Assembly (NCBI RefSeq): GCF_029338295.1
Contig: NZ_CP119792.1
Location: forward strand, 310,001-374,000
Reading direction: 5' to 3'
Origin: Haladaptatus sp. QDMS2
GTDB taxonomy: Archaea > Halobacteriota > Halobacteria > Halobacteriales > Halococcaceae
Length of the DNA stretch: 64,000 bases
This document shows positions 1 to 64,000 of this stretch, piece after piece. Position 1 is the first letter of the stretch; each line of letters opens with the position of its first letter. A program made the position numbers and the translations under genes. Under the pieces are notes generated by a model. It was not told the DNA's origin. It did not search any database and worked only from the letters and a program-made list of their open reading frames with translations.

Positions 1-344
1 CCATCGCGGCGATGCGGGACTTCCTCCCGCTCGAATCCGAGATTCAACACGTCCGCTGGAGCGGCTATGCGGGCTGGGTCAACATCGACGACGTTGACCT
101 CCCCGACATTCCACGGGAGAATCACACCGTCTACCCTTCACGGGGCGACGTGTTATTGTACCCGGGCTACCGGAACGAAAAGGAGATTCTCATCGCTTGC
201 GGGCCGACCTGCTTCAAGAGCCCCGCGGGCGAACTCGCGGGCAACCACGTCGCCATCCTCGACGCGACCCGTGAGGAACTGGCGGCGCTCGAAGTCTCGC
301 TACTGAAAGACGGCGCACAGGACATCACGGTTCGGATAAAATAG
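1..344 (+). CDS. DUF3830 family protein, 5' end outside window
   Basis: This is the C-terminal part of a small cyclophilin-fold protein of the DUF3830 family. The frame is open through the left window edge (codons begin at base 3), so the first Met at base 12 is probably internal. The segments HVRWSGYAGW, ENHTVYPSRGDVLLYPG and the end GAQDIT match the family pattern I know; the family has no settled biochemical role, though its genes often lie beside hydantoinase or amidase and ABC-importer genes. It converges with the importer permease, whose stop is 17 bases away. A T-run at 354-358 lies between the two and may end transcription. Confidence 0.7.
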   Translation, partial: IAAMRDFLPLESEIQHVRWSGYAGWVNIDDVDLPDIPRENHTVYPSRGDVLLYPGYRNEKEILIACGPTCFKSPAGELAGNHVAILDATREELAALEVSLLKDGAQDITVRIK

Positions 345-361
345 GCGGCCCCTTTTTGGCG

Positions 362-1207
362 TTACTTGGTTCGCCCGTAGAACACCAATAGCCCGGCGAA
401 GGCGAGCAGGATGGTCGAGGCGATGGTGGTCACGCTCCCCAGCGCGAACAACACGGGCGTCGCCCGCGTCGCAGAGGCGATGGAGAACACTTCGAGGGGC
501 ATCGTGTTGCTCCCACCGAGGAGCAACAGGCTGCGGGTCGCTTCGTTGTACGAGAGGGTGAACGCGAACACCGCCGCGCCGAGCACCGTCGGGGCGATTT
601 GAGGGAGGATAATCTTCCGGAACACGGTGACCTTGTCTGCGCCCATGACGCGGGCGGCTTCCTCGTTTTCGGCGAGGTTCGGCGGGAAGCCGGCGAGCAG
701 CACGATGAGCGCGAACGGGAGCGTCCACACGACGTGCACCGGTGTCGCGAGCCAGAGCCCCTTTTCGAGCCCGAGCAGTTCGTTCAGGAACAGCGTCGCG
801 CCGACGCCGTAGGTGATACCCGGGGTGATGATACCGAGGATGAACAGGAACAGCACGCCGCGTTGGCCCCAGAAGTCGTAGCGGTAGGCGAGCGCCGCAG
901 CCGTCGCCAGAATCGTGGTGATTATCATGACCACGATGGCCAACTGGAGCGACCGGTAAACCGCGGACACCATCGATTCGGTCGCGAGCAGTTCGCCGTA
1001 CCAGTCGGTCGTAAACTCGAGGAAGGGGAAGGTGAGTCCACCCGAGTTAAACGAGAACCCGATGACGGAAAGTATCGGGAGGTAGATGTATATCGCGATG
1101 AGCGCGGTGTACACCATGAGGACGTGCTTGATACTGATTCGTTCCCCGAGCGAAACGAGCGTGGACTGATTGCGCTGCTCGCCCGGCCGAGCGCTTTGTG
1201 TTGCCAT
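362..1207 (-). CDS. ABC transporter permease, polyamine/PotC-like
   Basis: This is an inner-membrane permease of a binding-protein-dependent importer, 281 residues, with about six hydrophobic segments. The first runs at roughly residues 30-52 after a polar N-terminus. The cytoplasmic EAA loop that docks the ATPase is visible as ENEEAARVMGADKVTVF followed by RKIILPQIAP. Length and layout fit PotC/YdcV-type permeases of spermidine/putrescine-class systems. The start ATG (1205-1207) lies about 27 bases from a TATA-like element (near 1232-1240 on the minus strand), so the mRNA is probably leaderless. The matching PotB-type permease and the binding protein are not in the window. The ATPases are at 5118-7462 on the same strand; the substrate is unknown. 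Confidence 0.85.
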   Translation of the reverse strand: MATQSARPGEQRNQSTLVSLGERISIKHVLMVYTALIAIYIYLPILSVIGFSFNSGGLTFPFLEFTTDWYGELLATESMVSAVYRSLQLAIVVMIITTILATAAALAYRYDFWGQRGVLFLFILGIITPGITYGVGATLFLNELLGLEKGLWLATPVHVVWTLPFALIVLLAGFPPNLAENEEAARVMGADKVTVFRKIILPQIAPTVLGAAVFAFTLSYNEATRSLLLLGGSNTMPLEVFSIASATRATPVLFALGSVTTIASTILLAFAGLLVFYGRTK

Positions 1208-1303
1208 CTACCACACCAGTTCTCGTGCAGCTATATAAATTCTCAGGAGGAGTCGCGAGATTCGTGATACGTGACTGGAACGTTTCGAGTCGGGCGCAAC
1301 CGC

Positions 1304-2059
1304 TCAGTGCATCGCGTCTCCGCCGTCGGGGCTGAGCGTCTGGCCCGTGTAGTAGCTGCTGTCGTCGGACGCGAGGAAGACGGCGGTCGGAACCACGTCG
1401 TCCACCGTACCGAGGCGGCCCATCGGCAGTTCCGCCTCCTTCGCCGCGCGCCACTCCTCGGAGATGTCCGCGAGCAGGTCCGTCTCGATTGGGCCGGGAG
1501 CGATTGCGTTGACCGTGACCGTCGGCGCGACCTCACGAGCGAGGGCCCGCGTGAACCCGATGACGCCGCCTTTCGCCGCCGAGTAGTGGACGAGTTCCGG
1601 CGCGCCCTTGAAGCCGAGCTGAGAGGCGACGTTGATGACGCGGCCGTGGCCGGCGTCGAGCATCCCGGGAAGGACGTACCGCGTGACGAGGAACACGCCC
1701 CGGAGGTCCACGGCCATCACGTCGTCCCACATCTCTGACGACATCTCCACGAGCGGCGACTGAGTGACGATGCCCGCGTTGTTCACGAGGACGTCTGCGG
1801 GGCCGAAGCGCGACTCGAACCGCTCGACCATCGACGTGACGCTCTCCTCGTCGCTCACGTCCCCCTCGAGTGCGATTGCGACGCCGCCGGCATCCTCGAT
1901 TTCCTCGACCACTTCCTGCGCCTTGCGTTCCTCCCCCTCTCCAGGTGGGTGGTTGACCGCGACCGACGCGCCCGCTTCGGCCAGTCCAACCGCGATTCCA
2001 CGTCCGATACCCGCGCTCGCCCCGGTCACGAGCGCTGTCCTGTCTGCTAAACGATCCAT
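1304..2059 (-). CDS. SDR family NAD(P)-dependent oxidoreductase
   Basis: This is a classical short-chain dehydrogenase/reductase of 251 residues. From its start it shows the nucleotide-binding motif TGASAGIGRGIA near residue 12, the NNAG motif, a catalytic Ser in INVASQLG and the YSAAK (YxxxK) pair. The start was set to the ATG at 2057-2059: an upstream in-frame start would add an unrelated low-complexity stretch, and a TATA-like element lies about 27 bases upstream of this ATG. It is annotated in general as an oxidoreductase resembling 3-oxoacyl-ACP reductase or glucose dehydrogenase. It sits between the permease and a carbamoyl hydrolase, so it probably oxidises an alcohol intermediate of the same pathway. 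The substrate is not predictable. Confidence 0.85.
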   Translation of the reverse strand: MDRLADRTALVTGASAGIGRGIAVGLAEAGASVAVNHPPGEGEERKAQEVVEEIEDAGGVAIALEGDVSDEESVTSMVERFESRFGPADVLVNNAGIVTQSPLVEMSSEMWDDVMAVDLRGVFLVTRYVLPGMLDAGHGRVINVASQLGFKGAPELVHYSAAKGGVIGFTRALAREVAPTVTVNAIAPGPIETDLLADISEEWRAAKEAELPMGRLGTVDDVVPTAVFLASDDSSYYTGQTLSPDGGDAMH

Positions 2060-2140
2060 GCGCACTACTCTCACGGGCACAGCAAAAGTGTTCGCTGCGC
2101 CGCCTGAACAATTATCACGACCGACGCTAACTAGTGGCAC

Positions 2141-2767
2141 ATGTCGAAGGAAGCCGTGTACGAACGAGCGAGCATGGACAACAGCGTGGGCTACGGCGAG
2201 CGCCCGGCGGTGCTGGTGGTCGATTTACAGAAAGGATTCACCGACCCAGAGAATCCCCTCGGTGGCGACCTCTCGGGCGTTCTCGACCGGACGAACGCCA
2301 TTCTCGGGGCGGCCCACGCGGCGGATGTCCCGGTGGTCCACACCCGAATCGTGAGCAGTCACCCGACCTGTGCGGACATGGGCATCTGGCAGGAGAAGAT
2401 TCCGCGACTCGACACGCTCGCGGCGGGCAGCGAATGGGTCGAACTGGACGAGCGACTGGCCGTCGCCGACGACGACCACGTCCTCGACAAGCGACAGGCG
2501 AGTGGCTTCCACGAGACGGAACTCAACTCGATGCTCGTCGCGTGGGGCGTCGATACGCTCATCGTGACGGGGTGTACGACCAGTGGGTGCATCAGAGCCT
2601 CCGTGGTCGATGCCTGCGCCCACGGCTATCGCACCATCGTGCCCGCAGAAGCCGTCGGCGACCGGTCTGCGGCCCCACACGACGCGAACCTGTTCGACAT
2701 GAACGCGAAGTACGCGGACGTCCGGCCGGTCGAAGAAGTCGTCGAATACCTCGAAAAAGGTCGCTGA
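2141..2767 (+). CDS. Cysteine hydrolase, isochorismatase/N-carbamoylsarcosine amidase-like
   Basis: This is an isochorismatase-fold amidohydrolase of 208 residues. The catalytic triad is visible: Asp28 in VVDLQKGF, Lys117 in DKRQASGF and the nucleophile Cys150 in TGCTTSGCIRASV. The stretch around the Cys is typical of N-carbamoylsarcosine amidase and its relatives, which release ammonia and CO2 from N-carbamoyl amines. It is transcribed opposite to its neighbours, ending 7 bases from the LLM gene and starting 81 bases from the SDR start. The context of hydantoinases and a carbamoyl-amino-acid hydrolase fits decarbamoylation after ring opening. It could instead be a generic nicotinamidase-like amidase. 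Confidence 0.85.
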   Translation: MSKEAVYERASMDNSVGYGERPAVLVVDLQKGFTDPENPLGGDLSGVLDRTNAILGAAHAADVPVVHTRIVSSHPTCADMGIWQEKIPRLDTLAAGSEWVELDERLAVADDDHVLDKRQASGFHETELNSMLVAWGVDTLIVTGCTTSGCIRASVVDACAHGYRTIVPAEAVGDRSAAPHDANLFDMNAKYADVRPVEEVVEYLEKGR

Positions 2768-2773
2768 GGAGGG

Positions 2774-3811
2774 TCAGTCTGCTTTGAACGGGGCGAACGT
2801 GTCGATGACCTCCTCGACGTTCGGCCCGAGCGAGTAGAGCGCGGGTTCCGTACAGCCAGCGTCGCAGTACTCCTGAACCTTAGTGACGCAGTCATCGGGC
2901 GTCCCGGCGGCGACGATGTTCGTGACCACTTCGTCAGAGACCAGCCTGCTCGCCCGTTCGATGTCTGCGGCGTCGGCGGGCCAGCCGCCGAGTTCCTGTT
3001 CGACCTGCGCGCCGATTTCGGGGTCGATGCCACAGGCCTTGCGGATGTGGGGTTGCTGGCCGATGTACTGGGTGACGAGGCCCCGAGCGTTGTCGATGGC
3101 CACGTCGCGGTCTTCGTCCATCGAGACGGCGATGAGTTGCGGGCGGTCAACGTCGTCGATGCTCCCGCCCTGTTTTTCGACGCCCTTCTGGAGCGCCTCC
3201 ATCGCCTGCTCGTTGTGGGACGGCGGAATCAAGTAGTTCATGAACACGCCGTCGACGACGCCGAGACCGGTGAGTTCGCCGGACATCTTGTTCATCGTGA
3301 GGCCCGTCGCGCCGATGTAGATGGGGACGGTCCGTGGCTCTGCGTTTGCCCGCACGAGGTCGAGTTCGATGTCGTCGACGTCGATGAACTGCCCGTCGTA
3401 GGTGACGTTTTCTAAGTCGAGAAGTTTGCGCAGGACGGTGCAGTACTCCCACATGTAGCGAAGCGGGTTCTTGCGGTCGATGCCCACCTTGCTCGCGAGT
3501 GGGTCCCACCACGCGCCGATGCCGAGCATGGCTCGGCCACCGGAGAGTTCGTGGAGCGTCGAGAACGTCTGTGCCATGAGCGCGACGTTCCGGGTGTAGC
3601 AGTTGGTCACGCCCGGGGCGAACTTGATGGTGTCCGTCACCTGGGTGTACGCACCCATCACCGTCATCGCGTCGCGGACGAGGCGAGACTCGCCCTGCCA
3701 GACGGTGTCGAAACCGTTGTCTTCTGCGTATTTTGCGTACCGAATTTCCTCACGGATGTCCGGGCGCTCCCAGTTCCAGATGGCCAGCCGGTCGAAGGTT
3801 GGGTCTGCCAT
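2774..3811 (-). CDS. LLM class flavin/F420-dependent oxidoreductase
   Basis: This luciferase-like monooxygenase/reductase is a TIM barrel of 345 residues. It carries GGRAMLGIGAWWDPLAS, IYIGATGLTMNKM and the long insertion typical of F420-dependent methylene-tetrahydromethanopterin reductase-like proteins, so F420 or FMN is the likely cofactor. The ATG at 3809-3811 was chosen over an in-frame upstream start: it leaves one base between this start and the stop of the upstream hydrolase gene, so the two are co-transcribed. In ring-amide or pyrimidine degradation such enzymes can oxidatively open rings (RutA is one example of the superfamily), but no substrate can be assigned here. Confidence 0.8.
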   Translation of the reverse strand: MADPTFDRLAIWNWERPDIREEIRYAKYAEDNGFDTVWQGESRLVRDAMTVMGAYTQVTDTIKFAPGVTNCYTRNVALMAQTFSTLHELSGGRAMLGIGAWWDPLASKVGIDRKNPLRYMWEYCTVLRKLLDLENVTYDGQFIDVDDIELDLVRANAEPRTVPIYIGATGLTMNKMSGELTGLGVVDGVFMNYLIPPSHNEQAMEALQKGVEKQGGSIDDVDRPQLIAVSMDEDRDVAIDNARGLVTQYIGQQPHIRKACGIDPEIGAQVEQELGGWPADAADIERASRLVSDEVVTNIVAAGTPDDCVTKVQEYCDAGCTEPALYSLGPNVEEVIDTFAPFKAD

Positions 3812-3812
3812 G

Positions 3813-5048
3813 TTAGCGCTCCTCCGCGATGTTGACAGCCGCATTCGCGAGCGTCGAGGCGGCCGAATAGCAGTCGTCCCAGCTCGTGTACTCGCTTTCG
3901 TTGTGGCTCTTACCGTTCTCGCTCACGGCGAACACCATCCCGGTGTCACAGACGCTGTGCATGTGGGTCGCGTCGTGGCCCGCACCGCTGAAGATGCGCA
4001 TGCTGTCGAGTTCGAGGTCGTCTGCGGCCTGCTGAACCGCGTTTACACACTGATCTGCGAAGGTGACGCTCGGCGCGCGCATTCGCTCGTGCCACTCCCA
4101 CTCGACGCCCTCGCGCTCTGCAGCCCACTCTGCCTCCTGGAGGACGCGCTGGTAGGCTTCCTCCACCACGTCGTCGTCTGCGTCTCTGAATCCCCAGGTG
4201 ATGGTTACCTCGTCGGGGATGATGTTGATAGAGTTCGGCTTTACGTCCACGTAGCCGACTGTCCCGACGGTCCGTTCCCCGAGCGTGGCCGGAATCCGAC
4301 GGACCGCCGTGATGACGTCCGCCGCCGCGACGAGCGCGTCCTTGCGGTAGTGCATCGGCGTCGGGCCGGAGTGGTCTGCGTCGCCGTGGAAGGTGATGGC
4401 CCCCCAGGTGAAGCCAACGATGCCCGTGACCACGCCGACGTCCTTCTCGTTTTCCTCAAGATACGGTCCCTGTTCGACGTGAAGTTCGAGGTACGCCTCG
4501 TACTCCTCGGGGGGTTCTGCGGGCAGGTCGCCCCGGTAGCCGATGCGTTCGAGTTCCGCCTCGAACACCGCACCGTTCGCGTCTGTCTTCGCGTACTCTT
4601 CTTCTATCGGGTGTGCGCCCGCCCAGACGCCGCTGCCCTGCATCGCGGGCTGAAAACGCGAACCCTCCTCGTTGGTCCAGTTCACGATTTCGATTGGGTG
4701 CGCCGTCTCTACGTCCTGGTCGTTGAGCGTACGAATCAGTTCGAGCGCGCCGATGACGCCGAGCGCCCCGTCGTAGATGCCGCCGTAGGGCTGGGAGTCG
4801 AGGTGCGACCCGACCAGCACCGGCTTTGCGTCCGGGTCGGTCCCCGCGCGGCGTCCGAACATGTTCCCGAACTCGTCGACGCGCGTTTCCAGTCCTGCCG
4901 CCTCCATCTGCGTGGCGAACCAGTCGCGAATCTCCTTGTCCTCGTCGGACAGGGCGAGTCGATGGAGTCCCCCGCCATCTGTGCCCCCGATCTGGGCTTG
5001 CTCTTTCATCGTCGCAACAAACCGGTCTCGGTCCAGTTGTACTGGCAT
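3813..5048 (-). CDS. M20 family Zn-dependent amidohydrolase (allantoate hydrolase/N-carbamoyl-L-amino-acid hydrolase)
   Basis: This metal-dependent amidase has 411 residues, the normal length for the HyuC/AllC family. Metal ligands are visible: His82 in VGSHLDSQ, Asp93 in GIYDGALG, the Glu pair 127-128 in NWTNEEGSRF, and a later His in ELHVEQGPYLE that also serves the substrate site. The family hydrolyses N-carbamoyl amino acids, allantoate or ureidoglycine. The ATG at 5046-5048 is preferred to a TTG nine bases upstream, since a TATA-like element lies about 27 bases before it. It forms a tight pair with the LLM gene (1-base gap) and lies 69 bases from the importer ATPase gene. It would finish hydantoin or ureide breakdown in this cluster. 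Confidence 0.88.
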   Translation of the reverse strand: MPVQLDRDRFVATMKEQAQIGGTDGGGLHRLALSDEDKEIRDWFATQMEAAGLETRVDEFGNMFGRRAGTDPDAKPVLVGSHLDSQPYGGIYDGALGVIGALELIRTLNDQDVETAHPIEIVNWTNEEGSRFQPAMQGSGVWAGAHPIEEEYAKTDANGAVFEAELERIGYRGDLPAEPPEEYEAYLELHVEQGPYLEENEKDVGVVTGIVGFTWGAITFHGDADHSGPTPMHYRKDALVAAADVITAVRRIPATLGERTVGTVGYVDVKPNSINIIPDEVTITWGFRDADDDVVEEAYQRVLQEAEWAAEREGVEWEWHERMRAPSVTFADQCVNAVQQAADDLELDSMRIFSGAGHDATHMHSVCDTGMVFAVSENGKSHNESEYTSWDDCYSAASTLANAAVNIAEER

Positions 5049-5117
5049 ACTATCCAATCTCGGAAGCGCAAGATAAGTATTTGCGTGGCAGGGCGAAATC
5101 CGGAGCGAAAAAGGTGG

Positions 5118-6311
5118 TTACTTGCCGAGGATGTCCGTTTCGAGGTCGACGTCCGGGAGGACGCTCGTCCGCTCTAGGATGATGGTGTCCCCCGCGTCCC
5201 ACCCGACGGTGACCCGGTCGCCATCGACCGTGAGACGGTCGTCGGATTTGAGTTGAATCTCCTCGCTCGTCCCTGACTCGGTGGTCGCGTGAAGAATCAT
5301 CTGCGTCCCAGACCCGGACTGGTAAAGTACGTCTTGAACCTCGCAGTCGAGTGTGTTCTCGGCCGTCGAATCGAGCCGGACGTACTGGGGACGAACCGCG
5401 AAGGGAACCCGCTTGCCGACGAGGCTGCTCGGTTCGGAGTCGAGATTTTCAGTACTCACGGCAAACTCGCCCAGCGCCGTCTTGATGGTGGCACGGGTTT
5501 CGTCCGCCGAGAGGCCGACGAGTTCGCCGTCGAACAGGTTCGAGTCGCCGACGAACGCCGCGACGAACGCGGTGTTGGGGCGGTTGTACACCTCGTCGAC
5601 CGGCCCCGAGTGCTCGATTTTCCCGCCGTTCATGACGATAATCTGGTCTGCGAGGCGCATCGCCTGCGTCTGGTCGTGGGTGACGTAGACGAACGTGGTG
5701 TCGAGTTCGCGGTGGATGCGCAGTAACTCCCGCTCCATGCGCTTTTGGAGTTTGTAGTCCATGTCGCCGAGCGGTTCGTCGAGCAACAGCAGTTTCGGTT
5801 CGAGCACGAGGCTGCGAGCGAGGGCGACGCGCTGTTTCTGTCCCGCAGACAGTTCACGCGGCTGGCGGTCGCGCAGTTCGTGCAGTTGCATCATTTCGAG
5901 GACGTTCTCCAGTCGCTCGTCGATGGTCGCCTCCGGGAGTTTCATCCGCTTTGGCCCGTAGGTGACGTTCTCCGCGACGGTCAGGTGGGGGAATAACTGG
6001 AAGTCCTGGAACACGAGGCCGATGTCTCGCTGGTAGGTCGGCTTGTTCGTGATGTCCTTGCCATCGAGGATGACCCGACCCTCGGTCGGTTTAATCTTCC
6101 CGACCAGCGAGTGGAGCGTCGTCGATTTCCCGCACCCGGACGGCCCGATGACGACGCAGAAGTCCCCTTCCTTGATGCTAAAGGAGATGTCGTCTACGGC
6201 GAGCGTGCCGTCGGGGTAAATCTTGGTGAGATTTTCGACGCGAAGCACGTCGGTTGGGTCTTGGGCTTGCTGTCCGCCTTCCGCGTGGTCTGTGAGATTG
6301 GTTTCTGACAC
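5118..6311 (-). CDS. ABC importer ATPase, PotA-like, degenerate signature motif
   Basis: This is a nucleotide-binding subunit of the polyamine-type importer, 397 residues: an ATPase domain (about 20-255) followed by a regulatory TOBE-type domain. Walker A is GPSGCGKS (56-63), Walker B LLLLDEPLGDMD with the catalytic Glu179, and the switch His is in VTHDQ. The ABC signature reads LSAGQ (154-158) where LSGGQ is usual. A second, different ATPase gene starts 2 bases beyond its start codon on the same strand, so the two are transcribed together and could pair as a heterodimer; that gene has the complementary defect. The substrate is unknown; catabolic neighbours suggest a cyclic amide, ureide or polyamine. 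Confidence 0.9.
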   Translation of the reverse strand: MSETNLTDHAEGGQQAQDPTDVLRVENLTKIYPDGTLAVDDISFSIKEGDFCVVIGPSGCGKSTTLHSLVGKIKPTEGRVILDGKDITNKPTYQRDIGLVFQDFQLFPHLTVAENVTYGPKRMKLPEATIDERLENVLEMMQLHELRDRQPRELSAGQKQRVALARSLVLEPKLLLLDEPLGDMDYKLQKRMERELLRIHRELDTTFVYVTHDQTQAMRLADQIIVMNGGKIEHSGPVDEVYNRPNTAFVAAFVGDSNLFDGELVGLSADETRATIKTALGEFAVSTENLDSEPSSLVGKRVPFAVRPQYVRLDSTAENTLDCEVQDVLYQSGSGTQMILHATTESGTSEEIQLKSDDRLTVDGDRVTVGWDAGDTIILERTSVLPDVDLETDILGK

Positions 6312-6313
6312 GA

Positions 6314-7462
6314 TTATACCTCCATCAGGTCGTCGACGGTGACGGTATCGACCACGCTGAGCGTGGCGTATGCGATGCTATCGGTGGCGTCCCAGCCAAT
6401 CGTCGTCCTCTCGCCGACGGTGTCACTCGGCACGTTGCCGGTGATGACGACCTGGAACTCCTCCGTGTCGGGACCGATAGAGACGCTGAACTCCGTCTCC
6501 TCGCCCGTGTAGGTCCGACCGACGACGGTCGCGGGGAAAGAGTTCTCCCGGGCAGTAGCGCCCTCGCCGATGGTGATGTCTTCGGGCCGAATGAGCACCA
6601 TGACCTCGGTTCCGGTGTCCACGGGGCCGTTGCGAGACTCGCTTACCACCGTCCCCTGTGGGGTTTCGACGACGACGTGGTCGTCTCGCGTCTCGACGAC
6701 GCTGCCGAGCAGCGGGTTCGAGTCGCCGATGAAGCGGCCAACGAACGCAGTTGCGGGATTCCGATACACCTCGTCGGGCGTTCCGACTTGCTCTATCATG
6801 CCGTGGTTCATCACGACGAGTTTGTCGGCGAGTTTGAGCGCCTGGTCCTGGTTGTGCGTGACGTAGACGAACGTACTCCCCATCGAATCGTGGATGCGGC
6901 GCATTTCGAGTTCCATGCGCTTTTGGAGTTTGTAGTCGAGGTCGGCGAGTGGGTCATCGAGAAGCATCACGTCGCACTCGCGGACGAGTTGCCGGGCGAG
7001 TTCGACCCGCTGTTGTTGCCCGCCGGAGAGTTCCGATGGTTTGTTCGCGCGTGTCTCGCTGATGGCGAGGAGGTCGAGCACCTCGTCTATCTTCTCCTGG
7101 ATTTCTGCTTCGGTGTAGGAGTCGTCCGACTGTCGGAGGCCGAAGGCGACGTTCTCTGCGACGCTCATGTGGGGGAACAATCGCTCCTCGAAGTCCTGGA
7201 AGACGTAGCCGAGATTACGGTCTTCGATGGCGATGTCGTCTACGTTCTCTCCGGCGAGGTGAATCGTCCCGCCGTCGTACGGAACGACGCCCGCGATAGC
7301 CTTGAGCAGCGTCGATTTGCCGCTCCCGCTCGGCCCGACGACGACGCAGAATTCGCCTGATTTCACTCCAAAATCGATGCCCCGGAGCACCTGTTCGTTC
7401 GCAAAGGACTTTTCGAGGGCGGATATCGAGATGATATCCTCGCCTTTGCTAATTGCACTCAT
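6314..7462 (-). CDS. ABC importer ATPase, Walker B Glu replaced by Asp
   Basis: This second nucleotide-binding subunit has 382 residues, with the ATPase domain at about 10-245 and a TOBE-like domain after it. Walker A is GPSGSGKS (43-50) and the signature is the canonical LSGGQ (145-149). Walker B reads VMLLDDPLADLD, so the catalytic Glu is Asp170; the DNA codon is gac. It is the first gene of this minus-strand group, with an ATG placed about 27 bases from a TATA-like element, and it leads into the other ATPase gene with a 2-base gap. PotA-type importers normally use one gene for a homodimer, so two diverged copies side by side are notable. Confidence 0.9.
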   Translation of the reverse strand: MSAISKGEDIISISALEKSFANEQVLRGIDFGVKSGEFCVVVGPSGSGKSTLLKAIAGVVPYDGGTIHLAGENVDDIAIEDRNLGYVFQDFEERLFPHMSVAENVAFGLRQSDDSYTEAEIQEKIDEVLDLLAISETRANKPSELSGGQQQRVELARQLVRECDVMLLDDPLADLDYKLQKRMELEMRRIHDSMGSTFVYVTHNQDQALKLADKLVVMNHGMIEQVGTPDEVYRNPATAFVGRFIGDSNPLLGSVVETRDDHVVVETPQGTVVSESRNGPVDTGTEVMVLIRPEDITIGEGATARENSFPATVVGRTYTGEETEFSVSIGPDTEEFQVVITGNVPSDTVGERTTIGWDATDSIAYATLSVVDTVTVDDLMEV

Positions 7463-7568
7463 GAATGGTGAATCGCCAAGAGCGACTTTAATGTTTTGGG
7501 ACAGTAATCCGACACGTTTCGCGTATCTTCCGAATCTTGTGTGGGGAAATTAAGCTGGCGGCTCTCGA

Positions 7569-8003
7569 TTAGCCGAGATTATAGACGGTACAGGGCACCG
7601 ATAGACCGAGGATGATGTCCTGGCTCGTGCTGCCGAGCAGAGCCTTTCCGGCCGGGCTTCGTTTTCGTCCGCCGATGAACACGTGGTCTACGTCGTGGGT
7701 GTCCACGTAGTCGATGACTTCGTCTGCCGTGTTGCCGACGAGGCCGACCACCGTCTGTTCGAGACCTGCATCTTTCACGACACGAGCCGCCTCCCTGACG
7801 ACGGCGTTACGTTTCGCCATGTCGGAGGGGTCGGCAGAGTCGTACTCGAACCCGTCTAAGAGCTGTTTGAATTCACCCGCCGCGTACACCCGCAACAGGG
7901 TCACGTGGGCGTCGAACGGCGTGGCGATTTCGACGGCCAGTTCGGTCAGTTCCTCTACGTGCATCCGCTCTTCGCCGACGGCGATGAGAATTCGCTCGAT
8001 CAT
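7569..8003 (-). CDS. Universal stress protein (UspA family)
   Basis: This is a single-domain universal stress protein of 144 residues. It starts MIERILIAVGEER and ends with the ATP-binding type loop IGGRKRSPAGKALLGSTSQ, so it is likely an ATP-binding UspA protein. The ATG at 8001-8003 is used: the upstream in-frame extension is Ser/Thr/Arg-rich and unlike a haloarchaeal protein. A TATA-like element at 8033-8040 would give a leader of a few bases. Such genes are very common in haloarchaea and often lie beside transporter genes; a regulatory link to the importer is only inference. Confidence 0.88.
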   Translation of the reverse strand: MIERILIAVGEERMHVEELTELAVEIATPFDAHVTLLRVYAAGEFKQLLDGFEYDSADPSDMAKRNAVVREAARVVKDAGLEQTVVGLVGNTADEVIDYVDTHDVDHVFIGGRKRSPAGKALLGSTSQDIILGLSVPCTVYNLG

Positions 8004-8082
8004 CTGTCTGCCAATCCATTTGCACAACGACACGATAAATGTGCGCACCGGGCCTGGAGTCCCATCGCAGGCACGAAAACAG

Positions 8083-8511
8083 TCAGTCGAGGTCCTTCTT
8101 GAAGGTGTAACAGTAGCGGTCGTAGTCCATTCGCTCCTCGTAGAAGCGGTGGGCGTCGTCCCGCCAGAGACCGGAGGCGAGTTCGATGACCGCACAGTCG
8201 CGCGCCGTCGCCCACTCCTCTAGGAACGTGAGCAACGTCCCCCCGTGGCCCGCAGACCGGCGGTCCTCGCGAGTAACGAGGTCGTACACCCACGCGTGTT
8301 TGCCGTGGTACAGTGTCGTCGAGATACGTACCCCGCCGACGGCGAGCAGTTCCTCATCGTCGAAGAGTCCGAACAGTCGATAGCCCTCCTCGTGCATCTG
8401 CCTGAGGTAGGTCATGTACTGGTCCTCTTCGAGGGGGCGCAACTCGGACATGACGGGGTACGCCGCTCGCCACTCCTCGGCCGTCGTGAGTTCGGTCACT
8501 GTCGTGGACAT
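8083..8511 (-). CDS. GNAT family N-acetyltransferase
   Basis: This is a small GCN5-related acetyltransferase of 142 residues. The acetyl-CoA loop region is visible as VTREDRRSAGHGGTLLTFLEEWA (an R-x-x-G-x-G/A-like pattern), followed by the C-terminal FYEERMDYDRYCYTF, typical of the family end. It has its own TATA-like element about 33 bases upstream of the ATG. It stands alone between the universal stress gene and the divergently transcribed hyuA. The acceptor substrate cannot be predicted. Confidence 0.82.
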   Translation of the reverse strand: MSTTVTELTTAEEWRAAYPVMSELRPLEEDQYMTYLRQMHEEGYRLFGLFDDEELLAVGGVRISTTLYHGKHAWVYDLVTREDRRSAGHGGTLLTFLEEWATARDCAVIELASGLWRDDAHRFYEERMDYDRYCYTFKKDLD

Positions 8512-8708
8512 ATGTGTTCACCGTATTCGAGACAGTCCCACACGATAAATCATTGTTCGCCGGAATTCGAAGGGGAATCCCACAAAAACGACCCACTCCG
8601 CCGCCTTTTATCGAGGGAAACGAGCCGGAAGCAGTCGGAGCGACCCGAGCACCTGTCATCGGTCGGTGAGAAACGGTTATGTGGGTGACCGGTAAGGTCA
8701 GTGTGTGT

Positions 8709-10808
8709 ATGTCACGCAGTACCAGGAGTAGCCTCGCCAGTGTACGTATCGGAGTGGACGTCGGCGGGACGAACACCGACCTGATTCTCGTCACGGAGGA
8801 CGACGAGTTCATCCACAAGACGCCCTCGACACCCGACCCATCGGATTCGACGGTGACCGGAATCGTCGAACTTTGCGAGCTTGCGGGCGTTGCCCCGAGT
8901 TCGGTGGAACAGATTTTACACGGCACGACCGTCGCCACGAACGCCTTGCTCGAACACGAGGGGGCAGAAACCGGGATGCTCACGACTCGCGGATTCAGAG
9001 ACGTTATCCACATCGGCCGCCACCGCAAGCCACACAGTTTCTCACTCCAGCAGACGATTCAGTGGCAGGAACAACCCATCGTCAAACGACGCCATCGAAA
9101 GGAAGTCACCGAACGAATCCAGCCGCCAGGCGACGTGGTCACCCCGCTCGACGAAGACGACGTGTTGAACGCGGTGGAGGAACTCGTCGAAGACGGTGTC
9201 GAGTCGGTCGCCGTTTGCTATCTCCACTCGTACCTGAACGGAGACCACGAAGCTCGGACGAAGGAACTCATCGAGGAGCACTACCCCGACCTGTTCGTCT
9301 CCACCTCTCACGAGGTCATCTCGCAGTTCCGCGAATTCGAGCGGTTCACGACGACGGCGATTAACGCCCGCCTCGCGCCGGTGATGTCCACGTACCTTTC
9401 GCGACTGGAGCGACGACTCGGTGAGGAGGGGTTCGACGCGGAAATCCTCATCATGCAATCGAACGGCGGGATGGCAAGCCTCCAAAACGTGGCCGAACAG
9501 CCGGTGACGACGCTCGTCTCTGGGCCGGCGGCGGGCGTCCTCTCCGCGGAGTTCGAGGGCAAGCACGTCGGCAAACCGAACCTCATCATGCTCGACATGG
9601 GCGGGACGAGCGCGGACATCTCCGTCGTTCCCGGCCGGGTGCTCGAACGCGACCCGCGAGACAGCAAGGTGGGCGGCTATCCGGCGATCGTCCCCATGCT
9701 CGACATCGCTACCATCGGTGCTGGCGGTGGTTCTATCGCCTGGTTCGACGGCGCGATGGGATTCAACGTCGGGCCGAAGAGCGCGGGTGCCAATCCCGGC
9801 CCGGTGTGTTATGGCCGGGGCAACGACCAGCCGACGACGACCGACGCCCAACTCACCCTCGGGCGTATCGATCCCAACTCGTTCCTCGGCGGCACACTTG
9901 ACCTCGACCACAAAGCGGCGGTAACCGCCATCCAGACGCAGCTCTGTGACCGCGTCGACCAGGAACGGTTCTCGACACCCGAACACGCCGCGCTCGCCAC
10001 GCTCGAAGTGGCGAACACGAACATGTACCGGGCGATTCGCGAACAGACCGTCCAGCGCGGATACGACCCCCGCGAGTACACGATGGTTGCCTTCGGCGGT
10101 GCGGGACCGATGCACGCCGCGAGCATCGCAGAACAACTGGAGATGTCGAACGTCCTGATTCCGCCGTCGCCCGGTATCGCGTCGGCGCGTGGCCTGCTCA
10201 CGGGCAACGTGAAGTACGACTTCCAGCAGACGGTGAGCCAGCGCCTCGAAACGGTCGAAGCCGACTACATCGACGAGGCGTTCGACCGCCTCGAAACGAA
10301 CGGGCGCGACCAACTCTTGCGCGACGAAATCGACGAATCCCGGTGGGAGTTCAGACGGACTATCGACTGTCTCTACGAGGGACAGGGTTACGAACTGAGC
10401 ATCGACTTCGAGGGCACGGATGGCGACTGGCACGCTCGAATGCGCGAGAAGTTCGAACAGAAACACGAAGCCGAGTACGGCCACTACTTCGAGGCGGACC
10501 CGGTTGTCATGCTCAACCTTCGCGTGACCGCAATCGGGGACATCCACTCCTACGAACCGCTCGACGTCGAGGCAGGTGACGAGAATCCGGCGGCGGCACA
10601 GACGACCGAAACGACGGTCTACTTCGGCGATTCGGCCGCACCCGAGGAACTGACCGTCCCGCGCTACGACCGCGAGAAACTGGCGGTGGGGAACGTCGTC
10701 ACCGGCCCGGCCATCGTCGACGAGTTCGACAGCACCGTCGTCGTCAATCCGGGTTGGACGGCCACGGTGTTACAGAACGGTGCAATCGAACTGCGGAGAG
10801 AGCCATGA
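8709..10808 (+). CDS. hyuA: Hydantoinase/oxoprolinase family protein, subunit A
   Basis: This is the ATP-binding half of an N-methylhydantoinase/oxoprolinase-type ring-opening enzyme, about 699 residues. The N-terminus has the ASKHA-like phosphate motif RIGVDVGGTNTDLILV, then HGTTVATNALLE, GPAAGVLSAEF, LDMGGTSADISVV and GAGGGSIAW, all hallmarks of HyuA. The family couples ATP hydrolysis to opening of hydantoin, 5-oxoproline or related amide rings. The ATG at 8709 is preferred to one at 8679, because the protein's first motif follows closely and a TATA-like stretch around 8673-8681 places the RNA start near it. Its stop overlaps the hyuB start (ATGA), so the two are translationally coupled. 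Confidence 0.92.
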   Translation: MSRSTRSSLASVRIGVDVGGTNTDLILVTEDDEFIHKTPSTPDPSDSTVTGIVELCELAGVAPSSVEQILHGTTVATNALLEHEGAETGMLTTRGFRDVIHIGRHRKPHSFSLQQTIQWQEQPIVKRRHRKEVTERIQPPGDVVTPLDEDDVLNAVEELVEDGVESVAVCYLHSYLNGDHEARTKELIEEHYPDLFVSTSHEVISQFREFERFTTTAINARLAPVMSTYLSRLERRLGEEGFDAEILIMQSNGGMASLQNVAEQPVTTLVSGPAAGVLSAEFEGKHVGKPNLIMLDMGGTSADISVVPGRVLERDPRDSKVGGYPAIVPMLDIATIGAGGGSIAWFDGAMGFNVGPKSAGANPGPVCYGRGNDQPTTTDAQLTLGRIDPNSFLGGTLDLDHKAAVTAIQTQLCDRVDQERFSTPEHAALATLEVANTNMYRAIREQTVQRGYDPREYTMVAFGGAGPMHAASIAEQLEMSNVLIPPSPGIASARGLLTGNVKYDFQQTVSQRLETVEADYIDEAFDRLETNGRDQLLRDEIDESRWEFRRTIDCLYEGQGYELSIDFEGTDGDWHARMREKFEQKHEAEYGHYFEADPVVMLNLRVTAIGDIHSYEPLDVEAGDENPAAAQTTETTVYFGDSAAPEELTVPRYDREKLAVGNVVTGPAIVDEFDSTVVVNPGWTATVLQNGAIELRREP

Positions 10809-12622
10809 GTCAAGACCACCCAAAAACCGACGACCAGACCGTACAGACCAGCGCGACCGAAATCCTGAAAGGCAGGAATATCGACCCCGTGACGATGCAG
10901 GTCATCGGCGGGGAACTCGACACCATCGCCCAGGAGATGGGCTACAAACTCATCCGGTCTTCGTACTCCTCGATTATCAGGGAGAGCGAGGACATGGGCG
11001 CGGGCATCTTCACGACGGATTGTCGGGAGCTCTGTGAGAGTGACTCGACACCGATGCACGTCGGGTCGCTCATCGGCTACCTGCAGGGGATGTACGACAC
11101 CTTCGAAGAACGCGGCGTCGAACGCGAGGACATCATCAACGAAGGCGACGTGTTCATCCACAACCACCCCCACTACGGGGCGAGTCACTCGCCGGACATC
11201 GCCGTCGCGGTGCCCATCTTCTACGAGGGCGAGCACATCGCGTGGGCGGCGAACACGGCCCACCACCTTGACATCGGCTCTGCGACGCCCGGCCTCGCCA
11301 TCGACTTAGAGGACATGTACGCAGAGGGGAGCCTATTTCGGGCGACCAAGGTGTACGACCAGGGCGAGCGCGTGGACGAAATCTGGAACTTCATCCAGGA
11401 CAACGTCCGCACGCCACGCGAGGTCATCGGCGACCTGCAAGCCCAAATCTCCTCGTGCAACGTCGGCAAAGACCGCTACCTCGCGCTCGTCGAGAAGTAC
11501 GGGCTGGAGGAAATCCAGCTCGCGGGCGAGGCGCTCATGGACTACGCTGAGGCCCTACTTCGCAACGAAATCCGGAAGATTCCGGACGGCACGTACTACG
11601 CCGAGGACTATCTCGACGACGACGGGCGCAATCGCGGCAAGCGGCTGAAAATCGCCGTCGAAATTACCGTCGATGGCAGCGACATCACCGTGGACATGAG
11701 CAAGTCCGCAGACCAGACGCCGACAGGGTACAACATCCCGTTCCACGGCTCGACGGACGTGTGTATCTACTTCACCATCCGGTCGCTGCTGATGGACACC
11801 TTCGTCCGCGACGAATACCTGCCACAGAACTCCGGGACGTTCAAGCCCGTCCACCCGAAGGCGCGACCCGGCTGTATGTTCAACCCAACGCCGCCCACCT
11901 CTGCGTTCGCGCGCATCAATCAGGTGGACAAGATGAGCGACCTCATCATCAAGGCGCTCGCGGAGGCGCTTCCAGAGCGCGTCTGTGCCGGCACCTGCGG
12001 ACAGGTGTACTTCGTCAGCTACGGTGGGACGGACGACGCGGGTGACTACTGGGTGTACCTCGAAGTCAACGAGGGGTCCTACGGTGGCCGCCCCGCCGCA
12101 GACGGACTCGACGCGGTCGACGCACTCGTTCACAACACGAAAAACCGACCGGTCGAAGACATCGAACTCTCACACCCGATGCGCGTCGAACGATACCACC
12201 TCCGCGAGGACGGCCACGGCGCGGGCAAGCACCGCGGCGGCCACGGCATCGTCCGCGAGTCGCGCTTCCTCACGAACGCCGTGATGACGATGGAAGGCGA
12301 CGGGAACACCTACCGCCCGCACGGCCTGTTCGGCGGCGGCGAGGGAACCCACGGCGACCTCAAACACATCAAGGCCGACGGCGAGGTCATCGACCTCAAC
12401 TCGAAGGAATCCGGCTACAAGTTCGAACCCGGAGACCGCGTGCTCATCAAGACGGCCAGTGGCGGGGGCTACGGCAACCCACACGAGCGCCCGGCAGAGC
12501 AGGTGTACGCGGATTATCTCGATGGGCTCGTGTCAGTGGAAGCCGCCCGCGACGACTACGGCGTCGTCATCAAAGACGACGAACTCGACCTGGTGGCGAC
12601 GACGGACCTGCGCTCGTCCTGA
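10805..12622 (+). CDS. hyuB: Hydantoinase B/oxoprolinase family protein, subunit B
   Basis: This partner subunit of HyuA has 605 residues. The region DPVTMQVIGGELDTIAQEMG, then SDDMG-like ESEDMGAGIFT, and the C-terminal GGGEGTHGD and TASGGGYGNP segments are typical of HyuB proteins. HyuAB complexes hydrolyse N-methylhydantoin, hydantoin, 5-oxoproline, acetophenone-type or caprolactam-type substrates, depending on the clade. The start codon sits in the 4-base ATGA overlap with hyuA. The downstream MmgE/PrpD gene has its own promoter-like TATA element, so the hyuAB pair may be a separate unit. Confidence 0.92.
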   Translation: MSQDHPKTDDQTVQTSATEILKGRNIDPVTMQVIGGELDTIAQEMGYKLIRSSYSSIIRESEDMGAGIFTTDCRELCESDSTPMHVGSLIGYLQGMYDTFEERGVEREDIINEGDVFIHNHPHYGASHSPDIAVAVPIFYEGEHIAWAANTAHHLDIGSATPGLAIDLEDMYAEGSLFRATKVYDQGERVDEIWNFIQDNVRTPREVIGDLQAQISSCNVGKDRYLALVEKYGLEEIQLAGEALMDYAEALLRNEIRKIPDGTYYAEDYLDDDGRNRGKRLKIAVEITVDGSDITVDMSKSADQTPTGYNIPFHGSTDVCIYFTIRSLLMDTFVRDEYLPQNSGTFKPVHPKARPGCMFNPTPPTSAFARINQVDKMSDLIIKALAEALPERVCAGTCGQVYFVSYGGTDDAGDYWVYLEVNEGSYGGRPAADGLDAVDALVHNTKNRPVEDIELSHPMRVERYHLREDGHGAGKHRGGHGIVRESRFLTNAVMTMEGDGNTYRPHGLFGGGEGTHGDLKHIKADGEVIDLNSKESGYKFEPGDRVLIKTASGGGYGNPHERPAEQVYADYLDGLVSVEAARDDYGVVIKDDELDLVATTDLRSS

Positions 12623-12682
12623 GCCAGCACCGTGGCTACCGGTGACACAATCTTTTAGCCCCGGACCACCGAATCATGACCA

Positions 12683-14047
12683 ATGACCCAGTCGCCAGCG
12701 GAGCGCACGAAAACCCCAGAACATATCCTCGCGTCGTTCGTCACCAGATTGACCTACGAGCAGGTGCCAAAAGAATCGGTGGAGACCGTCGAACGCGCGT
12801 TCGTCGATACCGTCGGCGTCACGCTCGCCGGTGCAGTGGCCGACGCCGGAAAACGCGCCATCGCCATCGCGCAACCCGTCACCGCCGACGACGGCGGCGT
12901 AACTCTACTCGGAACCGGCCAGCAGGCCGCGCTGACTGACGCCGTCCTCGCCAACGGAACTGCGGGCCACGCCCTCGACTTCGACGACCTCTCGTGGGCG
13001 ATGGACGGCCACCCGAGCGTGCCCCTCGTCGCCCCCGCGCTCGCGCTGGCCGAGCAACTCGACGCGAGCGGCAAAGACGTGATTACGGCGTTCGCCGCGG
13101 GATTCGAGGCCGAGTGCTACATCGCAGAGCCGGTGAGTCCGGCCCACTACGAACAGGGCTGGCACCCGACCGCGACGTTCGGAACGTTCGGGGCCGCGGC
13201 GACGGCGGCCCACCTGCTCGGCCTCGACGCCGAGGCGACCGAGCGCGCGCTCAACATCGCCGCGTCGATGCCGTCTGGCCTGAAACGCAACTTCGGGTCG
13301 ATGACCAAGCCCCTCCACGCCGGACTCGCCGGGCGCTCTGGCGTCACCGCGGCGAGATTGGCGGCAGAGGGGTTCACCGCGGACGACGCCGCAATCAGCG
13401 GGGCGCGTGGCTTCTGGGACCGGTACGGCGACGGCGCGACCCGGGTGGCCGACCCGCCGGGCGACCCGTGGCGACTCGTCGAAACGGGAATTAGCATCAA
13501 GGCCTACCCCTGTTGCTATTTCACCCACACGAGCATCGCCGCGGCCCAGCAGCTGGTCGAAGACCACGCCATCGTGCCGGCGGACGTAGAACGCATTCGA
13601 ACGGTCACGTCGCGGGGTGCGGGCGACGCGCTCGTCCACCCGATTCCCGAAACGGAACTGGAGGCGAAGTTCTCGATGGAGTACGCCCTCGCCTGTGGGG
13701 TGGCCAGTGACCGCATCGGCCTCGCCACGTTCGAGCCAGCGACCATCCGCGACCCCACCATCCAGCAGGTACGCGAACGCGCCGTCTTCGAGGTAGACGA
13801 ATCGCTTCCCTACAAGTCGAATCTGGCGACAGTCACGCTGACGACGACCGCCGGAGAGACCTACGAGGCGACGCTCGAAGAACCACCCGGAACGCCGAAC
13901 AACCCGCTCACTGAGGCGGAGCTGCGGGCGAAGTTCGTGGACTGTGCGACGAGAGCAGTGGAAGAATCAGTGGCAGCGGACACGTTCGAGCGGTTGCTCT
14001 CACTGCGCGACCAAGCGAGCGTTCGTGATATCCTCGCCGTGCTCTGA
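12683..14047 (+). CDS. MmgE/PrpD family protein
   Basis: This is a member of the MmgE/PrpD family (2-methylcitrate dehydratase, cis-aconitate decarboxylase, iminodisuccinate epimerase fold) of 454 residues, the usual length. The helical domain with FVDTVGVTLAG and NGTAGHALDFDDLSW is at residues 35-105, and SIKAYPCCYFTH is in the second half. In bacteria, members occur next to hydantoinase and aspartate-derived pathways, where they act as lyases, dehydratases or epimerases on small dicarboxylates. The ATG at 12683 is about 27 bases from a TTTTAG element at 12653-12658; another ATG seven bases upstream is out of frame. It converges with the NodB-fold hydrolase gene. Confidence 0.88.
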   Translation: MTQSPAERTKTPEHILASFVTRLTYEQVPKESVETVERAFVDTVGVTLAGAVADAGKRAIAIAQPVTADDGGVTLLGTGQQAALTDAVLANGTAGHALDFDDLSWAMDGHPSVPLVAPALALAEQLDASGKDVITAFAAGFEAECYIAEPVSPAHYEQGWHPTATFGTFGAAATAAHLLGLDAEATERALNIAASMPSGLKRNFGSMTKPLHAGLAGRSGVTAARLAAEGFTADDAAISGARGFWDRYGDGATRVADPPGDPWRLVETGISIKAYPCCYFTHTSIAAAQQLVEDHAIVPADVERIRTVTSRGAGDALVHPIPETELEAKFSMEYALACGVASDRIGLATFEPATIRDPTIQQVRERAVFEVDESLPYKSNLATVTLTTTAGETYEATLEEPPGTPNNPLTEAELRAKFVDCATRAVEESVAADTFERLLSLRDQASVRDILAVL

Positions 14048-14075
14048 GCGCGGTCGAAAGAAAATAGTCGTTAGG

Positions 14076-14915
14076 TTAGTTTTCGTCTCTGAACTCGCTC
14101 GCGACGGTGTCCATCTCTTTGAACTCGACGTCGGGCTTGGTCTGCATGTGCTGGATGAGTTGTTCGAGGCGCATGATACGGTGAGCCTGCCCGATGACCT
14201 GCGGGTGCATCGTGAGGATGAACACGCCGTTGTCGATGTTGTCGTACATCCAGTCGAACTGGTCGTACCAGCGCTGGAAGATGGAGTCCTCGCTCACGTA
14301 GCCCATCCGGTGGGGGCGGGCCCAGGTGAAGGTAAAGGGTGGCCAGTCGTCGCGCTGCCAGGAGACGGGGAGTTCGACGATGTCGGTGGGTTCACCGCGG
14401 TCGTAGGGGCCGTCTGGTGGAGCGCTCCACCCACCGTAGACGTAGTGGGGTTTGAAGTCGGAGGCCATCTTGCTCGAATCCCATTCGATGCCGATGTCCT
14501 CTAAAATGTCGAGGGTGTTCGCAGAGAAGTCCCAGGCTGGCGACCGGTAGCCGGTCGGTTTGCGCCCGGTGAGGTCGACGATGCAGTCCACGGCGCGTTC
14601 GACGTCGGCGCGTTCGTCCTCTTCGGATTCGAACGTTGCCGGGCCGGTGTGACTCCATCCGTGGTGCTGGATGTCGTACCCGCGGTCCCACACCTCGCCG
14701 CTGATTTCCGGGAAGCTGTCGATGGTGTGACCCGGAATGAACCAGGTCGCCGGAATGTCGTATTTGTCGTGAAGGTCGAGCAATCGCGGGGCTCCGACTT
14801 CCGCGCCGAATACGCCTCGGGAGTGTCTGGTCGGCATGTCCCACGAATCGTAGGACCACAGCCAGGTCGATACGGCGTCAAAATCGTACGATAGGCAAAC
14901 GGTAGCTTTTGGCAT
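14076..14915 (-). CDS. NodB-fold polysaccharide deacetylase-like hydrolase (possibly a ring amidohydrolase)
   Basis: This metal-dependent hydrolase has the NodB fold, 279 residues. The metal-site Asp residues lie in SYDFDA (Asp11/Asp13) and the metal His pair is HHGWSH (His85-x3-His89); YRSPAWDFS and TMHPQVIGQ mark later catalytic motifs. The S-x-DFD start, the size and the lack of a signal peptide fit the intracellular PuuE allantoinase and cyclic-imide hydrolase branch rather than secreted chitin deacetylases. It is last in a minus-strand series (aminotransferase, amidase, dihydropyrimidinase, chaperonin, this gene), which supports a role in cyclic amide opening. Its own TATA-like element lies about 27 bases from the ATG. 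Confidence 0.82.
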   Translation of the reverse strand: MPKATVCLSYDFDAVSTWLWSYDSWDMPTRHSRGVFGAEVGAPRLLDLHDKYDIPATWFIPGHTIDSFPEISGEVWDRGYDIQHHGWSHTGPATFESEEDERADVERAVDCIVDLTGRKPTGYRSPAWDFSANTLDILEDIGIEWDSSKMASDFKPHYVYGGWSAPPDGPYDRGEPTDIVELPVSWQRDDWPPFTFTWARPHRMGYVSEDSIFQRWYDQFDWMYDNIDNGVFILTMHPQVIGQAHRIMRLEQLIQHMQTKPDVEFKEMDTVASEFRDEN

Positions 14916-15080
14916 ACGTCAGGCTACAGTTCTCAGCGATATCGGTTAAACCTTTCCAGAGCTATCACTATTCCGCCAATTATCGCTCAGTCGAAAATTG
15001 CCGGTTACGAACCTGAACCTCGTGAAAACAGACGTGAAAATCAGACAACAAACGCGAGCCGGTAGGTGTGTGTCGGTGAA

Positions 15081-16850
15081 CTAGGTGTCCCACCGGGTCC
15101 CGGGATTCTCTTCGAGGTGGTCTAAGTGCTTCTCCGCCCGGTCGTCGTAGATGGAATCGCCTGGGCCGAGCGGTTCCTTCGTGAACGTCGCGTCGATGGC
15201 GTCGTCCACCCGCAAGATGAGGTCTGCAACTTCGGTTGCGGAGACGAGCAGTCGGTGCTTGTAGGCGGTCGGGTCGAGCACGCCCGCCGCTGTCGCGTCG
15301 GTGATCTCACCCGCAGGATAGACGAACCCGAGTGCCGTCTCGCCACCCGCGCGCGCCGCACGAAGGTCGGCCAGCATCGAGAGCCGGTCGTAGCCACCAT
15401 TGTAGACGAGCGTCCCGACCACGCGTTCGAGGGCGTCGGCGAAGGATTCGACCGCGAGTTGGGCGCGGCCATCAACTGCGCGAGCGGACTCTCGGACTGC
15501 CGCCGCCATCGTGAGTTCGATTGCGCCACCACCCGGAACCACGCCGGGCCGAGCCGCGCCTTCACCCCGAGCGGCGGCGAGTGCGGCGGCCGCTTTTCGA
15601 ACTTCTGTGGCGGCCTGCGTCGCGGGTTGCCCAGACACCCCGTGGACGACGGCGGAGACACCCGTTGCCTCGGGGCAGTCGTCGATGACGATCATGTAGC
15701 GGTTCTTCCGGCGGCCCCGGCGCGGGTCGATGCGAACCTCTGAGACGCTCCCCGCGAACCCGAGGTCGGCAGCGGAGACGTCGCCCGGATGGCGGACGAG
15801 CGCGGCTCCCGTCGCCCGTGCGCACTGCTTCATTTCGAGCGGACTCACCCCGCGAACGGCGAGGATGTCCGCGTCGGCGAGGAGGCGCTGGTACGCCTGA
15901 TTGATGCCCAACCGCGTGACTACGACGTCCACCCCGAGCGAGACGTAGTGGTCTACGAGCGCCCGGCGGGTTGCGGCCTGGTGGTCACGAACCGCGTCGA
16001 GTTTGTCGAGCGAATCGAGTTTCAGCGTGGCGTCTTCGTCCCACTCCGGGTCCTGCAGGCCGCCGGTGGTGTGCCCGTCGAGCAACAACACGGTGGCGTC
16101 CTCGACTCGGCGGGGCATCTCGTCGTTCGCCCGCGTGTTCCGGTCGAGAACCGCGCCGCGAAATAGCCGCGAGTCGGCAAGCGACCCTGATCCGAGACAA
16201 CGGACGGTGAACGTCTCCTCGGTCGGGCGGCCGATTCGGTCTACGGCCTCCACGGCGAGTGCCGCCCACGAGTCGGCGAGGCCGCCAATGTCGTTACCCG
16301 TCATTGCGGTTCTGGCGACGGCGGCCGCCGCCCAGTCTGCGTCCTCGAACGACGAGAGCGAGCGGGATTCTGCGGCGAGCGCCGCCAGCGCCCGGTCCAT
16401 CGCGAGCGCGTAGCCGTGCCGGATGTCGTAGGAATGGAGTCCCAGTTCGAGTAACTCCTCCGCGTTCGAGAGCAATGCCGCCGTCAGGACGACGCCCCCG
16501 GAGACGCCGTCCGGGATGTCCTGTCCCTCGATGGACGTGTCGCCGGGGCGCTCTGGGCCGAGAATTCGCGTGACGATGGGCGCGACGGGGTGTTCCATCG
16601 GCAGTGCGTTCAACAGCGTTGCGCCGTCGTTTGCGACGGTGTAGTCGTCCGTGGCGGGGACGCCCTTGTTCTCGGGTTGGTCGCGTGTCGCGAGTCGGTT
16701 GACGACGAGTTTGTCGCTCGACCGGGGACCGAGGGTCGATGCCAACACGTCCGCCATCGCCTGGACGGCGATGCAGTTCGCCTGGGGAAACTGCGGAACT
16801 GGCTCTTCGGCCTCGTCCCCGGCAGGTGGCCGGGTTTGTACGCTACTCAT
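15081..16850 (-). CDS. Divergent thermosome-like (TCP-1/cpn60) protein with altered ATPase residues
   Basis: This is a group II chaperonin homologue of 589 residues, somewhat longer than ordinary thermosome subunits (about 550). Conserved marks are TLGPRSSDK (39-47), VANDGATLL (72-80) and VPGGGAIEL (438-446). Two ATPase motifs are altered. The usual GDGTTT is PDGVSGG (113-119), and the Asp conserved across group I and II chaperonins just before VPGGGA (D-A-L) is Ala422 in KAAAAL. The Gly/Met-rich tail is absent. A TATA-like element lies about 27 bases from the start. The gene sits between dihydropyrimidinase and a NodB hydrolase on the same strand, so it may serve the cluster's enzymes rather than general folding. 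ATPase loss is inferred from alignment by eye. Confidence 0.87.
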   Translation of the reverse strand: MSSVQTRPPAGDEAEEPVPQFPQANCIAVQAMADVLASTLGPRSSDKLVVNRLATRDQPENKGVPATDDYTVANDGATLLNALPMEHPVAPIVTRILGPERPGDTSIEGQDIPDGVSGGVVLTAALLSNAEELLELGLHSYDIRHGYALAMDRALAALAAESRSLSSFEDADWAAAAVARTAMTGNDIGGLADSWAALAVEAVDRIGRPTEETFTVRCLGSGSLADSRLFRGAVLDRNTRANDEMPRRVEDATVLLLDGHTTGGLQDPEWDEDATLKLDSLDKLDAVRDHQAATRRALVDHYVSLGVDVVVTRLGINQAYQRLLADADILAVRGVSPLEMKQCARATGAALVRHPGDVSAADLGFAGSVSEVRIDPRRGRRKNRYMIVIDDCPEATGVSAVVHGVSGQPATQAATEVRKAAAALAAARGEGAARPGVVPGGGAIELTMAAAVRESARAVDGRAQLAVESFADALERVVGTLVYNGGYDRLSMLADLRAARAGGETALGFVYPAGEITDATAAGVLDPTAYKHRLLVSATEVADLILRVDDAIDATFTKEPLGPGDSIYDDRAEKHLDHLEENPGTRWDT

Positions 16851-16904
16851 CTACCATCATGTTACTCCGTACCAATAAAAGAGTGTTCCCCCGCAGGTCG
16901 CGAT

Positions 16905-18284
16905 TCAGACGCTCCAGTCGGGAAGTTCGCGCGCGACGAACTGACCGTGGCCGGGCTTGCCGACGACTTCGCCGTCCTTCGCGACGCACTCGCCGCGGAC
17001 GAACGTCTGTTTGACCCGCCCGGTCACTTCGCGGCCCTCGTAGATGGAGAAGTCCGCCGCAGAGGCGTTGTCTTCGGCCGTGATGGTGTACGTCTCGTTC
17101 GGGTCGAACAGGACGATGTCTGCGTCGGTTCCGGGGTCGAGGGTTCCCTTCCGCGGCATGCCGAACGTCTCGGCGGGGTAGGTACTCATCACGCGGACGA
17201 GGAACGGGTAGGACAGGCCGCGGTTGTTCACCGCCTCGTCGTGGACGACCGGCAGACTGGCTTGCAGGCCGTTCGCGCCGAACGTGCTCTCCCACCAGTT
17301 ATCGACGTTCTTCCCTTCGAGTTTGTAACCACAATGGTCGGTCGAGACCACGCCAAGCGTGCCCTTCGTCAGGTGTTCGAACATCGCCTCGTTGTCGTCG
17401 GGCTTGCGAATCGGCGGGGCAATCATCGCCTGGTTGCCGAGGTCGGCGTAGATCGAGTCGTCGAGGACGAGGTAGTGCGTACACGTCTCCCCGCGAACCA
17501 GCGACCCGTCGACCTGGAACTGTTCGATCACGTCCGCCGATTTCCGGCAGCTGGTGTGGATGCCGTAGTACTTCGCGCCCGCTTCGGTGGCCATGCGCAC
17601 CGCGTCCTCTGCGGCCATCGCCTCGGCATAGTCGGGGCGGGACTGGGGATACCACGTCGGGTCGCCCTTGCCCTCTTCTTTGAACTGCGCGGTCAGTTCG
17701 TCGCAGACGTCTGGGTCTTCCGTGTGGAACACGCCAACCGCGTCGAGTTCGGCGATGCGCTTCAGGACGGAGTTCATGAACCCGTTGTCCAGACCGATTT
17801 CGTAGGCGGTGAACATCTTGAACGAGGTGACGCCAGCCTCCACCGCTTCTTCGAGTTCGTCGATGACGGCGGGGTCCTGGCGGGTGAGTGCCCCGTGGAC
17901 GCTGTAATCGACGATTGCCTTCTTGCCTTTCTCCTGTTTCTCCGCGATACCCTCCATGAGGGTTCCCTCCTCCTCGTAGTTGCTCAACTCGCCGACCCAC
18001 GCCTGCCACGCGAAGTCGATGTACGTGGTGACGCCGCCGAGGGCCGCCGCGCTGGTTCCTGTCTCGTACGTATCGACCGAGAAGTGGTCCTCGATGTGGA
18101 CGTGCGGGTCGATGATGCCTGGCATGACGAGCAGGCCGGACGCATCGACGACCTCCGTCGCCTCGGGCATATTCTCGTCGCGGCCGACGGCGACGATTTC
18201 TCCGTTGTCGATGGCGATACTCGCGTCGAACACGTCGGTCGACGTGACGAGCGTCCCCCCGCTGATGACTGTGTCTACAGGCAT
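16905..18284 (-). CDS. Dihydropyrimidinase/D-hydantoinase
   Basis: This cyclic amidohydrolase has 459 residues from the ATG at 18282-18284; an in-frame GTG 21 bases upstream is less likely. Metal ligands are evident: the PHVHIED pair near residues 67-69, a lysine in TSFKMFTAYE (the carbamylated Lys position), YGIHTSCRKS, ETCTHYL and the Asp in VVSTDHCGY. The enzyme opens hydantoin or dihydropyrimidine rings reversibly to N-carbamyl amino acids, which the M20 hydrolase at 3813-5048 could then decarbamoylate. A CTTTTTGTAG element about 25 bases upstream serves as the promoter. The gene is between the amidase and chaperonin genes on the same strand. Confidence 0.93.
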   Translation of the reverse strand: MPVDTVISGGTLVTSTDVFDASIAIDNGEIVAVGRDENMPEATEVVDASGLLVMPGIIDPHVHIEDHFSVDTYETGTSAAALGGVTTYIDFAWQAWVGELSNYEEEGTLMEGIAEKQEKGKKAIVDYSVHGALTRQDPAVIDELEEAVEAGVTSFKMFTAYEIGLDNGFMNSVLKRIAELDAVGVFHTEDPDVCDELTAQFKEEGKGDPTWYPQSRPDYAEAMAAEDAVRMATEAGAKYYGIHTSCRKSADVIEQFQVDGSLVRGETCTHYLVLDDSIYADLGNQAMIAPPIRKPDDNEAMFEHLTKGTLGVVSTDHCGYKLEGKNVDNWWESTFGANGLQASLPVVHDEAVNNRGLSYPFLVRVMSTYPAETFGMPRKGTLDPGTDADIVLFDPNETYTITAEDNASAADFSIYEGREVTGRVKQTFVRGECVAKDGEVVGKPGHGQFVARELPDWSV

Positions 18285-18365
18285 ATCTATGTCAACTCGT
18301 GACACTACAAAAAGGTTCTCAGAGGTGGCTGAATACCGTCAGGAATCGGGTGAATGGTAAACCGC

Positions 18366-19793
18366 TCAGTTTGCGACCTGTTCGAGCGCGGCGGCCACGC
18401 GAAGCGCCGTGGCGTCGTCGAACTGCGGCGCAACCGCCTGCGCACAGACGGGGCGGCCATCGACCGTTTCGACGGGCACGGAGACCGCCGGCGTGCCGGC
18501 GATGTTGAACGGCGCAGTGTTGCCGATGAGCGGCAGCAGGTCCGCTCGCGTCGTCGTCTCGCCGACGGCGGGAGGAAGCGTTCTGAGCGTGGGCATCACG
18601 AGCGCGTCCACATCCGCGAAGGTGGCCGTGAGGCGCTCGCCGAAGTCGATACCCGCTCTGCGCGCCTTCGCGTATGCCCGACCGTTCGTCTTCGCGTCGA
18701 GAAAAGCCGGCGGGAGGATACGGCGGGCGACGTGGTCGCCGAGGCCACGCTCACGGGCCGCTTCGAAGGCAGCCCGCAGTTGCTCGCTGTACCCCGACCC
18801 GAATCCGCGGACGACGCCGTCGCCCGCGAGCAACCACGAGAACTCGGCGGAGCCGATATTCAGATAGGTCACTTCGAGGTTCAGGTCGAGAGAGACGGGT
18901 GTCGTCTCCACGCCGACCGCGTCGAGACGGCTCGCCACCTCGCGGACCGCGTCTGCCACCGCGTCGTCAGCCCGGTCGAATCCCGTATCCGGCAAGCCGA
19001 CGGTGAGTCCCTCGAAATCCGCGACCGTGTCGCCAACGCCCTCAAGCGTGGCGCGGGCACAGGTGGGGTCTCGCGGGTCCGGCCCCGCCATCGCCTCCAG
19101 GGCGCGAGCGGCGGTGCGAACGTCCCGCGTGAGCGGGCCGATGGTATCGAGGGAGGGGGCGAAATCGACGAATCCGTAGCGCGGGACGAGGCGGTGTGAG
19201 GGTTTCGCGCCGACGACGCCACAGCACGCCGCCGGAATGCGGATGCTCCCGCCCGTGTCGCTGCCGAGGGCGACGTCGACCGTCCCCGCCGCGACCGCCG
19301 CGCCGCTTCCGGAGGACGACCCGCCCGCAACGTGGTCGGGCGCGGTTGGGTTCGTGACGTGGCCGAAGTCACTGAATTCGCCGGTCGGCCCCATCGCGAA
19401 CGGTTCCATGTTCGTCTTGCCGACGAGGACGGCACCCGCGGCCAGCAACCGTTCGATGACGGTGGCGTCGAACGACGGAATGACCGAGTAGCTCGCAGAA
19501 CCACAGGTCATCTCGAGGTCCGCCACCGCGATGTTGTCCTTGACGGCGACGGTGAGTCCCGCGAGCGGGCCATCCGGCGTTTCGAGTCGTGGTTCGTCGT
19601 AGACGGCGAGCATGGCGTTCTCGTCGTCTGCGCTACTGTGACCGCGGTCGGTCCCCGCCGGCGGTGCCCGGTCGTCCGCCAGGTCGGCTTCCGCGAGTGC
19701 GGCGGTCACGAGGTCCGCGAGAATCTCGTCTGCGAGGGCGAAATCGAATCGGGCCGCCTGCGTCCGCATCAGTTCGAGGTCCGTCTCGGTCAT
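18366..19793 (-). CDS. Amidase (amidase signature family)
   Basis: This is an amidase signature enzyme of 475 residues. The Ser-cisSer-Lys triad is visible: Lys85 in VAVKDNI, Ser159 in AGGSSSGSG and the nucleophile Ser183 in GSDTGGSIRIPA. It lacks the C-terminal domain of full allophanate hydrolases, so it may act on a simple amide or on an N-carboxylated product of the nearby biotin enzyme. The ATG at 19791-19793 overlaps the stop of a 14-codon mini-ORF (ATGA), and the TATA element is positioned for the mini-ORF, not for this start. That suggests coupled translation. The dihydropyrimidinase gene follows 81 bases downstream. Confidence 0.9.
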   Translation of the reverse strand: MTETDLELMRTQAARFDFALADEILADLVTAALAEADLADDRAPPAGTDRGHSSADDENAMLAVYDEPRLETPDGPLAGLTVAVKDNIAVADLEMTCGSASYSVIPSFDATVIERLLAAGAVLVGKTNMEPFAMGPTGEFSDFGHVTNPTAPDHVAGGSSSGSGAAVAAGTVDVALGSDTGGSIRIPAACCGVVGAKPSHRLVPRYGFVDFAPSLDTIGPLTRDVRTAARALEAMAGPDPRDPTCARATLEGVGDTVADFEGLTVGLPDTGFDRADDAVADAVREVASRLDAVGVETTPVSLDLNLEVTYLNIGSAEFSWLLAGDGVVRGFGSGYSEQLRAAFEAARERGLGDHVARRILPPAFLDAKTNGRAYAKARRAGIDFGERLTATFADVDALVMPTLRTLPPAVGETTTRADLLPLIGNTAPFNIAGTPAVSVPVETVDGRPVCAQAVAPQFDDATALRVAAALEQVAN

Positions 19794-19834
19794 CCGCGCC
19801 TCCTGGCGCTCGCTGGTCGTCGCTTGCTCGCCAT
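19790..19834 (-). CDS. Mini-ORF, 14 codons, upstream of and overlapping the amidase start
   Basis: The deduced peptide is MASKRRPASARRRG; two further codons are added if the in-frame ATG at 19840 is used. It is very basic, unlike the acidic haloarchaeal norm. Its ATG lies about 26 bases downstream of a TTATTA element, as expected for a leaderless transcript. Its TGA overlaps the amidase ATG (ATGA). I infer a leader ORF that feeds ribosomes into the amidase gene by termination-reinitiation. Three similar cases occur in this window. No homology is claimed, and expression is unproven. Confidence 0.4.
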   Translation of the reverse strand: MASKRRPASARRRG

Positions 19835-19856
19835 ACCCATACCTCCGTGGGGGGTG

Positions 19857-19864
19857 TAATAAGT
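19857..19864 (-). promoter_or_regulatory. TATA-like element for the amidase leader ORF
   Basis: The minus strand reads CACTTATTAC here. Its centre is about 26 bases from the mini-ORF ATG at 19834 but about 67 bases from the amidase ATG, so it points to transcription starting at the mini-ORF. Confidence 0.45.
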
Positions 19865-19911
19865 GCGCCGTCGGCGGCAGCGTCACGTGAAAACGACGCT
19901 CGACAGTCAGT

Positions 19912-21252
19912 TCACGGCGCGTGGGCTTCGATGCCCTCGACGATGATGTCCATGCCGACTGCCGCCTGTTCGTTCGTCATGACCAGTGGCGGGAGCAGGC
20001 GCAGAACGTTGCCGTGGCGACCCGCAGACCAGATGAGGACGCCGCGTTCGTAGCAGTACTGTTGGATGTCCTTGACCCGCTGTTTGAGCGGGTTGCCGTC
20101 CGCGTCACGGAACTCAGCGCCGATGAACAGGCCCTCGCTACGAATCTCAGCCAGTTCCGAATTCGCCGCGTCAGCGAGACGGCCGGTGATGTAGTCGCCG
20201 AGGTCGCGGGCGTGGGCGAGCAGGTCGTGTTCCTGGATGTACTCGATTGCCCGGACGCCACCGCGCATGGCGGGGACGTTTCCGCGGAAGGTGCCGACGT
20301 GGCCGCCGGGCCCCCACGTGTCGAACTTCTCGTGGTACATGACTGCGCCGAGCGGGAGGCCCGCGCCGCCGATACCCTTCGCCATCGTCATGGCGTCGGG
20401 AGTGACCCCCGACCACTCGGAGGCGAACCACTTGCCGGTGCGGCCGAACCCGGACTGGATTTCGTCGAAGATGAGCATGACGTCGTTGTCGTCCGCTAGG
20501 TCGCGCAGGCCGGGCAGGAACTCTCGAGGTGGGACGACGACTCCGCCTTCGCCCTGTACCGGTTCGACCCAGATGCCCGCCGGATTCTCCTTGCCGCTGT
20601 AGGGGTCTTCGAGGATGGACTGAATGTGTGCGAGCGAGCGTTCACACGACTCCGCGTCGGTCGGGTACGGCGCGTGGACGACGCCGGGAAGGAGCGGTTC
20701 GTAGCCCGCCTTGTACTTCTTGCCGGCGGTCAGGCTGAGCGCACCGGCAGTCGTGCCGTGATACGACCCCTCGAAGCCGAGCATCCCGGTGCGACCCATG
20801 TTGTGTTTCGCGAGTTTGATTGAGCCCTCGATGGCGTCGCTGCCGCTTGGTCCGCCGAAGACGACCTTGTTGTGTCCCTTGAGGCCGCCGGGAGCGATTT
20901 CGTCGAGCGCCTCGATGAAGTCGAGACGGGCCTCGGTCGGGAAGTCGATGGTGTGGGTTATCTTCTCGGTCTGTTCCTGGACGGCTTCGAGGACGTACGG
21001 GTTCGAGTGCCCGACGTTGAGCACGCCGATGCCCGCGAAGAAGTCGAGGTAGACGTTTCCGTCCACGTCGCGAACAGTCGCGCCCTTCGCCGAATCGAGG
21101 GCGATGGGAACGCTGCGCGGGTAGGCGACCGCGTTGCTCTCGATGTTTCGCTGGCGCTCTACCAGTTGGTTCGACTTCGGTCCCGGGATGGGGGTTTCGA
21201 CGTGCGGTGCGTCCGCGAAGTGGAGTTCGTCTATCGGCGGCCCTGCGGTCAT
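19912..21252 (-). CDS. Class III PLP-dependent aminotransferase
   Basis: This is an aspartate aminotransferase-fold class III enzyme of 446 residues. The PLP phosphate loop is [11 protein letters not shown] (133-143), the cofactor Asp263 is in [13 protein letters not shown], and the Schiff-base lysine is Lys292 in MAKGIGGAG. It resembles 4-aminobutyrate/diaminobutyrate aminotransferases. In this cluster a beta-alanine-, beta-aminoisobutyrate- or omega-amino acid-type product of ring cleavage is a plausible substrate. The start ATG at 21250-21252 was chosen because a TATA-like ATCTATATTAG lies about 27 bases upstream. It heads the minus-strand series running down to the NodB hydrolase. Confidence 0.9.
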
Positions 21253-21411
21253 TACGTATGCCTTACTGAGGGGACTAATATAGATTGCCACATGCACACA
21301 CGGAGCTGTCATCCGTCGAACCAGTAGGCGGCGCACCTGTCACCGACCATGAAGCTCAGGTCCGAACCACAATGCGGAAGGATTAATTGGGATGTGGTGT
21401 GAGATACTGTC

Positions 21412-22173
21412 ATGGTATCGGTTGACATCAACTGCGACATGGGCGAAAGCTACGGAAACTGGACGATGGGCAACGACGCGGGAGTGATGCCCCTCATTAC
21501 GTCGGCCAACATCGCCGCGGACTACCACGCCGGTGACCCACACGTCATGCGCGAGACCATCAAACTGGCCGCAGAACACGACGTTGGCGTCGGCGTCCAC
21601 CCCGGCCTGCCAGACCGGATGGGGTTCGGCCGCCGGACGATGGACGCCTCACCCGAGGAGGTGCGCGACTTCGTCATCCACCAGTTGGGCGGCATCATGG
21701 GCTTCGCCGCGTACTACGACGTGCCGGTCCAGCACGTAAAGCCTCACGGCGCGATGTACACGATGCTCTCACAGAGCGCGGACCACACACGCGCGGTGGT
21801 CGAAGGCCTCCTCGAAGTGGACCCGAGTCTCGTGTTCGTCGCCACGGACATGAACATCTACAACGTCGCCCAGGAGTACGACGCCCTCCGGTCGGTCTTC
21901 GAGGGCTTCATCGACATCGACTACCGACCCGACGGGACGCTCATCGTCGAACGACAGGTCGGCCCGCGCGACACCGACCTCATGGTCGAACGGTTCGTGA
22001 GCATCGCCACTGAGGGTGAACTCGAGACGCCATCCGGTGAGGTCATCGACATGCCGGCAGAAACGATTTGCATCCACGGCGACGGCGCGAACGCCGTCGA
22101 AATCCTCGAAGCGATTCACGCAGCAAAGGACGACTACGGCATCGAACTGGCGACGCTCGACGAAATCGTCTGA
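21412..22173 (+). CDS. pxpA: LamB/YcsF family protein (5-oxoprolinase subunit A type)
   Basis: This is a PxpA-like protein of 253 residues, starting VSVDINCDMGESYGNW, with HPGLPDRMGFGRR and HVKPHGAMYTM, all family hallmarks. The usual ANIACGFHAGDP segment reads ANIAADYHAGDP, so it belongs to a divergent branch. With PxpB and PxpC the family converts 5-oxoproline to glutamate at the cost of ATP. Here the partner genes are associated with a biotin carboxylase and a biotin carrier, so the true substrate may differ. A TTAATT element about 27 bases upstream of the ATG marks its own promoter. It ends 12 bases from the converging biotin carboxylase gene. Confidence 0.88.
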   Translation: MVSVDINCDMGESYGNWTMGNDAGVMPLITSANIAADYHAGDPHVMRETIKLAAEHDVGVGVHPGLPDRMGFGRRTMDASPEEVRDFVIHQLGGIMGFAAYYDVPVQHVKPHGAMYTMLSQSADHTRAVVEGLLEVDPSLVFVATDMNIYNVAQEYDALRSVFEGFIDIDYRPDGTLIVERQVGPRDTDLMVERFVSIATEGELETPSGEVIDMPAETICIHGDGANAVEILEAIHAAKDDYGIELATLDEIV

Positions 22174-22185
22174 AATCCCAACTCT

Positions 22186-23532
22186 TTATTCGACGCCCTC
22201 GAAGTCGTCGTCTACGTATTTCGTGGTGTGCTCGCTGTCGAGGAACCGGTCGTCAGAGAGCACCGCGAGGTGGAACGGAATCGTGGTCGGAATTCCCTCG
22301 ATTTTTGCCTCGTTGAGCGCCCGGCGCGCCCGGCGGATGAGTTCCTCACGGTTCTGGCCACTGACGACGATTTTCGCGAACATCGAGTCGTAGAACGGCG
22401 AGATGGAGTCGTCCTGGTCCACTCCGTCGTCCATTCGAACGCCCATCCCGCGCGGTGGAGCGTAGTTCGTGAGCGTGCCGGGGTGCGGACGGAACTCCTG
22501 GGTCGGGTCCTCGGCGTTGATGCGGAACTCCATCGCGGCCCCACGTGGGTCCACGTCTTCCTGAGCGAAGTCGAGTTCCTCGCCCGCAGCGATGCGCAGT
22601 TGCCACTGGACGATGTCGATGCCCGTCACCGCCTCCGTGATGGGGTGTTCGACCTGAACCCGCGTGTTCACTTCGAGGAAGTAGAACTCGCCGTCCTCGT
22701 ACAGGAATTCGACGGTGCCGGCGTTCTGGTACCCGGCCTCTGCCATGCCCCGGCGGGCGGATTCACAGAGTTCCGCGCGCACCTCTGGCGTGAGCACGGG
22801 CGAAGGCGTCTCCTCGATGAGTTTCTGCTGGCGGCGCTGGACGCTGCAGTCGCGCTCGCCGAGATGGCGGACGTTGCCGTGGTGGTCCGCGATAATTTGG
22901 ACCTCGATGTGGCGCGGGGCTTCCAGATACTTCTCGACGTACACCGTCGAGTTGTCGAAGTAGGCTTCGCCCTCGCGCTGGGCGTTTACCAGCGCGTCGT
23001 CTACCGATTCTTCGTCCTCGACGATGACGAGGCCGTGGCCGCCGCCGCCGCCGTCTGCCTTGATGGCGATGGGATAGCCGTGGTCTGCGGCGAAGTCGCG
23101 AATCTCGTCGCCATTCGTCACCGGGTCGGTCGTGCCGGGAACGATGGGGACGCCCGCTTCTTGCATCACTTTACGGGCTTTCGTCTTCTCGCCGAGTTGC
23201 TCCATGGAGTCTGGCCGCGGGCCAATCCACGTAAAGCCCTCTTCCTCGACACGTCGGGCGAAGCCTGCATTTTCCGCGAAGAATCCGTAGCCCGGATGGA
23301 CGGCGTCGACGCCCGCTTCGTGGGCGACCTCGAAGATGGCATCCTGATTGAGATAACTCTTCGCCGCCGCGGAGGGGCCGATGTGGTAGGCCGCATCCGC
23401 GTGACGGACGTGTTTCGCATCCTCGTCCGTGTCGCTGTAGACGGCGACGGCTTCGACGCCGAGTTCTTTGCACGCCTGGATGACACGAACCGCTATCTCG
23501 CCCCGATTGACGACGAGTACACTGCTGAACAT
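22186..23532 (-). CDS. accC: Biotin carboxylase subunit (AccC-like)
   Basis: This is an ATP-grasp biotin carboxylase of 448 residues, the length of AccC. It begins [20 protein letters not shown] and has the glycine-rich loop [29 protein letters not shown] and [18 protein letters not shown], all diagnostic. It carboxylates biotin on a carrier protein using ATP and bicarbonate. It is transcribed divergently from the pxpB-pxpC-biotin carrier series, with the intergenic region of about 120 bases holding TATA-like elements for both sides. No acyl-CoA carboxyltransferase gene lies nearby; the only candidate carboxyltransferase is PxpB/PxpC. Confidence 0.93.
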
Positions 23533-23617
23533 CTACTCATAGGTTAAAGGAGTCCCCCTTAAAATGTATGGGCAAATTATGCTCCAGCCACATGTTGCCC
23601 TTGTAACATACAGCAAC

Positions 23618-23628
23618 TATACATAAGT
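23618..23628 (+). promoter_or_regulatory. TATA-like element for pxpB
   Basis: The sequence reads TATACATAAG in the intergenic region between accC and pxpB. It is about 27-33 bases from the chosen ATG at 23655, which argues against the upstream GTG at 23634 as the start. Confidence 0.45.
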
Positions 23629-23654
23629 GTGGTGTGAACGTTGCTCACATCGAG

Positions 23655-24560
23655 ATGGTTGCGAATAGCATCACACCGAAATCTCTTCCAGAACCGCGAT
23701 ACGAACATGGCGGTGACGACTACATCTTCGTCGAGTTAGACGAAGAGATGAGTTTCGACGCCAACTTCCAGGCGATGGCGATTACCCAGGAGCTTCGCGA
23801 GTCCGACCTCCCGGGAATCATCGAAATCTGCCCGGCCAACGCGTCGTACATGATTCACTTCGACCCGGAAATAATCGCGCCGGACGACCTGGTCGCGAAA
23901 TTAAAGGAGACCGCCGCGGACATCGACCTCTCCGACTATCAGTGGGAGACACGAATCGTCGATTTTCCCGTCCTCTATCAGGACGAGTGGACTCACGAGA
24001 CGCTCATGCGGTTCCGTGACAACCACCAGGAGAAGGATTCGACGGACATCGAGTACTCCGCCAAAATCAACGGGTACGACTCGGTCCAGGATTTCATCGA
24101 CGCCCACACGGGCGCACCCCACATGGTGACGATGGTCGGGTTCGTTCCCGGCCTGCCGTGGTGTTTCCAGATGGTCCCCCGTGACGAGCAAATCGAAGTG
24201 CCAAAGTACGTCTCACCGCGCACCGACACCCCCTCGCGGGCGGTCGGATTCGGTGGGGCATTTACCGCCATCTATCCCGTACAGGGAGCCGGTGGCTACC
24301 AGTTGTTCGGCCGCACGCCGGTCGAGGTGCTCGACGTGGACCAGCGACTCGCCGACTTCGAGGAATCGATGGTGTTCCCGACGCCGGGTGACATCCTGAA
24401 GTTCCGCCAGATTGACCGCGACGAGTACGACGAGATTCGTGAACAGGTAGAAGACGGAACATTCCGCTTCAAGACTGAACCGGTCGAATTCTCACCGGAG
24501 GAGTTCTTCAACGACCCAGCGGGTTACAACGAGGACCTCCTGGAGGTGTTGTACGAATGA
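23655..24560 (+). CDS. pxpB: KipI/AHS1 family protein (5-oxoprolinase subunit B type)
   Basis: This protein of 301 residues has the carboxyltransferase-subunit-1 (AHS1) fold of PxpB/KipI. The family core is evident in MVGFVPGLPWCFQMV, ISPRTDTPSRAVGFGG-like VSPRTDTPSRAVGFGG and PVQGAGGYQLFGRTPVEV. The N-terminal 70 residues (ELRESDLPGIIEICPANASY) match the KipI N-domain. The same domain pair with AHS2 forms the carboxyltransferase region of urea carboxylase. It overlaps pxpC by 4 bases (ATGA), showing coupled expression and probably a stable complex. The ATG at 23655 was selected from promoter spacing. Confidence 0.9.
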   Translation: MVANSITPKSLPEPRYEHGGDDYIFVELDEEMSFDANFQAMAITQELRESDLPGIIEICPANASYMIHFDPEIIAPDDLVAKLKETAADIDLSDYQWETRIVDFPVLYQDEWTHETLMRFRDNHQEKDSTDIEYSAKINGYDSVQDFIDAHTGAPHMVTMVGFVPGLPWCFQMVPRDEQIEVPKYVSPRTDTPSRAVGFGGAFTAIYPVQGAGGYQLFGRTPVEVLDVDQRLADFEESMVFPTPGDILKFRQIDRDEYDEIREQVEDGTFRFKTEPVEFSPEEFFNDPAGYNEDLLEVLYE

Positions 24561-25534
24561 TAGAAGTGTTAGACGGCGGGCTCTCGACCACCGTACAGGA
24601 CGACGGTCGGTACGGCCAGTACCACATTGGCGTGCCGCCATCAGGCGCGATGGACCAGTTCGCCCACAGCGTCGCGAACTACCTCGTCGGCAACGACGAA
24701 GAACACGCTACCCTCGAAATGACGTACAAGGGCTGTGAACTGCGCTTCGAAGAGGACACCGTCATCGCGTTGACGGGGGCTGAGATGGCCGGCACGCTCG
24801 GTGGCGAACCGCTCCCGATGTGGGAAGCCGTCGCTGTCGAAGCGGGCGACGAACTGGAACTCCAGTTCGCTGTCTCGGGTGCGCGAAGCTACCTCGCCGT
24901 CGCTGGCGGTGTCGACGTCGAACCGGTGATGGGCAGTCGCTCGACGTACGCGCTCATCGGCATCGGCGGCCACGAGGGTCGAACGCTCGAAGCGGGCGAC
25001 ACACTCGCTGTCGGGGAACCCGCCTCGAACGCCACAGACTACGTCGGTACGCGGGTACCAGACGATCACATCCCGACCTACGACGACGACGATGCGACCA
25101 TCCGAATCGTCATCGGGCTCTGTGACTACCGGCTCACCGACGAGAGCAAAGAACGACTCACCGCAGAGAAGTGGAAGGTAGCCGCGGACGCAGACCGCGT
25201 CGGCTACCGCCTCACCGGGCCGGAACTCGATTTCGTCCCGCGCGAACAACCGTTCGGTGCCGGGACCGACCCGACGAACGTGGTCGACCTCGGCTATCCG
25301 GTCGGGTCGATTCAGATTCCACAGCAACCCATCGTCGTGATGCGTGATGCCGTCACAGGCGGCGGGTATGCGACGGTCGCGACCGTCATCAGCGCCGACC
25401 GCGGGAAACTCTCCCAGCGCCGGACCCACCAGGCGGTCTACTTCGAGGACGTCTCCGTAGACGAGGCGCTCGCTGCTCGTAAAGAACAGCACGCGCTGCT
25501 CGACGAAATCAAAGCGGCGGTGACCCCCTCGTAG
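24557..25534 (+). CDS. pxpC: KipA/AHS2 family protein (5-oxoprolinase subunit C type)
   Basis: This AHS2-domain protein has 325 residues. Hallmarks are the beginning IEVLDGGLSTTVQDDGRYG, then GVPPSGAMDQFA, the middle ALTGAEM and SYLAVAGGVDVEPVMGSRST, and the late motif GVGYRLTGP-like VGYRLTGPEL followed by PVGSIQIP. Together with PxpB it forms either 5-oxoprolinase or, where biotin partners exist, the carboxyltransferase half of a urea-carboxylase-like enzyme. Translation is coupled to pxpB by the ATGA overlap, and the biotin carrier gene follows after 72 bases with its own TATA-like element. Confidence 0.9.
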   Translation: MIEVLDGGLSTTVQDDGRYGQYHIGVPPSGAMDQFAHSVANYLVGNDEEHATLEMTYKGCELRFEEDTVIALTGAEMAGTLGGEPLPMWEAVAVEAGDELELQFAVSGARSYLAVAGGVDVEPVMGSRSTYALIGIGGHEGRTLEAGDTLAVGEPASNATDYVGTRVPDDHIPTYDDDDATIRIVIGLCDYRLTDESKERLTAEKWKVAADADRVGYRLTGPELDFVPREQPFGAGTDPTNVVDLGYPVGSIQIPQQPIVVMRDAVTGGGYATVATVISADRGKLSQRRTHQAVYFEDVSVDEALAARKEQHALLDEIKAAVTPS

Positions 25535-25606
25535 GGGACGCCCTCGAACGCGACTGGACTGCCTGCAAAACAATTATCCCCTCAACCGACAAGATACACA
25601 GCGAAT

Positions 25607-25849
25607 ATGAAAGAAACCATCAGTGCTCCGATGCCAGGCGTATTCTACCGACGATCAGACCCCGACGACCCACCGCTCGTAGAGGAAGGTGACACCGTCA
25701 GCGCAGGCGACGTCGTCTGCCTTGTCGGCGTCATGAAGAATTTCTACGAAGTGACCGCCGAAAGCGACGGCACGGTGTCGAAGATTCTCGTAGAGAACGA
25801 GACGGAAATCGAAGCGGGCGATCCGCTCATTGAAATCGACGTCGCCTAA
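25607..25849 (+). CDS. accB: Biotin carboxyl carrier protein (AccB-like)
   Basis: This stand-alone biotinyl domain of 80 residues is much shorter than acetyl-CoA carboxylase AccB, which carries an N-terminal extension. The fold hallmarks are SAPMPGVFYRR, VEEGDTVSAGDVVCLV and ESDGTVSKILVENETEIEAGDPLIEI. The biotin lysine is Lys44 in GVMKNFYEV, so the usual EAMKM is replaced by V-M-K-N-F. As far as I recall, V-M-K-x-F variants are common in carriers encoded beside pxpBC. It should carry carboxybiotin between AccC and PxpB/PxpC. A T6 run 14 bases after the stop is a likely terminator. Confidence 0.9.
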   Translation: MKETISAPMPGVFYRRSDPDDPPLVEEGDTVSAGDVVCLVGVMKNFYEVTAESDGTVSKILVENETEIEAGDPLIEIDVA

Positions 25850-25862
25850 TCTAGACGACCCG

Positions 25863-25868
25863 TTTTTT
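25863..25868 (+). terminator. T6 run after the biotin carrier gene
   Basis: A TTTTTT run follows the stop codon by 14 bases with no gene after it on this strand for 860 bases. Archaeal transcription commonly ends at such T-runs. Confidence 0.4.
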
Positions 25869-25970
25869 CTCACAGCAGACCAGCACGCTCCCGACGAGTA
25901 GCTACACGTGTAGTCACATCGGCCCCGCGTGGTGCGAATTAGCCAATCCGTCCGAGACGGAAGAGATAGG

Positions 25971-25996
25971 CAAACAGTCCAAACAGTCCAAACCAT
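25971..25996. repeat. 9-base tandem tract (left copy)
   Basis: AAACAGTCC is repeated twice exactly (25972-25989) and followed by AAACCAT. The same 9-base spacing and similar words recur at 29311-29876, on the far side of the broken recombinase. Confidence 0.6.
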
Positions 25997-26729
25997 TTTG
26001 TACGTAAACCACGACAGCAGCAGTCAGGCACGTCAGACAGGTTTTTGTCATAGACAGTTTTTTGATATGCTAACGTGTGGCGGATGGGCGACCATCGACC
26101 GTAATACACGTTATCAATAAGAACTTCTCGATAACGCGCTTTTTTAGCAGTGTTTATCCGTAATTTACAACGTTTAATTTAATTTTTATCGATTTTTTAA
26201 TATCGGTTTCAATCGAATATCGTGATACTATATAATTTTAAGTAATTTTTTCGATTGTTTAGAATAAGTAACGTTTTTTAATGACTTTTTGTGGGCAGAA
26301 TCAGTAGCCATCATCAAGGCCGTAGAACTGGCGGTCCGTGAAATGGGCGGGCGACATCCCATAACAAAAGTACCGGTGTTATGCATTTGCTGACCGGCAG
26401 CGGAGATGCCGCCAGCTACGCCTCATAGAAGCATCCCGCTCTGCACTGAAACACTAATTGCCTTCAGTGAGTTCCCAACGAAACATAAAGGTACGGAAAA
26501 GGAACCGACCGGGACGCGCTGTTCACCGAGTACACCGAAGAATCCAGACAGCGCAGCGAGACTGACTCGGTCGTCGGGAGCGATGACTGACGATAGCGCC
26601 AGTCTCGATATGCGCCATGCAGTCTGCGAGTAAAAGAGACAAACTGCGAGAATCTAGCAGAAGACCATCCCATTTTGTCAAAATTCTATTCAGAAGAATA
26701 TTGTAACGGCGACCGGTACACCGTCAGTG

Positions 26730-27845
26730 ATGGATCCGATCGTCATCGTCGGCGGGGGCATCGTCGGGGCAAGCGTCGCCTACCACCTCCGGGATGCCGC
26801 GCGGCCCGTCGTGCTGTTCGAGCAGAACTCCGTCGGTTCGGGCGCGTCGGGTGATTCGGTCGCAATTTTCGTGTGGCACCAATCTGAGCCAGACCAGTCG
26901 AACCACCGACTTCGGGAACTGGCGTGGGAGACCTACGAGCCGCTGGTTCGAGACGGGACGTTCAGTTTCGAACAGATCGGAACGTTCGACGTCGCCTTCA
27001 CCGAGGAAACCGCAACTGCCCTCGAAGCCGCGGCGACGACGCTCGACTCCTACGGCGCCCGGGCCGAATGTATCCCGCCGTCGTCGTTGGCAGACCATGG
27101 CGTCGAACCAACAGGAATCACGGGGGCGTTGCACACGCCCGACGACGGCTACATGGACCCGTCTGAAATCATCCACTACTTCCTCGGAGAAGCCACGGCG
27201 AAGAATCTCACCGTCGAAACGAAAACGAAAGTGACCGACGTTCGCACGTCGGACCGGGGAGTCGAGGGTGTCGAAACCGCATCAGAATTCCAGCCGGCGG
27301 CTGCGGTCGTCAACGCCGCCGGCCCGTGGGCCCCGACGGTGAATCGAATGGCCGAGGTCTCACTCCCACTTCGGCACAACCGCGGGCCAATCGCCGTCCT
27401 CCAGAAGGACGAGCAGTTCTCGCTTCCGTTCGTCCAGTTCGAAGACGGACTCTACCTGCGTGGGGAGGGAGACAGGCAGGCGTTCGCCGGACGATTCGGC
27501 GCGAGTTACGAGGCTGCGAGTGAGTTACGCCCAGACGAGGCCCATCCCATCGACCACGAGTTCTACCTCGACATCCAGACTCGAATCAAGGAGTCGATTC
27601 CAGCGCTCGCGGACGCACAACTCGTAAACGAATGGGTCGGCATTCGAACACTCACGCCCGATGGAGTCCCTCTCGTCGGCGAATCGTCAGTACCAGACTT
27701 CTACGTCGCCTGTGGAATGAACGGACTCGGTGTGACACTCGCGCCAGCGGTGGGTGAAGTACTCGCCGCACAACTCACCGACAGCTCAGTCGATGCGTCA
27801 CTGAAAGCGTACCTCGACCCAGCCCGACCAGAGGCGACGCAGTAG
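26730..27845 (+). CDS. FAD-dependent oxidoreductase (DAO family)
   Basis: This is a D-amino acid oxidase/glycine oxidase-type flavoprotein of 371 residues. The Rossmann motif VIVGGGIVGASVAYHL opens the protein, and AAVVNAAGPWAP and the C-terminal VPLVGESSVPDFYVACGMNG with GVTLAPAVGE are typical of the family. It would oxidise an amine or secondary amino acid. The ATG at 26730 is preferred to the GTG three bases upstream, and a TATA-like element sits about 27 bases before it. It has no co-directional partner: it lies alone in the junction region between the ring-amide and polysaccharide clusters, just upstream of the broken recombinase. Confidence 0.88.
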   Translation: MDPIVIVGGGIVGASVAYHLRDAARPVVLFEQNSVGSGASGDSVAIFVWHQSEPDQSNHRLRELAWETYEPLVRDGTFSFEQIGTFDVAFTEETATALEAAATTLDSYGARAECIPPSSLADHGVEPTGITGALHTPDDGYMDPSEIIHYFLGEATAKNLTVETKTKVTDVRTSDRGVEGVETASEFQPAAAVVNAAGPWAPTVNRMAEVSLPLRHNRGPIAVLQKDEQFSLPFVQFEDGLYLRGEGDRQAFAGRFGASYEAASELRPDEAHPIDHEFYLDIQTRIKESIPALADAQLVNEWVGIRTLTPDGVPLVGESSVPDFYVACGMNGLGVTLAPAVGEVLAAQLTDSSVDASLKAYLDPARPEATQ

Positions 27846-28051
27846 GCAGCTCCCGTTTATATCGCGTGTAGCAGTTATTGAGAGGTAGCCAGTACCAAGA
27901 ATTTATTATAGCAATATACAGTTTATTTGTACGCCACCGGACCGCAGTATGGCGATTTTTCCGAATTGCGAGTGTTCCGAATCCACTGTTGATTATTCCA
28001 ATAGTCAACACCAGAATTTAGTACCCCGCCTCCGTCTGTTACTCCAACTCC

Positions 28052-29254
28052 ATGCCCACGCCCCACGACACGCCTCCCACACCCGATTCCGCCGATTCTA
28101 CGACCCACCATTCCGACCACGACTCCAGGGGTGAACCCATCCACGACGCCCTTCCAAGCTTCATCGCGAGCAAGAGCAAAGGCGAAACCGGGTCGGGCAA
28201 TTACCAGCGAAACGCCCGTCGCGTCGTCAGTCAGTGGACGACCTGGGTAGCAAACCGCGGGGTGGAAACGTTTTCGGACCTCGACGTCCGAACCATGCGG
28301 GCTTACGCCCGGTATCTTGCCCAACGAGTGCGGAGCGGGGCGATCATCGCCTCGACGGCCCACAACTACTACGCCACCGTCCGTGCGTTTCTGACCTGGT
28401 GTGTTCGCGAGGAGCTCGTAGAGGAAAATCCTGCGGCGAAACGACGGGCGGAGGAGGAACTTCCCGACCGGTCGGAAGGGCAAAAGAAGGCTCCAGAGCA
28501 GTTCTGGTCGCCTCGCGAACGTCGCGAGATACTTCGGTTCGTCAACGAACGCGCCTACGAGGCGGTCGAAACCCAGGGGAGCCAGGCGGTCGAAGAAACG
28601 CGGGACAGAGCCCTCGTCGCACTCCTCGCCTATTCCGGCGTTCGCGGTGCAGAGGTGTTCAGCGCCCCTGGTGACAGTCGGAGAAACGGACTTCGGTGGG
28701 AGGACATCGACCTCGACGCGGGCATCCTCACCGTGCTCGGGAAATCTCAGGAGCGAGAACCGGTCCAGCTCCCGCCGCAGGCCCGTGACCCACTCGCCCG
28801 GTATCGTGCGATACTGGACCCTCCGCGCCCGGAATGGCCGGTGTTCCCGACGCGAAGTGCGCCGACGCTATCGAACCGTCCGTGAGAGGCTCGAAAATAG
28901 GGGTTCGAAGCAGCAGACATCGAGGAACTTCTCGATGCGCACGATACCGAGGAAATGCTCCGCGCGTACGACATCGTCCCGCCGTCGCTGACGACGACCG
29001 GTGCGCGAGCAGTGATGAAACGATTGTGTGAGACGGCGAACCTGAAAGTCGACGGCGACAGCGACTACTTGACGCTCCACGGTGCGCGTCGTGGCCTCGG
29101 CGAGACGCTGTATCGAGAGCACGGGCCGGCGACCGCCCAGCGCGCATTGCGACACAAATCACCCAAGACGACGTCTCGTGCCTACGCCCACATCGAAACA
29201 AGTGACCTCGCAAAGCAAGTGGGGGACGTGCTCGACGAAGTGGACGGGACATAG
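28052..29254 (+). pseudogene. Tyrosine recombinase/integrase interrupted by two frameshifts
   Basis: This is a XerC/D-like phage-type integrase. An N-terminal SAM-like DNA-binding domain (about residues 30-140, including TAHNYYATVRAFLTWCVRE) is followed by the catalytic domain. All catalytic residues can be found: Arg in SGVRGAEVF, Lys in LGKSQE, His-x-x-Arg in LHGARRG, His in LRHKSPK and the Tyr in RAYAHI. The reading frame is lost near 28850-28866 (codons shift by +1, giving RYRTVRERLENR) and regained near 28900 (GFEAADIEELL). Read straight, it stops at 28885 and the C-terminal half would start at an internal codon near 28955. It is either a decayed gene or contains paired indel errors. Confidence 0.85.
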
Positions 29255-29310
29255 TCCCAGAAACGGTCAAAATTCTGTTAGACGTGGCAGTTGAAGAGGA
29301 AAATGAGCCA

Positions 29311-29876
29311 AAGCGTCCGACCAATACGAACCGTCCAAACCATGCGAATTGGTCAAATTCGTAGAACGGTTCCTGGGAGCCGAGAGGGACAAATTACGCA
29401 AAGTGTCCAAACTATCCAATTCAGACAAACCGTTTGTGATGGGCGATTCACTCCAACCAACCAAATCGGGTCGAGTGAGTTTGGAGAGACAAACTCGCGT
29501 AGGTTGCCAGAGAGTGAGGGATAGATCCCAGAAAGACAGGCTATTCAGAGGGAGGCGCAAAAGTTCTATATGTTCAGAAGAAGAAAGGACATCAAACTCG
29601 TCAAAAATAACCCAACTGTCAAAACTATACAATCTTTGTTTCTGTGTGTGTTTTAGATTCTAATCCAAAATATCCAAACTGGCAGAGCCGTACGAACCGA
29701 AAATAGGAATTAGACGTTCGTAAACAAATTTGGTTATTTAGGCGGCGAGCTGGCCCCCACCCTCGTGGACAACAGCGACGATGTGGTCGAAACCAGAGCA
29801 AGTACCGCAGATCAATCCGTCCGAACTGTCCGAATTGACCTATCGACGTAGTTCTATACAAACCATCCAAACCATC
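29311..29876. repeat. Degenerate 9-base periodic tracts (right side)
   Basis: Several blocks show a 9-base phase: 29311-29373 (units such as AACCGTCCA, AACCATGCG), 29391-29440 (AAAGTGTCC, AAACTATCC), about 29586-29630, 29819-29836 (GTCCGAACT, GTCCGAATT) and 29859-29876 (CAAACCATC twice). No convincing gene covers the stretch 29255-30028. The blocks resemble the left tract at 25971-25996, so they may mark the edges of an inserted or decaying element. Confidence 0.5.
29738..29839 (-). pseudogene. Possible small zinc-finger-like gene remnant
   Basis: On the minus strand a 33-codon open stretch between two stops reads ICGTCSGFDHIVAVVHEG in its middle and is preceded by an acidic VNSDSSDG. The C-x-x-C pair and haloarchaeal-like composition suggest the end of a small metal-binding protein. 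No ATG precedes it, so it is at best a fragment. It lies inside the 9-base-periodic region. Confidence 0.25.
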
Positions 29877-30028
29877 AAACTTGAATTGGCTGGATAGGAA
29901 GGTAAACCCGTTTGTACTGATTCGGACAGTCGAGTGCCTTCGCCGGCAATCCGGAGGTCAGCGTTTGAAACAGTCAGGTTTGTCGAAATACTTATCTGAA
30001 CGGTAGGTGTGGAAAATATTGCGGGAGT

Positions 30029-33000
30029 ATGAGAGACATTCACAAACAGCCACACGGCGCGGGCGAGAATAGTCAATTGAATGGTATTTATGGGGAGCGA
30101 CTGTCGGTCGGGAGACGAGACATCGTGAAGGGGGCCGCACTCATTGCGGCGCTCGGACTGGCGAGTTCTGAACGGGTTCAAGGAGCGGCCACGACTGCTG
30201 AATCAGGCAAGACGCGGGCGACCTACTACACGCCGGACCGGGTGCAGAACGCACGCGAGAACATCGAACAATACGACTGGGCGAGAGCGGAGCGAGACGA
30301 AGCCGTCGCACAGGCCGACGAGTTCCTCGACAGACTCGGGCTGGAGGGGCTCTGGTCGTGGGTGACCTCACAGAAGCTACCCCGGTCGTGGACGCCGAAC
30401 GAGGGAAAGAACATCCACTACGGAGCGTGGCAGCCAGTAGACGGTGAGCGATTCAAAGTCACTGACGGAAAATGGACACTGCCCACGAATGACTTCGAAT
30501 CGTACTACCAATCCGGACTGGATGAGAGAGGGTTCTTCGAACCGGAATTGGCCGACGATTCACTGTTGGTCAACGAAGAACACCCAGAGATGGGCGAAGG
30601 CTGGGGCGTCGACGACGGGTACGGTTTCGTCGACGATGCAAACGACCTGGGGGCTGGGGCGGGCACGCAGTGGAAACCGGTTGCGTTCTGGAATCTGGAG
30701 ACGATGTGGAAACAACTCCGAGGGGTGATGCTGCCAGCGTTCCGAGACGCCTACCTGTTCACGGGTGACAAGCGGTATTCGCGGGCGGGAACCATTCTGC
30801 TCGACCGGATGGCCGACATCTATCCGACCCTCGACCTGAGCGCCTACATCTGGCCGGACGGATTTCAGGCGTCGCACGGCTTCACCGGCGAGGGAAAGTG
30901 GGCGGGGTCGATTTCCGAGGCCGCCTGGGCGGACGTGTACTGCCAGGCCTACGACGCAGTGTTTGAGGGGCAACCCGACGATACAGAACTCGTACAGTTC
31001 CTTTCGGCGAAAGCCGACGAGTACCCCGGCCTCGGCGATAAAAGCACGCTCGGGGTGATTCGCGAGAACATCGAGGAGCGACTCGTAAAGGAGGTACTCC
31101 CTGCGGTCAAAGACGCCCAGTTGCGCGGCAACTTCGGCCACCACCAGTCCGCCCTCGCGATGTCTGCCCGTGTCGCGGACGAACCGGACGGCTACACGAA
31201 AGAAGCCCTCGAATTCATGTTCCGCGCGGGAGACCTCCATCAGGAAGACGATGGGACGTACTGGGGTGACTGGTACATCACCGGTGGCGACGTTATGTCG
31301 GCCCTGGTGGGCCGGTTCGACCGAGACGGAATGGCAGACGAGTCCTCGCCACACTACAACCGCGTCGTGTTCAGCAACGTTCTGAAGGCAGGTCAGTATC
31401 TCGAAGGGTACGACGCCTACAGTGGGTCGAATCTCTTTGCCAACCCCAAGTTCAAGCAGATGTTCTACCCGTGGGGCGACCTCGTTATCCTCGACAACTA
31501 CACGCCGAGCATCGGCGACCACGGACTCGCCGGCCAGAACGGCACGCACCTGCCGAGAAACAATCTCATCGACGGGTACAGCGCCTACGGTGGGACGGAA
31601 CTCGCACAGACGGCGTACTACGCCAACGGGGGAACGACCGCGGGCATTCAGGGTGATATATTCGACGAGGACCCGGCGCTGGCAGAGCAAATTCAGGCAA
31701 TCATCGATGCCGAGGGCCCACTCGACTTCGACAGCACGAATCAGCCTGGCTACGGGCTCGCTGTGCTCCGCGACGGTGAGAACTACACCAGTTCTGACTG
31801 GGGGACTACGTATGGCTACCACGGGCTTTCGGTGGTCGAACAGACCGCGGAAACCACGTGGTTCTCGGGGAGCGGAACGCTCCAGTTCAACGCCACAGAA
31901 GCTGGCGAGCATATCACGTTCGAGTTCCAGGTGCCAGCAGGCGACGAGTATCGGCTGGACTGTTCGCTGTTCAAAGCGTCCTCATACGGGAGATACGACA
32001 TCGAGGTCGACGGAGCAGTCGTCCACGACGATTTCGATTTCTACTCGGCGCAGACCGGCACACGAGACTTCGATGCACTCTCGTGGGTTTCACTCGACGC
32101 CGGGACGCACACGATTACCTTCCGGAACGACGGGAAGAACCCGGAGTCCTCGAACTATAAAATGGGCATCAGAAAGCTCCGTCTCATGACCAAAACAGAC
32201 GTCGCCGCCAAGCGACGCTCCGAGGAGCAAGGGAATCTGAAACGTGCGGTCTGGCTCTACTACGGGCGAAATTCCGGGGAAACCGGCACCTACCACACAC
32301 ACGGCGACACGCTCAACCTCGGCATCATGGCCCACGAACTCGACCTGGCCCCCGACCTCGGTTACCCACACACGTTCGACGACCAGATCTACAATAGTTG
32401 GCTGCGCGGGACCATCAGTCACAACACGGTGATGGTAGACGAACGCCGCCAGCGACCCGAATGGGCAGGCGAACCACATCACTTCGACCACACAGACCGC
32501 GTCCAACTCATTGACGTTTCCTCGGACGATGCCTACCCGCAGGTAGACGCCTACCGACGGACCACGGCCCAGATACGGGTCGACGAGGCGGACTCCTACG
32601 CCGTCGACTTCTTCCACGTCAACGGGGGAACGGACCACCACTTCAGTTTCCACAGCGCGAAGACGCCGAGTCCGCACCTCGAATTCGAACTGCAAGACGG
32701 CGTCTCGGAGTTCGTCGTTCGCGACGGGGCAGGAGAAGTCAAACCGACCAAGCGTGCTGCCTACAGCGACGAGACGGCCATCACGTTTGCCGACCCGAGC
32801 GGCGACGCACACGACTGGCGTGGCCTGGCCATAGACCACGGAACGAGCGACGTGACCGTCGAGACGTACATCAAATCCGCCGTCACGGGAGAGAACTTCT
32901 ACTGGCACCACAACCACTCGGTGTACCTCGGACGCGACGGAGACGGCCGCCACGTCGTCGCCGGCATCGGCAATCAGGCGGCAGGACACGACCCACGAAT

Positions 33001-34393
33001 CGGCATCTACTACCCCGAGGAAAATGCGTGGGGCGATTACACCGCAATCGAACGCTGGGACAAGGACGCCTGGTACGAACTCTCGGTTTCGAAGACTGGA
33101 ACGGCGGTCGATATCGCGCTCACCAGCGCAGACGGCAGCCAGACGCACGCGAGCGGGACGTTCGAACTCGCGAGCGACACCGACGCCGCCGTCGGCATCT
33201 TCGGCGGCATCGGGAAGGGCCAGACCGGGAACCTCTACTTCGACGAGGTAACGGTCGATGGCTCCGTCGTCGAGTTCTTCGAGACGACGTTCGTCACGAA
33301 TTCCGGAATCGACACGACGGGCCTCGACCTCGTCGAACAGGACGGTGGTACGTACGCAGGGGCGGACGTTCCCTTCGGCGACGCCGCCTACAACGAGGCG
33401 AACGCGAACGCATTCAACTATTTAGAGCGAGTCTCCCGCGACGAAAATCCGGAGGAGAGCATCGCCGTCGAGTGGAACGTAGCGGACCACTGGAACGCGA
33501 GAGACGACGACGCAGAAGACGTCCGGCTCAGACTGACGGCACTCACTGCATTCGACGACGTGTCGCTCGCAGACGGGCGGCCACCCAACCGCGCGGGCAA
33601 CCCGGAGACGCTTCGCTACCTGCTCGGCCACCGCACGGGTACCGACCTCGAATCGACGTTCACCTCGGTCATCGAACCGTACGACGGGCCACGATTCGTC
33701 GAGTCGGTAGAGCGCGTTCCGGTCGAGGTGGTGCCAGCGGACGACGAGGACGGCGAGCGACCCGAAGAATTCCACGGTGCCGACGCGAGCTCGGCACCGG
33801 ATGCGGTCCGTGCAGTGAAAGTCACCCTCGCGAACGGGCGCACCGACTACATCGTCCGGACGGACTCGGCTGACCAGTTGTACACGGTCGACCGAGAGTT
33901 CCAGGTGAACGGATTCTTCGCCGTCTACTCGCTCGTGGATGGTGAAGCGGAATACGCCTACCTCAACGACGGCACCGTGTTGCGCCCCATTCACGCGAAA
34001 GAAGGGGCGAACGAGGACGAGGTGTACGAAGCGAGCAAACCGCTCGTCCAGCAGTCGAACGGCGCGTTCGAGGGCACACTCGTGGACTTCACGAAGTCCC
34101 TCGGCCTGGAGAACGAACTGGTCGTGAAGGTGTCGAAACAGCCGAGCGAATACGACCTCGAATCGCTGGCCGAAAAGTGGGTGTACGTCGATGCGGAGAC
34201 GAATCGAAACGGGGCCTACGAAGTCCTCGGCGTGACAGACATCTCGGGCAATAGAGTGACGCTCGACATCGGCGAGAAGACGACCGTCCGTGAGTTCGTC
34301 GACCCACAGGACCCGAGCGCCGGCTACGAGTACATCGTCGCTACGGGCGCGGCAGTTACCTGCCCGACGAGTCTCACCTGGCGCGCAGACTGA
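30029..34393 (+). CDS. Tat-exported heparinase II/III-like polysaccharide lyase, multidomain
   Basis: This is a 1,454-residue secreted enzyme. A twin-arginine signal (VGRRDIVKGAAL, Arg29-Arg30) begins it, with no lipobox Cys. An alpha/alpha-toroid region (about 60-570) precedes a CBM6/35-like beta module (about 580-725), then the heparinase II/III core with YHTHGDTLNLG near residue 754 and TISHNTVMVDE. A LamG-like module is inserted at about 930-1075, and more beta-rich sequence follows. Heparinase-type lyases cleave uronic-acid glycans by beta-elimination using Tyr/His residues. The target glycan is unknown. A paralogue without the CBM-like insertion starts at 61021. A TATA-like ACTTATC sits about 27-35 bases before the ATG, and a T6 run follows the stop. 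Confidence 0.85.
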   Translation: MRDIHKQPHGAGENSQLNGIYGERLSVGRRDIVKGAALIAALGLASSERVQGAATTAESGKTRATYYTPDRVQNARENIEQYDWARAERDEAVAQADEFLDRLGLEGLWSWVTSQKLPRSWTPNEGKNIHYGAWQPVDGERFKVTDGKWTLPTNDFESYYQSGLDERGFFEPELADDSLLVNEEHPEMGEGWGVDDGYGFVDDANDLGAGAGTQWKPVAFWNLETMWKQLRGVMLPAFRDAYLFTGDKRYSRAGTILLDRMADIYPTLDLSAYIWPDGFQASHGFTGEGKWAGSISEAAWADVYCQAYDAVFEGQPDDTELVQFLSAKADEYPGLGDKSTLGVIRENIEERLVKEVLPAVKDAQLRGNFGHHQSALAMSARVADEPDGYTKEALEFMFRAGDLHQEDDGTYWGDWYITGGDVMSALVGRFDRDGMADESSPHYNRVVFSNVLKAGQYLEGYDAYSGSNLFANPKFKQMFYPWGDLVILDNYTPSIGDHGLAGQNGTHLPRNNLIDGYSAYGGTELAQTAYYANGGTTAGIQGDIFDEDPALAEQIQAIIDAEGPLDFDSTNQPGYGLAVLRDGENYTSSDWGTTYGYHGLSVVEQTAETTWFSGSGTLQFNATEAGEHITFEFQVPAGDEYRLDCSLFKASSYGRYDIEVDGAVVHDDFDFYSAQTGTRDFDALSWVSLDAGTHTITFRNDGKNPESSNYKMGIRKLRLMTKTDVAAKRRSEEQGNLKRAVWLYYGRNSGETGTYHTHGDTLNLGIMAHELDLAPDLGYPHTFDDQIYNSWLRGTISHNTVMVDERRQRPEWAGEPHHFDHTDRVQLIDVSSDDAYPQVDAYRRTTAQIRVDEADSYAVDFFHVNGGTDHHFSFHSAKTPSPHLEFELQDGVSEFVVRDGAGEVKPTKRAAYSDETAITFADPSGDAHDWRGLAIDHGTSDVTVETYIKSAVTGENFYWHHNHSVYLGRDGDGRHVVAGIGNQAAGHDPRIGIYYPEENAWGDYTAIERWDKDAWYELSVSKTGTAVDIALTSADGSQTHASGTFELASDTDAAVGIFGGIGKGQTGNLYFDEVTVDGSVVEFFETTFVTNSGIDTTGLDLVEQDGGTYAGADVPFGDAAYNEANANAFNYLERVSRDENPEESIAVEWNVADHWNARDDDAEDVRLRLTALTAFDDVSLADGRPPNRAGNPETLRYLLGHRTGTDLESTFTSVIEPYDGPRFVESVERVPVEVVPADDEDGERPEEFHGADASSAPDAVRAVKVTLANGRTDYIVRTDSADQLYTVDREFQVNGFFAVYSLVDGEAEYAYLNDGTVLRPIHAKEGANEDEVYEASKPLVQQSNGAFEGTLVDFTKSLGLENELVVKVSKQPSEYDLESLAEKWVYVDAETNRNGAYEVLGVTDISGNRVTLDIGEKTTVREFVDPQDPSAGYEYIVATGAAVTCPTSLTWRAD
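32899..32960. repeat. 62-base block identical to 63549-63610
   Basis: This block in the LamG-like region of the first lyase is identical, base for base, to the corresponding block in the second lyase, although the genes differ at many positions on either side. It encodes YWHHNHSVYLGRDGDGRHVV. Shorter shared words occur elsewhere, such as the 26 bases encoding HFDHTDRVQ. Confidence 0.9.
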
Positions 34394-34410
34394 GCGGTCG
34401 CGGCAAATCC

Positions 34411-34416
34411 CATTTT
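34411..34416 (+). terminator. T6 run after the lyase gene
   Basis: TTTTTT begins 17 bases after the lyase stop codon, in a region with no gene on this strand for 600 bases. Termination at T-runs is usual in archaea. Confidence 0.45.
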
Positions 34417-34987
34417 TTCGCCACCCAACCCGGTCGCGGTGAGCAATCCATCTTGTTTCCCGAAAGCCCACACTGGTGTTTCGAGTTACAAAACGCCGAT
34501 AATAGCAGCGAAAACCCACGCACTGGAGCACTGTTGTAGAGAAATCGGTACCGAGTGATTGCCCAATCTGTAACAGCAGTACGGCTGTTATTGGCGACGG
34601 GAGACAGTGAGTGAGTGCCGACGAACAGTGTCGGCAACTGCGTCCCCGCTTGTTGTTTTTTCCAGCAGCCGAGTGCGTGTTTGGTGATTGGAAACAACGC
34701 GACTTAACGTGGAGAGCGTCGTGGTAAAGACGAGTGAAAACCCGAAAAGCACCGCAGCTTGTGGTCTCGGCTTAAGCCAGCGATGGCCGATACGGTGACG
34801 GATACAGACGTGGTGGCGCGAGCTAGCCAAACCGTTCCGAATCGCCAAACGAACTGAGGGAAATTGCCGCCGAGGAAACTACCGGATACGGCCACCAATT
34901 CAGGTTGAATTTGACTCATTCCGCGCCGAGCGGCGTTTCGAGGGGTGAAACAGCCGTTTTGAACGGTTGCGGTGAACGGGAGCGGGA

Positions 34988-34995
34988 TACTTATG
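34988..34995 (+). promoter_or_regulatory. TATA-like element for the ridA leader ORF
   Basis: TACTTATG is centred about 29 bases upstream of the ATG at 35021 and about 120 bases upstream of the ridA ATG, so transcription should start at the mini-ORF. Confidence 0.45.
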
Positions 34996-35020
34996 CTCCG
35001 ACGGGCAGAAAATTGTGGCG

Positions 35021-35116
35021 ATGACTGACACGAGAACGACACGGCAAGTGAGCGGTGTGCCCGCTCCTGGGACTGATGACAGCCCAACTGTGGACCACCA
35101 GCGGAGGTCACGATGA
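35021..35116 (+). CDS. Mini-ORF, 31 codons, overlapping the ridA start
   Basis: The peptide starts MTDTRTTRQVSGVPAPG and ends DHQRRSR. Its ATG is correctly placed for a leaderless transcript from the TATA element at 34988, and its TGA overlaps the ridA ATG (ATGA). I infer a translated leader that couples to ridA. It matches the pattern of three other mini-ORFs in the window. I recognise no family, and translation is unproven. Confidence 0.4.
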   Translation: MTDTRTTRQVSGVPAPGTDDSPTVDHQRRSR

Positions 35117-35487
35117 AGGAAATCAGCACCGACGACGCACCGGCGAGCATCGGCCCCTTCTCGCAAGGAATCGTCGATGGCGACCGAATCTACGTCTCCG
35201 GTCAGGGGCCGGTGGACCCGAAAAGCGGCGAGATAATCGAGGGAGACATTCGCGACCAGACGGCGCAGACGCTCGAGAACGTCGCGGCAGTGTTGACGGC
35301 GGCGGAGGCATCGCTCGACGACGTGGTCAAAGCGACCGTGTTCGTCCGCGATATGGCCGACTACGCCGCTATCAACGAGGTGTACGGCGAGTACATGACC
35401 GCGCCGTACCCGGCCCGCAGCGCGGTCGAAGTGGCCGACCTGCCCATCGACATCGGGGTTGAAATCGAAGTCATTGCGAGGGCGTGA
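35113..35487 (+). CDS. ridA: RidA family reactive enamine/imine deaminase
   Basis: This RidA/YjgF/UK114 protein has 124 residues. The active-site Arg102 is in YPARSAVEVADLPIDIGVEIEV, and VSGQGPVDPKSGEI is the typical N-terminal signature. The family forms trimers and hydrolyses reactive enamines or imines released by PLP enzymes or amine oxidases. Its start overlaps the stop of a leader ORF, and the glucose dehydrogenase gene follows after 3 bases, so the two are one operon. The pairing suggests that an amino sugar or imine-forming step belongs to the polysaccharide pathway, although that is inference. Confidence 0.92.
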   Translation: MKEISTDDAPASIGPFSQGIVDGDRIYVSGQGPVDPKSGEIIEGDIRDQTAQTLENVAAVLTAAEASLDDVVKATVFVRDMADYAAINEVYGEYMTAPYPARSAVEVADLPIDIGVEIEVIARA

Positions 35488-35490
35488 CCG

Positions 35491-36552
35491 ATGAAAGCAA
35501 TCGCCGTCCATCGCGGCGAGACCACCCCACGTGTCGTCGACGTTCCGCGGCCGACGCCCAACGTTGGTGAAGTGCTCGTTCGAACGCTCCGCGTCGGCAT
35601 CGACGGGACCGACCACGAGGTCATCGAAGGCAACCACGGCGGCTATCCAGCGGGGGCAGACCGTCAAATTCTGGGCCACGAAGCGGTTGGCGTAGTCGAA
35701 GACCCAGGCGATTCGGCGTTCGCGGAGGGCGACCTCGTGGTGCCGACGGTCCGACGACCGCCGGGCGACTCGAACCCCTACTTCGAACGCGGCGAACCCG
35801 ACATGGCTCCAGACGGGATGTACGTAGAGCGGGGAATCGCCGGCGCTGACGGTTACATGGCCGCGTACTTCACGAGTCCACCTGAATTCCTCGTCCGCGT
35901 CCCCGACTCGTTCGCCGCGTTTGGCTTTCTCGTCGAACCACTGAGCAACGCAGAGAAGGCGCTCGAACACGCCGTCTCCGCCCGGTCTGCGTTCGACTGG
36001 CAATCCGAGAGCGCGCTAGTGCTCGGTAACGGCCCGCTCGGCTTGCTAACGGTGGCGTTGTTACAGAACTCGTTCGACCGCGTCTATTGTCTCGGCCGCC
36101 GGGACCGGCCGGACGCCACCATCGACATAATCGAGAAACTGGGGGCGACCTACGTCGATTCGCGGGAGACACCGGTTCCAGCGGTTCCGGACGCCCACGA
36201 GGGTATGGATTTCGTCTTCGAGGCGACCGGCTACGCAAAACACGCCTTCGAGTGTATCGACGCGCTCGCCCCGAACGGCGTGGCCGCGCTGCTCGGCATC
36301 CCCGAAAACTGGACGTTCGAACTCGACGGCGGGCGGCTCCATCGAGAAATTGTCCTCCAGAACAAGGCGCTCATCGGGAGCGTGAACTCTCACGTTCCGC
36401 ACTTCGAGGCGGCGGCAGATTCGCTCGTGTCGTTTCCCGACTGGTTTGTTGATGCGCTCATCACCGACGTCAACCCGCCAGAACAGGTCGCCCGCGCCTT
36501 CGAACGGCGCGACGAGACTATTAAATCCGTCGTCGAGTTCGCCACGAAGTGA
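35491..36552 (+). CDS. gdh: Glucose 1-dehydrogenase, zinc-dependent, haloarchaeal type
   Basis: This medium-chain dehydrogenase has 353 residues and follows the Haloferax glucose dehydrogenase sequence closely by memory. The shared start is MKAIAVHRGE, with LRVGIDGTDHEVIEG and PDMAPDGMYVERGI. Zn ligands are Asp38, replacing the usual Cys, and His63-Glu64 in LGHEAVG, a halophilic trait. Cofactor binding is in ALVLGNGPLGLL. It oxidises D-glucose or similar aldoses with NAD(P)+ to the lactone, the entry to the semiphosphorylative Entner-Doudoroff route. Directly behind ridA, it probably oxidises a sugar freed from the secreted lyases' substrate. Confidence 0.92.
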   Translation: MKAIAVHRGETTPRVVDVPRPTPNVGEVLVRTLRVGIDGTDHEVIEGNHGGYPAGADRQILGHEAVGVVEDPGDSAFAEGDLVVPTVRRPPGDSNPYFERGEPDMAPDGMYVERGIAGADGYMAAYFTSPPEFLVRVPDSFAAFGFLVEPLSNAEKALEHAVSARSAFDWQSESALVLGNGPLGLLTVALLQNSFDRVYCLGRRDRPDATIDIIEKLGATYVDSRETPVPAVPDAHEGMDFVFEATGYAKHAFECIDALAPNGVAALLGIPENWTFELDGGRLHREIVLQNKALIGSVNSHVPHFEAAADSLVSFPDWFVDALITDVNPPEQVARAFERRDETIKSVVEFATK

Positions 36553-36561
36553 ACGCGAACC

Positions 36562-37299
36562 TCACCGATCCCCAACCACGGCGTCGATGACTGCGCCCCA
36601 CAGCGTCGGCAGGTGGTCCCAATCGAGGAACGCGTCGGGTGCCCAGTGGGGTGCACAATCGGTCGCGTAGGCGAAGGTTCCACCCGCACCGTGGTCGCCG
36701 ACGACGAGAAACGGATCGTCCCCGACAGTCGCCCAGACGTCCGCCCCGGGGTCAGCGGTGAACCGGTTGTAGCCGAGAATCGTGGGCCACTCTGCAGGCA
36801 GCGATTCGACGGGAGTCGCGACGTTTTTCGGCGTGACGCCAGCAGGCGTCTCGACGCGGTCGTCGCCCTGTCCGATGGTGACTGGCAGCGCCTTGCCAAC
36901 CGGTGTGGTTCCGTAACGAGCCTGCCCACCTTTCCCCGCGAAACTCATGTACCCGCCGACCATCCCGAGCGCACCGCCATCGGCGACCCACGATTCGAGC
37001 AGCGCACAGCGGTCTACGTCCGTCTCGCCCCCGGCTACTTGCGGGGTAATCTGGAGCGTGTCCGCGCCGACGTCGCTCAGAATCACGAGGTCGTAGGCGT
37101 CGAGTTCGCCCCTCGTTCGGGGAAAGTCAGTGGCCGCGACGTGACACGGCTGGTAGGTCACCGACGCACCGGTGGCTTCGAGCGTCTTGACGAAGCGGCC
37201 GGCAGCCTCTTCGTAGGTGCTGTCTCGGAGCACGTTCTGTCCCTTGATTTCGAACTGGAGCGTCACCCACGACTCCCCAGCGAGGAGAACCTCGACCAT
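36562..37299 (-). CDS. Class I glutamine amidotransferase-like protein (DUF1355/ThuA-like)
   Basis: This flavodoxin-like/GATase1-fold protein has 245 residues. It starts VEVLLAGESWVTLQFEIKG and has STYEEAAGRFVKTLEATG, LDAYDLVILSDVGADTL and GGALGMVGGYMSFAGKGG, which fit the family annotated as putative glutamine amidotransferase (PF07090). No Cys-His-Glu triad typical of true glutaminases is apparent: the usual nucleophile elbow is GGYMSF. ThuA-type relatives partner with Gfo/Idh/MocA dehydrogenases in trehalose oxidation, which is the reason for interest here. It lies 45 bases downstream of the ceramidase-like gene, on the same strand. Confidence 0.75.
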   Translation of the reverse strand: MVEVLLAGESWVTLQFEIKGQNVLRDSTYEEAAGRFVKTLEATGASVTYQPCHVAATDFPRTRGELDAYDLVILSDVGADTLQITPQVAGGETDVDRCALLESWVADGGALGMVGGYMSFAGKGGQARYGTTPVGKALPVTIGQGDDRVETPAGVTPKNVATPVESLPAEWPTILGYNRFTADPGADVWATVGDDPFLVVGDHGAGGTFAYATDCAPHWAPDAFLDWDHLPTLWGAVIDAVVGDR

Positions 37300-37344
37300 G
37301 GCAGACCGTACAGCAACCGGGCCGATAAGCGTGCCGCCGCCGGC

Positions 37345-38664
37345 TTACTCGCTGACGAGCTCGAATCCCACCTCGCGGAACGTCGCCATCGCTTCGGGGG
37401 AGAACTTGCAAGTCGCCACCTCGTAGCCGCCGTCTGGGAACGCCGTCTGGGTGGGAAAGTAGCCGACGTAATCGTCCGCATAGCCGGCGACGAACAGGGT
37501 GTCCGCGGTCGCCGCTGCCTTGAAATCGAGGCCGTGCTGGACGAACGCTTCGCCGGGAATCGTGAGAAACGCGAGCGGGCCGAGTTCGACGTGCGACAGG
37601 CGCGTTTCGAAGGCGTCGACACCCCAGTCGTCGAGTCGGAGTTTCTCCTCTGCGTACCAGCGGTCGAGGAGGAGGTCCGCCCGCTCGTCGTCGGCCGACT
37701 GGAGTTCCGAGAAATCGGGGCGGTCGCCACCACCACCGAGTCGCTCGATTTCCGCGGTCAGGTCGTCGTATCTGGCCTGCAACTGGTCGCGCGAGTCGAG
37801 GTGCTGGATGGCGAGCGACAGTGGTTCGTGGGAAATCGAAATTTCCGGAGTCGAGAGTGGCGTACCCTCTCTGGCGTCATCGAGTGCCGTGAGCGCCGTC
37901 TCCGCGATTGCCTCGCCGACGCCCGCCATGTAGTCGTAGAGGTCGTCACCCGACCGCCGACTGCGGCTGTCTCGGGGGTTGATTTCTGCCGCCGCGCCGT
38001 TTACGAACAACGTCTCCATGTCCGTCTCCGCGCGAACCCGGTCGTAGAGCGTCCCCGGCCAGTCGGCGCTCACGAGCGTCTCCCGAGCGTTCGTACAGAC
38101 GGGATGGCAGGCGAAGTTCACGACGAGCACGTCAGGGCCGGACTCCGTCGTGACCGACAGAACCGCGAGCTCGGGATCAATTGGACCGGATTCGTCGCGG
38201 CGGTTGTGCTGAACCGTGTCGTTGTGGGCGTGCCCCACGCTGAGCGCCGCCGGTTCCAGTCGGTCGTGTGCCGCCTCGATAGCGGCGACGGTGGCGGATT
38301 CGACGGTGGCGACGTAGTCGGTTACCTCCACGTCGTAGGAGAGCAGTGGATTCACTTCGAGGAATTTGCCGGGCATGTACGGTGCGGCGTGAGTGTGCGT
38401 CGCCGTGACCAGCACGTAGTCCAGTTCAAGGTGGGCGACGCGCCGCCTGACGGCCGCCGTGAACTCCTCGAAGACGTTCAGAAGGTCGAGGCTCACGAGC
38501 GCGAACGAGGTGGTCCCGTCGTCGAAAACGAGCGCCTTCGCCGAGAGCGGCGAGTGAACACCGGTCGAGACGCGCTTTCGGGTGCCGGGACCGTAGCCGC
38601 TCAACTGGCGCGGTTCTGCCGGCGTGCAGTCTCGGGCGGCGTAGCCAGCGCGTAATCGAGTCAT
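37345..38664 (-). CDS. Neutral/alkaline ceramidase N-terminal domain protein
   Basis: This protein of 439 residues has the catalytic-domain fold of neutral ceramidase. Zn-site style motifs are VTATHTHAAP, NFACHPVC and HNDTVQHNRR. It lacks the C-terminal immunoglobulin-like domain of true ceramidases and a signal peptide, so it is probably an intracellular amidase or esterase of unknown substrate rather than a sphingolipid enzyme, since archaea lack sphingolipids as far as known. The ATG at 38662-38664 lies about 27 bases from a TTTTGC element. It is transcribed with the amidotransferase-like gene, and divergently from a Gfo/Idh/MocA gene. Confidence 0.8.
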   Translation of the reverse strand: MTRLRAGYAARDCTPAEPRQLSGYGPGTRKRVSTGVHSPLSAKALVFDDGTTSFALVSLDLLNVFEEFTAAVRRRVAHLELDYVLVTATHTHAAPYMPGKFLEVNPLLSYDVEVTDYVATVESATVAAIEAAHDRLEPAALSVGHAHNDTVQHNRRDESGPIDPELAVLSVTTESGPDVLVVNFACHPVCTNARETLVSADWPGTLYDRVRAETDMETLFVNGAAAEINPRDSRSRRSGDDLYDYMAGVGEAIAETALTALDDAREGTPLSTPEISISHEPLSLAIQHLDSRDQLQARYDDLTAEIERLGGGGDRPDFSELQSADDERADLLLDRWYAEEKLRLDDWGVDAFETRLSHVELGPLAFLTIPGEAFVQHGLDFKAAATADTLFVAGYADDYVGYFPTQTAFPDGGYEVATCKFSPEAMATFREVGFELVSE

Positions 38665-38761
38665 ATGTGCCCATCCACCACGCTCGCTCGCAAAACTCTT
38701 TCCCACCGAGTGACAGGCTGTGACACAACGTTTATCGTGTCAGCCCGACGGAGTTCTATCG

Positions 38762-39766
38762 ATGATAGCTATTGGAATCGTCGGCCGTGGACTGATGGCC
38801 AGAACCCACGCGCTCAGGTACGCCCGTCTCCCGAACGCGGCGGTGGTCGGCGTAGCCGCCCGCGGGCGACCGACCGACTTCGCCACCGAGGTCACCGACG
38901 GCGCGACGGCCTACCCCGACGCCGAGACGATGTTCGCTGACGCGGACCTCGACGCGGTCGACATCTGTACGCCGACGGACACTCACCGCGAACTGGTCGA
39001 AGCCGCCGTGGACCACGGCCTCGCGATTCGCTGTGAGAAGCCACTCGCCCGAACCCTGACCGACAGTCGAGCAATCGTCGACGCCGTCACCGCGGCAGAC
39101 GTGCCGTTCTGCCCCGGTCACGTCGTCCGCTTTTTCCCAGAGTACGAGACGGCGAAACGCCGCATCGACGACGGCGTCATCGGCACCGTCGGAAACGTCC
39201 GCGCCTTCCGCGAATCACCCTTCGCCGCGCTGGGAAGCTGGTACCAGAATCGCGCTCGAAGCGGCGGGGCACTGTTCGACCTCGCGCTCCACGACTTCGA
39301 CTTCCTGCGATGGGTCTGTGGCGACGTCGAGCGCGTGTTCGCCCGGCGTTCGGTGGTGGGCAACGAGGAGTACGCGCTCACGACGCTCCGATTCGCAGAC
39401 GGCACCGTCGGCCACGTCGATTCCCGGTGGAGCGACCGGGAGGACGGTGAACTCCTCACCCGGTTCGAGTTCTCGGGAACCGACGGTCACATCAACTATG
39501 ACAGCACGGAATCCAATCCAATCGAAGTGAAACGCGGCGAGGTTCCACCCTTGAGCGACCCGGTAGAGATGCCGCTTGCGACCGACCCCTACACGCGCCA
39601 ACTCGAACACTTCCTCGCGTGCGTGGAGGGGGATGCGACACCCCGCGTGACCGCCGCGGACGCCCTCGAATCGGTCACGGTTGGGCTCGCCGCGCTCGAC
39701 TCCGTGGAACGAGGGGAACCAGTTTACGTAGACGAGTTCGACGGTATAGCCGGAGGGACTTCGTGA
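38762..39766 (+). CDS. Gfo/Idh/MocA family oxidoreductase (copy 1)
   Basis: This NAD(P)-dependent sugar dehydrogenase has 334 residues. The Rossmann motif is IGIVGRGLMARTHALRYAR, the EKP motif is CEKPLA, and the C-terminal alpha/beta domain includes GGALFDLALHDFDFLRW. It most resembles the copy at 43158 (TPTDTHRELVE, GHVVRFFPEYE, HDFDFLRWVCGDVERVFARR). Members oxidise inositols, glycosides or sugars, often at C3. A TTTATCG element at 38729-38735 is correctly spaced for a leaderless ATG at 38762. Its stop overlaps the GTG start of the CapA gene (GTGA), so the two are coupled. Confidence 0.92.
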   Translation: MIAIGIVGRGLMARTHALRYARLPNAAVVGVAARGRPTDFATEVTDGATAYPDAETMFADADLDAVDICTPTDTHRELVEAAVDHGLAIRCEKPLARTLTDSRAIVDAVTAADVPFCPGHVVRFFPEYETAKRRIDDGVIGTVGNVRAFRESPFAALGSWYQNRARSGGALFDLALHDFDFLRWVCGDVERVFARRSVVGNEEYALTTLRFADGTVGHVDSRWSDREDGELLTRFEFSGTDGHINYDSTESNPIEVKRGEVPPLSDPVEMPLATDPYTRQLEHFLACVEGDATPRVTAADALESVTVGLAALDSVERGEPVYVDEFDGIAGGTS

Positions 39767-41025
39767 GCGAACAGTCCACGCTCTCAGTATCTGACGCCAC
39801 AGGAGACGAACCCACCTGGTCGCTGTTCGTCGCGGGGGATTGCTGTCTCGACGAGCAAGCAACGGACCGCCGATTGCTCACCCCGGCGCTCGAATCCCGG
39901 GTGAGGGCGGCAGACTGCGCCGTCGTCAATCTCGAAGCACCGATTCCTACGGACGGCGAACCGATACCGAAGAGTGGTCCGGCGCTCACGACGGCCTCGG
40001 AGACGCCCGCCCTGCTTGGAGAGAGTGGCTTCGACGTGGCGACGCTCGCCAACAACCATAGTTTCGATTACGGCCCCGAGGGAGTTTTCGAGACGATTGC
40101 CGCCTGTGAGGAGGCGGGCCTCGCGACGGTCGGGGCGGGAGAGGACGCGAGCGATGCACTCGCGCCGGTTCGAACGACCGTCGCAGGCAGTGTGGACCTC
40201 GCCGTGTTCAGCGTCTGTGAGCGCGAGTTCGGCGTCGCCGGAGCGGAGACGCCGGGAACCGCGTGGAGCGACCACCCGGCGATAGACGACGCGATTCGAG
40301 ACGCAGCCGAGACGGCGGACGTCGTGGTGGTACTCGGCCACGGCGGCGTCGAGTACGTCCCCTTCTCGCCGCCCGCCCGCCGCTCGCGGTTGCGCGACTT
40401 CGTGGACGCGGGGGCCGACCTCGTCGTCGGCCATCACCCCCACGTCGCCCAGGGGTGGGAGCGATACGAGGACGGCCTCGTCTTCCACAGCCTCGGGAAT
40501 TTTCTGTTCGACCGGCAAGCAGCGGGTGAGACGACCGGTTGGGGACTCGCACTCGACGTGGAATTCGCCGGTGACGCCATCGCAACCGTCGAACTGGTTC
40601 CGACCGAAGTCGAGGATGGAATCGTCGCCGACCTGGGGGCGAACCGGTCGCGTGCGGCCCATCTCGACTACCTGCACCGTCTCGCGGCGTGTACGGCGGA
40701 CGACGATCGGTTTTCGGCGTACTGGCAGTCGGTCGCCCACAGACTGTTCTACGAACGCTACTGGAACTGGTTGCGACCGGGGTTCGACGAGGACCGACTC
40801 CGCGAAATCGACGGGGGACGAGACGGTAGTCGAGACGACGGGGCAGCAACCAACGACCGCGAGGAGTTGCTCGCACTCCTCAACGTGGTCCGCAACGAAT
40901 CCCACCGGGCGGTGGTGACCACCGCGCTCTCGCTGATGACTGACGAACGCCCGGACCACCGGACGAAGGAGACGACCACGACGGTCGAGGAACTGCTGAC
41001 GTGGACGATGCGGGACGAGCCGTGA
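39763..41025 (+). CDS. CapA family (poly-gamma-glutamate synthesis-type) protein
   Basis: This CapA/metallophosphoesterase-like protein has 420 residues. Metal-site style motifs are FVAGDCCLDEQ, VNLEAPI, LANNHSFDYG, VVVLGHGGVEY and VGHHPHVAQGWERYEDGLVFHSLGN, which match the PGA_cap domain. In Bacillus, CapA supports capsule polymer export; in catabolic loci the role is unclear, perhaps phosphodiester hydrolysis. No signal peptide or membrane anchor is seen. The GTG start overlaps the preceding oxidoreductase's stop by 4 bases. The region at residues 345-420 is extra, polar and without recognised domain. Confidence 0.85.
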   Translation: MSEQSTLSVSDATGDEPTWSLFVAGDCCLDEQATDRRLLTPALESRVRAADCAVVNLEAPIPTDGEPIPKSGPALTTASETPALLGESGFDVATLANNHSFDYGPEGVFETIAACEEAGLATVGAGEDASDALAPVRTTVAGSVDLAVFSVCEREFGVAGAETPGTAWSDHPAIDDAIRDAAETADVVVVLGHGGVEYVPFSPPARRSRLRDFVDAGADLVVGHHPHVAQGWERYEDGLVFHSLGNFLFDRQAAGETTGWGLALDVEFAGDAIATVELVPTEVEDGIVADLGANRSRAAHLDYLHRLAACTADDDRFSAYWQSVAHRLFYERYWNWLRPGFDEDRLREIDGGRDGSRDDGAATNDREELLALLNVVRNESHRAVVTTALSLMTDERPDHRTKETTTTVEELLTWTMRDEP

Positions 41026-41045
41026 CCGAGCGTTCCGTCCTCAAA

Positions 41046-41053
41046 TTTTATAT
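41046..41053 (+). promoter_or_regulatory. TATA-like element for leader ORF of the second oxidoreductase
   Basis: TTTTATAT is centred about 26 bases upstream of the ATG at 41076. The main ORF start at 41138 is about 88 bases away, so the RNA most likely begins at the mini-ORF. Confidence 0.5.
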
Positions 41054-41075
41054 GTCGAGGCGACGCGGTAGTGGC

Positions 41076-41141
41076 ATGGTACGCAGAGTGACACGAACGC
41101 CAGCGAATCGACCGGGTCGGCCGCCGAGGTGGGAACGATGA
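41076..41141 (+). CDS. Mini-ORF, 21 codons, overlapping an oxidoreductase start
   Basis: The peptide starts MVRRVTRTPANR and ends PGRPPRWER, extremely Arg-rich. The ATG is correctly spaced from the TATA element for a leaderless transcript, and its TGA overlaps the ATG of the Gfo/Idh/MocA gene at 41138 (ATGA). I infer that ribosomes load at the mini-ORF and reinitiate. Expression is unproven, but the architecture repeats at three other genes. Confidence 0.42.
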   Translation: MVRRVTRTPANRPGRPPRWER

Positions 41142-42154
41142 CCGTCTCAATCGGCCTGCTCTCGACTGCCCACGTCCACACCGGCGGGTTCGCGACCGTT
41201 CTCTCGGAACTCGACGACGTGTCGTTCGTCGGTGTCGCGGACGACGACCAGGACCGTGGGGCCGCGGTCGCAGACCGGTTCGACGTAGACCTGCTCTCGA
41301 CCGACGCGCTCCTCGACAGAGCGGACGGCGTCGTGGTCTGTTCGACGAACGCGACCCACGGCAAGTGGGTTCGCGCCGCCGCTGAGGCCGGCGTGCACGT
41401 CCTCTGTGAGAAACCACTCGCGACGACGCTCGCTGAGGCCCGCGATCTCGTCGAAACCTGTGCGGAGACGGGCGTGACCCTTGGAATGTGCATGCCACTT
41501 CCCTTCACCGAACCGGCCCGCCGCGCACGGGAGGCCTATCAGTCGGGCGCAATCGGGGAGTTGGTGCTCGCGACGGGGACGAATCGCGCGAAACTCCGCA
41601 ATCGCCACAAAACCGGCTGGTCCGCGGACCCGGAGCACGCCGGCGGTGGCGCGGTGATGGACCACACCGTCCACATCGTGAATCTCGTGCGGTGGATTAC
41701 CGGCGGTGAGGTCACGCGCGTTCACGCCGAACTCGCCACGATGGAGGCGGACCTCGACGTGGAAGACGTGAACGTACTTTCGATGGAGTTAGACGACGGC
41801 ACGCCCTTCACGCTCGACGGGTCGTGGGACCGGCCCGAATCCTGGGACTACTGGGGAGATGCCACGCTGAACCTCGTCGGCACGGACGGCGAACTCGCCA
41901 TCGATTGCTTCGACTACACCTTCACCGAAACCCGCGACGGCGGCGAGTCGCCGGGCATCAACTCGGTGTACTGGGGCGACGAACCGAACGCCGGCCTGTT
42001 CGCCGACTTCGTCGCGGCGATTCGTGATGGCCGCGAGACGGTCGTGACCGGCCGCGATGGCCTGCGCGAGGCGGCCGTTTGCCTCGCTGCCTACGAGTCA
42101 GCGGCGTGCGGGGAACCGGTGTCGGTCGCCGACTGGGAGGACGTCGATGCTTGA
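41138..42154 (+). CDS. Gfo/Idh/MocA family oxidoreductase (copy 2)
   Basis: This NAD(P)-dependent sugar oxidoreductase has 338 residues. The opening SIGLLSTAHVHTGGFATVL departs from the usual GxGxxG start. The EKP motif is CEKPLATTL, and AGGGAVMDHTVHIVNLV holds the His used in catalysis in this family. It is closely similar to the copy at 44132 (AEAGVHVLCEKPLAT, GGGAVMDHTVHIV), pointing to duplication. The ATG at 41138 overlaps the stop of a leaderless mini-ORF; a GTG 9 bases upstream is the only other in-frame choice nearby. It is probably a dehydrogenase for an unusual sugar. Confidence 0.9.
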   Translation: MTVSIGLLSTAHVHTGGFATVLSELDDVSFVGVADDDQDRGAAVADRFDVDLLSTDALLDRADGVVVCSTNATHGKWVRAAAEAGVHVLCEKPLATTLAEARDLVETCAETGVTLGMCMPLPFTEPARRAREAYQSGAIGELVLATGTNRAKLRNRHKTGWSADPEHAGGGAVMDHTVHIVNLVRWITGGEVTRVHAELATMEADLDVEDVNVLSMELDDGTPFTLDGSWDRPESWDYWGDATLNLVGTDGELAIDCFDYTFTETRDGGESPGINSVYWGDEPNAGLFADFVAAIRDGRETVVTGRDGLREAAVCLAAYESAACGEPVSVADWEDVDA

Positions 42155-42204
42155 GACAGGGGAGACGTATTTAACGATTGCCGCGAGAGAGTACGTGTAC
42201 GCAG

Positions 42205-43095
42205 ATGACTGAGATTGGCATCGTCGGGTTAGACACGAGTCACGCGGAGGCGTTCGCCTCCGTGCTCGACGAGATGGCGGACGTGACCGTGAGCGGGGTG
42301 TGGGACGGCAATGCCGTCCGGAGCGACGAGTACGTGGAGGCGTTCTGTCGCGACAACCGCGCGACCCGGTACGACGACGTGGCCGCCCTCGCCGAGTCCG
42401 TGGACGCCGCGATGGTCCTCACCGTCGATTGGGAGTCCCACGTCCCGCTCGCGACGACGTTCCTCGATGCGGGCCTTCCGACGATGGTGGACAAGCCCAT
42501 CGCCGGAACGGTGGACGACCTCTCACGACTGACGGCTGCGACACAGAACGCGCCCCTGTTCGGCGGTTCTGCCGTTCCGTTTCACCGCTCGTTCGCGGAT
42601 TTCCCCCGCGGCGGACGCGGCCGCACACTGTACGCCGCCGGGTTCAACGATTACTTCTACTATCGCGTCCATCTCACCGACACGATTCGCTTCCTCGCGG
42701 GGCAAAACTGGACGCGGGTGAAACGCGCCGCGGAACCGGGGACGACGGTCGATGTCGAATTCGAAAATCACACCCACGCGACGCTCCGCTTCGACGGCAG
42801 TCCCGACGATGGGATGTTCAGCGTCCTCGATGTGGGTGAAACGACCAACGCTGTAGCCATCGAAAGCAATCGCGATTCGCTCGCGGCGATGTATCACCCG
42901 TTCATTGAGTCGTTCCTGGACGTGGTGGCCGGCGAACGCGACGACACCGACCGACTGCTCGACGCGGCGACGCTGCAACTCGCCGTCGAAGCGACCATCG
43001 ACACCGGCGACGCGATTACGCCTGAAAGCGAGGCGCTGGCCGCGATATCGGTGGACAGCGCGCCGTTCCTCGCAGACTACAATCCGTACTACTGA
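42205..43095 (+). CDS. Gfo/Idh/MocA family oxidoreductase (copy 3, divergent)
   Basis: This shorter, divergent member has 296 residues. It starts TEIGIVGLDTSHAEAFASVL and has DKP (VDKPIAGTVDDL) where EKP is usual, so the cofactor or proton relay may differ. The C-terminal domain contains YYRVHLTDTIRFLAG. A TATTTAACG element at 42166-42174 is spaced for a leaderless ATG at 42205; an in-frame TTG upstream was rejected. It stands between two pairs of duplicated oxidoreductases. The substrate is unknown. Confidence 0.85.
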   Translation: MTEIGIVGLDTSHAEAFASVLDEMADVTVSGVWDGNAVRSDEYVEAFCRDNRATRYDDVAALAESVDAAMVLTVDWESHVPLATTFLDAGLPTMVDKPIAGTVDDLSRLTAATQNAPLFGGSAVPFHRSFADFPRGGRGRTLYAAGFNDYFYYRVHLTDTIRFLAGQNWTRVKRAAEPGTTVDVEFENHTHATLRFDGSPDDGMFSVLDVGETTNAVAIESNRDSLAAMYHPFIESFLDVVAGERDDTDRLLDAATLQLAVEATIDTGDAITPESEALAAISVDSAPFLADYNPYY

Positions 43096-43157
43096 GCGCA
43101 GTCACACACGCCGTTTTCGCCCCCTCGTTTTATGCTACCAGAACCCACATTCGGACT

Positions 43158-44135
43158 GTGACCCGTGTCGGAATCGCGGGGACGGGTTTCATGGCCCGAA
43201 CCCACCTACAGCAGTACCGTGAACTGGGCGCGAACGTCGTCGCCGTCGCCGCGACGAGCGACCCGACCCCGTTCGTCGAACGCCACGACCTCGAAGCAAC
43301 CGCCCACACGAGCGTCGCTGACCTCTGTGAATCGAGCGAGGTGGATTGTCTCTCCATCTGCACCCCAACCGACACCCACCGCGAACTCGTCGAATGCGCC
43401 GCAGACCACGGCATCGACGTGCTCCTCGAAAAACCGATTGCGGGAACCCTCGCGGACGCCGCCGCAATCGAACGCGCCGTGAGCGAGAGCGAGATTTCGC
43501 TGCTCGTCGGCCACGTCCTCCGGTTCGACCCCGGCTACGAGCGGGCCAGAGACGTGGTCGAAACCGACGGAATCGGTGCGCCCGGCGTCGCTCGCGCTCG
43601 ACGACTGTCGCCGTTTCCCGACTGGGGATCAGGCGACTGGTACGCAGACCGCGAACGAAGCGGCGGGCTGTTCCTCGACCTCTCGATTCACGACCTCGAC
43701 TATCTGCGGTCGTTGTGGGGGCCGGTCGAGCGCGTGTTCGCCCGGCGAACCGCCGGCGAGAAATTCGAGCATGGATTCGCGACGCTCCGCTTCGAGAACG
43801 GCGCGGTTGGCTACGTCGAGGCGTCGTGGGCACAACCAGAAGCTCGGAAACTCACGAGCGAACTCGAACTCGCCGGAGATGGTGGCGTCGTCGAACTTTC
43901 GAGCGACGACCACCGGCCTGTTCGAGAGTTCACCGACGACGAAGTCCGGGTCGAACGGCCGGTTTCGGCTGACGGCTACCGCCGGGAGGTCGAACACTTC
44001 CTCGCGTGCGTCGAATCGGGTGAACGACCGGCTGTGACAGTGGACGAGGCGACGACCGCGCTCAGACTGGCACTCGCGGCGAGGGAATCCGCAGCTAGCG
44101 GGCGACCAGTCGCGCCCGAGGAGGTGGACAAATGA
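43158..44135 (+). CDS. Gfo/Idh/MocA family oxidoreductase (copy 4)
   Basis: This protein of 325 residues has the Rossmann motif VGIAGTGFMARTHLQQY, the EKP motif LEKPIAG and GGLFLDLSIHDLDYLR in the substrate domain. It resembles the copy at 38762 over its whole length. The start is GTG at 43158, supported by a TTTTATG element at 43127-43133 about 27 bases upstream. Its stop overlaps the ATG of the next oxidoreductase (ATGA), so these two dehydrogenases are produced together and may act in sequence or as a pair. Confidence 0.9.
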   Translation: MTRVGIAGTGFMARTHLQQYRELGANVVAVAATSDPTPFVERHDLEATAHTSVADLCESSEVDCLSICTPTDTHRELVECAADHGIDVLLEKPIAGTLADAAAIERAVSESEISLLVGHVLRFDPGYERARDVVETDGIGAPGVARARRLSPFPDWGSGDWYADRERSGGLFLDLSIHDLDYLRSLWGPVERVFARRTAGEKFEHGFATLRFENGAVGYVEASWAQPEARKLTSELELAGDGGVVELSSDDHRPVREFTDDEVRVERPVSADGYRREVEHFLACVESGERPAVTVDEATTALRLALAARESAASGRPVAPEEVDK

Positions 44136-45118
44136 CGACGCCGCTCGGCATCCTCTCTGCGGCTCACGTCCACACCGACAGTTACGCACGCCTGCTCTCT
44201 AAGATGGACACAGTCGAACTCGTCGGCGTGGCCGACACCGACGACGAACGCGGACGGGAGTTCGCGACCCACCACGGCATCGAATCCCTGCCAACTGACA
44301 CGCTACTGGACCGCGTGGACGGCGTCGTCGTCTGCTCGCCGAACGCCATGCACGACCGGTGGATTCGCGCCGCTGCCGAGGCCGGCGTGCACGTCCTCTG
44401 TGAAAAACCGCTCGCGACGAACGTCGAGACGGCCACCGACGTCGTGAGAATCTGCGAGGAGGCGGGGGTCCACCTTGGGCTCGCCATGCCGCTTCGATTT
44501 TGCGACGCGGCGCAGGCGGCGAAGGCCAGACTCGACACCGGCGACCTCGGCGCGGTGCGGGCGGTGTCGGGGACGAATCGCGGGCAGATGCCCGGTGGCT
44601 GGTTCGCCGACCCCGACCTCGCCGGCGGCGGGGCGGTGATGGACCACACCGTCCACATCGTGGACCTCGTCTACCACCTGACCGGCCAGCGCGTGACCGA
44701 GGTGTACGCCGAGGTGGACACGCGATTCCACGAGATTCCGGTCGACGACGTGAACGTCTTGTCGATGGAACTCGAAGACGGCACGCAGTTCCTGCTCGAC
44801 GGATCGTGGAGCAGACCCGAACACTGGCACACCTGGGGAGACGCGACGGTCGAACTACTCTGTGCCGACGGCGTGCTGTCGGTGGACTGCTTCGACCAGT
44901 CGCTCGCCCACACCGCAGACGACGGCGACGAGCCGGGCCGGCGCACCCAGTTCGTCGGCACCGACCCGAACCGTGGCCTGCTCGAAGACTTCGCCACAGC
45001 GGTCGCCGAGAACCGTCCGCCTGCCATCCCAGGAGCAGACGGCGCAATGGCCACGGCGGTCGTCGCGGCCGCCTACCGCTCGGCGGAACGCGGCGAGCCG
45101 GTCGCCGTGGAGTACTGA
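44132..45118 (+). CDS. Gfo/Idh/MocA family oxidoreductase (copy 5)
   Basis: This member of 328 residues opens LGILSAAHVHTDSYARLL, as in the copy at 41138. It has CEKPLATNV, SGTNRGQMPGGWFADPDLA and AGGGAVMDHTVHIVDLV, with the catalytic His in the last motif. It is coupled to the preceding copy by an ATGA overlap. The order copy 4 - copy 5 repeats the types seen at copy 1 and copy 2, which suggests that a two-dehydrogenase module was duplicated. Confidence 0.9.
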   Translation: MTTPLGILSAAHVHTDSYARLLSKMDTVELVGVADTDDERGREFATHHGIESLPTDTLLDRVDGVVVCSPNAMHDRWIRAAAEAGVHVLCEKPLATNVETATDVVRICEEAGVHLGLAMPLRFCDAAQAAKARLDTGDLGAVRAVSGTNRGQMPGGWFADPDLAGGGAVMDHTVHIVDLVYHLTGQRVTEVYAEVDTRFHEIPVDDVNVLSMELEDGTQFLLDGSWSRPEHWHTWGDATVELLCADGVLSVDCFDQSLAHTADDGDEPGRRTQFVGTDPNRGLLEDFATAVAENRPPAIPGADGAMATAVVAAAYRSAERGEPVAVEY

Positions 45119-45183
45119 CGTCGCGGCGACGACTCGTTTTTGCGGGCACCAAGAACTATACACTGCGTGGTCGTCGTCTGCCC

Positions 45184-46146
45184 ATGGAGTCAGTTAGACT
45201 CGGTTCGACCGGTATCAAGACCGCACCGCTCTCTCTCGGGACGTGGCGCTTCGGCCTCGAACGCGACGGCGTCCTCGAAACCTCCCGGGAGGAGGCCCAC
45301 GAACTCCTGGACGCCGCCTACGATCGCGGCATCGATTTTATTGACACGGCGAACTCCTACGGCGGCGGCCGCAGCGAACAGTGGATTGGTGAGTGGCTCG
45401 AAGACGTGGACCGCGAAGACGTGGTCCTCGCTTCGAAGGTGTACTGGGCGATGCAAGGCGGTGAGAGTCGGAACCTCTCGCGGAAGAACATTCGCGCGGA
45501 AATCGAGGGCAGTCTCGACCGCCTCGGCACCGACTACCTCGACATCTACTACATCCACGCGTGGGACCCTGAAACCCCGATAGCAGAGACGCTGTCGGTC
45601 CTCTCTGACCTCGTTCGCGAGGGGCGCGTCCACTACCTCGCGGCGAGCAACACCGCCGCCTGGCAGTTGACGAAGGCGCTCTGGCAGAGCGACGTGCACG
45701 GCTGGGACCGCTTCGAAATCGTCCAGCCGAAGTTCAACGTCGCGTATCAAGAATCACCCGACGAGGTGCTCTCTGTGTGCGCAGACCAGGACCTCGCGGT
45801 CTGTCCGTACTCGCCGCTCGAAGGCGGCTTCCTCACCGGAAAGTACGAACGCGACGGCGACGCTCCGTCCGACTCACGCGGGGCGCGAGAATCCTGGGAG
45901 AGGCGCTTCGAGGACCGCCAGTGGCGGGTGCTCGACGAGGTTCGCGACATCGCGGACGTGAAAGAAGTGACGCCCGCACAGGTGGCGCTGCGCTGGCTCA
46001 TCGACCAGGAGGCGTACACCTGCGTCCCCATCGTCGGGGCGCGAAGCGTGTCGCAACTCGACGAGAACGTCGGAGCCACGGCGTTCGAACTCTCAGGAGA
46101 GGAACGCACTCGCCTCACGGACGCCTACGAGGGGGAGTCGGCGTAG
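45184..46146 (+). CDS. Aldo/keto reductase
   Basis: This AKR family protein of 320 residues resembles KCNAB/YghZ-type members. The catalytic tetrad positions are visible: Asp in GIDFIDTANSYGGG with the Tyr, Lys in VVLASKVYW and His in YYIHAWD. NADPH contacts lie in VCPYSPLEGGFLTGKY and the C-terminal VPIVGARSVSQLDENV. It would reduce a keto-sugar or aldehyde, the counter-step to the many Gfo/Idh/MocA oxidations. A CTATACAC element at 45153-45160 is spaced for the ATG at 45184. It converges with the IclR regulator gene. Confidence 0.92.
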   Translation: MESVRLGSTGIKTAPLSLGTWRFGLERDGVLETSREEAHELLDAAYDRGIDFIDTANSYGGGRSEQWIGEWLEDVDREDVVLASKVYWAMQGGESRNLSRKNIRAEIEGSLDRLGTDYLDIYYIHAWDPETPIAETLSVLSDLVREGRVHYLAASNTAAWQLTKALWQSDVHGWDRFEIVQPKFNVAYQESPDEVLSVCADQDLAVCPYSPLEGGFLTGKYERDGDAPSDSRGARESWERRFEDRQWRVLDEVRDIADVKEVTPAQVALRWLIDQEAYTCVPIVGARSVSQLDENVGATAFELSGEERTRLTDAYEGESA

Positions 46147-46147
46147 C

Positions 46148-46153
46148 AAAAAA
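46148..46153 (-). terminator. T6 run (minus strand) after the IclR gene
   Basis: AAAAAA on the plus strand reads as T6 on the minus strand, 15 bases past the regulator's stop codon and between two converging genes. Confidence 0.35.
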
Positions 46154-46168
46154 GCGGGAAACAGAGAT

Positions 46169-46933
46169 TCAGAGCGAGGTCGCGTTGATTTCGATGACGT
46201 TGACGGTGTGGTAGATTAGCTCCGAGATTTCCTCGAGTCGGTCGTCCGACATTCGACTCGTCGGGCCGATGACGCTGATGGCCCCGTAAACGCCACCGTC
46301 CTGATTGCGGATGGGCGCGCCGACGCCGACGAGACCCGGAATCGTCTCCTCGCGGTTGTAGGCGAACCCGGTCTCTCGGACCTGTTCGAGTTCGTCGCGC
46401 AGTGCCTGTTCGTCGGTTATCGTCTCGTTGGTGAGCGACTCGAAGTCGGTCGCTTCGAGGATGGCGTTCAGTTCGGACTGGGGTTTGTACGCGAGAATTG
46501 CCTTGCCCACGGCGGTGTGATAGAGATTGTTGCGATAACCGACGTAGAGTTGCGTGCGCACGGCCTGCTCGCCGCTCGCCTTGTAGAGACAGATACCCTT
46601 GTGCTGTTCTTCGACGGTGAACAGCGCCAGTTCGCCGCTTTTTTTGGCCAGTTCGTCCACCTCGTCGGTGACGAGGTCGTAGAGGGCGTGGCGGTCTCTC
46701 ACGCGGTGGGCGACGTCGATAAAACGCAGGCCGAGGCGGTACTTGCCTGCGTCTTTCACGACGTAGCCGTTTTGTCTGAGCGTCGCCAGGTGACAGTGAA
46801 CCGTCCCCTTCGAGATGCCAAGTTCGTTCGCCAACGCCGTCACACCCACCCGGTCGTGTTCCTGGAGCGCGTCGATGATATCGAGGGACGTCTGGACCCC
46901 CTTCACCGGATTGCGCGCTTCGTTCGTCATCAT
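46169..46933 (-). CDS. IclR family transcriptional regulator
   Basis: This regulator has 254 residues. A winged helix-turn-helix at about residues 10-75 contains VGVTALANELGISKGTVHCHLATL, and the effector-binding GAF-like domain contains LYHTAVGKAILAYKP and VGVGAPIRNQDGGVYGAISV. IclR proteins in haloarchaea often control sugar catabolism loci by binding a small metabolite. It is the only regulator in the polysaccharide region, so it is the natural candidate for local control. Two adjacent ATGs (46928-46933) are possible starts. Its promoter holds a TTTATG element and an inverted repeat that may be the autoregulatory site. Confidence 0.93.
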   Translation of the reverse strand: MMTNEARNPVKGVQTSLDIIDALQEHDRVGVTALANELGISKGTVHCHLATLRQNGYVVKDAGKYRLGLRFIDVAHRVRDRHALYDLVTDEVDELAKKSGELALFTVEEQHKGICLYKASGEQAVRTQLYVGYRNNLYHTAVGKAILAYKPQSELNAILEATDFESLTNETITDEQALRDELEQVRETGFAYNREETIPGLVGVGAPIRNQDGGVYGAISVIGPTSRMSDDRLEEISELIYHTVNVIEINATSL

Positions 46934-46965
46934 TGTTTGCTAGCATCTCACGATTCGAGCATAAA

Positions 46966-46984
46966 TGTTTGGGATTAACAAACA
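46966..46984. promoter_or_regulatory. Inverted repeat in the IclR promoter
   Basis: TGTTTG and CAAACA are separated by 7 bases, directly upstream of the regulator gene's TATA-like element (near 46957-46963 on the minus strand). Its position would let the regulator affect both its own gene and the divergent LLM operon. This is a candidate operator by position only. Confidence 0.35.
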
Positions 46985-47115
46985 CCTTGATTCGAACGAC
47001 CATCCTCGTGGAGTTGAGAAATGCTGGCAGAGCGCGAACCGCGCGGCGTCGCCGGCCGTTTTGGACGGAGAAACGAGGCCGGTGCGTGGTGGTTTCGATG
47101 GCCGGAGGCACAAAC

Positions 47116-47123
47116 TATAATTA
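47116..47123 (+). promoter_or_regulatory. TATA-like element for leader ORF of the LLM operon
   Basis: TATAATTA is centred about 26 bases upstream of the mini-ORF ATG at 47145 but about 105 bases from the LLM start, so it points to a leaderless mini-ORF transcript. Confidence 0.5.
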
Positions 47124-47144
47124 ACCAGTTATCCAACGATTCCC

Positions 47145-47228
47145 ATGGCTCATCTCACGAGACAGTGTCTAGCACGAACCGGCCGACGCGCCACGGGAGA
47201 CCGGTGGACCACGGTGGTCGCCCGATGA
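47145..47228 (+). CDS. Mini-ORF, 27 codons, overlapping the LLM gene start
   Basis: The peptide starts MAHLTRQCLARTGRR and ends DRWTTVVAR. Its ATG is at the right distance from TATAATTA for a leaderless mRNA, and its TGA overlaps the LLM gene's ATG (ATGA). It is basic like the other three leader ORFs. I infer translational coupling; whether the peptide itself matters is unknown. Confidence 0.42.
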   Translation: MAHLTRQCLARTGRRATGDRWTTVVAR

Positions 47229-48202
47229 AGTTCGGCGTCTTCCTCAATCAGTACTACACGGAAGCCGGTGAGTTCACCGAAGCGGACCTGTTCGAGCAGG
47301 CCGACCTGATGGAAGCGGTCGGCTTCGACTCTGCCACCGTCGGCGAACGCCACGTTCACGAGGAGGGGTTCGTCGAACCGATTACGGCCCTCGCCGCCCT
47401 CGCCGCCCGAACCGAGTCGCTCGAACTCGGAACCGCGGCGATGCTGCCCGCCCTCTACAACCCGCTTCACCTCGCAGAGCAGGTGGCGATGATAGACGAG
47501 TTCTCCGGCGGCCGGATGAACTTCGGAGCGGCGCTTGGCTACCGCGAGCGCGAACTCGCCCCCTTCGACGTGGAGATGGACGAGCGCGTGGGGATGTTCC
47601 TCGAATCGCTGTCCGTGCTGCGACGGCTCTGGACCGAGGATTCGATCACCCACGACGGCGACTACTGGTCGTTCGACGACGTGTTCATCAACCCGCGACC
47701 CGACGACCTGCCAATCTGGATTGGTGGCCACGCCGACATCGCCATCAAGCGAGCGGCCTACCGGGGCGACGCCTGGATTGCAAGCGCCTCCTCGACTACC
47801 GAGGACCTGCGACACCAGATTGGCGTCTACGAGGACTCGCTGGAAGAATTCGGCATGTCCCGCGAGGACAACGACGTCATCCTGATGCGCGATTGTTTCG
47901 TCGCCGATTCGGTCGAAGACGCTCGCGAGACCATCGAACCGTACCTGCTCAATCTCTACGAACTGTACGCCCGCTGGGGGCAGACGTACATGGACGAACA
48001 CGAGGTGTCGGTCGATTACGACGAACTGAACGAGAAGTTCGTCATCGGGTCGCCGGAAGCGTGTATCGAGCAACTGCGCGAATACGAGGACCTCGGGGTG
48101 GACCACGTCCTCATCCGGTGTCAGTTCCCCGGCCAGCCACAGGATACGACTCTCGCCTGCCTCGAACGGTTCGGCGACGAAGTCATCCCGGCGTTCAGGT
48201 GA
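47225..48202 (+). CDS. LLM class flavin-dependent oxidoreductase
   Basis: This bacterial luciferase-like TIM-barrel protein has 325 residues. It begins MKFGVFLNQYYTEAGEF and contains VGERHVHEEGFVEP, FSGGRMNFGAALGYRE and PIWIGGHADIAIKRAAYRG. It is a different branch from the LLM protein at 2774. Such enzymes use FMNH2 or F420H2; in a sugar locus a monooxygenase or dehydrogenase role on a keto-sugar or aglycone is possible. It overlaps the leader ORF and is followed after 4 bases by a Gfo/Idh/MocA gene, forming a two-gene operon that is divergent from the IclR gene. Confidence 0.88.
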   Translation: MKFGVFLNQYYTEAGEFTEADLFEQADLMEAVGFDSATVGERHVHEEGFVEPITALAALAARTESLELGTAAMLPALYNPLHLAEQVAMIDEFSGGRMNFGAALGYRERELAPFDVEMDERVGMFLESLSVLRRLWTEDSITHDGDYWSFDDVFINPRPDDLPIWIGGHADIAIKRAAYRGDAWIASASSTTEDLRHQIGVYEDSLEEFGMSREDNDVILMRDCFVADSVEDARETIEPYLLNLYELYARWGQTYMDEHEVSVDYDELNEKFVIGSPEACIEQLREYEDLGVDHVLIRCQFPGQPQDTTLACLERFGDEVIPAFR

Positions 48203-48206
48203 CCAC

Positions 48207-49262
48207 ATGACCAAACGCATCGGTTACGTCGGCCTCGACCACCACCACCGCGCGCCCTACATCGAGAGCATCCAACACTTGGACGCCGAGGTGACTGCCG
48301 TGGCAGACCCGGACACCCACCCCGAGGACGTGGAGGCAGATTCACTCACGGAGGTTCCCTACTACCGCGATGTCCCGTCACTGCTCGACGGGGCGGACGT
48401 GGACCTGCTCTGGGTGACCCTCTCGAATCGCGAGACCCCCGCCGCCATCGAAGCGGCGGTCGAACGCGGCGTGGACGTGTTCACCGAAAAACCAGCGGCC
48501 CGCTCTGCGAGCGAGTTCGAACCGGTTGCCGAGGCTGTCGCCGCGAGCGACGCGACGGTCGGTTTCTCCTACGCCTGGCGAGGCCACCCCTTCTCGAAAC
48601 GGCTGGCCGACCTCGTGGCGCGAGGGCACTTCGGAGACGTGAAGTCGTTCGACGTTCGGTTCGTCGCCTCGCAGTTAGCCACCCGAAACACGGACCACTA
48701 CCTCTTCGACCGGGCGGCGAGCAGGGGCGGCATCGTCCAGTGGCTCGGCGTCCACTGGATCGACCTCGTGCCCTGGGTTCTCGACGACCCCATCGTCCGC
48801 GTCAACGCCCGAATGCGGGCCGACACGCCCGCCGTGGACGTCGAAGACGGAGCCGTTCTCCAGTTCGAAACCGCCTCGGGCATCCTCGGTTCGCACACCT
48901 GTGGCTACTACCTCGGCGAGGGACGCTACGACACGGAAGTGAAACTCTACGGAGAACAAGGAAGCGCCTCGTGGGACCCAATGGGTCCGACCTTTGGTTT
49001 CGATGGAGAAACCGAACTCCACCTGTCGAAGACCGACGAAACGGGCCGCCACCATGAGGAACAACTCGTCCACGACTACCGACCCGTCTCCGGCTACGGC
49101 GGCGAGTGGGGCCTCGCGTTCATGGACCAGTTCCTCGCCGCCTGCGACGGCCGCGCGTCCAACCCGGCTGACGTGACCGACGCGATGCGCGTCCTGCGCG
49201 TCCTCGACGCCGCCTACGAATCAGACCGGACCGGCGAGTGGGTAGCCGTCGAGAGGGAGTAG
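48207..49262 (+). CDS. Gfo/Idh/MocA family oxidoreductase (copy 6)
   Basis: This member of 351 residues starts RIGYVGLDHHHRAPYIESIQ, with TEKPAARSA as the EKP motif and GGIVQWLGVHWIDLVPWVL in the substrate domain. It belongs to a different subgroup from copies 1-5. It is co-transcribed with the LLM gene 4 bases upstream, which suggests the two enzymes act on the same molecule. It converges with copy 7, whose stop lies 17 bases beyond. Confidence 0.9.
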   Translation: MTKRIGYVGLDHHHRAPYIESIQHLDAEVTAVADPDTHPEDVEADSLTEVPYYRDVPSLLDGADVDLLWVTLSNRETPAAIEAAVERGVDVFTEKPAARSASEFEPVAEAVAASDATVGFSYAWRGHPFSKRLADLVARGHFGDVKSFDVRFVASQLATRNTDHYLFDRAASRGGIVQWLGVHWIDLVPWVLDDPIVRVNARMRADTPAVDVEDGAVLQFETASGILGSHTCGYYLGEGRYDTEVKLYGEQGSASWDPMGPTFGFDGETELHLSKTDETGRHHEEQLVHDYRPVSGYGGEWGLAFMDQFLAACDGRASNPADVTDAMRVLRVLDAAYESDRTGEWVAVERE

Positions 49263-49278
49263 GCGGAGTTACGACGGT

Positions 49279-50256
49279 TCAGGACTGGACGACTGTTTTT
49301 CGTTCGCCGGTTCGGTACAACGCTTCGACCACTCGCTGGACCGAGAGGGCTTCTTCGAGCGTGCCGTTGGCAGGCGGGACATTTCGTTCGACGGCAGCGA
49401 GAAATGCCTCGTCCTCGGGAGCCAGCCAGTCTGAGGTCTCAGTTGAAACTGTCTCCGCCGCAGCCCCGTCGCCGGGGAAGACGCGAAGCGTCTGAGTGGC
49501 GATATCGAGGTGTGCGCCGCCCTCGTCGCCGCGGACGACGAGCGACTGGGCAGATTCGCAGTGGGCCGCCCAGGAGACTTCGAGCGCGAGGCTCTGTCCG
49601 CTTTCGAACCGGACGAGGCCGCTCGCGCTATCCTCTACGGGCAGTGGGTCGCGCTCGGTGCGGACACAGCCGAACGTCTCGGTGACCGCCGGAAAGTCGA
49701 GGACGGCCATCGCGAGGTCGAGGACGTGAATGCCCACGTCGAGCAGCGCACCGCCGCCGGCAAGGTCGGGGTCGGTGAACCAGCCGCGTTTTGGCGCACC
49801 CTGGCGCCGAAGGTAGTTCGCTTCGACGTGGTGTACCGTCCCGAACTCGCCGCGTGCTGCTCGGTCGAGCAACTCGGTGACGGCGTCGTAGTAGCGCATG
49901 ACCAGCCCCACCGTGCAAAAGGCGTCGCTGTCTCGGGCAGCGTCGGCAATTCGCTCTGCGCTTTCGAGCGTGTGCGCGAGCGGTTTTTCGACGAGCACGG
50001 GGATGTCACGGGTGAGGGCTGAAACGGTAAACTCCTCGTGGAAGGCGTTCGGGACGGTGACGACGACGCCGTCAAGGCCGTCTTCGTACATCGCTTCGTG
50101 GTCGGCGTACACTTGCGTCTCGAACCGGTCTGCGAAGGCGGCGCGAGCGTCGGCGTTGATGTCCGTGCCCACGACCATCGCTCCGGCGTTAGTGAGGCGG
50201 CTAGCGTGATTCGACCCCATCGTTCCGAGTCCAACGACTCCGATGCGTGGCGGCAT
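49279..50256 (-). CDS. Gfo/Idh/MocA family oxidoreductase (copy 7)
   Basis: This member has 325 residues. The Rossmann motif is RIGVVGLGTMGSNHASRL, the EKP motif is VEKPLAHTLE, and AGGGALLDVGIHVLDLAMAVL carries the family catalytic Asp/His positions. It starts at the ATG 50254-50256 with a GTTATACC element about 27 bases upstream. That promoter overlaps the end of the isomerase gene, so it can be expressed alone or by read-through. Inositol- or glucose-type substrates are typical of this subgroup, but none is assigned. Confidence 0.9.
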   Translation of the reverse strand: MPPRIGVVGLGTMGSNHASRLTNAGAMVVGTDINADARAAFADRFETQVYADHEAMYEDGLDGVVVTVPNAFHEEFTVSALTRDIPVLVEKPLAHTLESAERIADAARDSDAFCTVGLVMRYYDAVTELLDRAARGEFGTVHHVEANYLRRQGAPKRGWFTDPDLAGGGALLDVGIHVLDLAMAVLDFPAVTETFGCVRTERDPLPVEDSASGLVRFESGQSLALEVSWAAHCESAQSLVVRGDEGGAHLDIATQTLRVFPGDGAAAETVSTETSDWLAPEDEAFLAAVERNVPPANGTLEEALSVQRVVEALYRTGERKTVVQS

Positions 50257-50288
50257 ACACGACAAAACAGGAGCGGAGGGTATAACGA

Positions 50289-51158
50289 TTATGTGCCGGC
50301 AGCTTCGATGAGCGCGGTGAGGCGTTCGTACTCTTCGCGCGCGATTTCCTCGTCCGTGAGCGACGCGGAGGGCGGGATGTGGCACTCGTTGGTGAGGTAG
50401 CCGTCGTAACCCATCTCGGCGAGCGTTTCGACGACCGCGTCGTGGTCTGTGTCACCCTCGCCGAGCAGGGTCGGTTCGTACCAACCCATCCCCTTTCGCG
50501 TGTCGATTTCGAATCTGCCCTCCCCGTCGCCGTCCGGGACGGCGCGTTCGTCTTTGACGTGGACGTGACAGAGACGGTCGCCGAGTTTCTGGACGGATTC
50601 TGCCCCGCTCGGGACGTGTGAGATGTACATGTTCCCGGCGTCGTGGATGGCACCCACATTGTCGCAGTCGACCATGTCGAGGAAGCGAAGCGCGTCCTCG
50701 CTCGATTCGACCAGCGTATTGCTGTGAATCTCGATACCGAGTGCTTTGCCGTGGTCGGCAGCCACGTCCGCAGCCTTCTGATACCACTCGGCGGCCGTCT
50801 CGTAGTCGGCGTCAGTGGCCTTGTACGACCCCGGCCCGCCAGGCCCGTGGCGGATGAGACTCACGTCGAGCACGTCGGCCAGTTCGCAATAATGTTCGAG
50901 TTCGTCGAGTTCTGCCTGCCGTTCCGCGTCCGACTTCCCGACGTAGCCGCCCGTGTAGGTGGCGATACACGGGACGGTGAGGCCGAGGTCGTCCAGGTGT
51001 TCGCGCAGGTCGCGAGCCTCGTCGAGCGTGGTTTCCGGGCCGAGGTGGTTCGCAGACCCCGTCAGTTCGACGCCGTCGTAGCCGATGTCCGCGGCGAGTC
51101 GGCAGGCGTCCTGCAGGGACTGGTCGCTAAACACCTTCGTGAGGATGGCTGTCTGCAT
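50289..51158 (-). CDS. Sugar phosphate isomerase/epimerase (AP endonuclease 2-like TIM barrel)
   Basis: This xylose isomerase-like TIM-barrel protein has 289 residues. Metal ligands appear in GIEIHSNTL, AIHDAGNMY, LCHVHVKDE and LTNECHIPP. The family includes tagatose epimerases, inosose dehydratase (IolE), hydroxypyruvate isomerase and subunits acting on 3-keto-glycosides. Its position just upstream of a Gfo/Idh/MocA gene on the same strand is the usual pairing for inositol- or keto-sugar catabolism. A GATACAAG element lies about 27 bases before the ATG. Confidence 0.88.
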   Translation of the reverse strand: MQTAILTKVFSDQSLQDACRLAADIGYDGVELTGSANHLGPETTLDEARDLREHLDDLGLTVPCIATYTGGYVGKSDAERQAELDELEHYCELADVLDVSLIRHGPGGPGSYKATDADYETAAEWYQKAADVAADHGKALGIEIHSNTLVESSEDALRFLDMVDCDNVGAIHDAGNMYISHVPSGAESVQKLGDRLCHVHVKDERAVPDGDGEGRFEIDTRKGMGWYEPTLLGEGDTDHDAVVETLAEMGYDGYLTNECHIPPSASLTDEEIAREEYERLTALIEAAGT

Positions 51159-51226
51159 CCCGTGTACGTCTCGTGGCAACCGTCTTGTATCTTCGGGAGG
51201 CGTCGAGAACCCTCTCGACGGCCGCG

Positions 51227-53212
51227 CTACTCCCCGAAATCGAGCGTGGTCGTCGTCTCGCCCCGTAATTCGTCGCGGGTCTCACCGAACTCCGTGGTGC
51301 AAAATCGATTGTCGATGCGTGGGTAGTCCGCCAGACCGATTTCCCTGCCGTCGACCGTGAGCGGGCCGTCCCACGAGAATTCGACCGTTCCGACGGTCGG
51401 GGACTCGTAGGTTACGTTCGTGCCCGACCCCGCCACCGAACTCCCGGTGATTGCTTCGACGAATTCGTCGAACGAACCGTGTTCGGTGGCCGACCCGAGT
51501 TCGCACAGCCACGCCGTTTCGGTCCCGTCGGCGACGAGTTCGTAGGGCTCGTTGGTCGCCCCGGCATCGATGGGAAGCAGGTCGGTGACCGCCGGGTCCG
51601 GGTCGCGCCAGCGAGTCGGCGTGGTCGCGGCGATGGCGACGTACCCGTCGTCAGCGCGGCCGAACTGCCAGTCGTCGCCCGACACGAACTCGTCGAAGGC
51701 GTATCGCGGGACGAACGCGTGGGTGTACGGCGTCTCCGCGAAGGATGCGTCGAAGCCCGGAATGTCGGGCACCGGGTGGGGAGGCGTGCCGACGCGAAAT
51801 AGGCAGCAGAGGACGTTTTCGTATGCTGCTGCACGCGGGTGCAGGCCGTTTCCGCACCAGTAGCCGTCGGGGCCGACCGATTCGAGCGGCCCTTTCGGGT
51901 GGTTCGCGAACACAGGTGCCCGACCCGCGAGCGTCGCCTGCCAGACGTGCTGCTGGAAGCCGAACTTCCCCTTGCGGAAGTCCTGGGCGCAACTCAGCAT
52001 GTACTCGGGGCGACGAGAGGTGTACACGTCGGCTTGCGTCATGGCCGTGTTGTTCGGGTCGGGGTCGTAGTCTGGATGATTCGCGAAGGTCTCGTGGTAC
52101 GCCGCAGCCCCGGAAATTTCCGGCAGGCGCTTCTCGTATGTGGGTGAGACGCGGGCGAGCGCCGCGTCCACGACGTCCCGGTGGCCCATCGCGAGTGCGC
52201 CCCAGAAGAACAGTTGGTCCTCGCGCGAATCCGGGTCGAGGCCGTAGGCTGTGGCGTCCTCTACGTCGAGGCTGTGGCGTTCGCGCGTTTCGACCCTCGG
52301 TGTGAGTGCCGCTTCCTGGACGACCGGCGGGACGCGATAGTCGTCAGAAGCGAGGGCAACCGCTGCGAGGCTCAGCGATTGCTCGACCGTGCCCGCACCC
52401 CAACAGAGGTACTGAAGCGCACTCGTCGGTTCGCGCAGGGGGTCGAGGACGTACCGGGCGTAGGTTCGCCCATGCGTGCTCCCGAAAACGCCGCGATGGG
52501 AATTGCACGCCACGTCGAACAGGGTGAGGTCGATGAGCGTTCGACTCCGTTCGCGGAGGGCGGAGTCGGCCGCGAAGACAGCGAGGTTCGCGAGCGCGAC
52601 GAGGTCCTCGTCGTAGTAGGCGTTCGAGAGCCACTCGCTGAACCCGAATCTGGCCCGCCAGTCCAGCCAGCGGTCGATGGCGGTTCGTGCCCGGTCACGA
52701 TGCCACGACCCCGGCTTTCCCGTCACCGCGAAGGTCGTGTCTGGAAACAACTGGCCAGCGAGCAGTTCCGCCGTGTGAAACAGAATCTGGTGGTTCTCCG
52801 TGCTGAACCACATCTCCGTCGCCGCGTCGTCGAACCAGTAGACGAACCCGCAAACTGCCTCCTGAATGGCGGTGCGAAGTGCGGGCGAGAGACGCGGTGA
52901 GTCGGCGTACCGGTAAAGGAATCTGAGAAGCGCGTTCAGGCCGAAATCGGCGCAGTCGGCGCGTCGCTCCACCACCGAGAGCGTCGCCTCGATGTTCGAC
53001 TCGTCGACTGGCGGCGGGTCGTGACCCCGGCGGGCCAGTTCGAACTTCGGCAGTTCGAGATACGCCGCCGAGTGGTCGGGCACGTCAGAAATCGTGTGGT
53101 CTCCGGATTCGTGGGCGTAGAAGCGGAGCAGTCGCTTGCGGAGTGGCTCGGGGTCGACCGAATGTGGCGAAGGGGCCATCGGACACGAGAGACAACCGAT
53201 TCGGAGGGACAT
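51227..53212 (-). CDS. Large protein of unknown family, possibly alpha/alpha-toroid glycan enzyme
   Basis: The protein has 661 residues from the ATG at 53212, or 650 from 53179. I cannot place it in a named family. The N-terminal two thirds look helical and rich in aromatic residues (TENHQILFHTAELLAGQL near residue 130, SNAYYDEDLVALANLAV, STHGRTYARYVLDPL), and the last 200 residues look beta-rich. That layout is seen in polysaccharide lyases and glycoside hydrolases with an alpha/alpha toroid plus beta-sandwich. No signal peptide is evident, so it may act on imported oligosaccharides. It is divergent from the DegT aminotransferase gene. Confidence 0.7.
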   Translation of the reverse strand: MSLRIGCLSCPMAPSPHSVDPEPLRKRLLRFYAHESGDHTISDVPDHSAAYLELPKFELARRGHDPPPVDESNIEATLSVVERRADCADFGLNALLRFLYRYADSPRLSPALRTAIQEAVCGFVYWFDDAATEMWFSTENHQILFHTAELLAGQLFPDTTFAVTGKPGSWHRDRARTAIDRWLDWRARFGFSEWLSNAYYDEDLVALANLAVFAADSALRERSRTLIDLTLFDVACNSHRGVFGSTHGRTYARYVLDPLREPTSALQYLCWGAGTVEQSLSLAAVALASDDYRVPPVVQEAALTPRVETRERHSLDVEDATAYGLDPDSREDQLFFWGALAMGHRDVVDAALARVSPTYEKRLPEISGAAAYHETFANHPDYDPDPNNTAMTQADVYTSRRPEYMLSCAQDFRKGKFGFQQHVWQATLAGRAPVFANHPKGPLESVGPDGYWCGNGLHPRAAAYENVLCCLFRVGTPPHPVPDIPGFDASFAETPYTHAFVPRYAFDEFVSGDDWQFGRADDGYVAIAATTPTRWRDPDPAVTDLLPIDAGATNEPYELVADGTETAWLCELGSATEHGSFDEFVEAITGSSVAGSGTNVTYESPTVGTVEFSWDGPLTVDGREIGLADYPRIDNRFCTTEFGETRDELRGETTTTLDFGE

Positions 53213-53287
53213 AGTTCTGCCCCCGACAGGCGAGAGGTGTTACCACCGGACAAACGCTTAATACTTGGAGAAGAAACAGGTGAGGCG

Positions 53288-54517
53288 ATGAGCGAGTTAG
53301 CATTGCACGGTGGACCGAAGGCAGCCGACGCCCTCGAAATTCCGACGTGGCCCCAGACCCGTGAACAGGACAGAGAGAACGTACTCGACGCGCTCGAATC
53401 GGGCGCGTGGTGTCGCAACAACGGCAACGCCCAGTGGGTCGAACGATTCGAAGACGAGTGGGCCGAGTACCACGAGGCAGAACACGCCATCGCGGTGGCG
53501 AACGGGACTGTCGCGATTCAGGTCGCCCTCCGGATGTGCGACGTCCGGCCCGGCGACGAGGTGCTGTTGCCTCCGTACACCTTCATCGCGACGGGGAGCG
53601 CAATCACCGCCCTCGGCGCGGTGCCGAAGTTCGTGGACGTGGACCCGGAGACGTACAACGTGGACCCGGCGTCGGTCGAAGAGCAAATCACGGACAAGAC
53701 CGTCGGCATGGTCGGCGTCCACATCGCTGGCTACCCGATGAATTTCGACGAACTACTTCCCGTCCTCGACGAACACGACCTGTTTCTCGTCGAGGACGCG
53801 GCCCACGCCCAGGGCACCGAGTGGCGCGGCAAGAAAATCGGAACCTTCGGCGACGTCGGGACGTTTTCGTTCCAGGAGACGAAATCCCTCTCCGCCGGCG
53901 AGGGCGGCGTCGTCATCACCGACGACGAACTGCTCGCAGAGCGCGGCCACCTGATTCACAACATCGGCCGCGTGAGCGGGAAGGCGTACCGCCACTACGA
54001 ACTTGCGGGCAACTGTCGCATGACCGAATTCCAGGGGGCGTTGCTCTGCTCGCAACTCGAACAGCTCGAAGCGCAGAACGAAACGCGCAGGGAGAACGAG
54101 CGCATCCTCCGCGAGGAACTCGAGACCATAGACGGCGTCTCGGCGAAACCCGACGACGACCGCATCACCGCACGGGGCTACTGTCTGTTCGACCTCAAGT
54201 ACGACCCGGCTGCCTTCGGCGGCCTCTCGCGCGACGATTTCCTCGAAGCACTCAACGCCGAGGGCGTTCCGGGGGGCACTGGCTACACCTACCCGATGTA
54301 CAAGCAGCCGACGTTCTCGCGGGAGAAGGTGAAGGCGCTCGTGCCGGACGACGTCGACGTGCCCGCGTATCGCAGTCTCCATCTGCCGGGCGTCGAGGAA
54401 GTCGTCGCCACGAACATCACCTTCTCGCACGTGATATTGCTGGCGGAACCGGAGGGGATTCGGGCCATCGGCGACGCCATCCGAAAGATTCAGCGCAACG
54501 TCGACGAGCTGCTGTAA
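53288..54517 (+). CDS. DegT/DnrJ/EryC1/StrS family aminotransferase
   Basis: This PLP-dependent sugar aminotransferase has 409 residues. The internal aldimine lysine is Lys199 in FSFQETKSLSAGEGG, and ANGTVAIQVALR, PPYTFIATGSAI and VEDAAHAQGTEW are diagnostic. The N-terminal ALHGGPKAAD with TWPQ resembles scyllo-inosose aminotransferases. In a degradative locus it may remove an amino group from an amino-cyclitol or amino-sugar, or make one for a surface glycan. The CTTAATAC element at about 53258-53265 is spaced for a leaderless ATG at 53288. It converges with the acetyltransferase gene. Confidence 0.92.
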   Translation: MSELALHGGPKAADALEIPTWPQTREQDRENVLDALESGAWCRNNGNAQWVERFEDEWAEYHEAEHAIAVANGTVAIQVALRMCDVRPGDEVLLPPYTFIATGSAITALGAVPKFVDVDPETYNVDPASVEEQITDKTVGMVGVHIAGYPMNFDELLPVLDEHDLFLVEDAAHAQGTEWRGKKIGTFGDVGTFSFQETKSLSAGEGGVVITDDELLAERGHLIHNIGRVSGKAYRHYELAGNCRMTEFQGALLCSQLEQLEAQNETRRENERILREELETIDGVSAKPDDDRITARGYCLFDLKYDPAAFGGLSRDDFLEALNAEGVPGGTGYTYPMYKQPTFSREKVKALVPDDVDVPAYRSLHLPGVEEVVATNITFSHVILLAEPEGIRAIGDAIRKIQRNVDELL

Positions 54518-54544
54518 GTCCCGAGTCGTCTCCTATCGACCGAC

Positions 54545-55528
54545 TCAAAGCGTCGCTCGATAGGAGACGAACTCGATGTCCGGTTCGAAGCCGAGTTGGG
54601 CGTAGTATCCCCGCAATCCGTCGGCCACCCCGTCGATGACCATGTGCTGGTAGCCCCGCTCGCGGAAGGCCGCCATCACGTTCGCGATGAGGAGGAGTCC
54701 GTGGCCCTCGCGCCGACGCGATTCAGCGACACCGATTGGCCCCAGCCCGCAGGTCCGTGGGCCCCACTTTTCGACCCAGTTGAGGCACGCAGAGAGGACC
54801 GGCGAGTCTGCCGTGCCGGTGCGTGCGAACGCCACGACTTCGCCCTCGTCTCTCACGACCCAGTAGTCGTCCACGCCTCCGGGGTGAGTGCAGTTTGCCT
54901 CGACCTGAAACTGCCAGCGACCGGGGAACTCGCGTGCCATAAAGTCGTGGAGGGCCGGCTCCGTCGCCGGCTCGACAGGTCCGACGTCGACGCTCGCGGA
55001 CGGCGAGCGGTGCTCGCTGAGTCGCTCGTCTGTCCCTGGTGCGCGCAGGTCGCAGTAGAGGTCGGCGACTGTCCCGCCGGCCTCGAAGTCGACGGCTTCG
55101 AGCAGGTCCGCGTAGTGGTCGTGGACAGGTCGCGGCAACGCAGGCATGAACTTGCGGATGTCGCTCCCGAGGATGACGGTGGTGACGCCCCGGTCACGCA
55201 GGTGGGAGAGCGCGGTTTCGAGCAGGTCAGCGCCGTCGTCAGCCACGTCGCAGGCGACGGGGTCGAGCGCGAACAGACTGAGCCACCCCGTCGTCGCGTC
55301 CTCGTATCCGGGGACGGGCCGTGAGAGATGTTTCGTGATGGCAAAACCAACCGGGGCGTCGCCGGATTCGGGGACAACGCCCCAGACGGTCACGGAGACG
55401 CCGGGCGCGGGCACGAAAATTCGCTGTGCGGCGAGTCTGCGGGCGAACGGAACGGATGGGTGAATCGCGTTCCAGCGGTCGATACAGTCGAGAATCGTCC
55501 GTCTGGTGGTGAGTCGCGTTATCTCCAT
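54545..55528 (-). CDS. Tandem GNAT acetyltransferase
   Basis: This protein of 327 residues is built like two GNAT domains. The second (about 190-327) is the better conserved, with LGPIGVAESRRREGHGLLLIANVMAAF carrying the acetyl-CoA loop and YYAQLGFEPDIEFVSYRA at the end. The first (about 1-175) keeps the fold outline (GWLSLFALDP, LLETALSHLRDRGVTTVIL) but a weaker cofactor loop. It could acetylate an amino sugar made or consumed by the neighbouring DegT enzyme, which is inference from position. The ATG at 55528 has a CTTTACACC element about 27 bases upstream. Confidence 0.82.
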   Translation of the reverse strand: MEITRLTTRRTILDCIDRWNAIHPSVPFARRLAAQRIFVPAPGVSVTVWGVVPESGDAPVGFAITKHLSRPVPGYEDATTGWLSLFALDPVACDVADDGADLLETALSHLRDRGVTTVILGSDIRKFMPALPRPVHDHYADLLEAVDFEAGGTVADLYCDLRAPGTDERLSEHRSPSASVDVGPVEPATEPALHDFMAREFPGRWQFQVEANCTHPGGVDDYWVVRDEGEVVAFARTGTADSPVLSACLNWVEKWGPRTCGLGPIGVAESRRREGHGLLLIANVMAAFRERGYQHMVIDGVADGLRGYYAQLGFEPDIEFVSYRATL

Positions 55529-55653
55529 TCGAAAAGCCACAGCGCGCGGTGTAAAGAGCGTTACCCCGGTGGAGGGCGAAGGGGTGTTGAGTGAGGGCCG
55601 AAGCGGGTTTTCAGTGGAGTGCCGAAGCGAATTTTCGCGAAGTCGGTGCGAGG

Positions 55654-57102
55654 CTACTGGTAGATTGACTCGACGCGCCAGTTTTCGATCGGCGTGAAGC
55701 GAGTCGCGGAGAGGTCAACGTCGTGGCCGAAGGGTGCGGCGAGTACCGAGTCGATGCGGATGCGACCATCGCGGATGTCGAGGGTCGGGAAGCCGTCTTC
55801 GTGGCGGCGATAGAGGTCGTCGTGTGCATCGAGGACGTTGTCCTGAACCTCCGTTGGAAGCATGCTCAACCCTCGGTAATAATGGTGTCCATTGCGCTCT
55901 ACGTGGTCCATCCCGAGCGTCGCCATCACGGCGAGGTCCTCCTGTAGTTCGACGGGACCGAGCGTCGTGAGGTCCTCGCCGCTCATCAGATACTCGCGGT
56001 TGCCGTCGGTGCGTCGCCGGTGTTCGATGAGACAGCGATTCGCGATGCCCTTGAACACGCCCTTGCAGTTTTTGTGACTCGTTCCCGCGTAGCCACAGTC
56101 GAGCGCCGTCGCGAGACTGGTGACGTGGTCGTCGGATTCGTCGATGATGACCGGCGGGTGGTCTGCCCACTCGGCGAACACCCGTCGCGTCTCGTCGCTA
56201 AAGGCCTCGTCGCGCGAGAGTGGTTGTTCGACGTAGAGCAAGTTGTCGAGGAACGAATCGAGGTTTGCATCTGCTTGCATCGTCTCCCACTGCTCGCGAA
56301 ATTCACCCACACTTCCGTATTGTTCGTTCGCGTCGAGCGTGAAGGCGTAGTGTGAGAGCGAGCTGTCGGAGAGAAGCGTGTGAATCCGTCGAAGGCGGTC
56401 TGCATCGCCCTCGTCCGCGGCGAGTTTAATCTTGAAGTGGGCGACGCCCTGTTGTTCGACGTACTCGGAGAGGGTCTGTGGAAGGCCATCGTCGAGGCGG
56501 TCGGCTGGTTCGACGTCGGCGGGGACAAGCGGGTCGCTCAAACCGACGGTGTGGCGGACGGCAATCGACCGGGTGGGTGAGTCGGGCAAGAGGTCGGTCG
56601 GTTCCACCCCGTCGAGGTCGTCGTAGATTCGCCCGAGGTCGATGCCGAGTGTGTTCTCGTGAACGGCATCGGGAAAGGCGGTGTCGGTGGCTCGACAGAA
56701 CGCGTCGATGAGTGCCTGTTCGACCAGGCTCACTCCGTAACTCCAGAGCAATGGCGGGTGAGGGGTGTCCGCCGCCCAGTCACCGACGGCGTCGTAGAGC
56801 GACCACCACGCGTCGAAGACTGTCGGTTCTGCGTCCGCAGATTCCGCATGGTCACAGGCGGCCTCGAAGACGGTTACCATGTCAGCGACGCCTTCTTCCA
56901 TACCCATGTCGGGATTCTTGTGGAACCACATCGGCGCGAGGGCACCCATGCTCAGGCCGGTTTCGCGCACACCGTCTACGTCGGCGGTGAGTTCGAGCAG
57001 TATCTGTGGCCCCTCCGCGACGTGGACGTTCCCAAAGTGAAACGTCATCCGTCGCGTCATGTTCAGGACATACAGGTTCGTATCCGTGATGGAGACTCCC
57101 AT
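55654..57102 (-). CDS. Enolase-superfamily (mandelate racemase/muconate-lactonizing-like) enzyme
   Basis: This protein of 482 residues is longer than typical members (about 360-430). The Lys-x-Lys acid/base motif is FKIKL (Lys224, Lys226). Metal ligands follow as Asp257 in LDANEQY, Glu292 in YVEQPL and Asp321 in IIDESDD, and Lys344 in TSHKNCKGVF is the opposite-face base. Sugar-acid dehydratases and epimerases are the usual functions, so dehydration of an aldonate or uronate to a 2-keto-3-deoxy acid is plausible and would follow the dehydrogenases. A TTTATACC element about 27 bases upstream supports the ATG. Confidence 0.85.
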   Translation of the reverse strand: MGVSITDTNLYVLNMTRRMTFHFGNVHVAEGPQILLELTADVDGVRETGLSMGALAPMWFHKNPDMGMEEGVADMVTVFEAACDHAESADAEPTVFDAWWSLYDAVGDWAADTPHPPLLWSYGVSLVEQALIDAFCRATDTAFPDAVHENTLGIDLGRIYDDLDGVEPTDLLPDSPTRSIAVRHTVGLSDPLVPADVEPADRLDDGLPQTLSEYVEQQGVAHFKIKLAADEGDADRLRRIHTLLSDSSLSHYAFTLDANEQYGSVGEFREQWETMQADANLDSFLDNLLYVEQPLSRDEAFSDETRRVFAEWADHPPVIIDESDDHVTSLATALDCGYAGTSHKNCKGVFKGIANRCLIEHRRRTDGNREYLMSGEDLTTLGPVELQEDLAVMATLGMDHVERNGHHYYRGLSMLPTEVQDNVLDAHDDLYRRHEDGFPTLDIRDGRIRIDSVLAAPFGHDVDLSATRFTPIENWRVESIYQ

Positions 57103-57253
57103 ACCTGCACCTCACCTCGCGCCGGTATAAATGTCCCTCATCCTGGAGGTTCTGGAGGCACTCGCGTCCACAGCATGTCGCAGTGACCACCCGACCACGC
57201 CCCCGTGTGTGACCGGGCGACACACTTAGTTAGGTACAGCCGTTTGGTAAGGT

Positions 57254-58096
57254 GTGATAGATATCGCCCCGCTCTCTCCGAGTGACGTAGACCAGGCCCT
57301 CCGCCTCTCGACGCAGGCGGGGTGGAATCAAACCGCGGCCGACTGGAACCGCGTTCTCTCGTTCGACCCAGACGGCTGTTTCGGCGGGTGGGTGGACGAC
57401 GAACTCGTGGCGACGACGTGCGTGGCCACGTACGACGACGCGGTGCGCTGGGTCGGCATGGTACTCGTGGACGAAGCTCACCGCCGGCAGGGCTACGGGA
57501 CGGCCCTGTTTGAACGGGGATTAACCTACGCCACCGACCGGGAAGACGTGGCTATCGGCCTCGACGCCACCGAGTACGGAGCGCCACTGTATCGCGAGTT
57601 CGGATTTCGCAGCGAGACCCCAATCGAACGCTGGACGGGGCTGCTCGCTCCGGTTTCGACGTCGCTCGACGCCGCAGTCGTCCAACCACAGTACGTCGAA
57701 GCGCTCTGCAAACTCGACCGCGAAACCCTCGGCGTGGACCGCTCTGCGCTGTTGACCCGCCTGCTCTCCGAGGTGGGAACTACGGCCATCGGCGTCCGCG
57801 ATGGTGAGGACCTCCGTGCGTACGCGGTGGTTCGGCCGGGACTCGAACGCCCACAGGTCGGCCCCATCGTCGCCCACAGCGGCCCCGAACTGTCGGCGCT
57901 CCTCAACCGAATCGAAGACATGCTCACAGACCCCCGCGTCATCGTAGACGCGCTGCCGACCGACGATACTGTGGACCGACTTCGTGAACACGGCCTTCGC
58001 CGGAAACGGAGTCTCGTCCGGATGACACACGAGTCGGCCGACCCGCTGTTGGCCGCGCCGTCGGTTCGCGCAGCCGTCGGCTTCGCCTGGGGCTAG
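57254..58096 (+). CDS. GNAT family acetyltransferase with C-terminal GNAT-like domain
   Basis: This protein of 280 residues has an N-terminal GNAT domain (1-130). VGMVLVDEAHRRQGYGTALFERGL is the acetyl-CoA loop and GAPLYREFGFRSETPIERW the domain end. A second domain (about 135-280) resembles the YitH/HolE-type C-terminal acetyltransferase half found in such proteins. The start is GTG at 57254, the only in-frame start close to a TTAGTTAG element about 27 bases upstream. It precedes the esterase gene by 46 bases. The acceptor is unknown. Confidence 0.82.
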   Translation: MIDIAPLSPSDVDQALRLSTQAGWNQTAADWNRVLSFDPDGCFGGWVDDELVATTCVATYDDAVRWVGMVLVDEAHRRQGYGTALFERGLTYATDREDVAIGLDATEYGAPLYREFGFRSETPIERWTGLLAPVSTSLDAAVVQPQYVEALCKLDRETLGVDRSALLTRLLSEVGTTAIGVRDGEDLRAYAVVRPGLERPQVGPIVAHSGPELSALLNRIEDMLTDPRVIVDALPTDDTVDRLREHGLRRKRSLVRMTHESADPLLAAPSVRAAVGFAWG

Positions 58097-58142
58097 CGGT
58101 CACACAAAGGTTTACTGCCCCGCTCCCCGTCGGTGCACGCAG

Positions 58143-60125
58143 ATGAACCGAACCTTTCTGCAGAACGTCGATGGGTTCTACGACGTCGAAGACCAGCTTC
58201 CGCAATACCTGCGGCGACTGGCCGCGACGCACTTCGAGCGAGCGAACCGCGAACGAGACGCGGTCGATTCGCGACGGGCAGCGCGGCGGCACGGGGAGAC
58301 GGCACGTGCCAACTTCTTCGACGCACTCGGCGGCCTGCCGACCGAACGCACGCCACTAAATCCGACGATAACCGACACGCTGGACCGTGACGGTTATCGC
58401 GTCGAACTGGTCGTGTTCGAGAGTCTCCCGGACGTCCACGTCACGGCGAACCTGTACCTCCCGGACGACGCCGACGAACCGGTCCCCGGTGTCCTGTTTT
58501 TCTGTGGTCACTCGGACGCCGGCAAGGCGGCCGCAGTCTACCAGAAGGCGTGTATCGAACTCGTTCAAAATGGGTTCGCGGTACTCGCCGTGGACCCAAT
58601 CGGGCAGGGCGAACGCCACCAGTTTTTCGACCCGGAGACCGGCGAGATTCCGCGCCGGAACGTCATCGAACACTCCTACCTCGGCCACCAGTGTATGCTC
58701 GCAGGGACGAACCTCGCGCGTTACTTCGTCTGGGACGCGATGCGAGCGATGGACTACTTGCGCGAGCGGCCCGAAGTCGACCCGGACCGCATCGGCGCGA
58801 CGGGCAACTCGGGAGGCGGGATGCAGACGGGTTACCTCATGCTCGCAGACGACCGCCTCGCTGCGGCCGCTCCCTGCTGTTTCGTCACCTCGAAAGAAGC
58901 CTACATGAAGACTGGTCAGGCCCAGGATGGCGAGCAAATCATCTGGCGAGCAATCGAACGCGGGCCGCGCTACGACGACTTCCTCACCGGATTCGCGCCG
59001 AAACCAGTGTGCATCGGTGCGTCGCAATCAGACTTCCTCTGTATCGAGGGTGCCCACCAGACCTACGAACGGGCGAAACGCGCCTACGAACTGTACGCTG
59101 CGCCCGCCGCTATCGATCTCGTCGTCTCGCCGACGACTCACGGCCTCGACCCAGTGCTCCGGGAGGCGGTCATCAACTGGTTCCAGTCGCACCTGCAGGG
59201 GATTGCGCCGGATTTCGAGGCTGGCGACCCGGAAACCGAAACTGAATCCGCGCTCACCTGCCTCGAATCGGGCGAGGTGAACGCCGCGTTTCCAGCGGAG
59301 CGACACGTCGTGAACCTCACGCGAGAATACCTCGACGGGAGTAATCCAACTGAACCGCGAGCGGTGGCCGACGCAGACGGAACGCCGATGCGCAAACTCG
59401 TGAGAGAGCGATTCGACTTAGACCGGATCGCACCACCACGCTTCCCCCGAGTCATCAAGACGGAAGACGACGGCGACCTCGTCTGGGAGAAAGTGTTCTT
59501 CAGGAGCGAATCCGACATCGTGACGACCGGCGTGCTGGTTCGCGACGAGCGGGTTTCCTCCGCAGAGAGCGTGCCAACCGTCGTCCTGTTGAATCGCGGA
59601 ACCGACGACCTCCCCGAGTACGAGCAGGCGGTCCGCACGCTCGCCACAGAGCGCGGGGCGGTGTTCGTCTTCGACGTCAGAGGGGAGGGCGGCGTCCGCG
59701 CTCGTGACGTAAACACACCGCTCGCAAACGGTGGAGAGTACTACGACACCCACGGAACGGCGTACAAACTCACGTCCGACGCGCTCATGTGTGGCACGTC
59801 GCTCGTGGCGCTCCGCGTCTTCGACGTGCTGCAAGCGGGCGATTACCTCGCAAACCGTTTCGGAACCGACAACCTCGGCGTCATCGGGGTCGGAACCGGC
59901 ACCTTCCACGCGCTGTACGCCGCCGTCGCAGACCAGCGATTCGGCACTGTCCTCGTCGAGGACGTCCCCACCTACTACGAACGGGCCACGAACCGAGAGG
60001 TTCCAATCGACCACGACCTGCTCCAGTTCGGCGTTGTGGGAGAACTGGACATTCCGCAGTTGCTCCCGGCACTCTCCGAGCGCGAGGTGACGGTTACGAA
60101 CATTTCGACAGACCACTTCGGCTAA
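58143..60125 (+). CDS. Two-domain alpha/beta hydrolase (acetylxylan esterase-like)
   Basis: This 660-residue protein has two consecutive alpha/beta-hydrolase domains. The first (about 85-375) has the nucleophile Ser223 in GATGNSGGGMQTGY, an oxyanion-region FFCGHSDAGKAA, the motif DPIGQGERHQFF and a His in SPTTHGLD, like CE7/CE15-type esterases. The second (about 415-660) keeps the fold but the elbow reads GVGTGTFHA, without Ser, so it is probably non-catalytic. No signal peptide is seen. It may remove acetyl or methyl esters from imported oligosaccharides. A GTTTACT element about 30 bases upstream fits the ATG. Confidence 0.85.
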   Translation: MNRTFLQNVDGFYDVEDQLPQYLRRLAATHFERANRERDAVDSRRAARRHGETARANFFDALGGLPTERTPLNPTITDTLDRDGYRVELVVFESLPDVHVTANLYLPDDADEPVPGVLFFCGHSDAGKAAAVYQKACIELVQNGFAVLAVDPIGQGERHQFFDPETGEIPRRNVIEHSYLGHQCMLAGTNLARYFVWDAMRAMDYLRERPEVDPDRIGATGNSGGGMQTGYLMLADDRLAAAAPCCFVTSKEAYMKTGQAQDGEQIIWRAIERGPRYDDFLTGFAPKPVCIGASQSDFLCIEGAHQTYERAKRAYELYAAPAAIDLVVSPTTHGLDPVLREAVINWFQSHLQGIAPDFEAGDPETETESALTCLESGEVNAAFPAERHVVNLTREYLDGSNPTEPRAVADADGTPMRKLVRERFDLDRIAPPRFPRVIKTEDDGDLVWEKVFFRSESDIVTTGVLVRDERVSSAESVPTVVLLNRGTDDLPEYEQAVRTLATERGAVFVFDVRGEGGVRARDVNTPLANGGEYYDTHGTAYKLTSDALMCGTSLVALRVFDVLQAGDYLANRFGTDNLGVIGVGTGTFHALYAAVADQRFGTVLVEDVPTYYERATNREVPIDHDLLQFGVVGELDIPQLLPALSEREVTVTNISTDHFG

Positions 60126-60152
60126 CTAGGCAACTGTTTTATCCCATGCGCG

Positions 60153-60158
60153 GGAGGT
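60153..60158 (+). promoter_or_regulatory. Shine-Dalgarno-like GGAGGT before the second isomerase
   Basis: GGAGGT lies 6 bases before the ATG at 60165 and selects this start over an out-of-frame ATG at 60146. Most genes in this window appear leaderless, so a good Shine-Dalgarno site is worth noting. Confidence 0.5.
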
Positions 60159-60164
60159 ACACCC

Positions 60165-60926
60165 ATGCGATTCGGACTGTGTACCATCTCGAATCAGGAA
60201 CGGTCGGTTTTCGACGTGCTCGCGAGCGCGGCCGATGCGGGCTACGACGGCGTCGAAATCTGGGGCCGTGACCACGTCGGCGACGGAACCGCCGCCACCT
60301 GCCGCGAAATCGCCGAAGCGGCCGAAAAACGAGGGCTCGAAATCCCAGTGTACGGGTCGTATCTTCGGCCCGGAACCGTCTCGTTCGCGGAAAAATTGTC
60401 CCACGAACTGGCAGTGGCCGAGCGACTCGGCGCGTCGCTCATCCGCGTCTGGCCGGGCGAACAGGAGTACGGCGACCACAGCGAAGCCCACTTCGAGCAG
60501 GCGGTAGCCGACCTCGAAACGCTGACCCGACGAGCGACGAAACGCGGCTTCGGCGTCACCGTCGAGAAGCACGAGGGAACGCTCTCGAACACCCGTGAAG
60601 GCGCAGAACGACTCATTACGGCTGTGGACGACCCGAACTGCGGATTGAACTGGCAGCCGCTGTTCTCGATGCACCCAGACGATTTGCGCGCCGAGGCCGA
60701 GGCTCTGGCACCGCTCTCGAACAACGTCCACATGCAGGCCGTTGGCGAGCGCGGGACCCGCGACCGCTGTGCGCTCTCCGAGTCGTTTTTCGACGTCGAG
60801 GCGGTTCTCGAACCGTTCGAACGGGCGGGATTCGAGGGCTACGTCAACGTGGAGTTCGTGCGCGGGGATTGTGAATACGACGCGGCTATCGAAGCCGATC
60901 TCGACTTTCTCGACGCAATTGTCTGA
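60165..60926 (+). CDS. Sugar phosphate isomerase/epimerase, second TIM-barrel copy
   Basis: This xylose isomerase-like TIM-barrel protein has 253 residues. It begins RFGLCTISNQERSVFDVL and has GYDGVEIWGRDHV, GVTVEKHEGTL, NNVHMQAVGER and GYVNVEFVRG, where the metal-site Glu/His residues are expected. It is distinct from the copy at 50289. It follows the esterase gene by 39 bases and precedes the second lyase, so it belongs to the same locus. Keto-sugar isomerisation, inosose dehydration or 3-keto-glycoside cleavage are candidate roles. Confidence 0.87.
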   Translation: MRFGLCTISNQERSVFDVLASAADAGYDGVEIWGRDHVGDGTAATCREIAEAAEKRGLEIPVYGSYLRPGTVSFAEKLSHELAVAERLGASLIRVWPGEQEYGDHSEAHFEQAVADLETLTRRATKRGFGVTVEKHEGTLSNTREGAERLITAVDDPNCGLNWQPLFSMHPDDLRAEAEALAPLSNNVHMQAVGERGTRDRCALSESFFDVEAVLEPFERAGFEGYVNVEFVRGDCEYDAAIEADLDFLDAIV

Positions 60927-60985
60927 GTGCATAAGTTCCCGGTAAACTGAGAGTCAAAATTCCCGGTGATTGTTGCAGCATGACA

Positions 60986-60995
60986 TATACTTAAA
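60986..60995 (+). promoter_or_regulatory. TATA-like element for the second lyase
   Basis: TATACTTAAA lies about 26-35 bases upstream of the ATG at 61021, fitting a leaderless or nearly leaderless transcript. Confidence 0.5.
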
Positions 60996-61020
60996 CGATA
61001 CGTTGGTGTTGGCTGAAACG

Positions 61021-64000
61021 ATGTCGAGCCATGATGACACACCGCAAGGTAAAACTATCGACTGGGCTGACGCGGCCACGGGCGACGGGTTACTCGACCC
61101 GGACAGATTGTTACCGGACACCGACCGACGACGATTCCTGAAGGCGTCCGGCGTCGCCGCGCTGGGTTCGCTCTTCGCAGGTGGGGCGAGCGGCGCAACA
61201 CCGACCACGAACACCGCGGGGAAGACGAGAGTGACGTACTTTACAGAAGCAGACAGACAGGCGGCGAGAGAGAACGTAGAGAACTACGAGTGGGCGAAAG
61301 CAGAGCGCGACGACGCCGTCTCGCAGGCGGACACCGTACTCTCTACATTCACGCTGGACGACCTCTGGCGGTACGTTGGCTCTCAGGACATCCCACGGGC
61401 CGCGTTTCTGGCGAATGGGAACGCTGGGTACTACCCGTGGGAGAGCGAGTGGGGGCCGAAAGAACCACTTCCCGATGTCAGCTACGCGACGAAGCCCGGA
61501 GAGCAGTGGAAGATTACGAACGGCGAGTACACCCTGCCGACCAACGATTTCGAGGCCTACCGCGAGAGCGGAATGGACGACGAAGGGAAGTTCGACCCGA
61601 CGCTCGCCGACGACTCGCTGCTCGTGAACGAAGAACACCCCGAGATGGGCGAGGGCTGGGGCGTCGACGATGGAACGGGCTGGGTGGACGAGGATGGCGA
61701 CCTGGGCACGGCCGGGGTTCGTTGGGTCCCGGTCGCGTGGGCGCACCACTGGAACACCATCTACGGCTATCGCTCGATGCTGAACGCGCTGTACCAGGCG
61801 TATCTGTTCACCGAAGAGCAGCGATACGCGCGGGCCGCGACGGTCGTCCTCGACCGGGTTGGGGACGTGTACCCCGAGTTCAACCTCCTCGACACCGTAC
61901 AGTTCGAATCCGGTGGCTATTCGTATCTGAACGGGTTGCCGATTAGCTCACACGGCGGGACGGGCCGCGGGAAGCAGGTCGGGTCCATCTGGGAGTCGTT
62001 CTGGGTGAAAGCCGTCCTGAAAGCCTACGATGCCGTGTTCCCCGGTCAGGACGGGGACGCGGAGCTCGTCGAGTTCCTCTCAGGAAAGGCTGCGCAGTAT
62101 CCCGGGCTGGGGCCGAAAGACTCGCTTGCCGACGTGCGGCGGAACATCGAAGAAGGATTGCTCCAGCAGATTCTCCCCGCGATGAAGAACGCGCAGATTC
62201 GCGGGAACTTCGGGAGTCACCAGACAACGCTCGCGCTCTCTGCGATTATCCAGGATATGCCAAACGGGTACACCGCAGACGCCCTCGACTTCCTGTTCCA
62301 GGCCGGCGGCCTCGAATACGAGGACGACGGAACGCCGTGGGGCAACTGGTACATCTCCGGCGGTGACGTGCTCTCCTCGATTCTGACGAAGTTCGACCGC
62401 GACGGCCATCCCTACGAGGGGAGCATCCACTACAACAGTCTCGTCGCGAGCGCGCTGCAGGGGACCGCGGATGCGCTGAACGGCTACGACGCCTACGAGG
62501 GGGCAGACCTGTATCAGAACCCTATCTTCAAGCAGTCGTTCCAGACCCAACACCAGGTCACGTTCCTCAACAAGTTCGTCCCGAAGTACGGGGACAACGC
62601 CGGGGCCGGCGAACCCGGCTTCGAGAACATGATCGGCGTTGACAACCTCGTGCGTGCCTACGACGTCTACGGTGGCGACGACCTCGCTCGCTGGATTTAC
62701 CTCCGGAATCGCGAGTCCATGGACGGTCTTCGGCAGGGCATCTACAACGAGAACCCGAATTCGGTGAAAGCAGACATCGAGGCGATTCTGGAGGCGAAGG
62801 GACCGCTCGACATCGGTAGTACACAACTAGCCGGACAGGGACTCACCGCGCTTCGGAGCGGTGAACCGGACGTTGGCCGCGCCGTCTGGACGTACTACGG
62901 ACGCAACGGCTTTGGCCCCGACGCTGGCTACGGTGCGGGTCACACACACCGAGACACGCTCAACATCGGATTGTTCGGTCACGGACTAAATCTCTCACCC
63001 GACCTTGGCTATCCAGAGGAGACGGGTAATTGGCCAAAGCGATGGAACTGGACAGGGAACACCATCAGCCACAACACGGTTCTCGTGGACGAACAACGCC
63101 AGGACAAACAGTGGGTCTCGACACCCCGCCACTTCGACCACACAGACCGCGTCCAGTTGTTCGAAATCGACGCCGCGAACGTCTACCCACAGTGCGAGCA
63201 GTACGAGCGGACGACGGCGCAGGTGACCATCGACGACGAGAACTCCTACGTCGTGGACTTCTTCCGGGTCGATGGCGGCGACGACCACATTTTCAGTTTC
63301 CACGGCGGGACGGTTCCCACCGACCAATTCACCTACGAACTGAACGAGGGCGTCTCCGAGTTCGTGGTTCGAAACGGTGGCGGGTCGCTCGAAGCCTCCC
63401 GCGAGAAATCGTACTCGGGGATGTGGTCCACTCGCGTCCGCGACCCCTCGGGGGACGTTCACGACTGGCGCGGCCTCTCTGTCGACACAGGGACGAGCGA
63501 CGTGGACGTGTCCGTGAAAATCAACACAAGCGTCACCGGCTACAACGACTACTGGCACCACAACCACTCGGTGTACCTCGGACGCGACGGAGACGGCCGC
63601 CACGTCGTCGTCGGCGTCGGCAATCAGGCGGCAGACGACGACCCGCGAATGGGACTCTACTATCCCGAGGACAACACGTGGGGCGACCACAAATCGATTG
63701 CCGATTGGGAGAAAGCGACGTGGTACACGCTCAACGTGTCGAAGACCGGCACCAGCGTCGAGGTGTCGCTCGGAGACGAGAGCGGGACGACTCACGACGC
63801 GGGAGCCTTCACACTCCCGAGCGACACCGACGGCGCCGTCGGCGTCTTCGGCGGCATCGGGAAGGGACAGACTGGAGCGCTCTACTTCGACGACTTCGTC
63901 GCGAACGGGTCGGCCTACGACTTCTTCTCGACGAACTACACGGAGCAGGCGGGCATCGAGACAGCCGGCCTCGACCTCGTGGCGCAGAACGGCGGGACCT
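61021..64000 (+). CDS. Second Tat-exported heparinase II/III-like lyase, 3' end outside window
   Basis: The frame stays open to the window end (at least 993 codons). A Tat signal DRRRFLKASGVAALG (Arg36-38) opens it. The toroid region parallels the lyase at 30029 (VNEEHPEMGEGWGVDDG, YTLPTNDFEAY, RGNFGSHQTTLALS). The heparinase core has GHTHRDTLNIG near residue 640 and TISHNTVLVDE, and the LamG-like module with YWHHNHSVYLGRDGDGRH follows. The CBM-like module present in the first lyase is missing: the text passes directly from LTALRSGEPD to the core. Both proteins probably attack related uronic-acid polymers outside the cell. Confidence 0.87.
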   Translation, partial: MSSHDDTPQGKTIDWADAATGDGLLDPDRLLPDTDRRRFLKASGVAALGSLFAGGASGATPTTNTAGKTRVTYFTEADRQAARENVENYEWAKAERDDAVSQADTVLSTFTLDDLWRYVGSQDIPRAAFLANGNAGYYPWESEWGPKEPLPDVSYATKPGEQWKITNGEYTLPTNDFEAYRESGMDDEGKFDPTLADDSLLVNEEHPEMGEGWGVDDGTGWVDEDGDLGTAGVRWVPVAWAHHWNTIYGYRSMLNALYQAYLFTEEQRYARAATVVLDRVGDVYPEFNLLDTVQFESGGYSYLNGLPISSHGGTGRGKQVGSIWESFWVKAVLKAYDAVFPGQDGDAELVEFLSGKAAQYPGLGPKDSLADVRRNIEEGLLQQILPAMKNAQIRGNFGSHQTTLALSAIIQDMPNGYTADALDFLFQAGGLEYEDDGTPWGNWYISGGDVLSSILTKFDRDGHPYEGSIHYNSLVASALQGTADALNGYDAYEGADLYQNPIFKQSFQTQHQVTFLNKFVPKYGDNAGAGEPGFENMIGVDNLVRAYDVYGGDDLARWIYLRNRESMDGLRQGIYNENPNSVKADIEAILEAKGPLDIGSTQLAGQGLTALRSGEPDVGRAVWTYYGRNGFGPDAGYGAGHTHRDTLNIGLFGHGLNLSPDLGYPEETGNWPKRWNWTGNTISHNTVLVDEQRQDKQWVSTPRHFDHTDRVQLFEIDAANVYPQCEQYERTTAQVTIDDENSYVVDFFRVDGGDDHIFSFHGGTVPTDQFTYELNEGVSEFVVRNGGGSLEASREKSYSGMWSTRVRDPSGDVHDWRGLSVDTGTSDVDVSVKINTSVTGYNDYWHHNHSVYLGRDGDGRHVVVGVGNQAADDDPRMGLYYPEDNTWGDHKSIADWEKATWYTLNVSKTGTSVEVSLGDESGTTHDAGAFTLPSDTDGAVGVFGGIGKGQTGALYFDDFVANGSAYDFFSTNYTEQAGIETAGLDLVAQNGGT
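63549..63610. repeat. 62-base block identical to 32899-32960
   Basis: This is the second copy of the perfectly conserved block in the LamG-like module. The following bases diverge at once (the next ten contain two differences), so the identity is patchy rather than gene-wide. Confidence 0.9.

Follow-up and report, generated by a model that had tools for sequence, protein, structure and literature searches.

Chaperonins are described in textbooks as ATP-driven folding cages. Among group II chaperonins, roles have been assigned to Asp60 and to the nucleotide-sensing Lys161 (Mm-Cpn numbering), and in known thermosomes the N-terminal strand and the stem-loop hairpin pair between ring neighbors. 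The thermosomes of haloarchaea are believed to be hetero-oligomeric. MimG-type GroEL-like chaperonins are encoded by an extra chaperonin gene within catabolic clusters of binuclear iron monooxygenases, while TorD/DmsD-type Tat chaperones are dedicated cytoplasmic proteins encoded beside their Tat-exported client. The D386A variant of Mm-Cpn binds ATP without hydrolyzing it, which leaves it locked in an open, ATP-bound form (PMC5019054). MKKS/BBS6, BBS10 and BBS12 (and CCT8L) are divergent group II paralogs in which the ATP-hydrolysis motifs are degraded and the Gly-Pro is kept (PMC2846930).

A further divergent group II chaperonin, hereafter CPN, is encoded in the window analyzed here, a stretch of 64,000 nucleotides from the haloarchaeon Haladaptatus sp. 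QDMS2. Its open reading frame is uninterrupted, and the surrounding cluster contains the following genes.

362..1207, minus strand: permease 2 of an ABC importer
3813..5057, minus strand: M20-family amidohydrolase (AllC / N-carbamoyl amidase type)
5118..6311, minus strand: ATPase 2 of the importer, with a homolog at 19/19 CPN loci
6314..7462, minus strand: ATPase 1 of the importer (ABC_tran + TOBE_2), with a homolog at 19/19 CPN loci
8679..10808, plus strand: hydantoinase/oxoprolinase subunit A (HyuA), near 10/15 orthologs
10754..12622, plus strand: hydantoinase/oxoprolinase subunit B (HyuB), near 7/15 orthologs
12683..14047, plus strand: MmgE/PrpD family protein, near 4/15 orthologs
14076..14915, minus strand: NodB-fold hydrolase (Polysacc_deac_1), whose nearest solved structure is 3qbu, an H. 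pylori peptidoglycan deacetylase
15081..16850, minus strand: CPN, ATPase-remodeled group II chaperonin paralog of 589 residues (PF00118 match and alignments)
16905..18305, minus strand: dihydropyrimidinase/hydantoinase-type amidohydrolase, separated by 54 bp from the CPN gene downstream
18366..19886, minus strand: amidase, with a 60-bp gap to the amidohydrolase gene
19912..21336, minus strand: class III aminotransferase, which opens the run of genes on this strand
Immediately left of the window, ~G000:C2:306.6-309.0 kb: Tat binding protein and permease 1 of the importer

As a first-pass annotation had described, the CPN gene lies between those of the dihydropyrimidinase and the NodB-fold hydrolase. 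All three are on one strand, in a run that reads aminotransferase, amidase, dihydropyrimidinase, CPN and NodB with gaps of 25, 60, 54 and 165 bp. A near-identical record, from Haladaptatus sp. YSMS36, gives HyuA the same annotation. Elsewhere in the window, at positions 38720-50385, genes that by eye resemble Gfo/Idh-type oxidoreductases form a dense series, with other catabolic genes in between.

The same annotation called CPN a thermosome paralog, and homology to group II chaperonins is confirmed. PF00118 (TCP-1/cpn60) matches residues 33-554 with E=3e-93 and 313.5 bits against a gathering cut-off of 34.3, and the closest solved relatives, found by phmmer against PDB sequences, are archaeal thermosomes. 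Identity to archaeal group II chaperonins is ~30%. The fold marks TLGPR, NDGAT and VPGGGAIE are all present in an alignment with the core cct genes, and the greater length and missing Gly/Met tail noted at first sight hold as well, CPN having 589 residues compared with 525, 558 and 559 for the three housekeeping thermosome genes of the same genome. CPN falls below the curated NCBIfam thermosome cut-offs, scoring 304.2 bits against 450 for NF041082, 289.6 against 400 for NF041083, and 290 against 671.1 for TIGR02339.

Key positions of the nucleotide site are altered.

15594..15596, minus strand: codon of Lys419, where Mm-Cpn has its catalytic Asp (D386); Lys in 17/19 orthologs, Gln in 2/19
16293..16295, minus strand: codon of Asn186, where Mm-Cpn has its nucleotide-sensing Lys (K161); Asn in 19/19
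16494..16514, minus strand: PDGVSGG, residues 113-119, in place of the phosphate-binding GDGTTT (alignment with core cct)

Residue register was taken from a MAFFT alignment of 15 orthologs with the three core cct genes. The hydrolytic Asp that had been reported missing is indeed absent, but the residue in its place is Lys419 and not Ala422, as agreed by MAFFT, phmmer against solved thermosomes and hhalign of two family profiles, none of which puts an Asp there. Because Asp is lost at this position in all 19 orthologs under purifying selection, the loss is not a matter of chance. The exchange of GDGTTT for PDGVSGG likewise withstands alignment: the Asp-Gly is kept, while the first Gly and the Thr run are gone. 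Asp75 (equivalent to D60) and Asp114 (of GDG) are retained and invariant in the aligned orthologs, and the Gly-Pro of TLGP is kept. The site is therefore remodeled, not erased, and its two Asp residues make residual nucleotide binding or slow turnover possible. The segment bearing the D386 position shares 22% identity with the core, the lowest of the fold domains, yet 58% within the family, where it is among the best conserved, which argues for a rebuilt site over decay. Conserved new residues of the nucleotide site comprise the insertion ERPGxT, Asn186-Asp187 and Arg418-Lys419.

The invariant Asp75 and Asp114 and the surviving GP of TLGP would suit a specialized chaperonin that is still ATP-driven, with a mechanism altered through Lys419 or other residues. 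Such activity seems quite improbable, as D386A alone abolishes hydrolysis in Mm-Cpn (PMC5019054), whereas CPN carries Lys at this position and also loses K161 and the Thr run. Instead, in the best explanation, which as a whole is about as likely as not, CPN belongs to a stable family under selection that would be unable to run the normal ATP-hydrolysis cycle. The remodeled site would then probably hold the subunit in one conformation, or bind another ligand, instead of cycling.

Two segments further set the family apart in the ortholog alignment.

16518..16559, minus strand: family-specific insertion GPERPGDTSIEGQD, residues 98-111, beside the nucleotide site
15084..15182, minus strand: family-specific C-terminal tail EPxxPGDxIYDxxAExHxxxLE, which replaces the Gly/Met tail

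Insertions common to the family include one of ~14 residues in the stem loop, the sequence GPERPGxTxVxGE adjoining the nucleotide site, and a basic stretch at residues ~377-384, while the N-terminal strand PLIVL of core subunits is absent. With this strand lost and the stem loop enlarged, normal ring packing of CPN is doubtful, though still possible. A predicted model from 15 sequences has a fair fold and aligns with the Mm-Cpn structure 5w79 (Foldseek TMt 0.81), but its nucleotide-loop region is unreliable; pLDDT is <50 in most of residues 38-116, loop insertion included, so the model does not establish the geometry of the nucleotide site.

It is also conceivable that CPN has given up chaperone function and, with its nucleotide site repurposed, serves the importer or catabolic cluster in a structural, ligand-binding or regulatory role. 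Consistent with this, the site is rebuilt with conserved new residues (ERPGxT, Asn186-Asp187, Arg418-Lys419) and has not decayed, and the intermediate segment differs from the core but is conserved among family members. However, the apical domain and lid segment are still there and resemble the core about as closely (identity ~0.30) as the remaining protein does, which favors continued client binding and renders a purely non-chaperone use rather unlikely.

CPN orthologs are found in 15 of 392 genomes of the order, the source genome counted, at 46-75% identity to CPN, nearly full length and without stops. Four more are carried on plasmids of Halobellus limi, Haloarcula litorea, Halarchaeum sp. 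and Natronorubrum bangense, giving 19 in all, patchily spread and often on secondary replicons. A pattern scan of genome contigs for CPN returned Halobium salinum as its sole match, and no ortholog was found outside Halobacteriales in a 247-genome sample of the phylum. In a tree with haloarchaeal cct genes, the check that the annotation had proposed, the 15 aligned orthologs form one clade with SH-aLRT support of 100%, distinct both from the cct genes and from two further divergent clades; the tree is a quick one, and its support concerns the CPN clade and not the order among the deep clades.

The patchy occurrence (15/392 genomes), often on secondary replicons, might indicate a functionless thermosome copy that is decaying or passively carried on plasmids. 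This is extremely improbable given the neighbors constant at 19/19 loci and the state of the gene itself, in which internal stops are lacking, dN/dS among orthologs is 0.11-0.27, within the range of adjoining genes, and 94 columns are invariant across the 15 orthologs. The same three properties exclude a pseudogene, and the pseudogene-like rate of change named earlier as evidence against function is not seen. Judged from its sequences, CPN is a conserved ATPase-remodeled chaperonin family of Halobacteriales, neither pseudogene nor housekeeping subunit, since its changes are held in 19 orthologs that are under purifying selection and whose clade is fully supported. The initial description of an ATPase-impaired or repurposed chaperonin is thus strongly supported by the conserved loss of catalytic and sensing residues, the separate clade and the purifying selection.

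The neighborhood of CPN has one constant partner. A complete ABC importer, consisting of a Tat-exported binding protein, two permeases and two ATPases, was scored by tblastn at the CPN loci of 15/15 genomes, and the importer is also present in 4/4 of the further plasmid records. It lies directly around CPN in 12/15 genomes; in the source genome, G001 and G387 it belongs to the same cluster at a distance of ~8-18 kb. All 15 binding proteins checked carry the twin-arginine motif RRNF, and in a separate search the binding protein had no match in any of 28 tested genomes without CPN. In two of the CPN importer clusters, a DUF3830 protein gene adjoins an SDR gene (L121:15087-15533; L123:33508-33924).

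The NodB hydrolase is found near 14/15 CPN orthologs, and 12 of these copies are at least 83% identical (83-94% in the genomes other than the source). Within the order, NodB proteins at this level occur in 12/392 genomes, all 12 with CPN, and in 0/377 CPN-free genomes (Fisher p = 2e-20). The next NodB homologs are at most 73% identical and belong to CPN-free genomes, with the exception of an unlinked 56% copy (G351) and two extra copies at 55-58% (G314) in genomes with CPN. Hydantoinase genes, whose constant presence beside the orthologs the annotation had proposed to check, do not share this constancy: dihydropyrimidinase is near 7/15 orthologs, HyuA near 10/15 and hydantoin racemase near 10/15, and the importer is invariant instead. 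In Haloarcula litorea, the importer accompanies CPN although hydantoinase and NodB genes are both absent from the surrounding 9 kb. Dihydropyrimidinase, near only 7/15 orthologs, is therefore rejected as the main partner or client of CPN. The earlier idea of a dedicated holdase or scaffold for a neighboring hydrolase finds partial support: the association with a cyclic-amide cluster proves real, but the invariant neighbor is the ABC importer and not the dihydropyrimidinase.

CPN evolves faster than its neighbors, with a median identity of 0.49 compared with 0.56-0.64 for the importer genes and 0.82 for NodB. Its distance matrix follows that of the importer genes (r 0.84-0.94) more than that of NodB (r 0.41), a correlation that would also arise if the genes merely travel together on plasmids.

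A gene kept intact after loss of its ATP-burning parts, with the same importer always nearby, suggests a custom chaperone for one pathway. The chances are about equal for and against CPN being a pathway-dedicated chaperone that works independently of ATP hydrolysis and is tied to the importer or the cyclic-amide pathway. Acting as a holdase or assembly factor, CPN would bind one product of the cluster via its apical domain. The most likely clients would be importer parts, above all the Tat-exported binding protein, as Tat export needs folding in the cytoplasm beforehand; the NodB-fold hydrolase would come next. Since many ABC importers of haloarchaea do without a dedicated chaperonin even though their binding proteins are Tat-exported, the need for one at the CPN importer is unexplained.

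Other divergent chaperonins occur in haloarchaea. The source genome has eight distinct chaperonin genes: three core cct genes on the main replicon, a further three on the one that contains the window, and two in tandem on contig C3, the third replicon. Two divergent chaperonins, chA and chB (G000:C2:219569-221137 and G000:C2:252483-254180; L039:9567-11138 and L040:8481-10181), are present in an identical set of 13/293 genomes of the order. Their genes are adjacent and convergent in 11/13 genomes and lie near sugar-acid catabolic genes, in most cases also near an ABC importer whose binding protein is of the Tat type. In one member D60 is missing in 13/13 genomes and D386 in 12/13, whereas D60 is still present in 12/13 and D386 in 11/13 copies of the other; from this pattern, the two are likely an obligate hetero-oligomer.

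Such an obligate pair, in which one subunit is without Asp60 and mostly without Asp386 while the other largely retains both, makes mixed rings with impaired subunits plausible in haloarchaea. CPN could similarly be a non-catalytic regulatory subunit of housekeeping Cct1-3 rings that alters client choice or slows the cycle, and both the presumed hetero-oligomeric nature of haloarchaeal thermosomes and the three core cct genes in the genome would accommodate it. However, CPN lacks the PLIVL strand and carries a 14-residue insertion in the equatorial stem-loop hairpin, and no partner chaperonin gene was found in CPN clusters, so that a place in Cct rings is an unlikely reading.

The two tandem chaperonin genes on C3 overlap (L041:9374-12830; G000:C3 19.3-22.8 kb). 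One has Asn at both D386 and D60, the other is catalytically intact, and their cluster includes catabolic genes, among which one looks by eye like a member of the enolase superfamily. No close ortholog of the degenerate member was found in 253 genomes of the order, where its nearest relatives are core cct genes. The pair is seen at both ends of the 330,897-base contig, on the same strand and with near-identical scores, as if a circle of ~305 kb had been assembled with overlapping ends; from the matching positions, the ends appear to overlap, so that the pair is counted twice. On plasmid pNG700 of Haloarcula marismortui (L122:7656-10578), a gene for a 538-residue chaperonin with its catalytic residues kept lies 34 bp downstream of the formamidase gene fmdA, so that a well-known haloarchaeon carries a further lineage of chaperonins linked to an enzyme.

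With CPN, chA/chB and the pNG700 chaperonin each encoded beside uptake or catabolic genes, recruitment of thermosome paralogs to such operons looks like a recurring theme in haloarchaea. More tentatively, and with the balance somewhat against it, CPN may be a naturally ATPase-dead chaperonin family dedicated to one ABC importer, most likely to its Tat binding protein, and one of several independent recruitments of thermosome paralogs to plasmid-borne nutrient-uptake operons, another being an obligate pair of a subunit lacking the catalytic Asps and a subunit largely keeping them. In the open-licence literature, no paper was found on chaperonin recruitment to haloarchaeal uptake or catabolic operons, and papers on haloarchaeal chaperonins near hydantoinase, on Tat-linked chaperonins and on MimG held nothing on the CPN system.

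If CPN acts as proposed, it would show that the cage fold is able to chaperone specific clients independently of ATP, and archaea would have a counterpart to the chaperonin-like proteins of human Bardet-Biedl syndrome. With one gene in one operon, often plasmid-borne and in culturable haloarchaea, CPN is a genetically simple system for studying the mechanism of pseudo-chaperonins, and it lets one ask what makes certain importers depend on a folding factor of their own.

Compared with the archaeal thermosome, Cct1-3 and Mm-Cpn, CPN shares the fold, the match length, TLGP, Asp60, the Asp-Gly of GDGTTT, VPGGGA and the apical lid segment. It differs in the replacement of Asp386 by Lys/Gln and of Lys161 by Asn, in the loss of the Thr run, the PLIVL strand and the GGM tail, in its stem-loop and nucleotide-site insertions, in its non-housekeeping locus and in scoring below the curated thermosome-subunit cut-offs. 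MKKS/BBS6, BBS10, BBS12 and CCT8L resemble CPN in their degraded hydrolysis motifs and kept Gly-Pro, the vertebrate proteins being thought to act outside the canonical ring. In contrast to CPN, they are eukaryotic, of independent origin and without an importer or catabolic operon, whereas CPN keeps Asp60 and the GDG Asp. Nor does CPN descend from eukaryotic CCT by its relationships, its nearest PDB sequences being archaeal thermosomes and its occurrence being confined to Halobacteriales among the genomes sampled. MimG-type chaperonins are likewise additional chaperonins encoded inside one catabolic cluster, but they belong to group I, are thought to be ATP-driven, and have other substrates and no importer link. 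With TorD/DmsD, which have an unrelated fold, CPN would share the idea of a chaperone dedicated to a Tat client, its own client role being putative.
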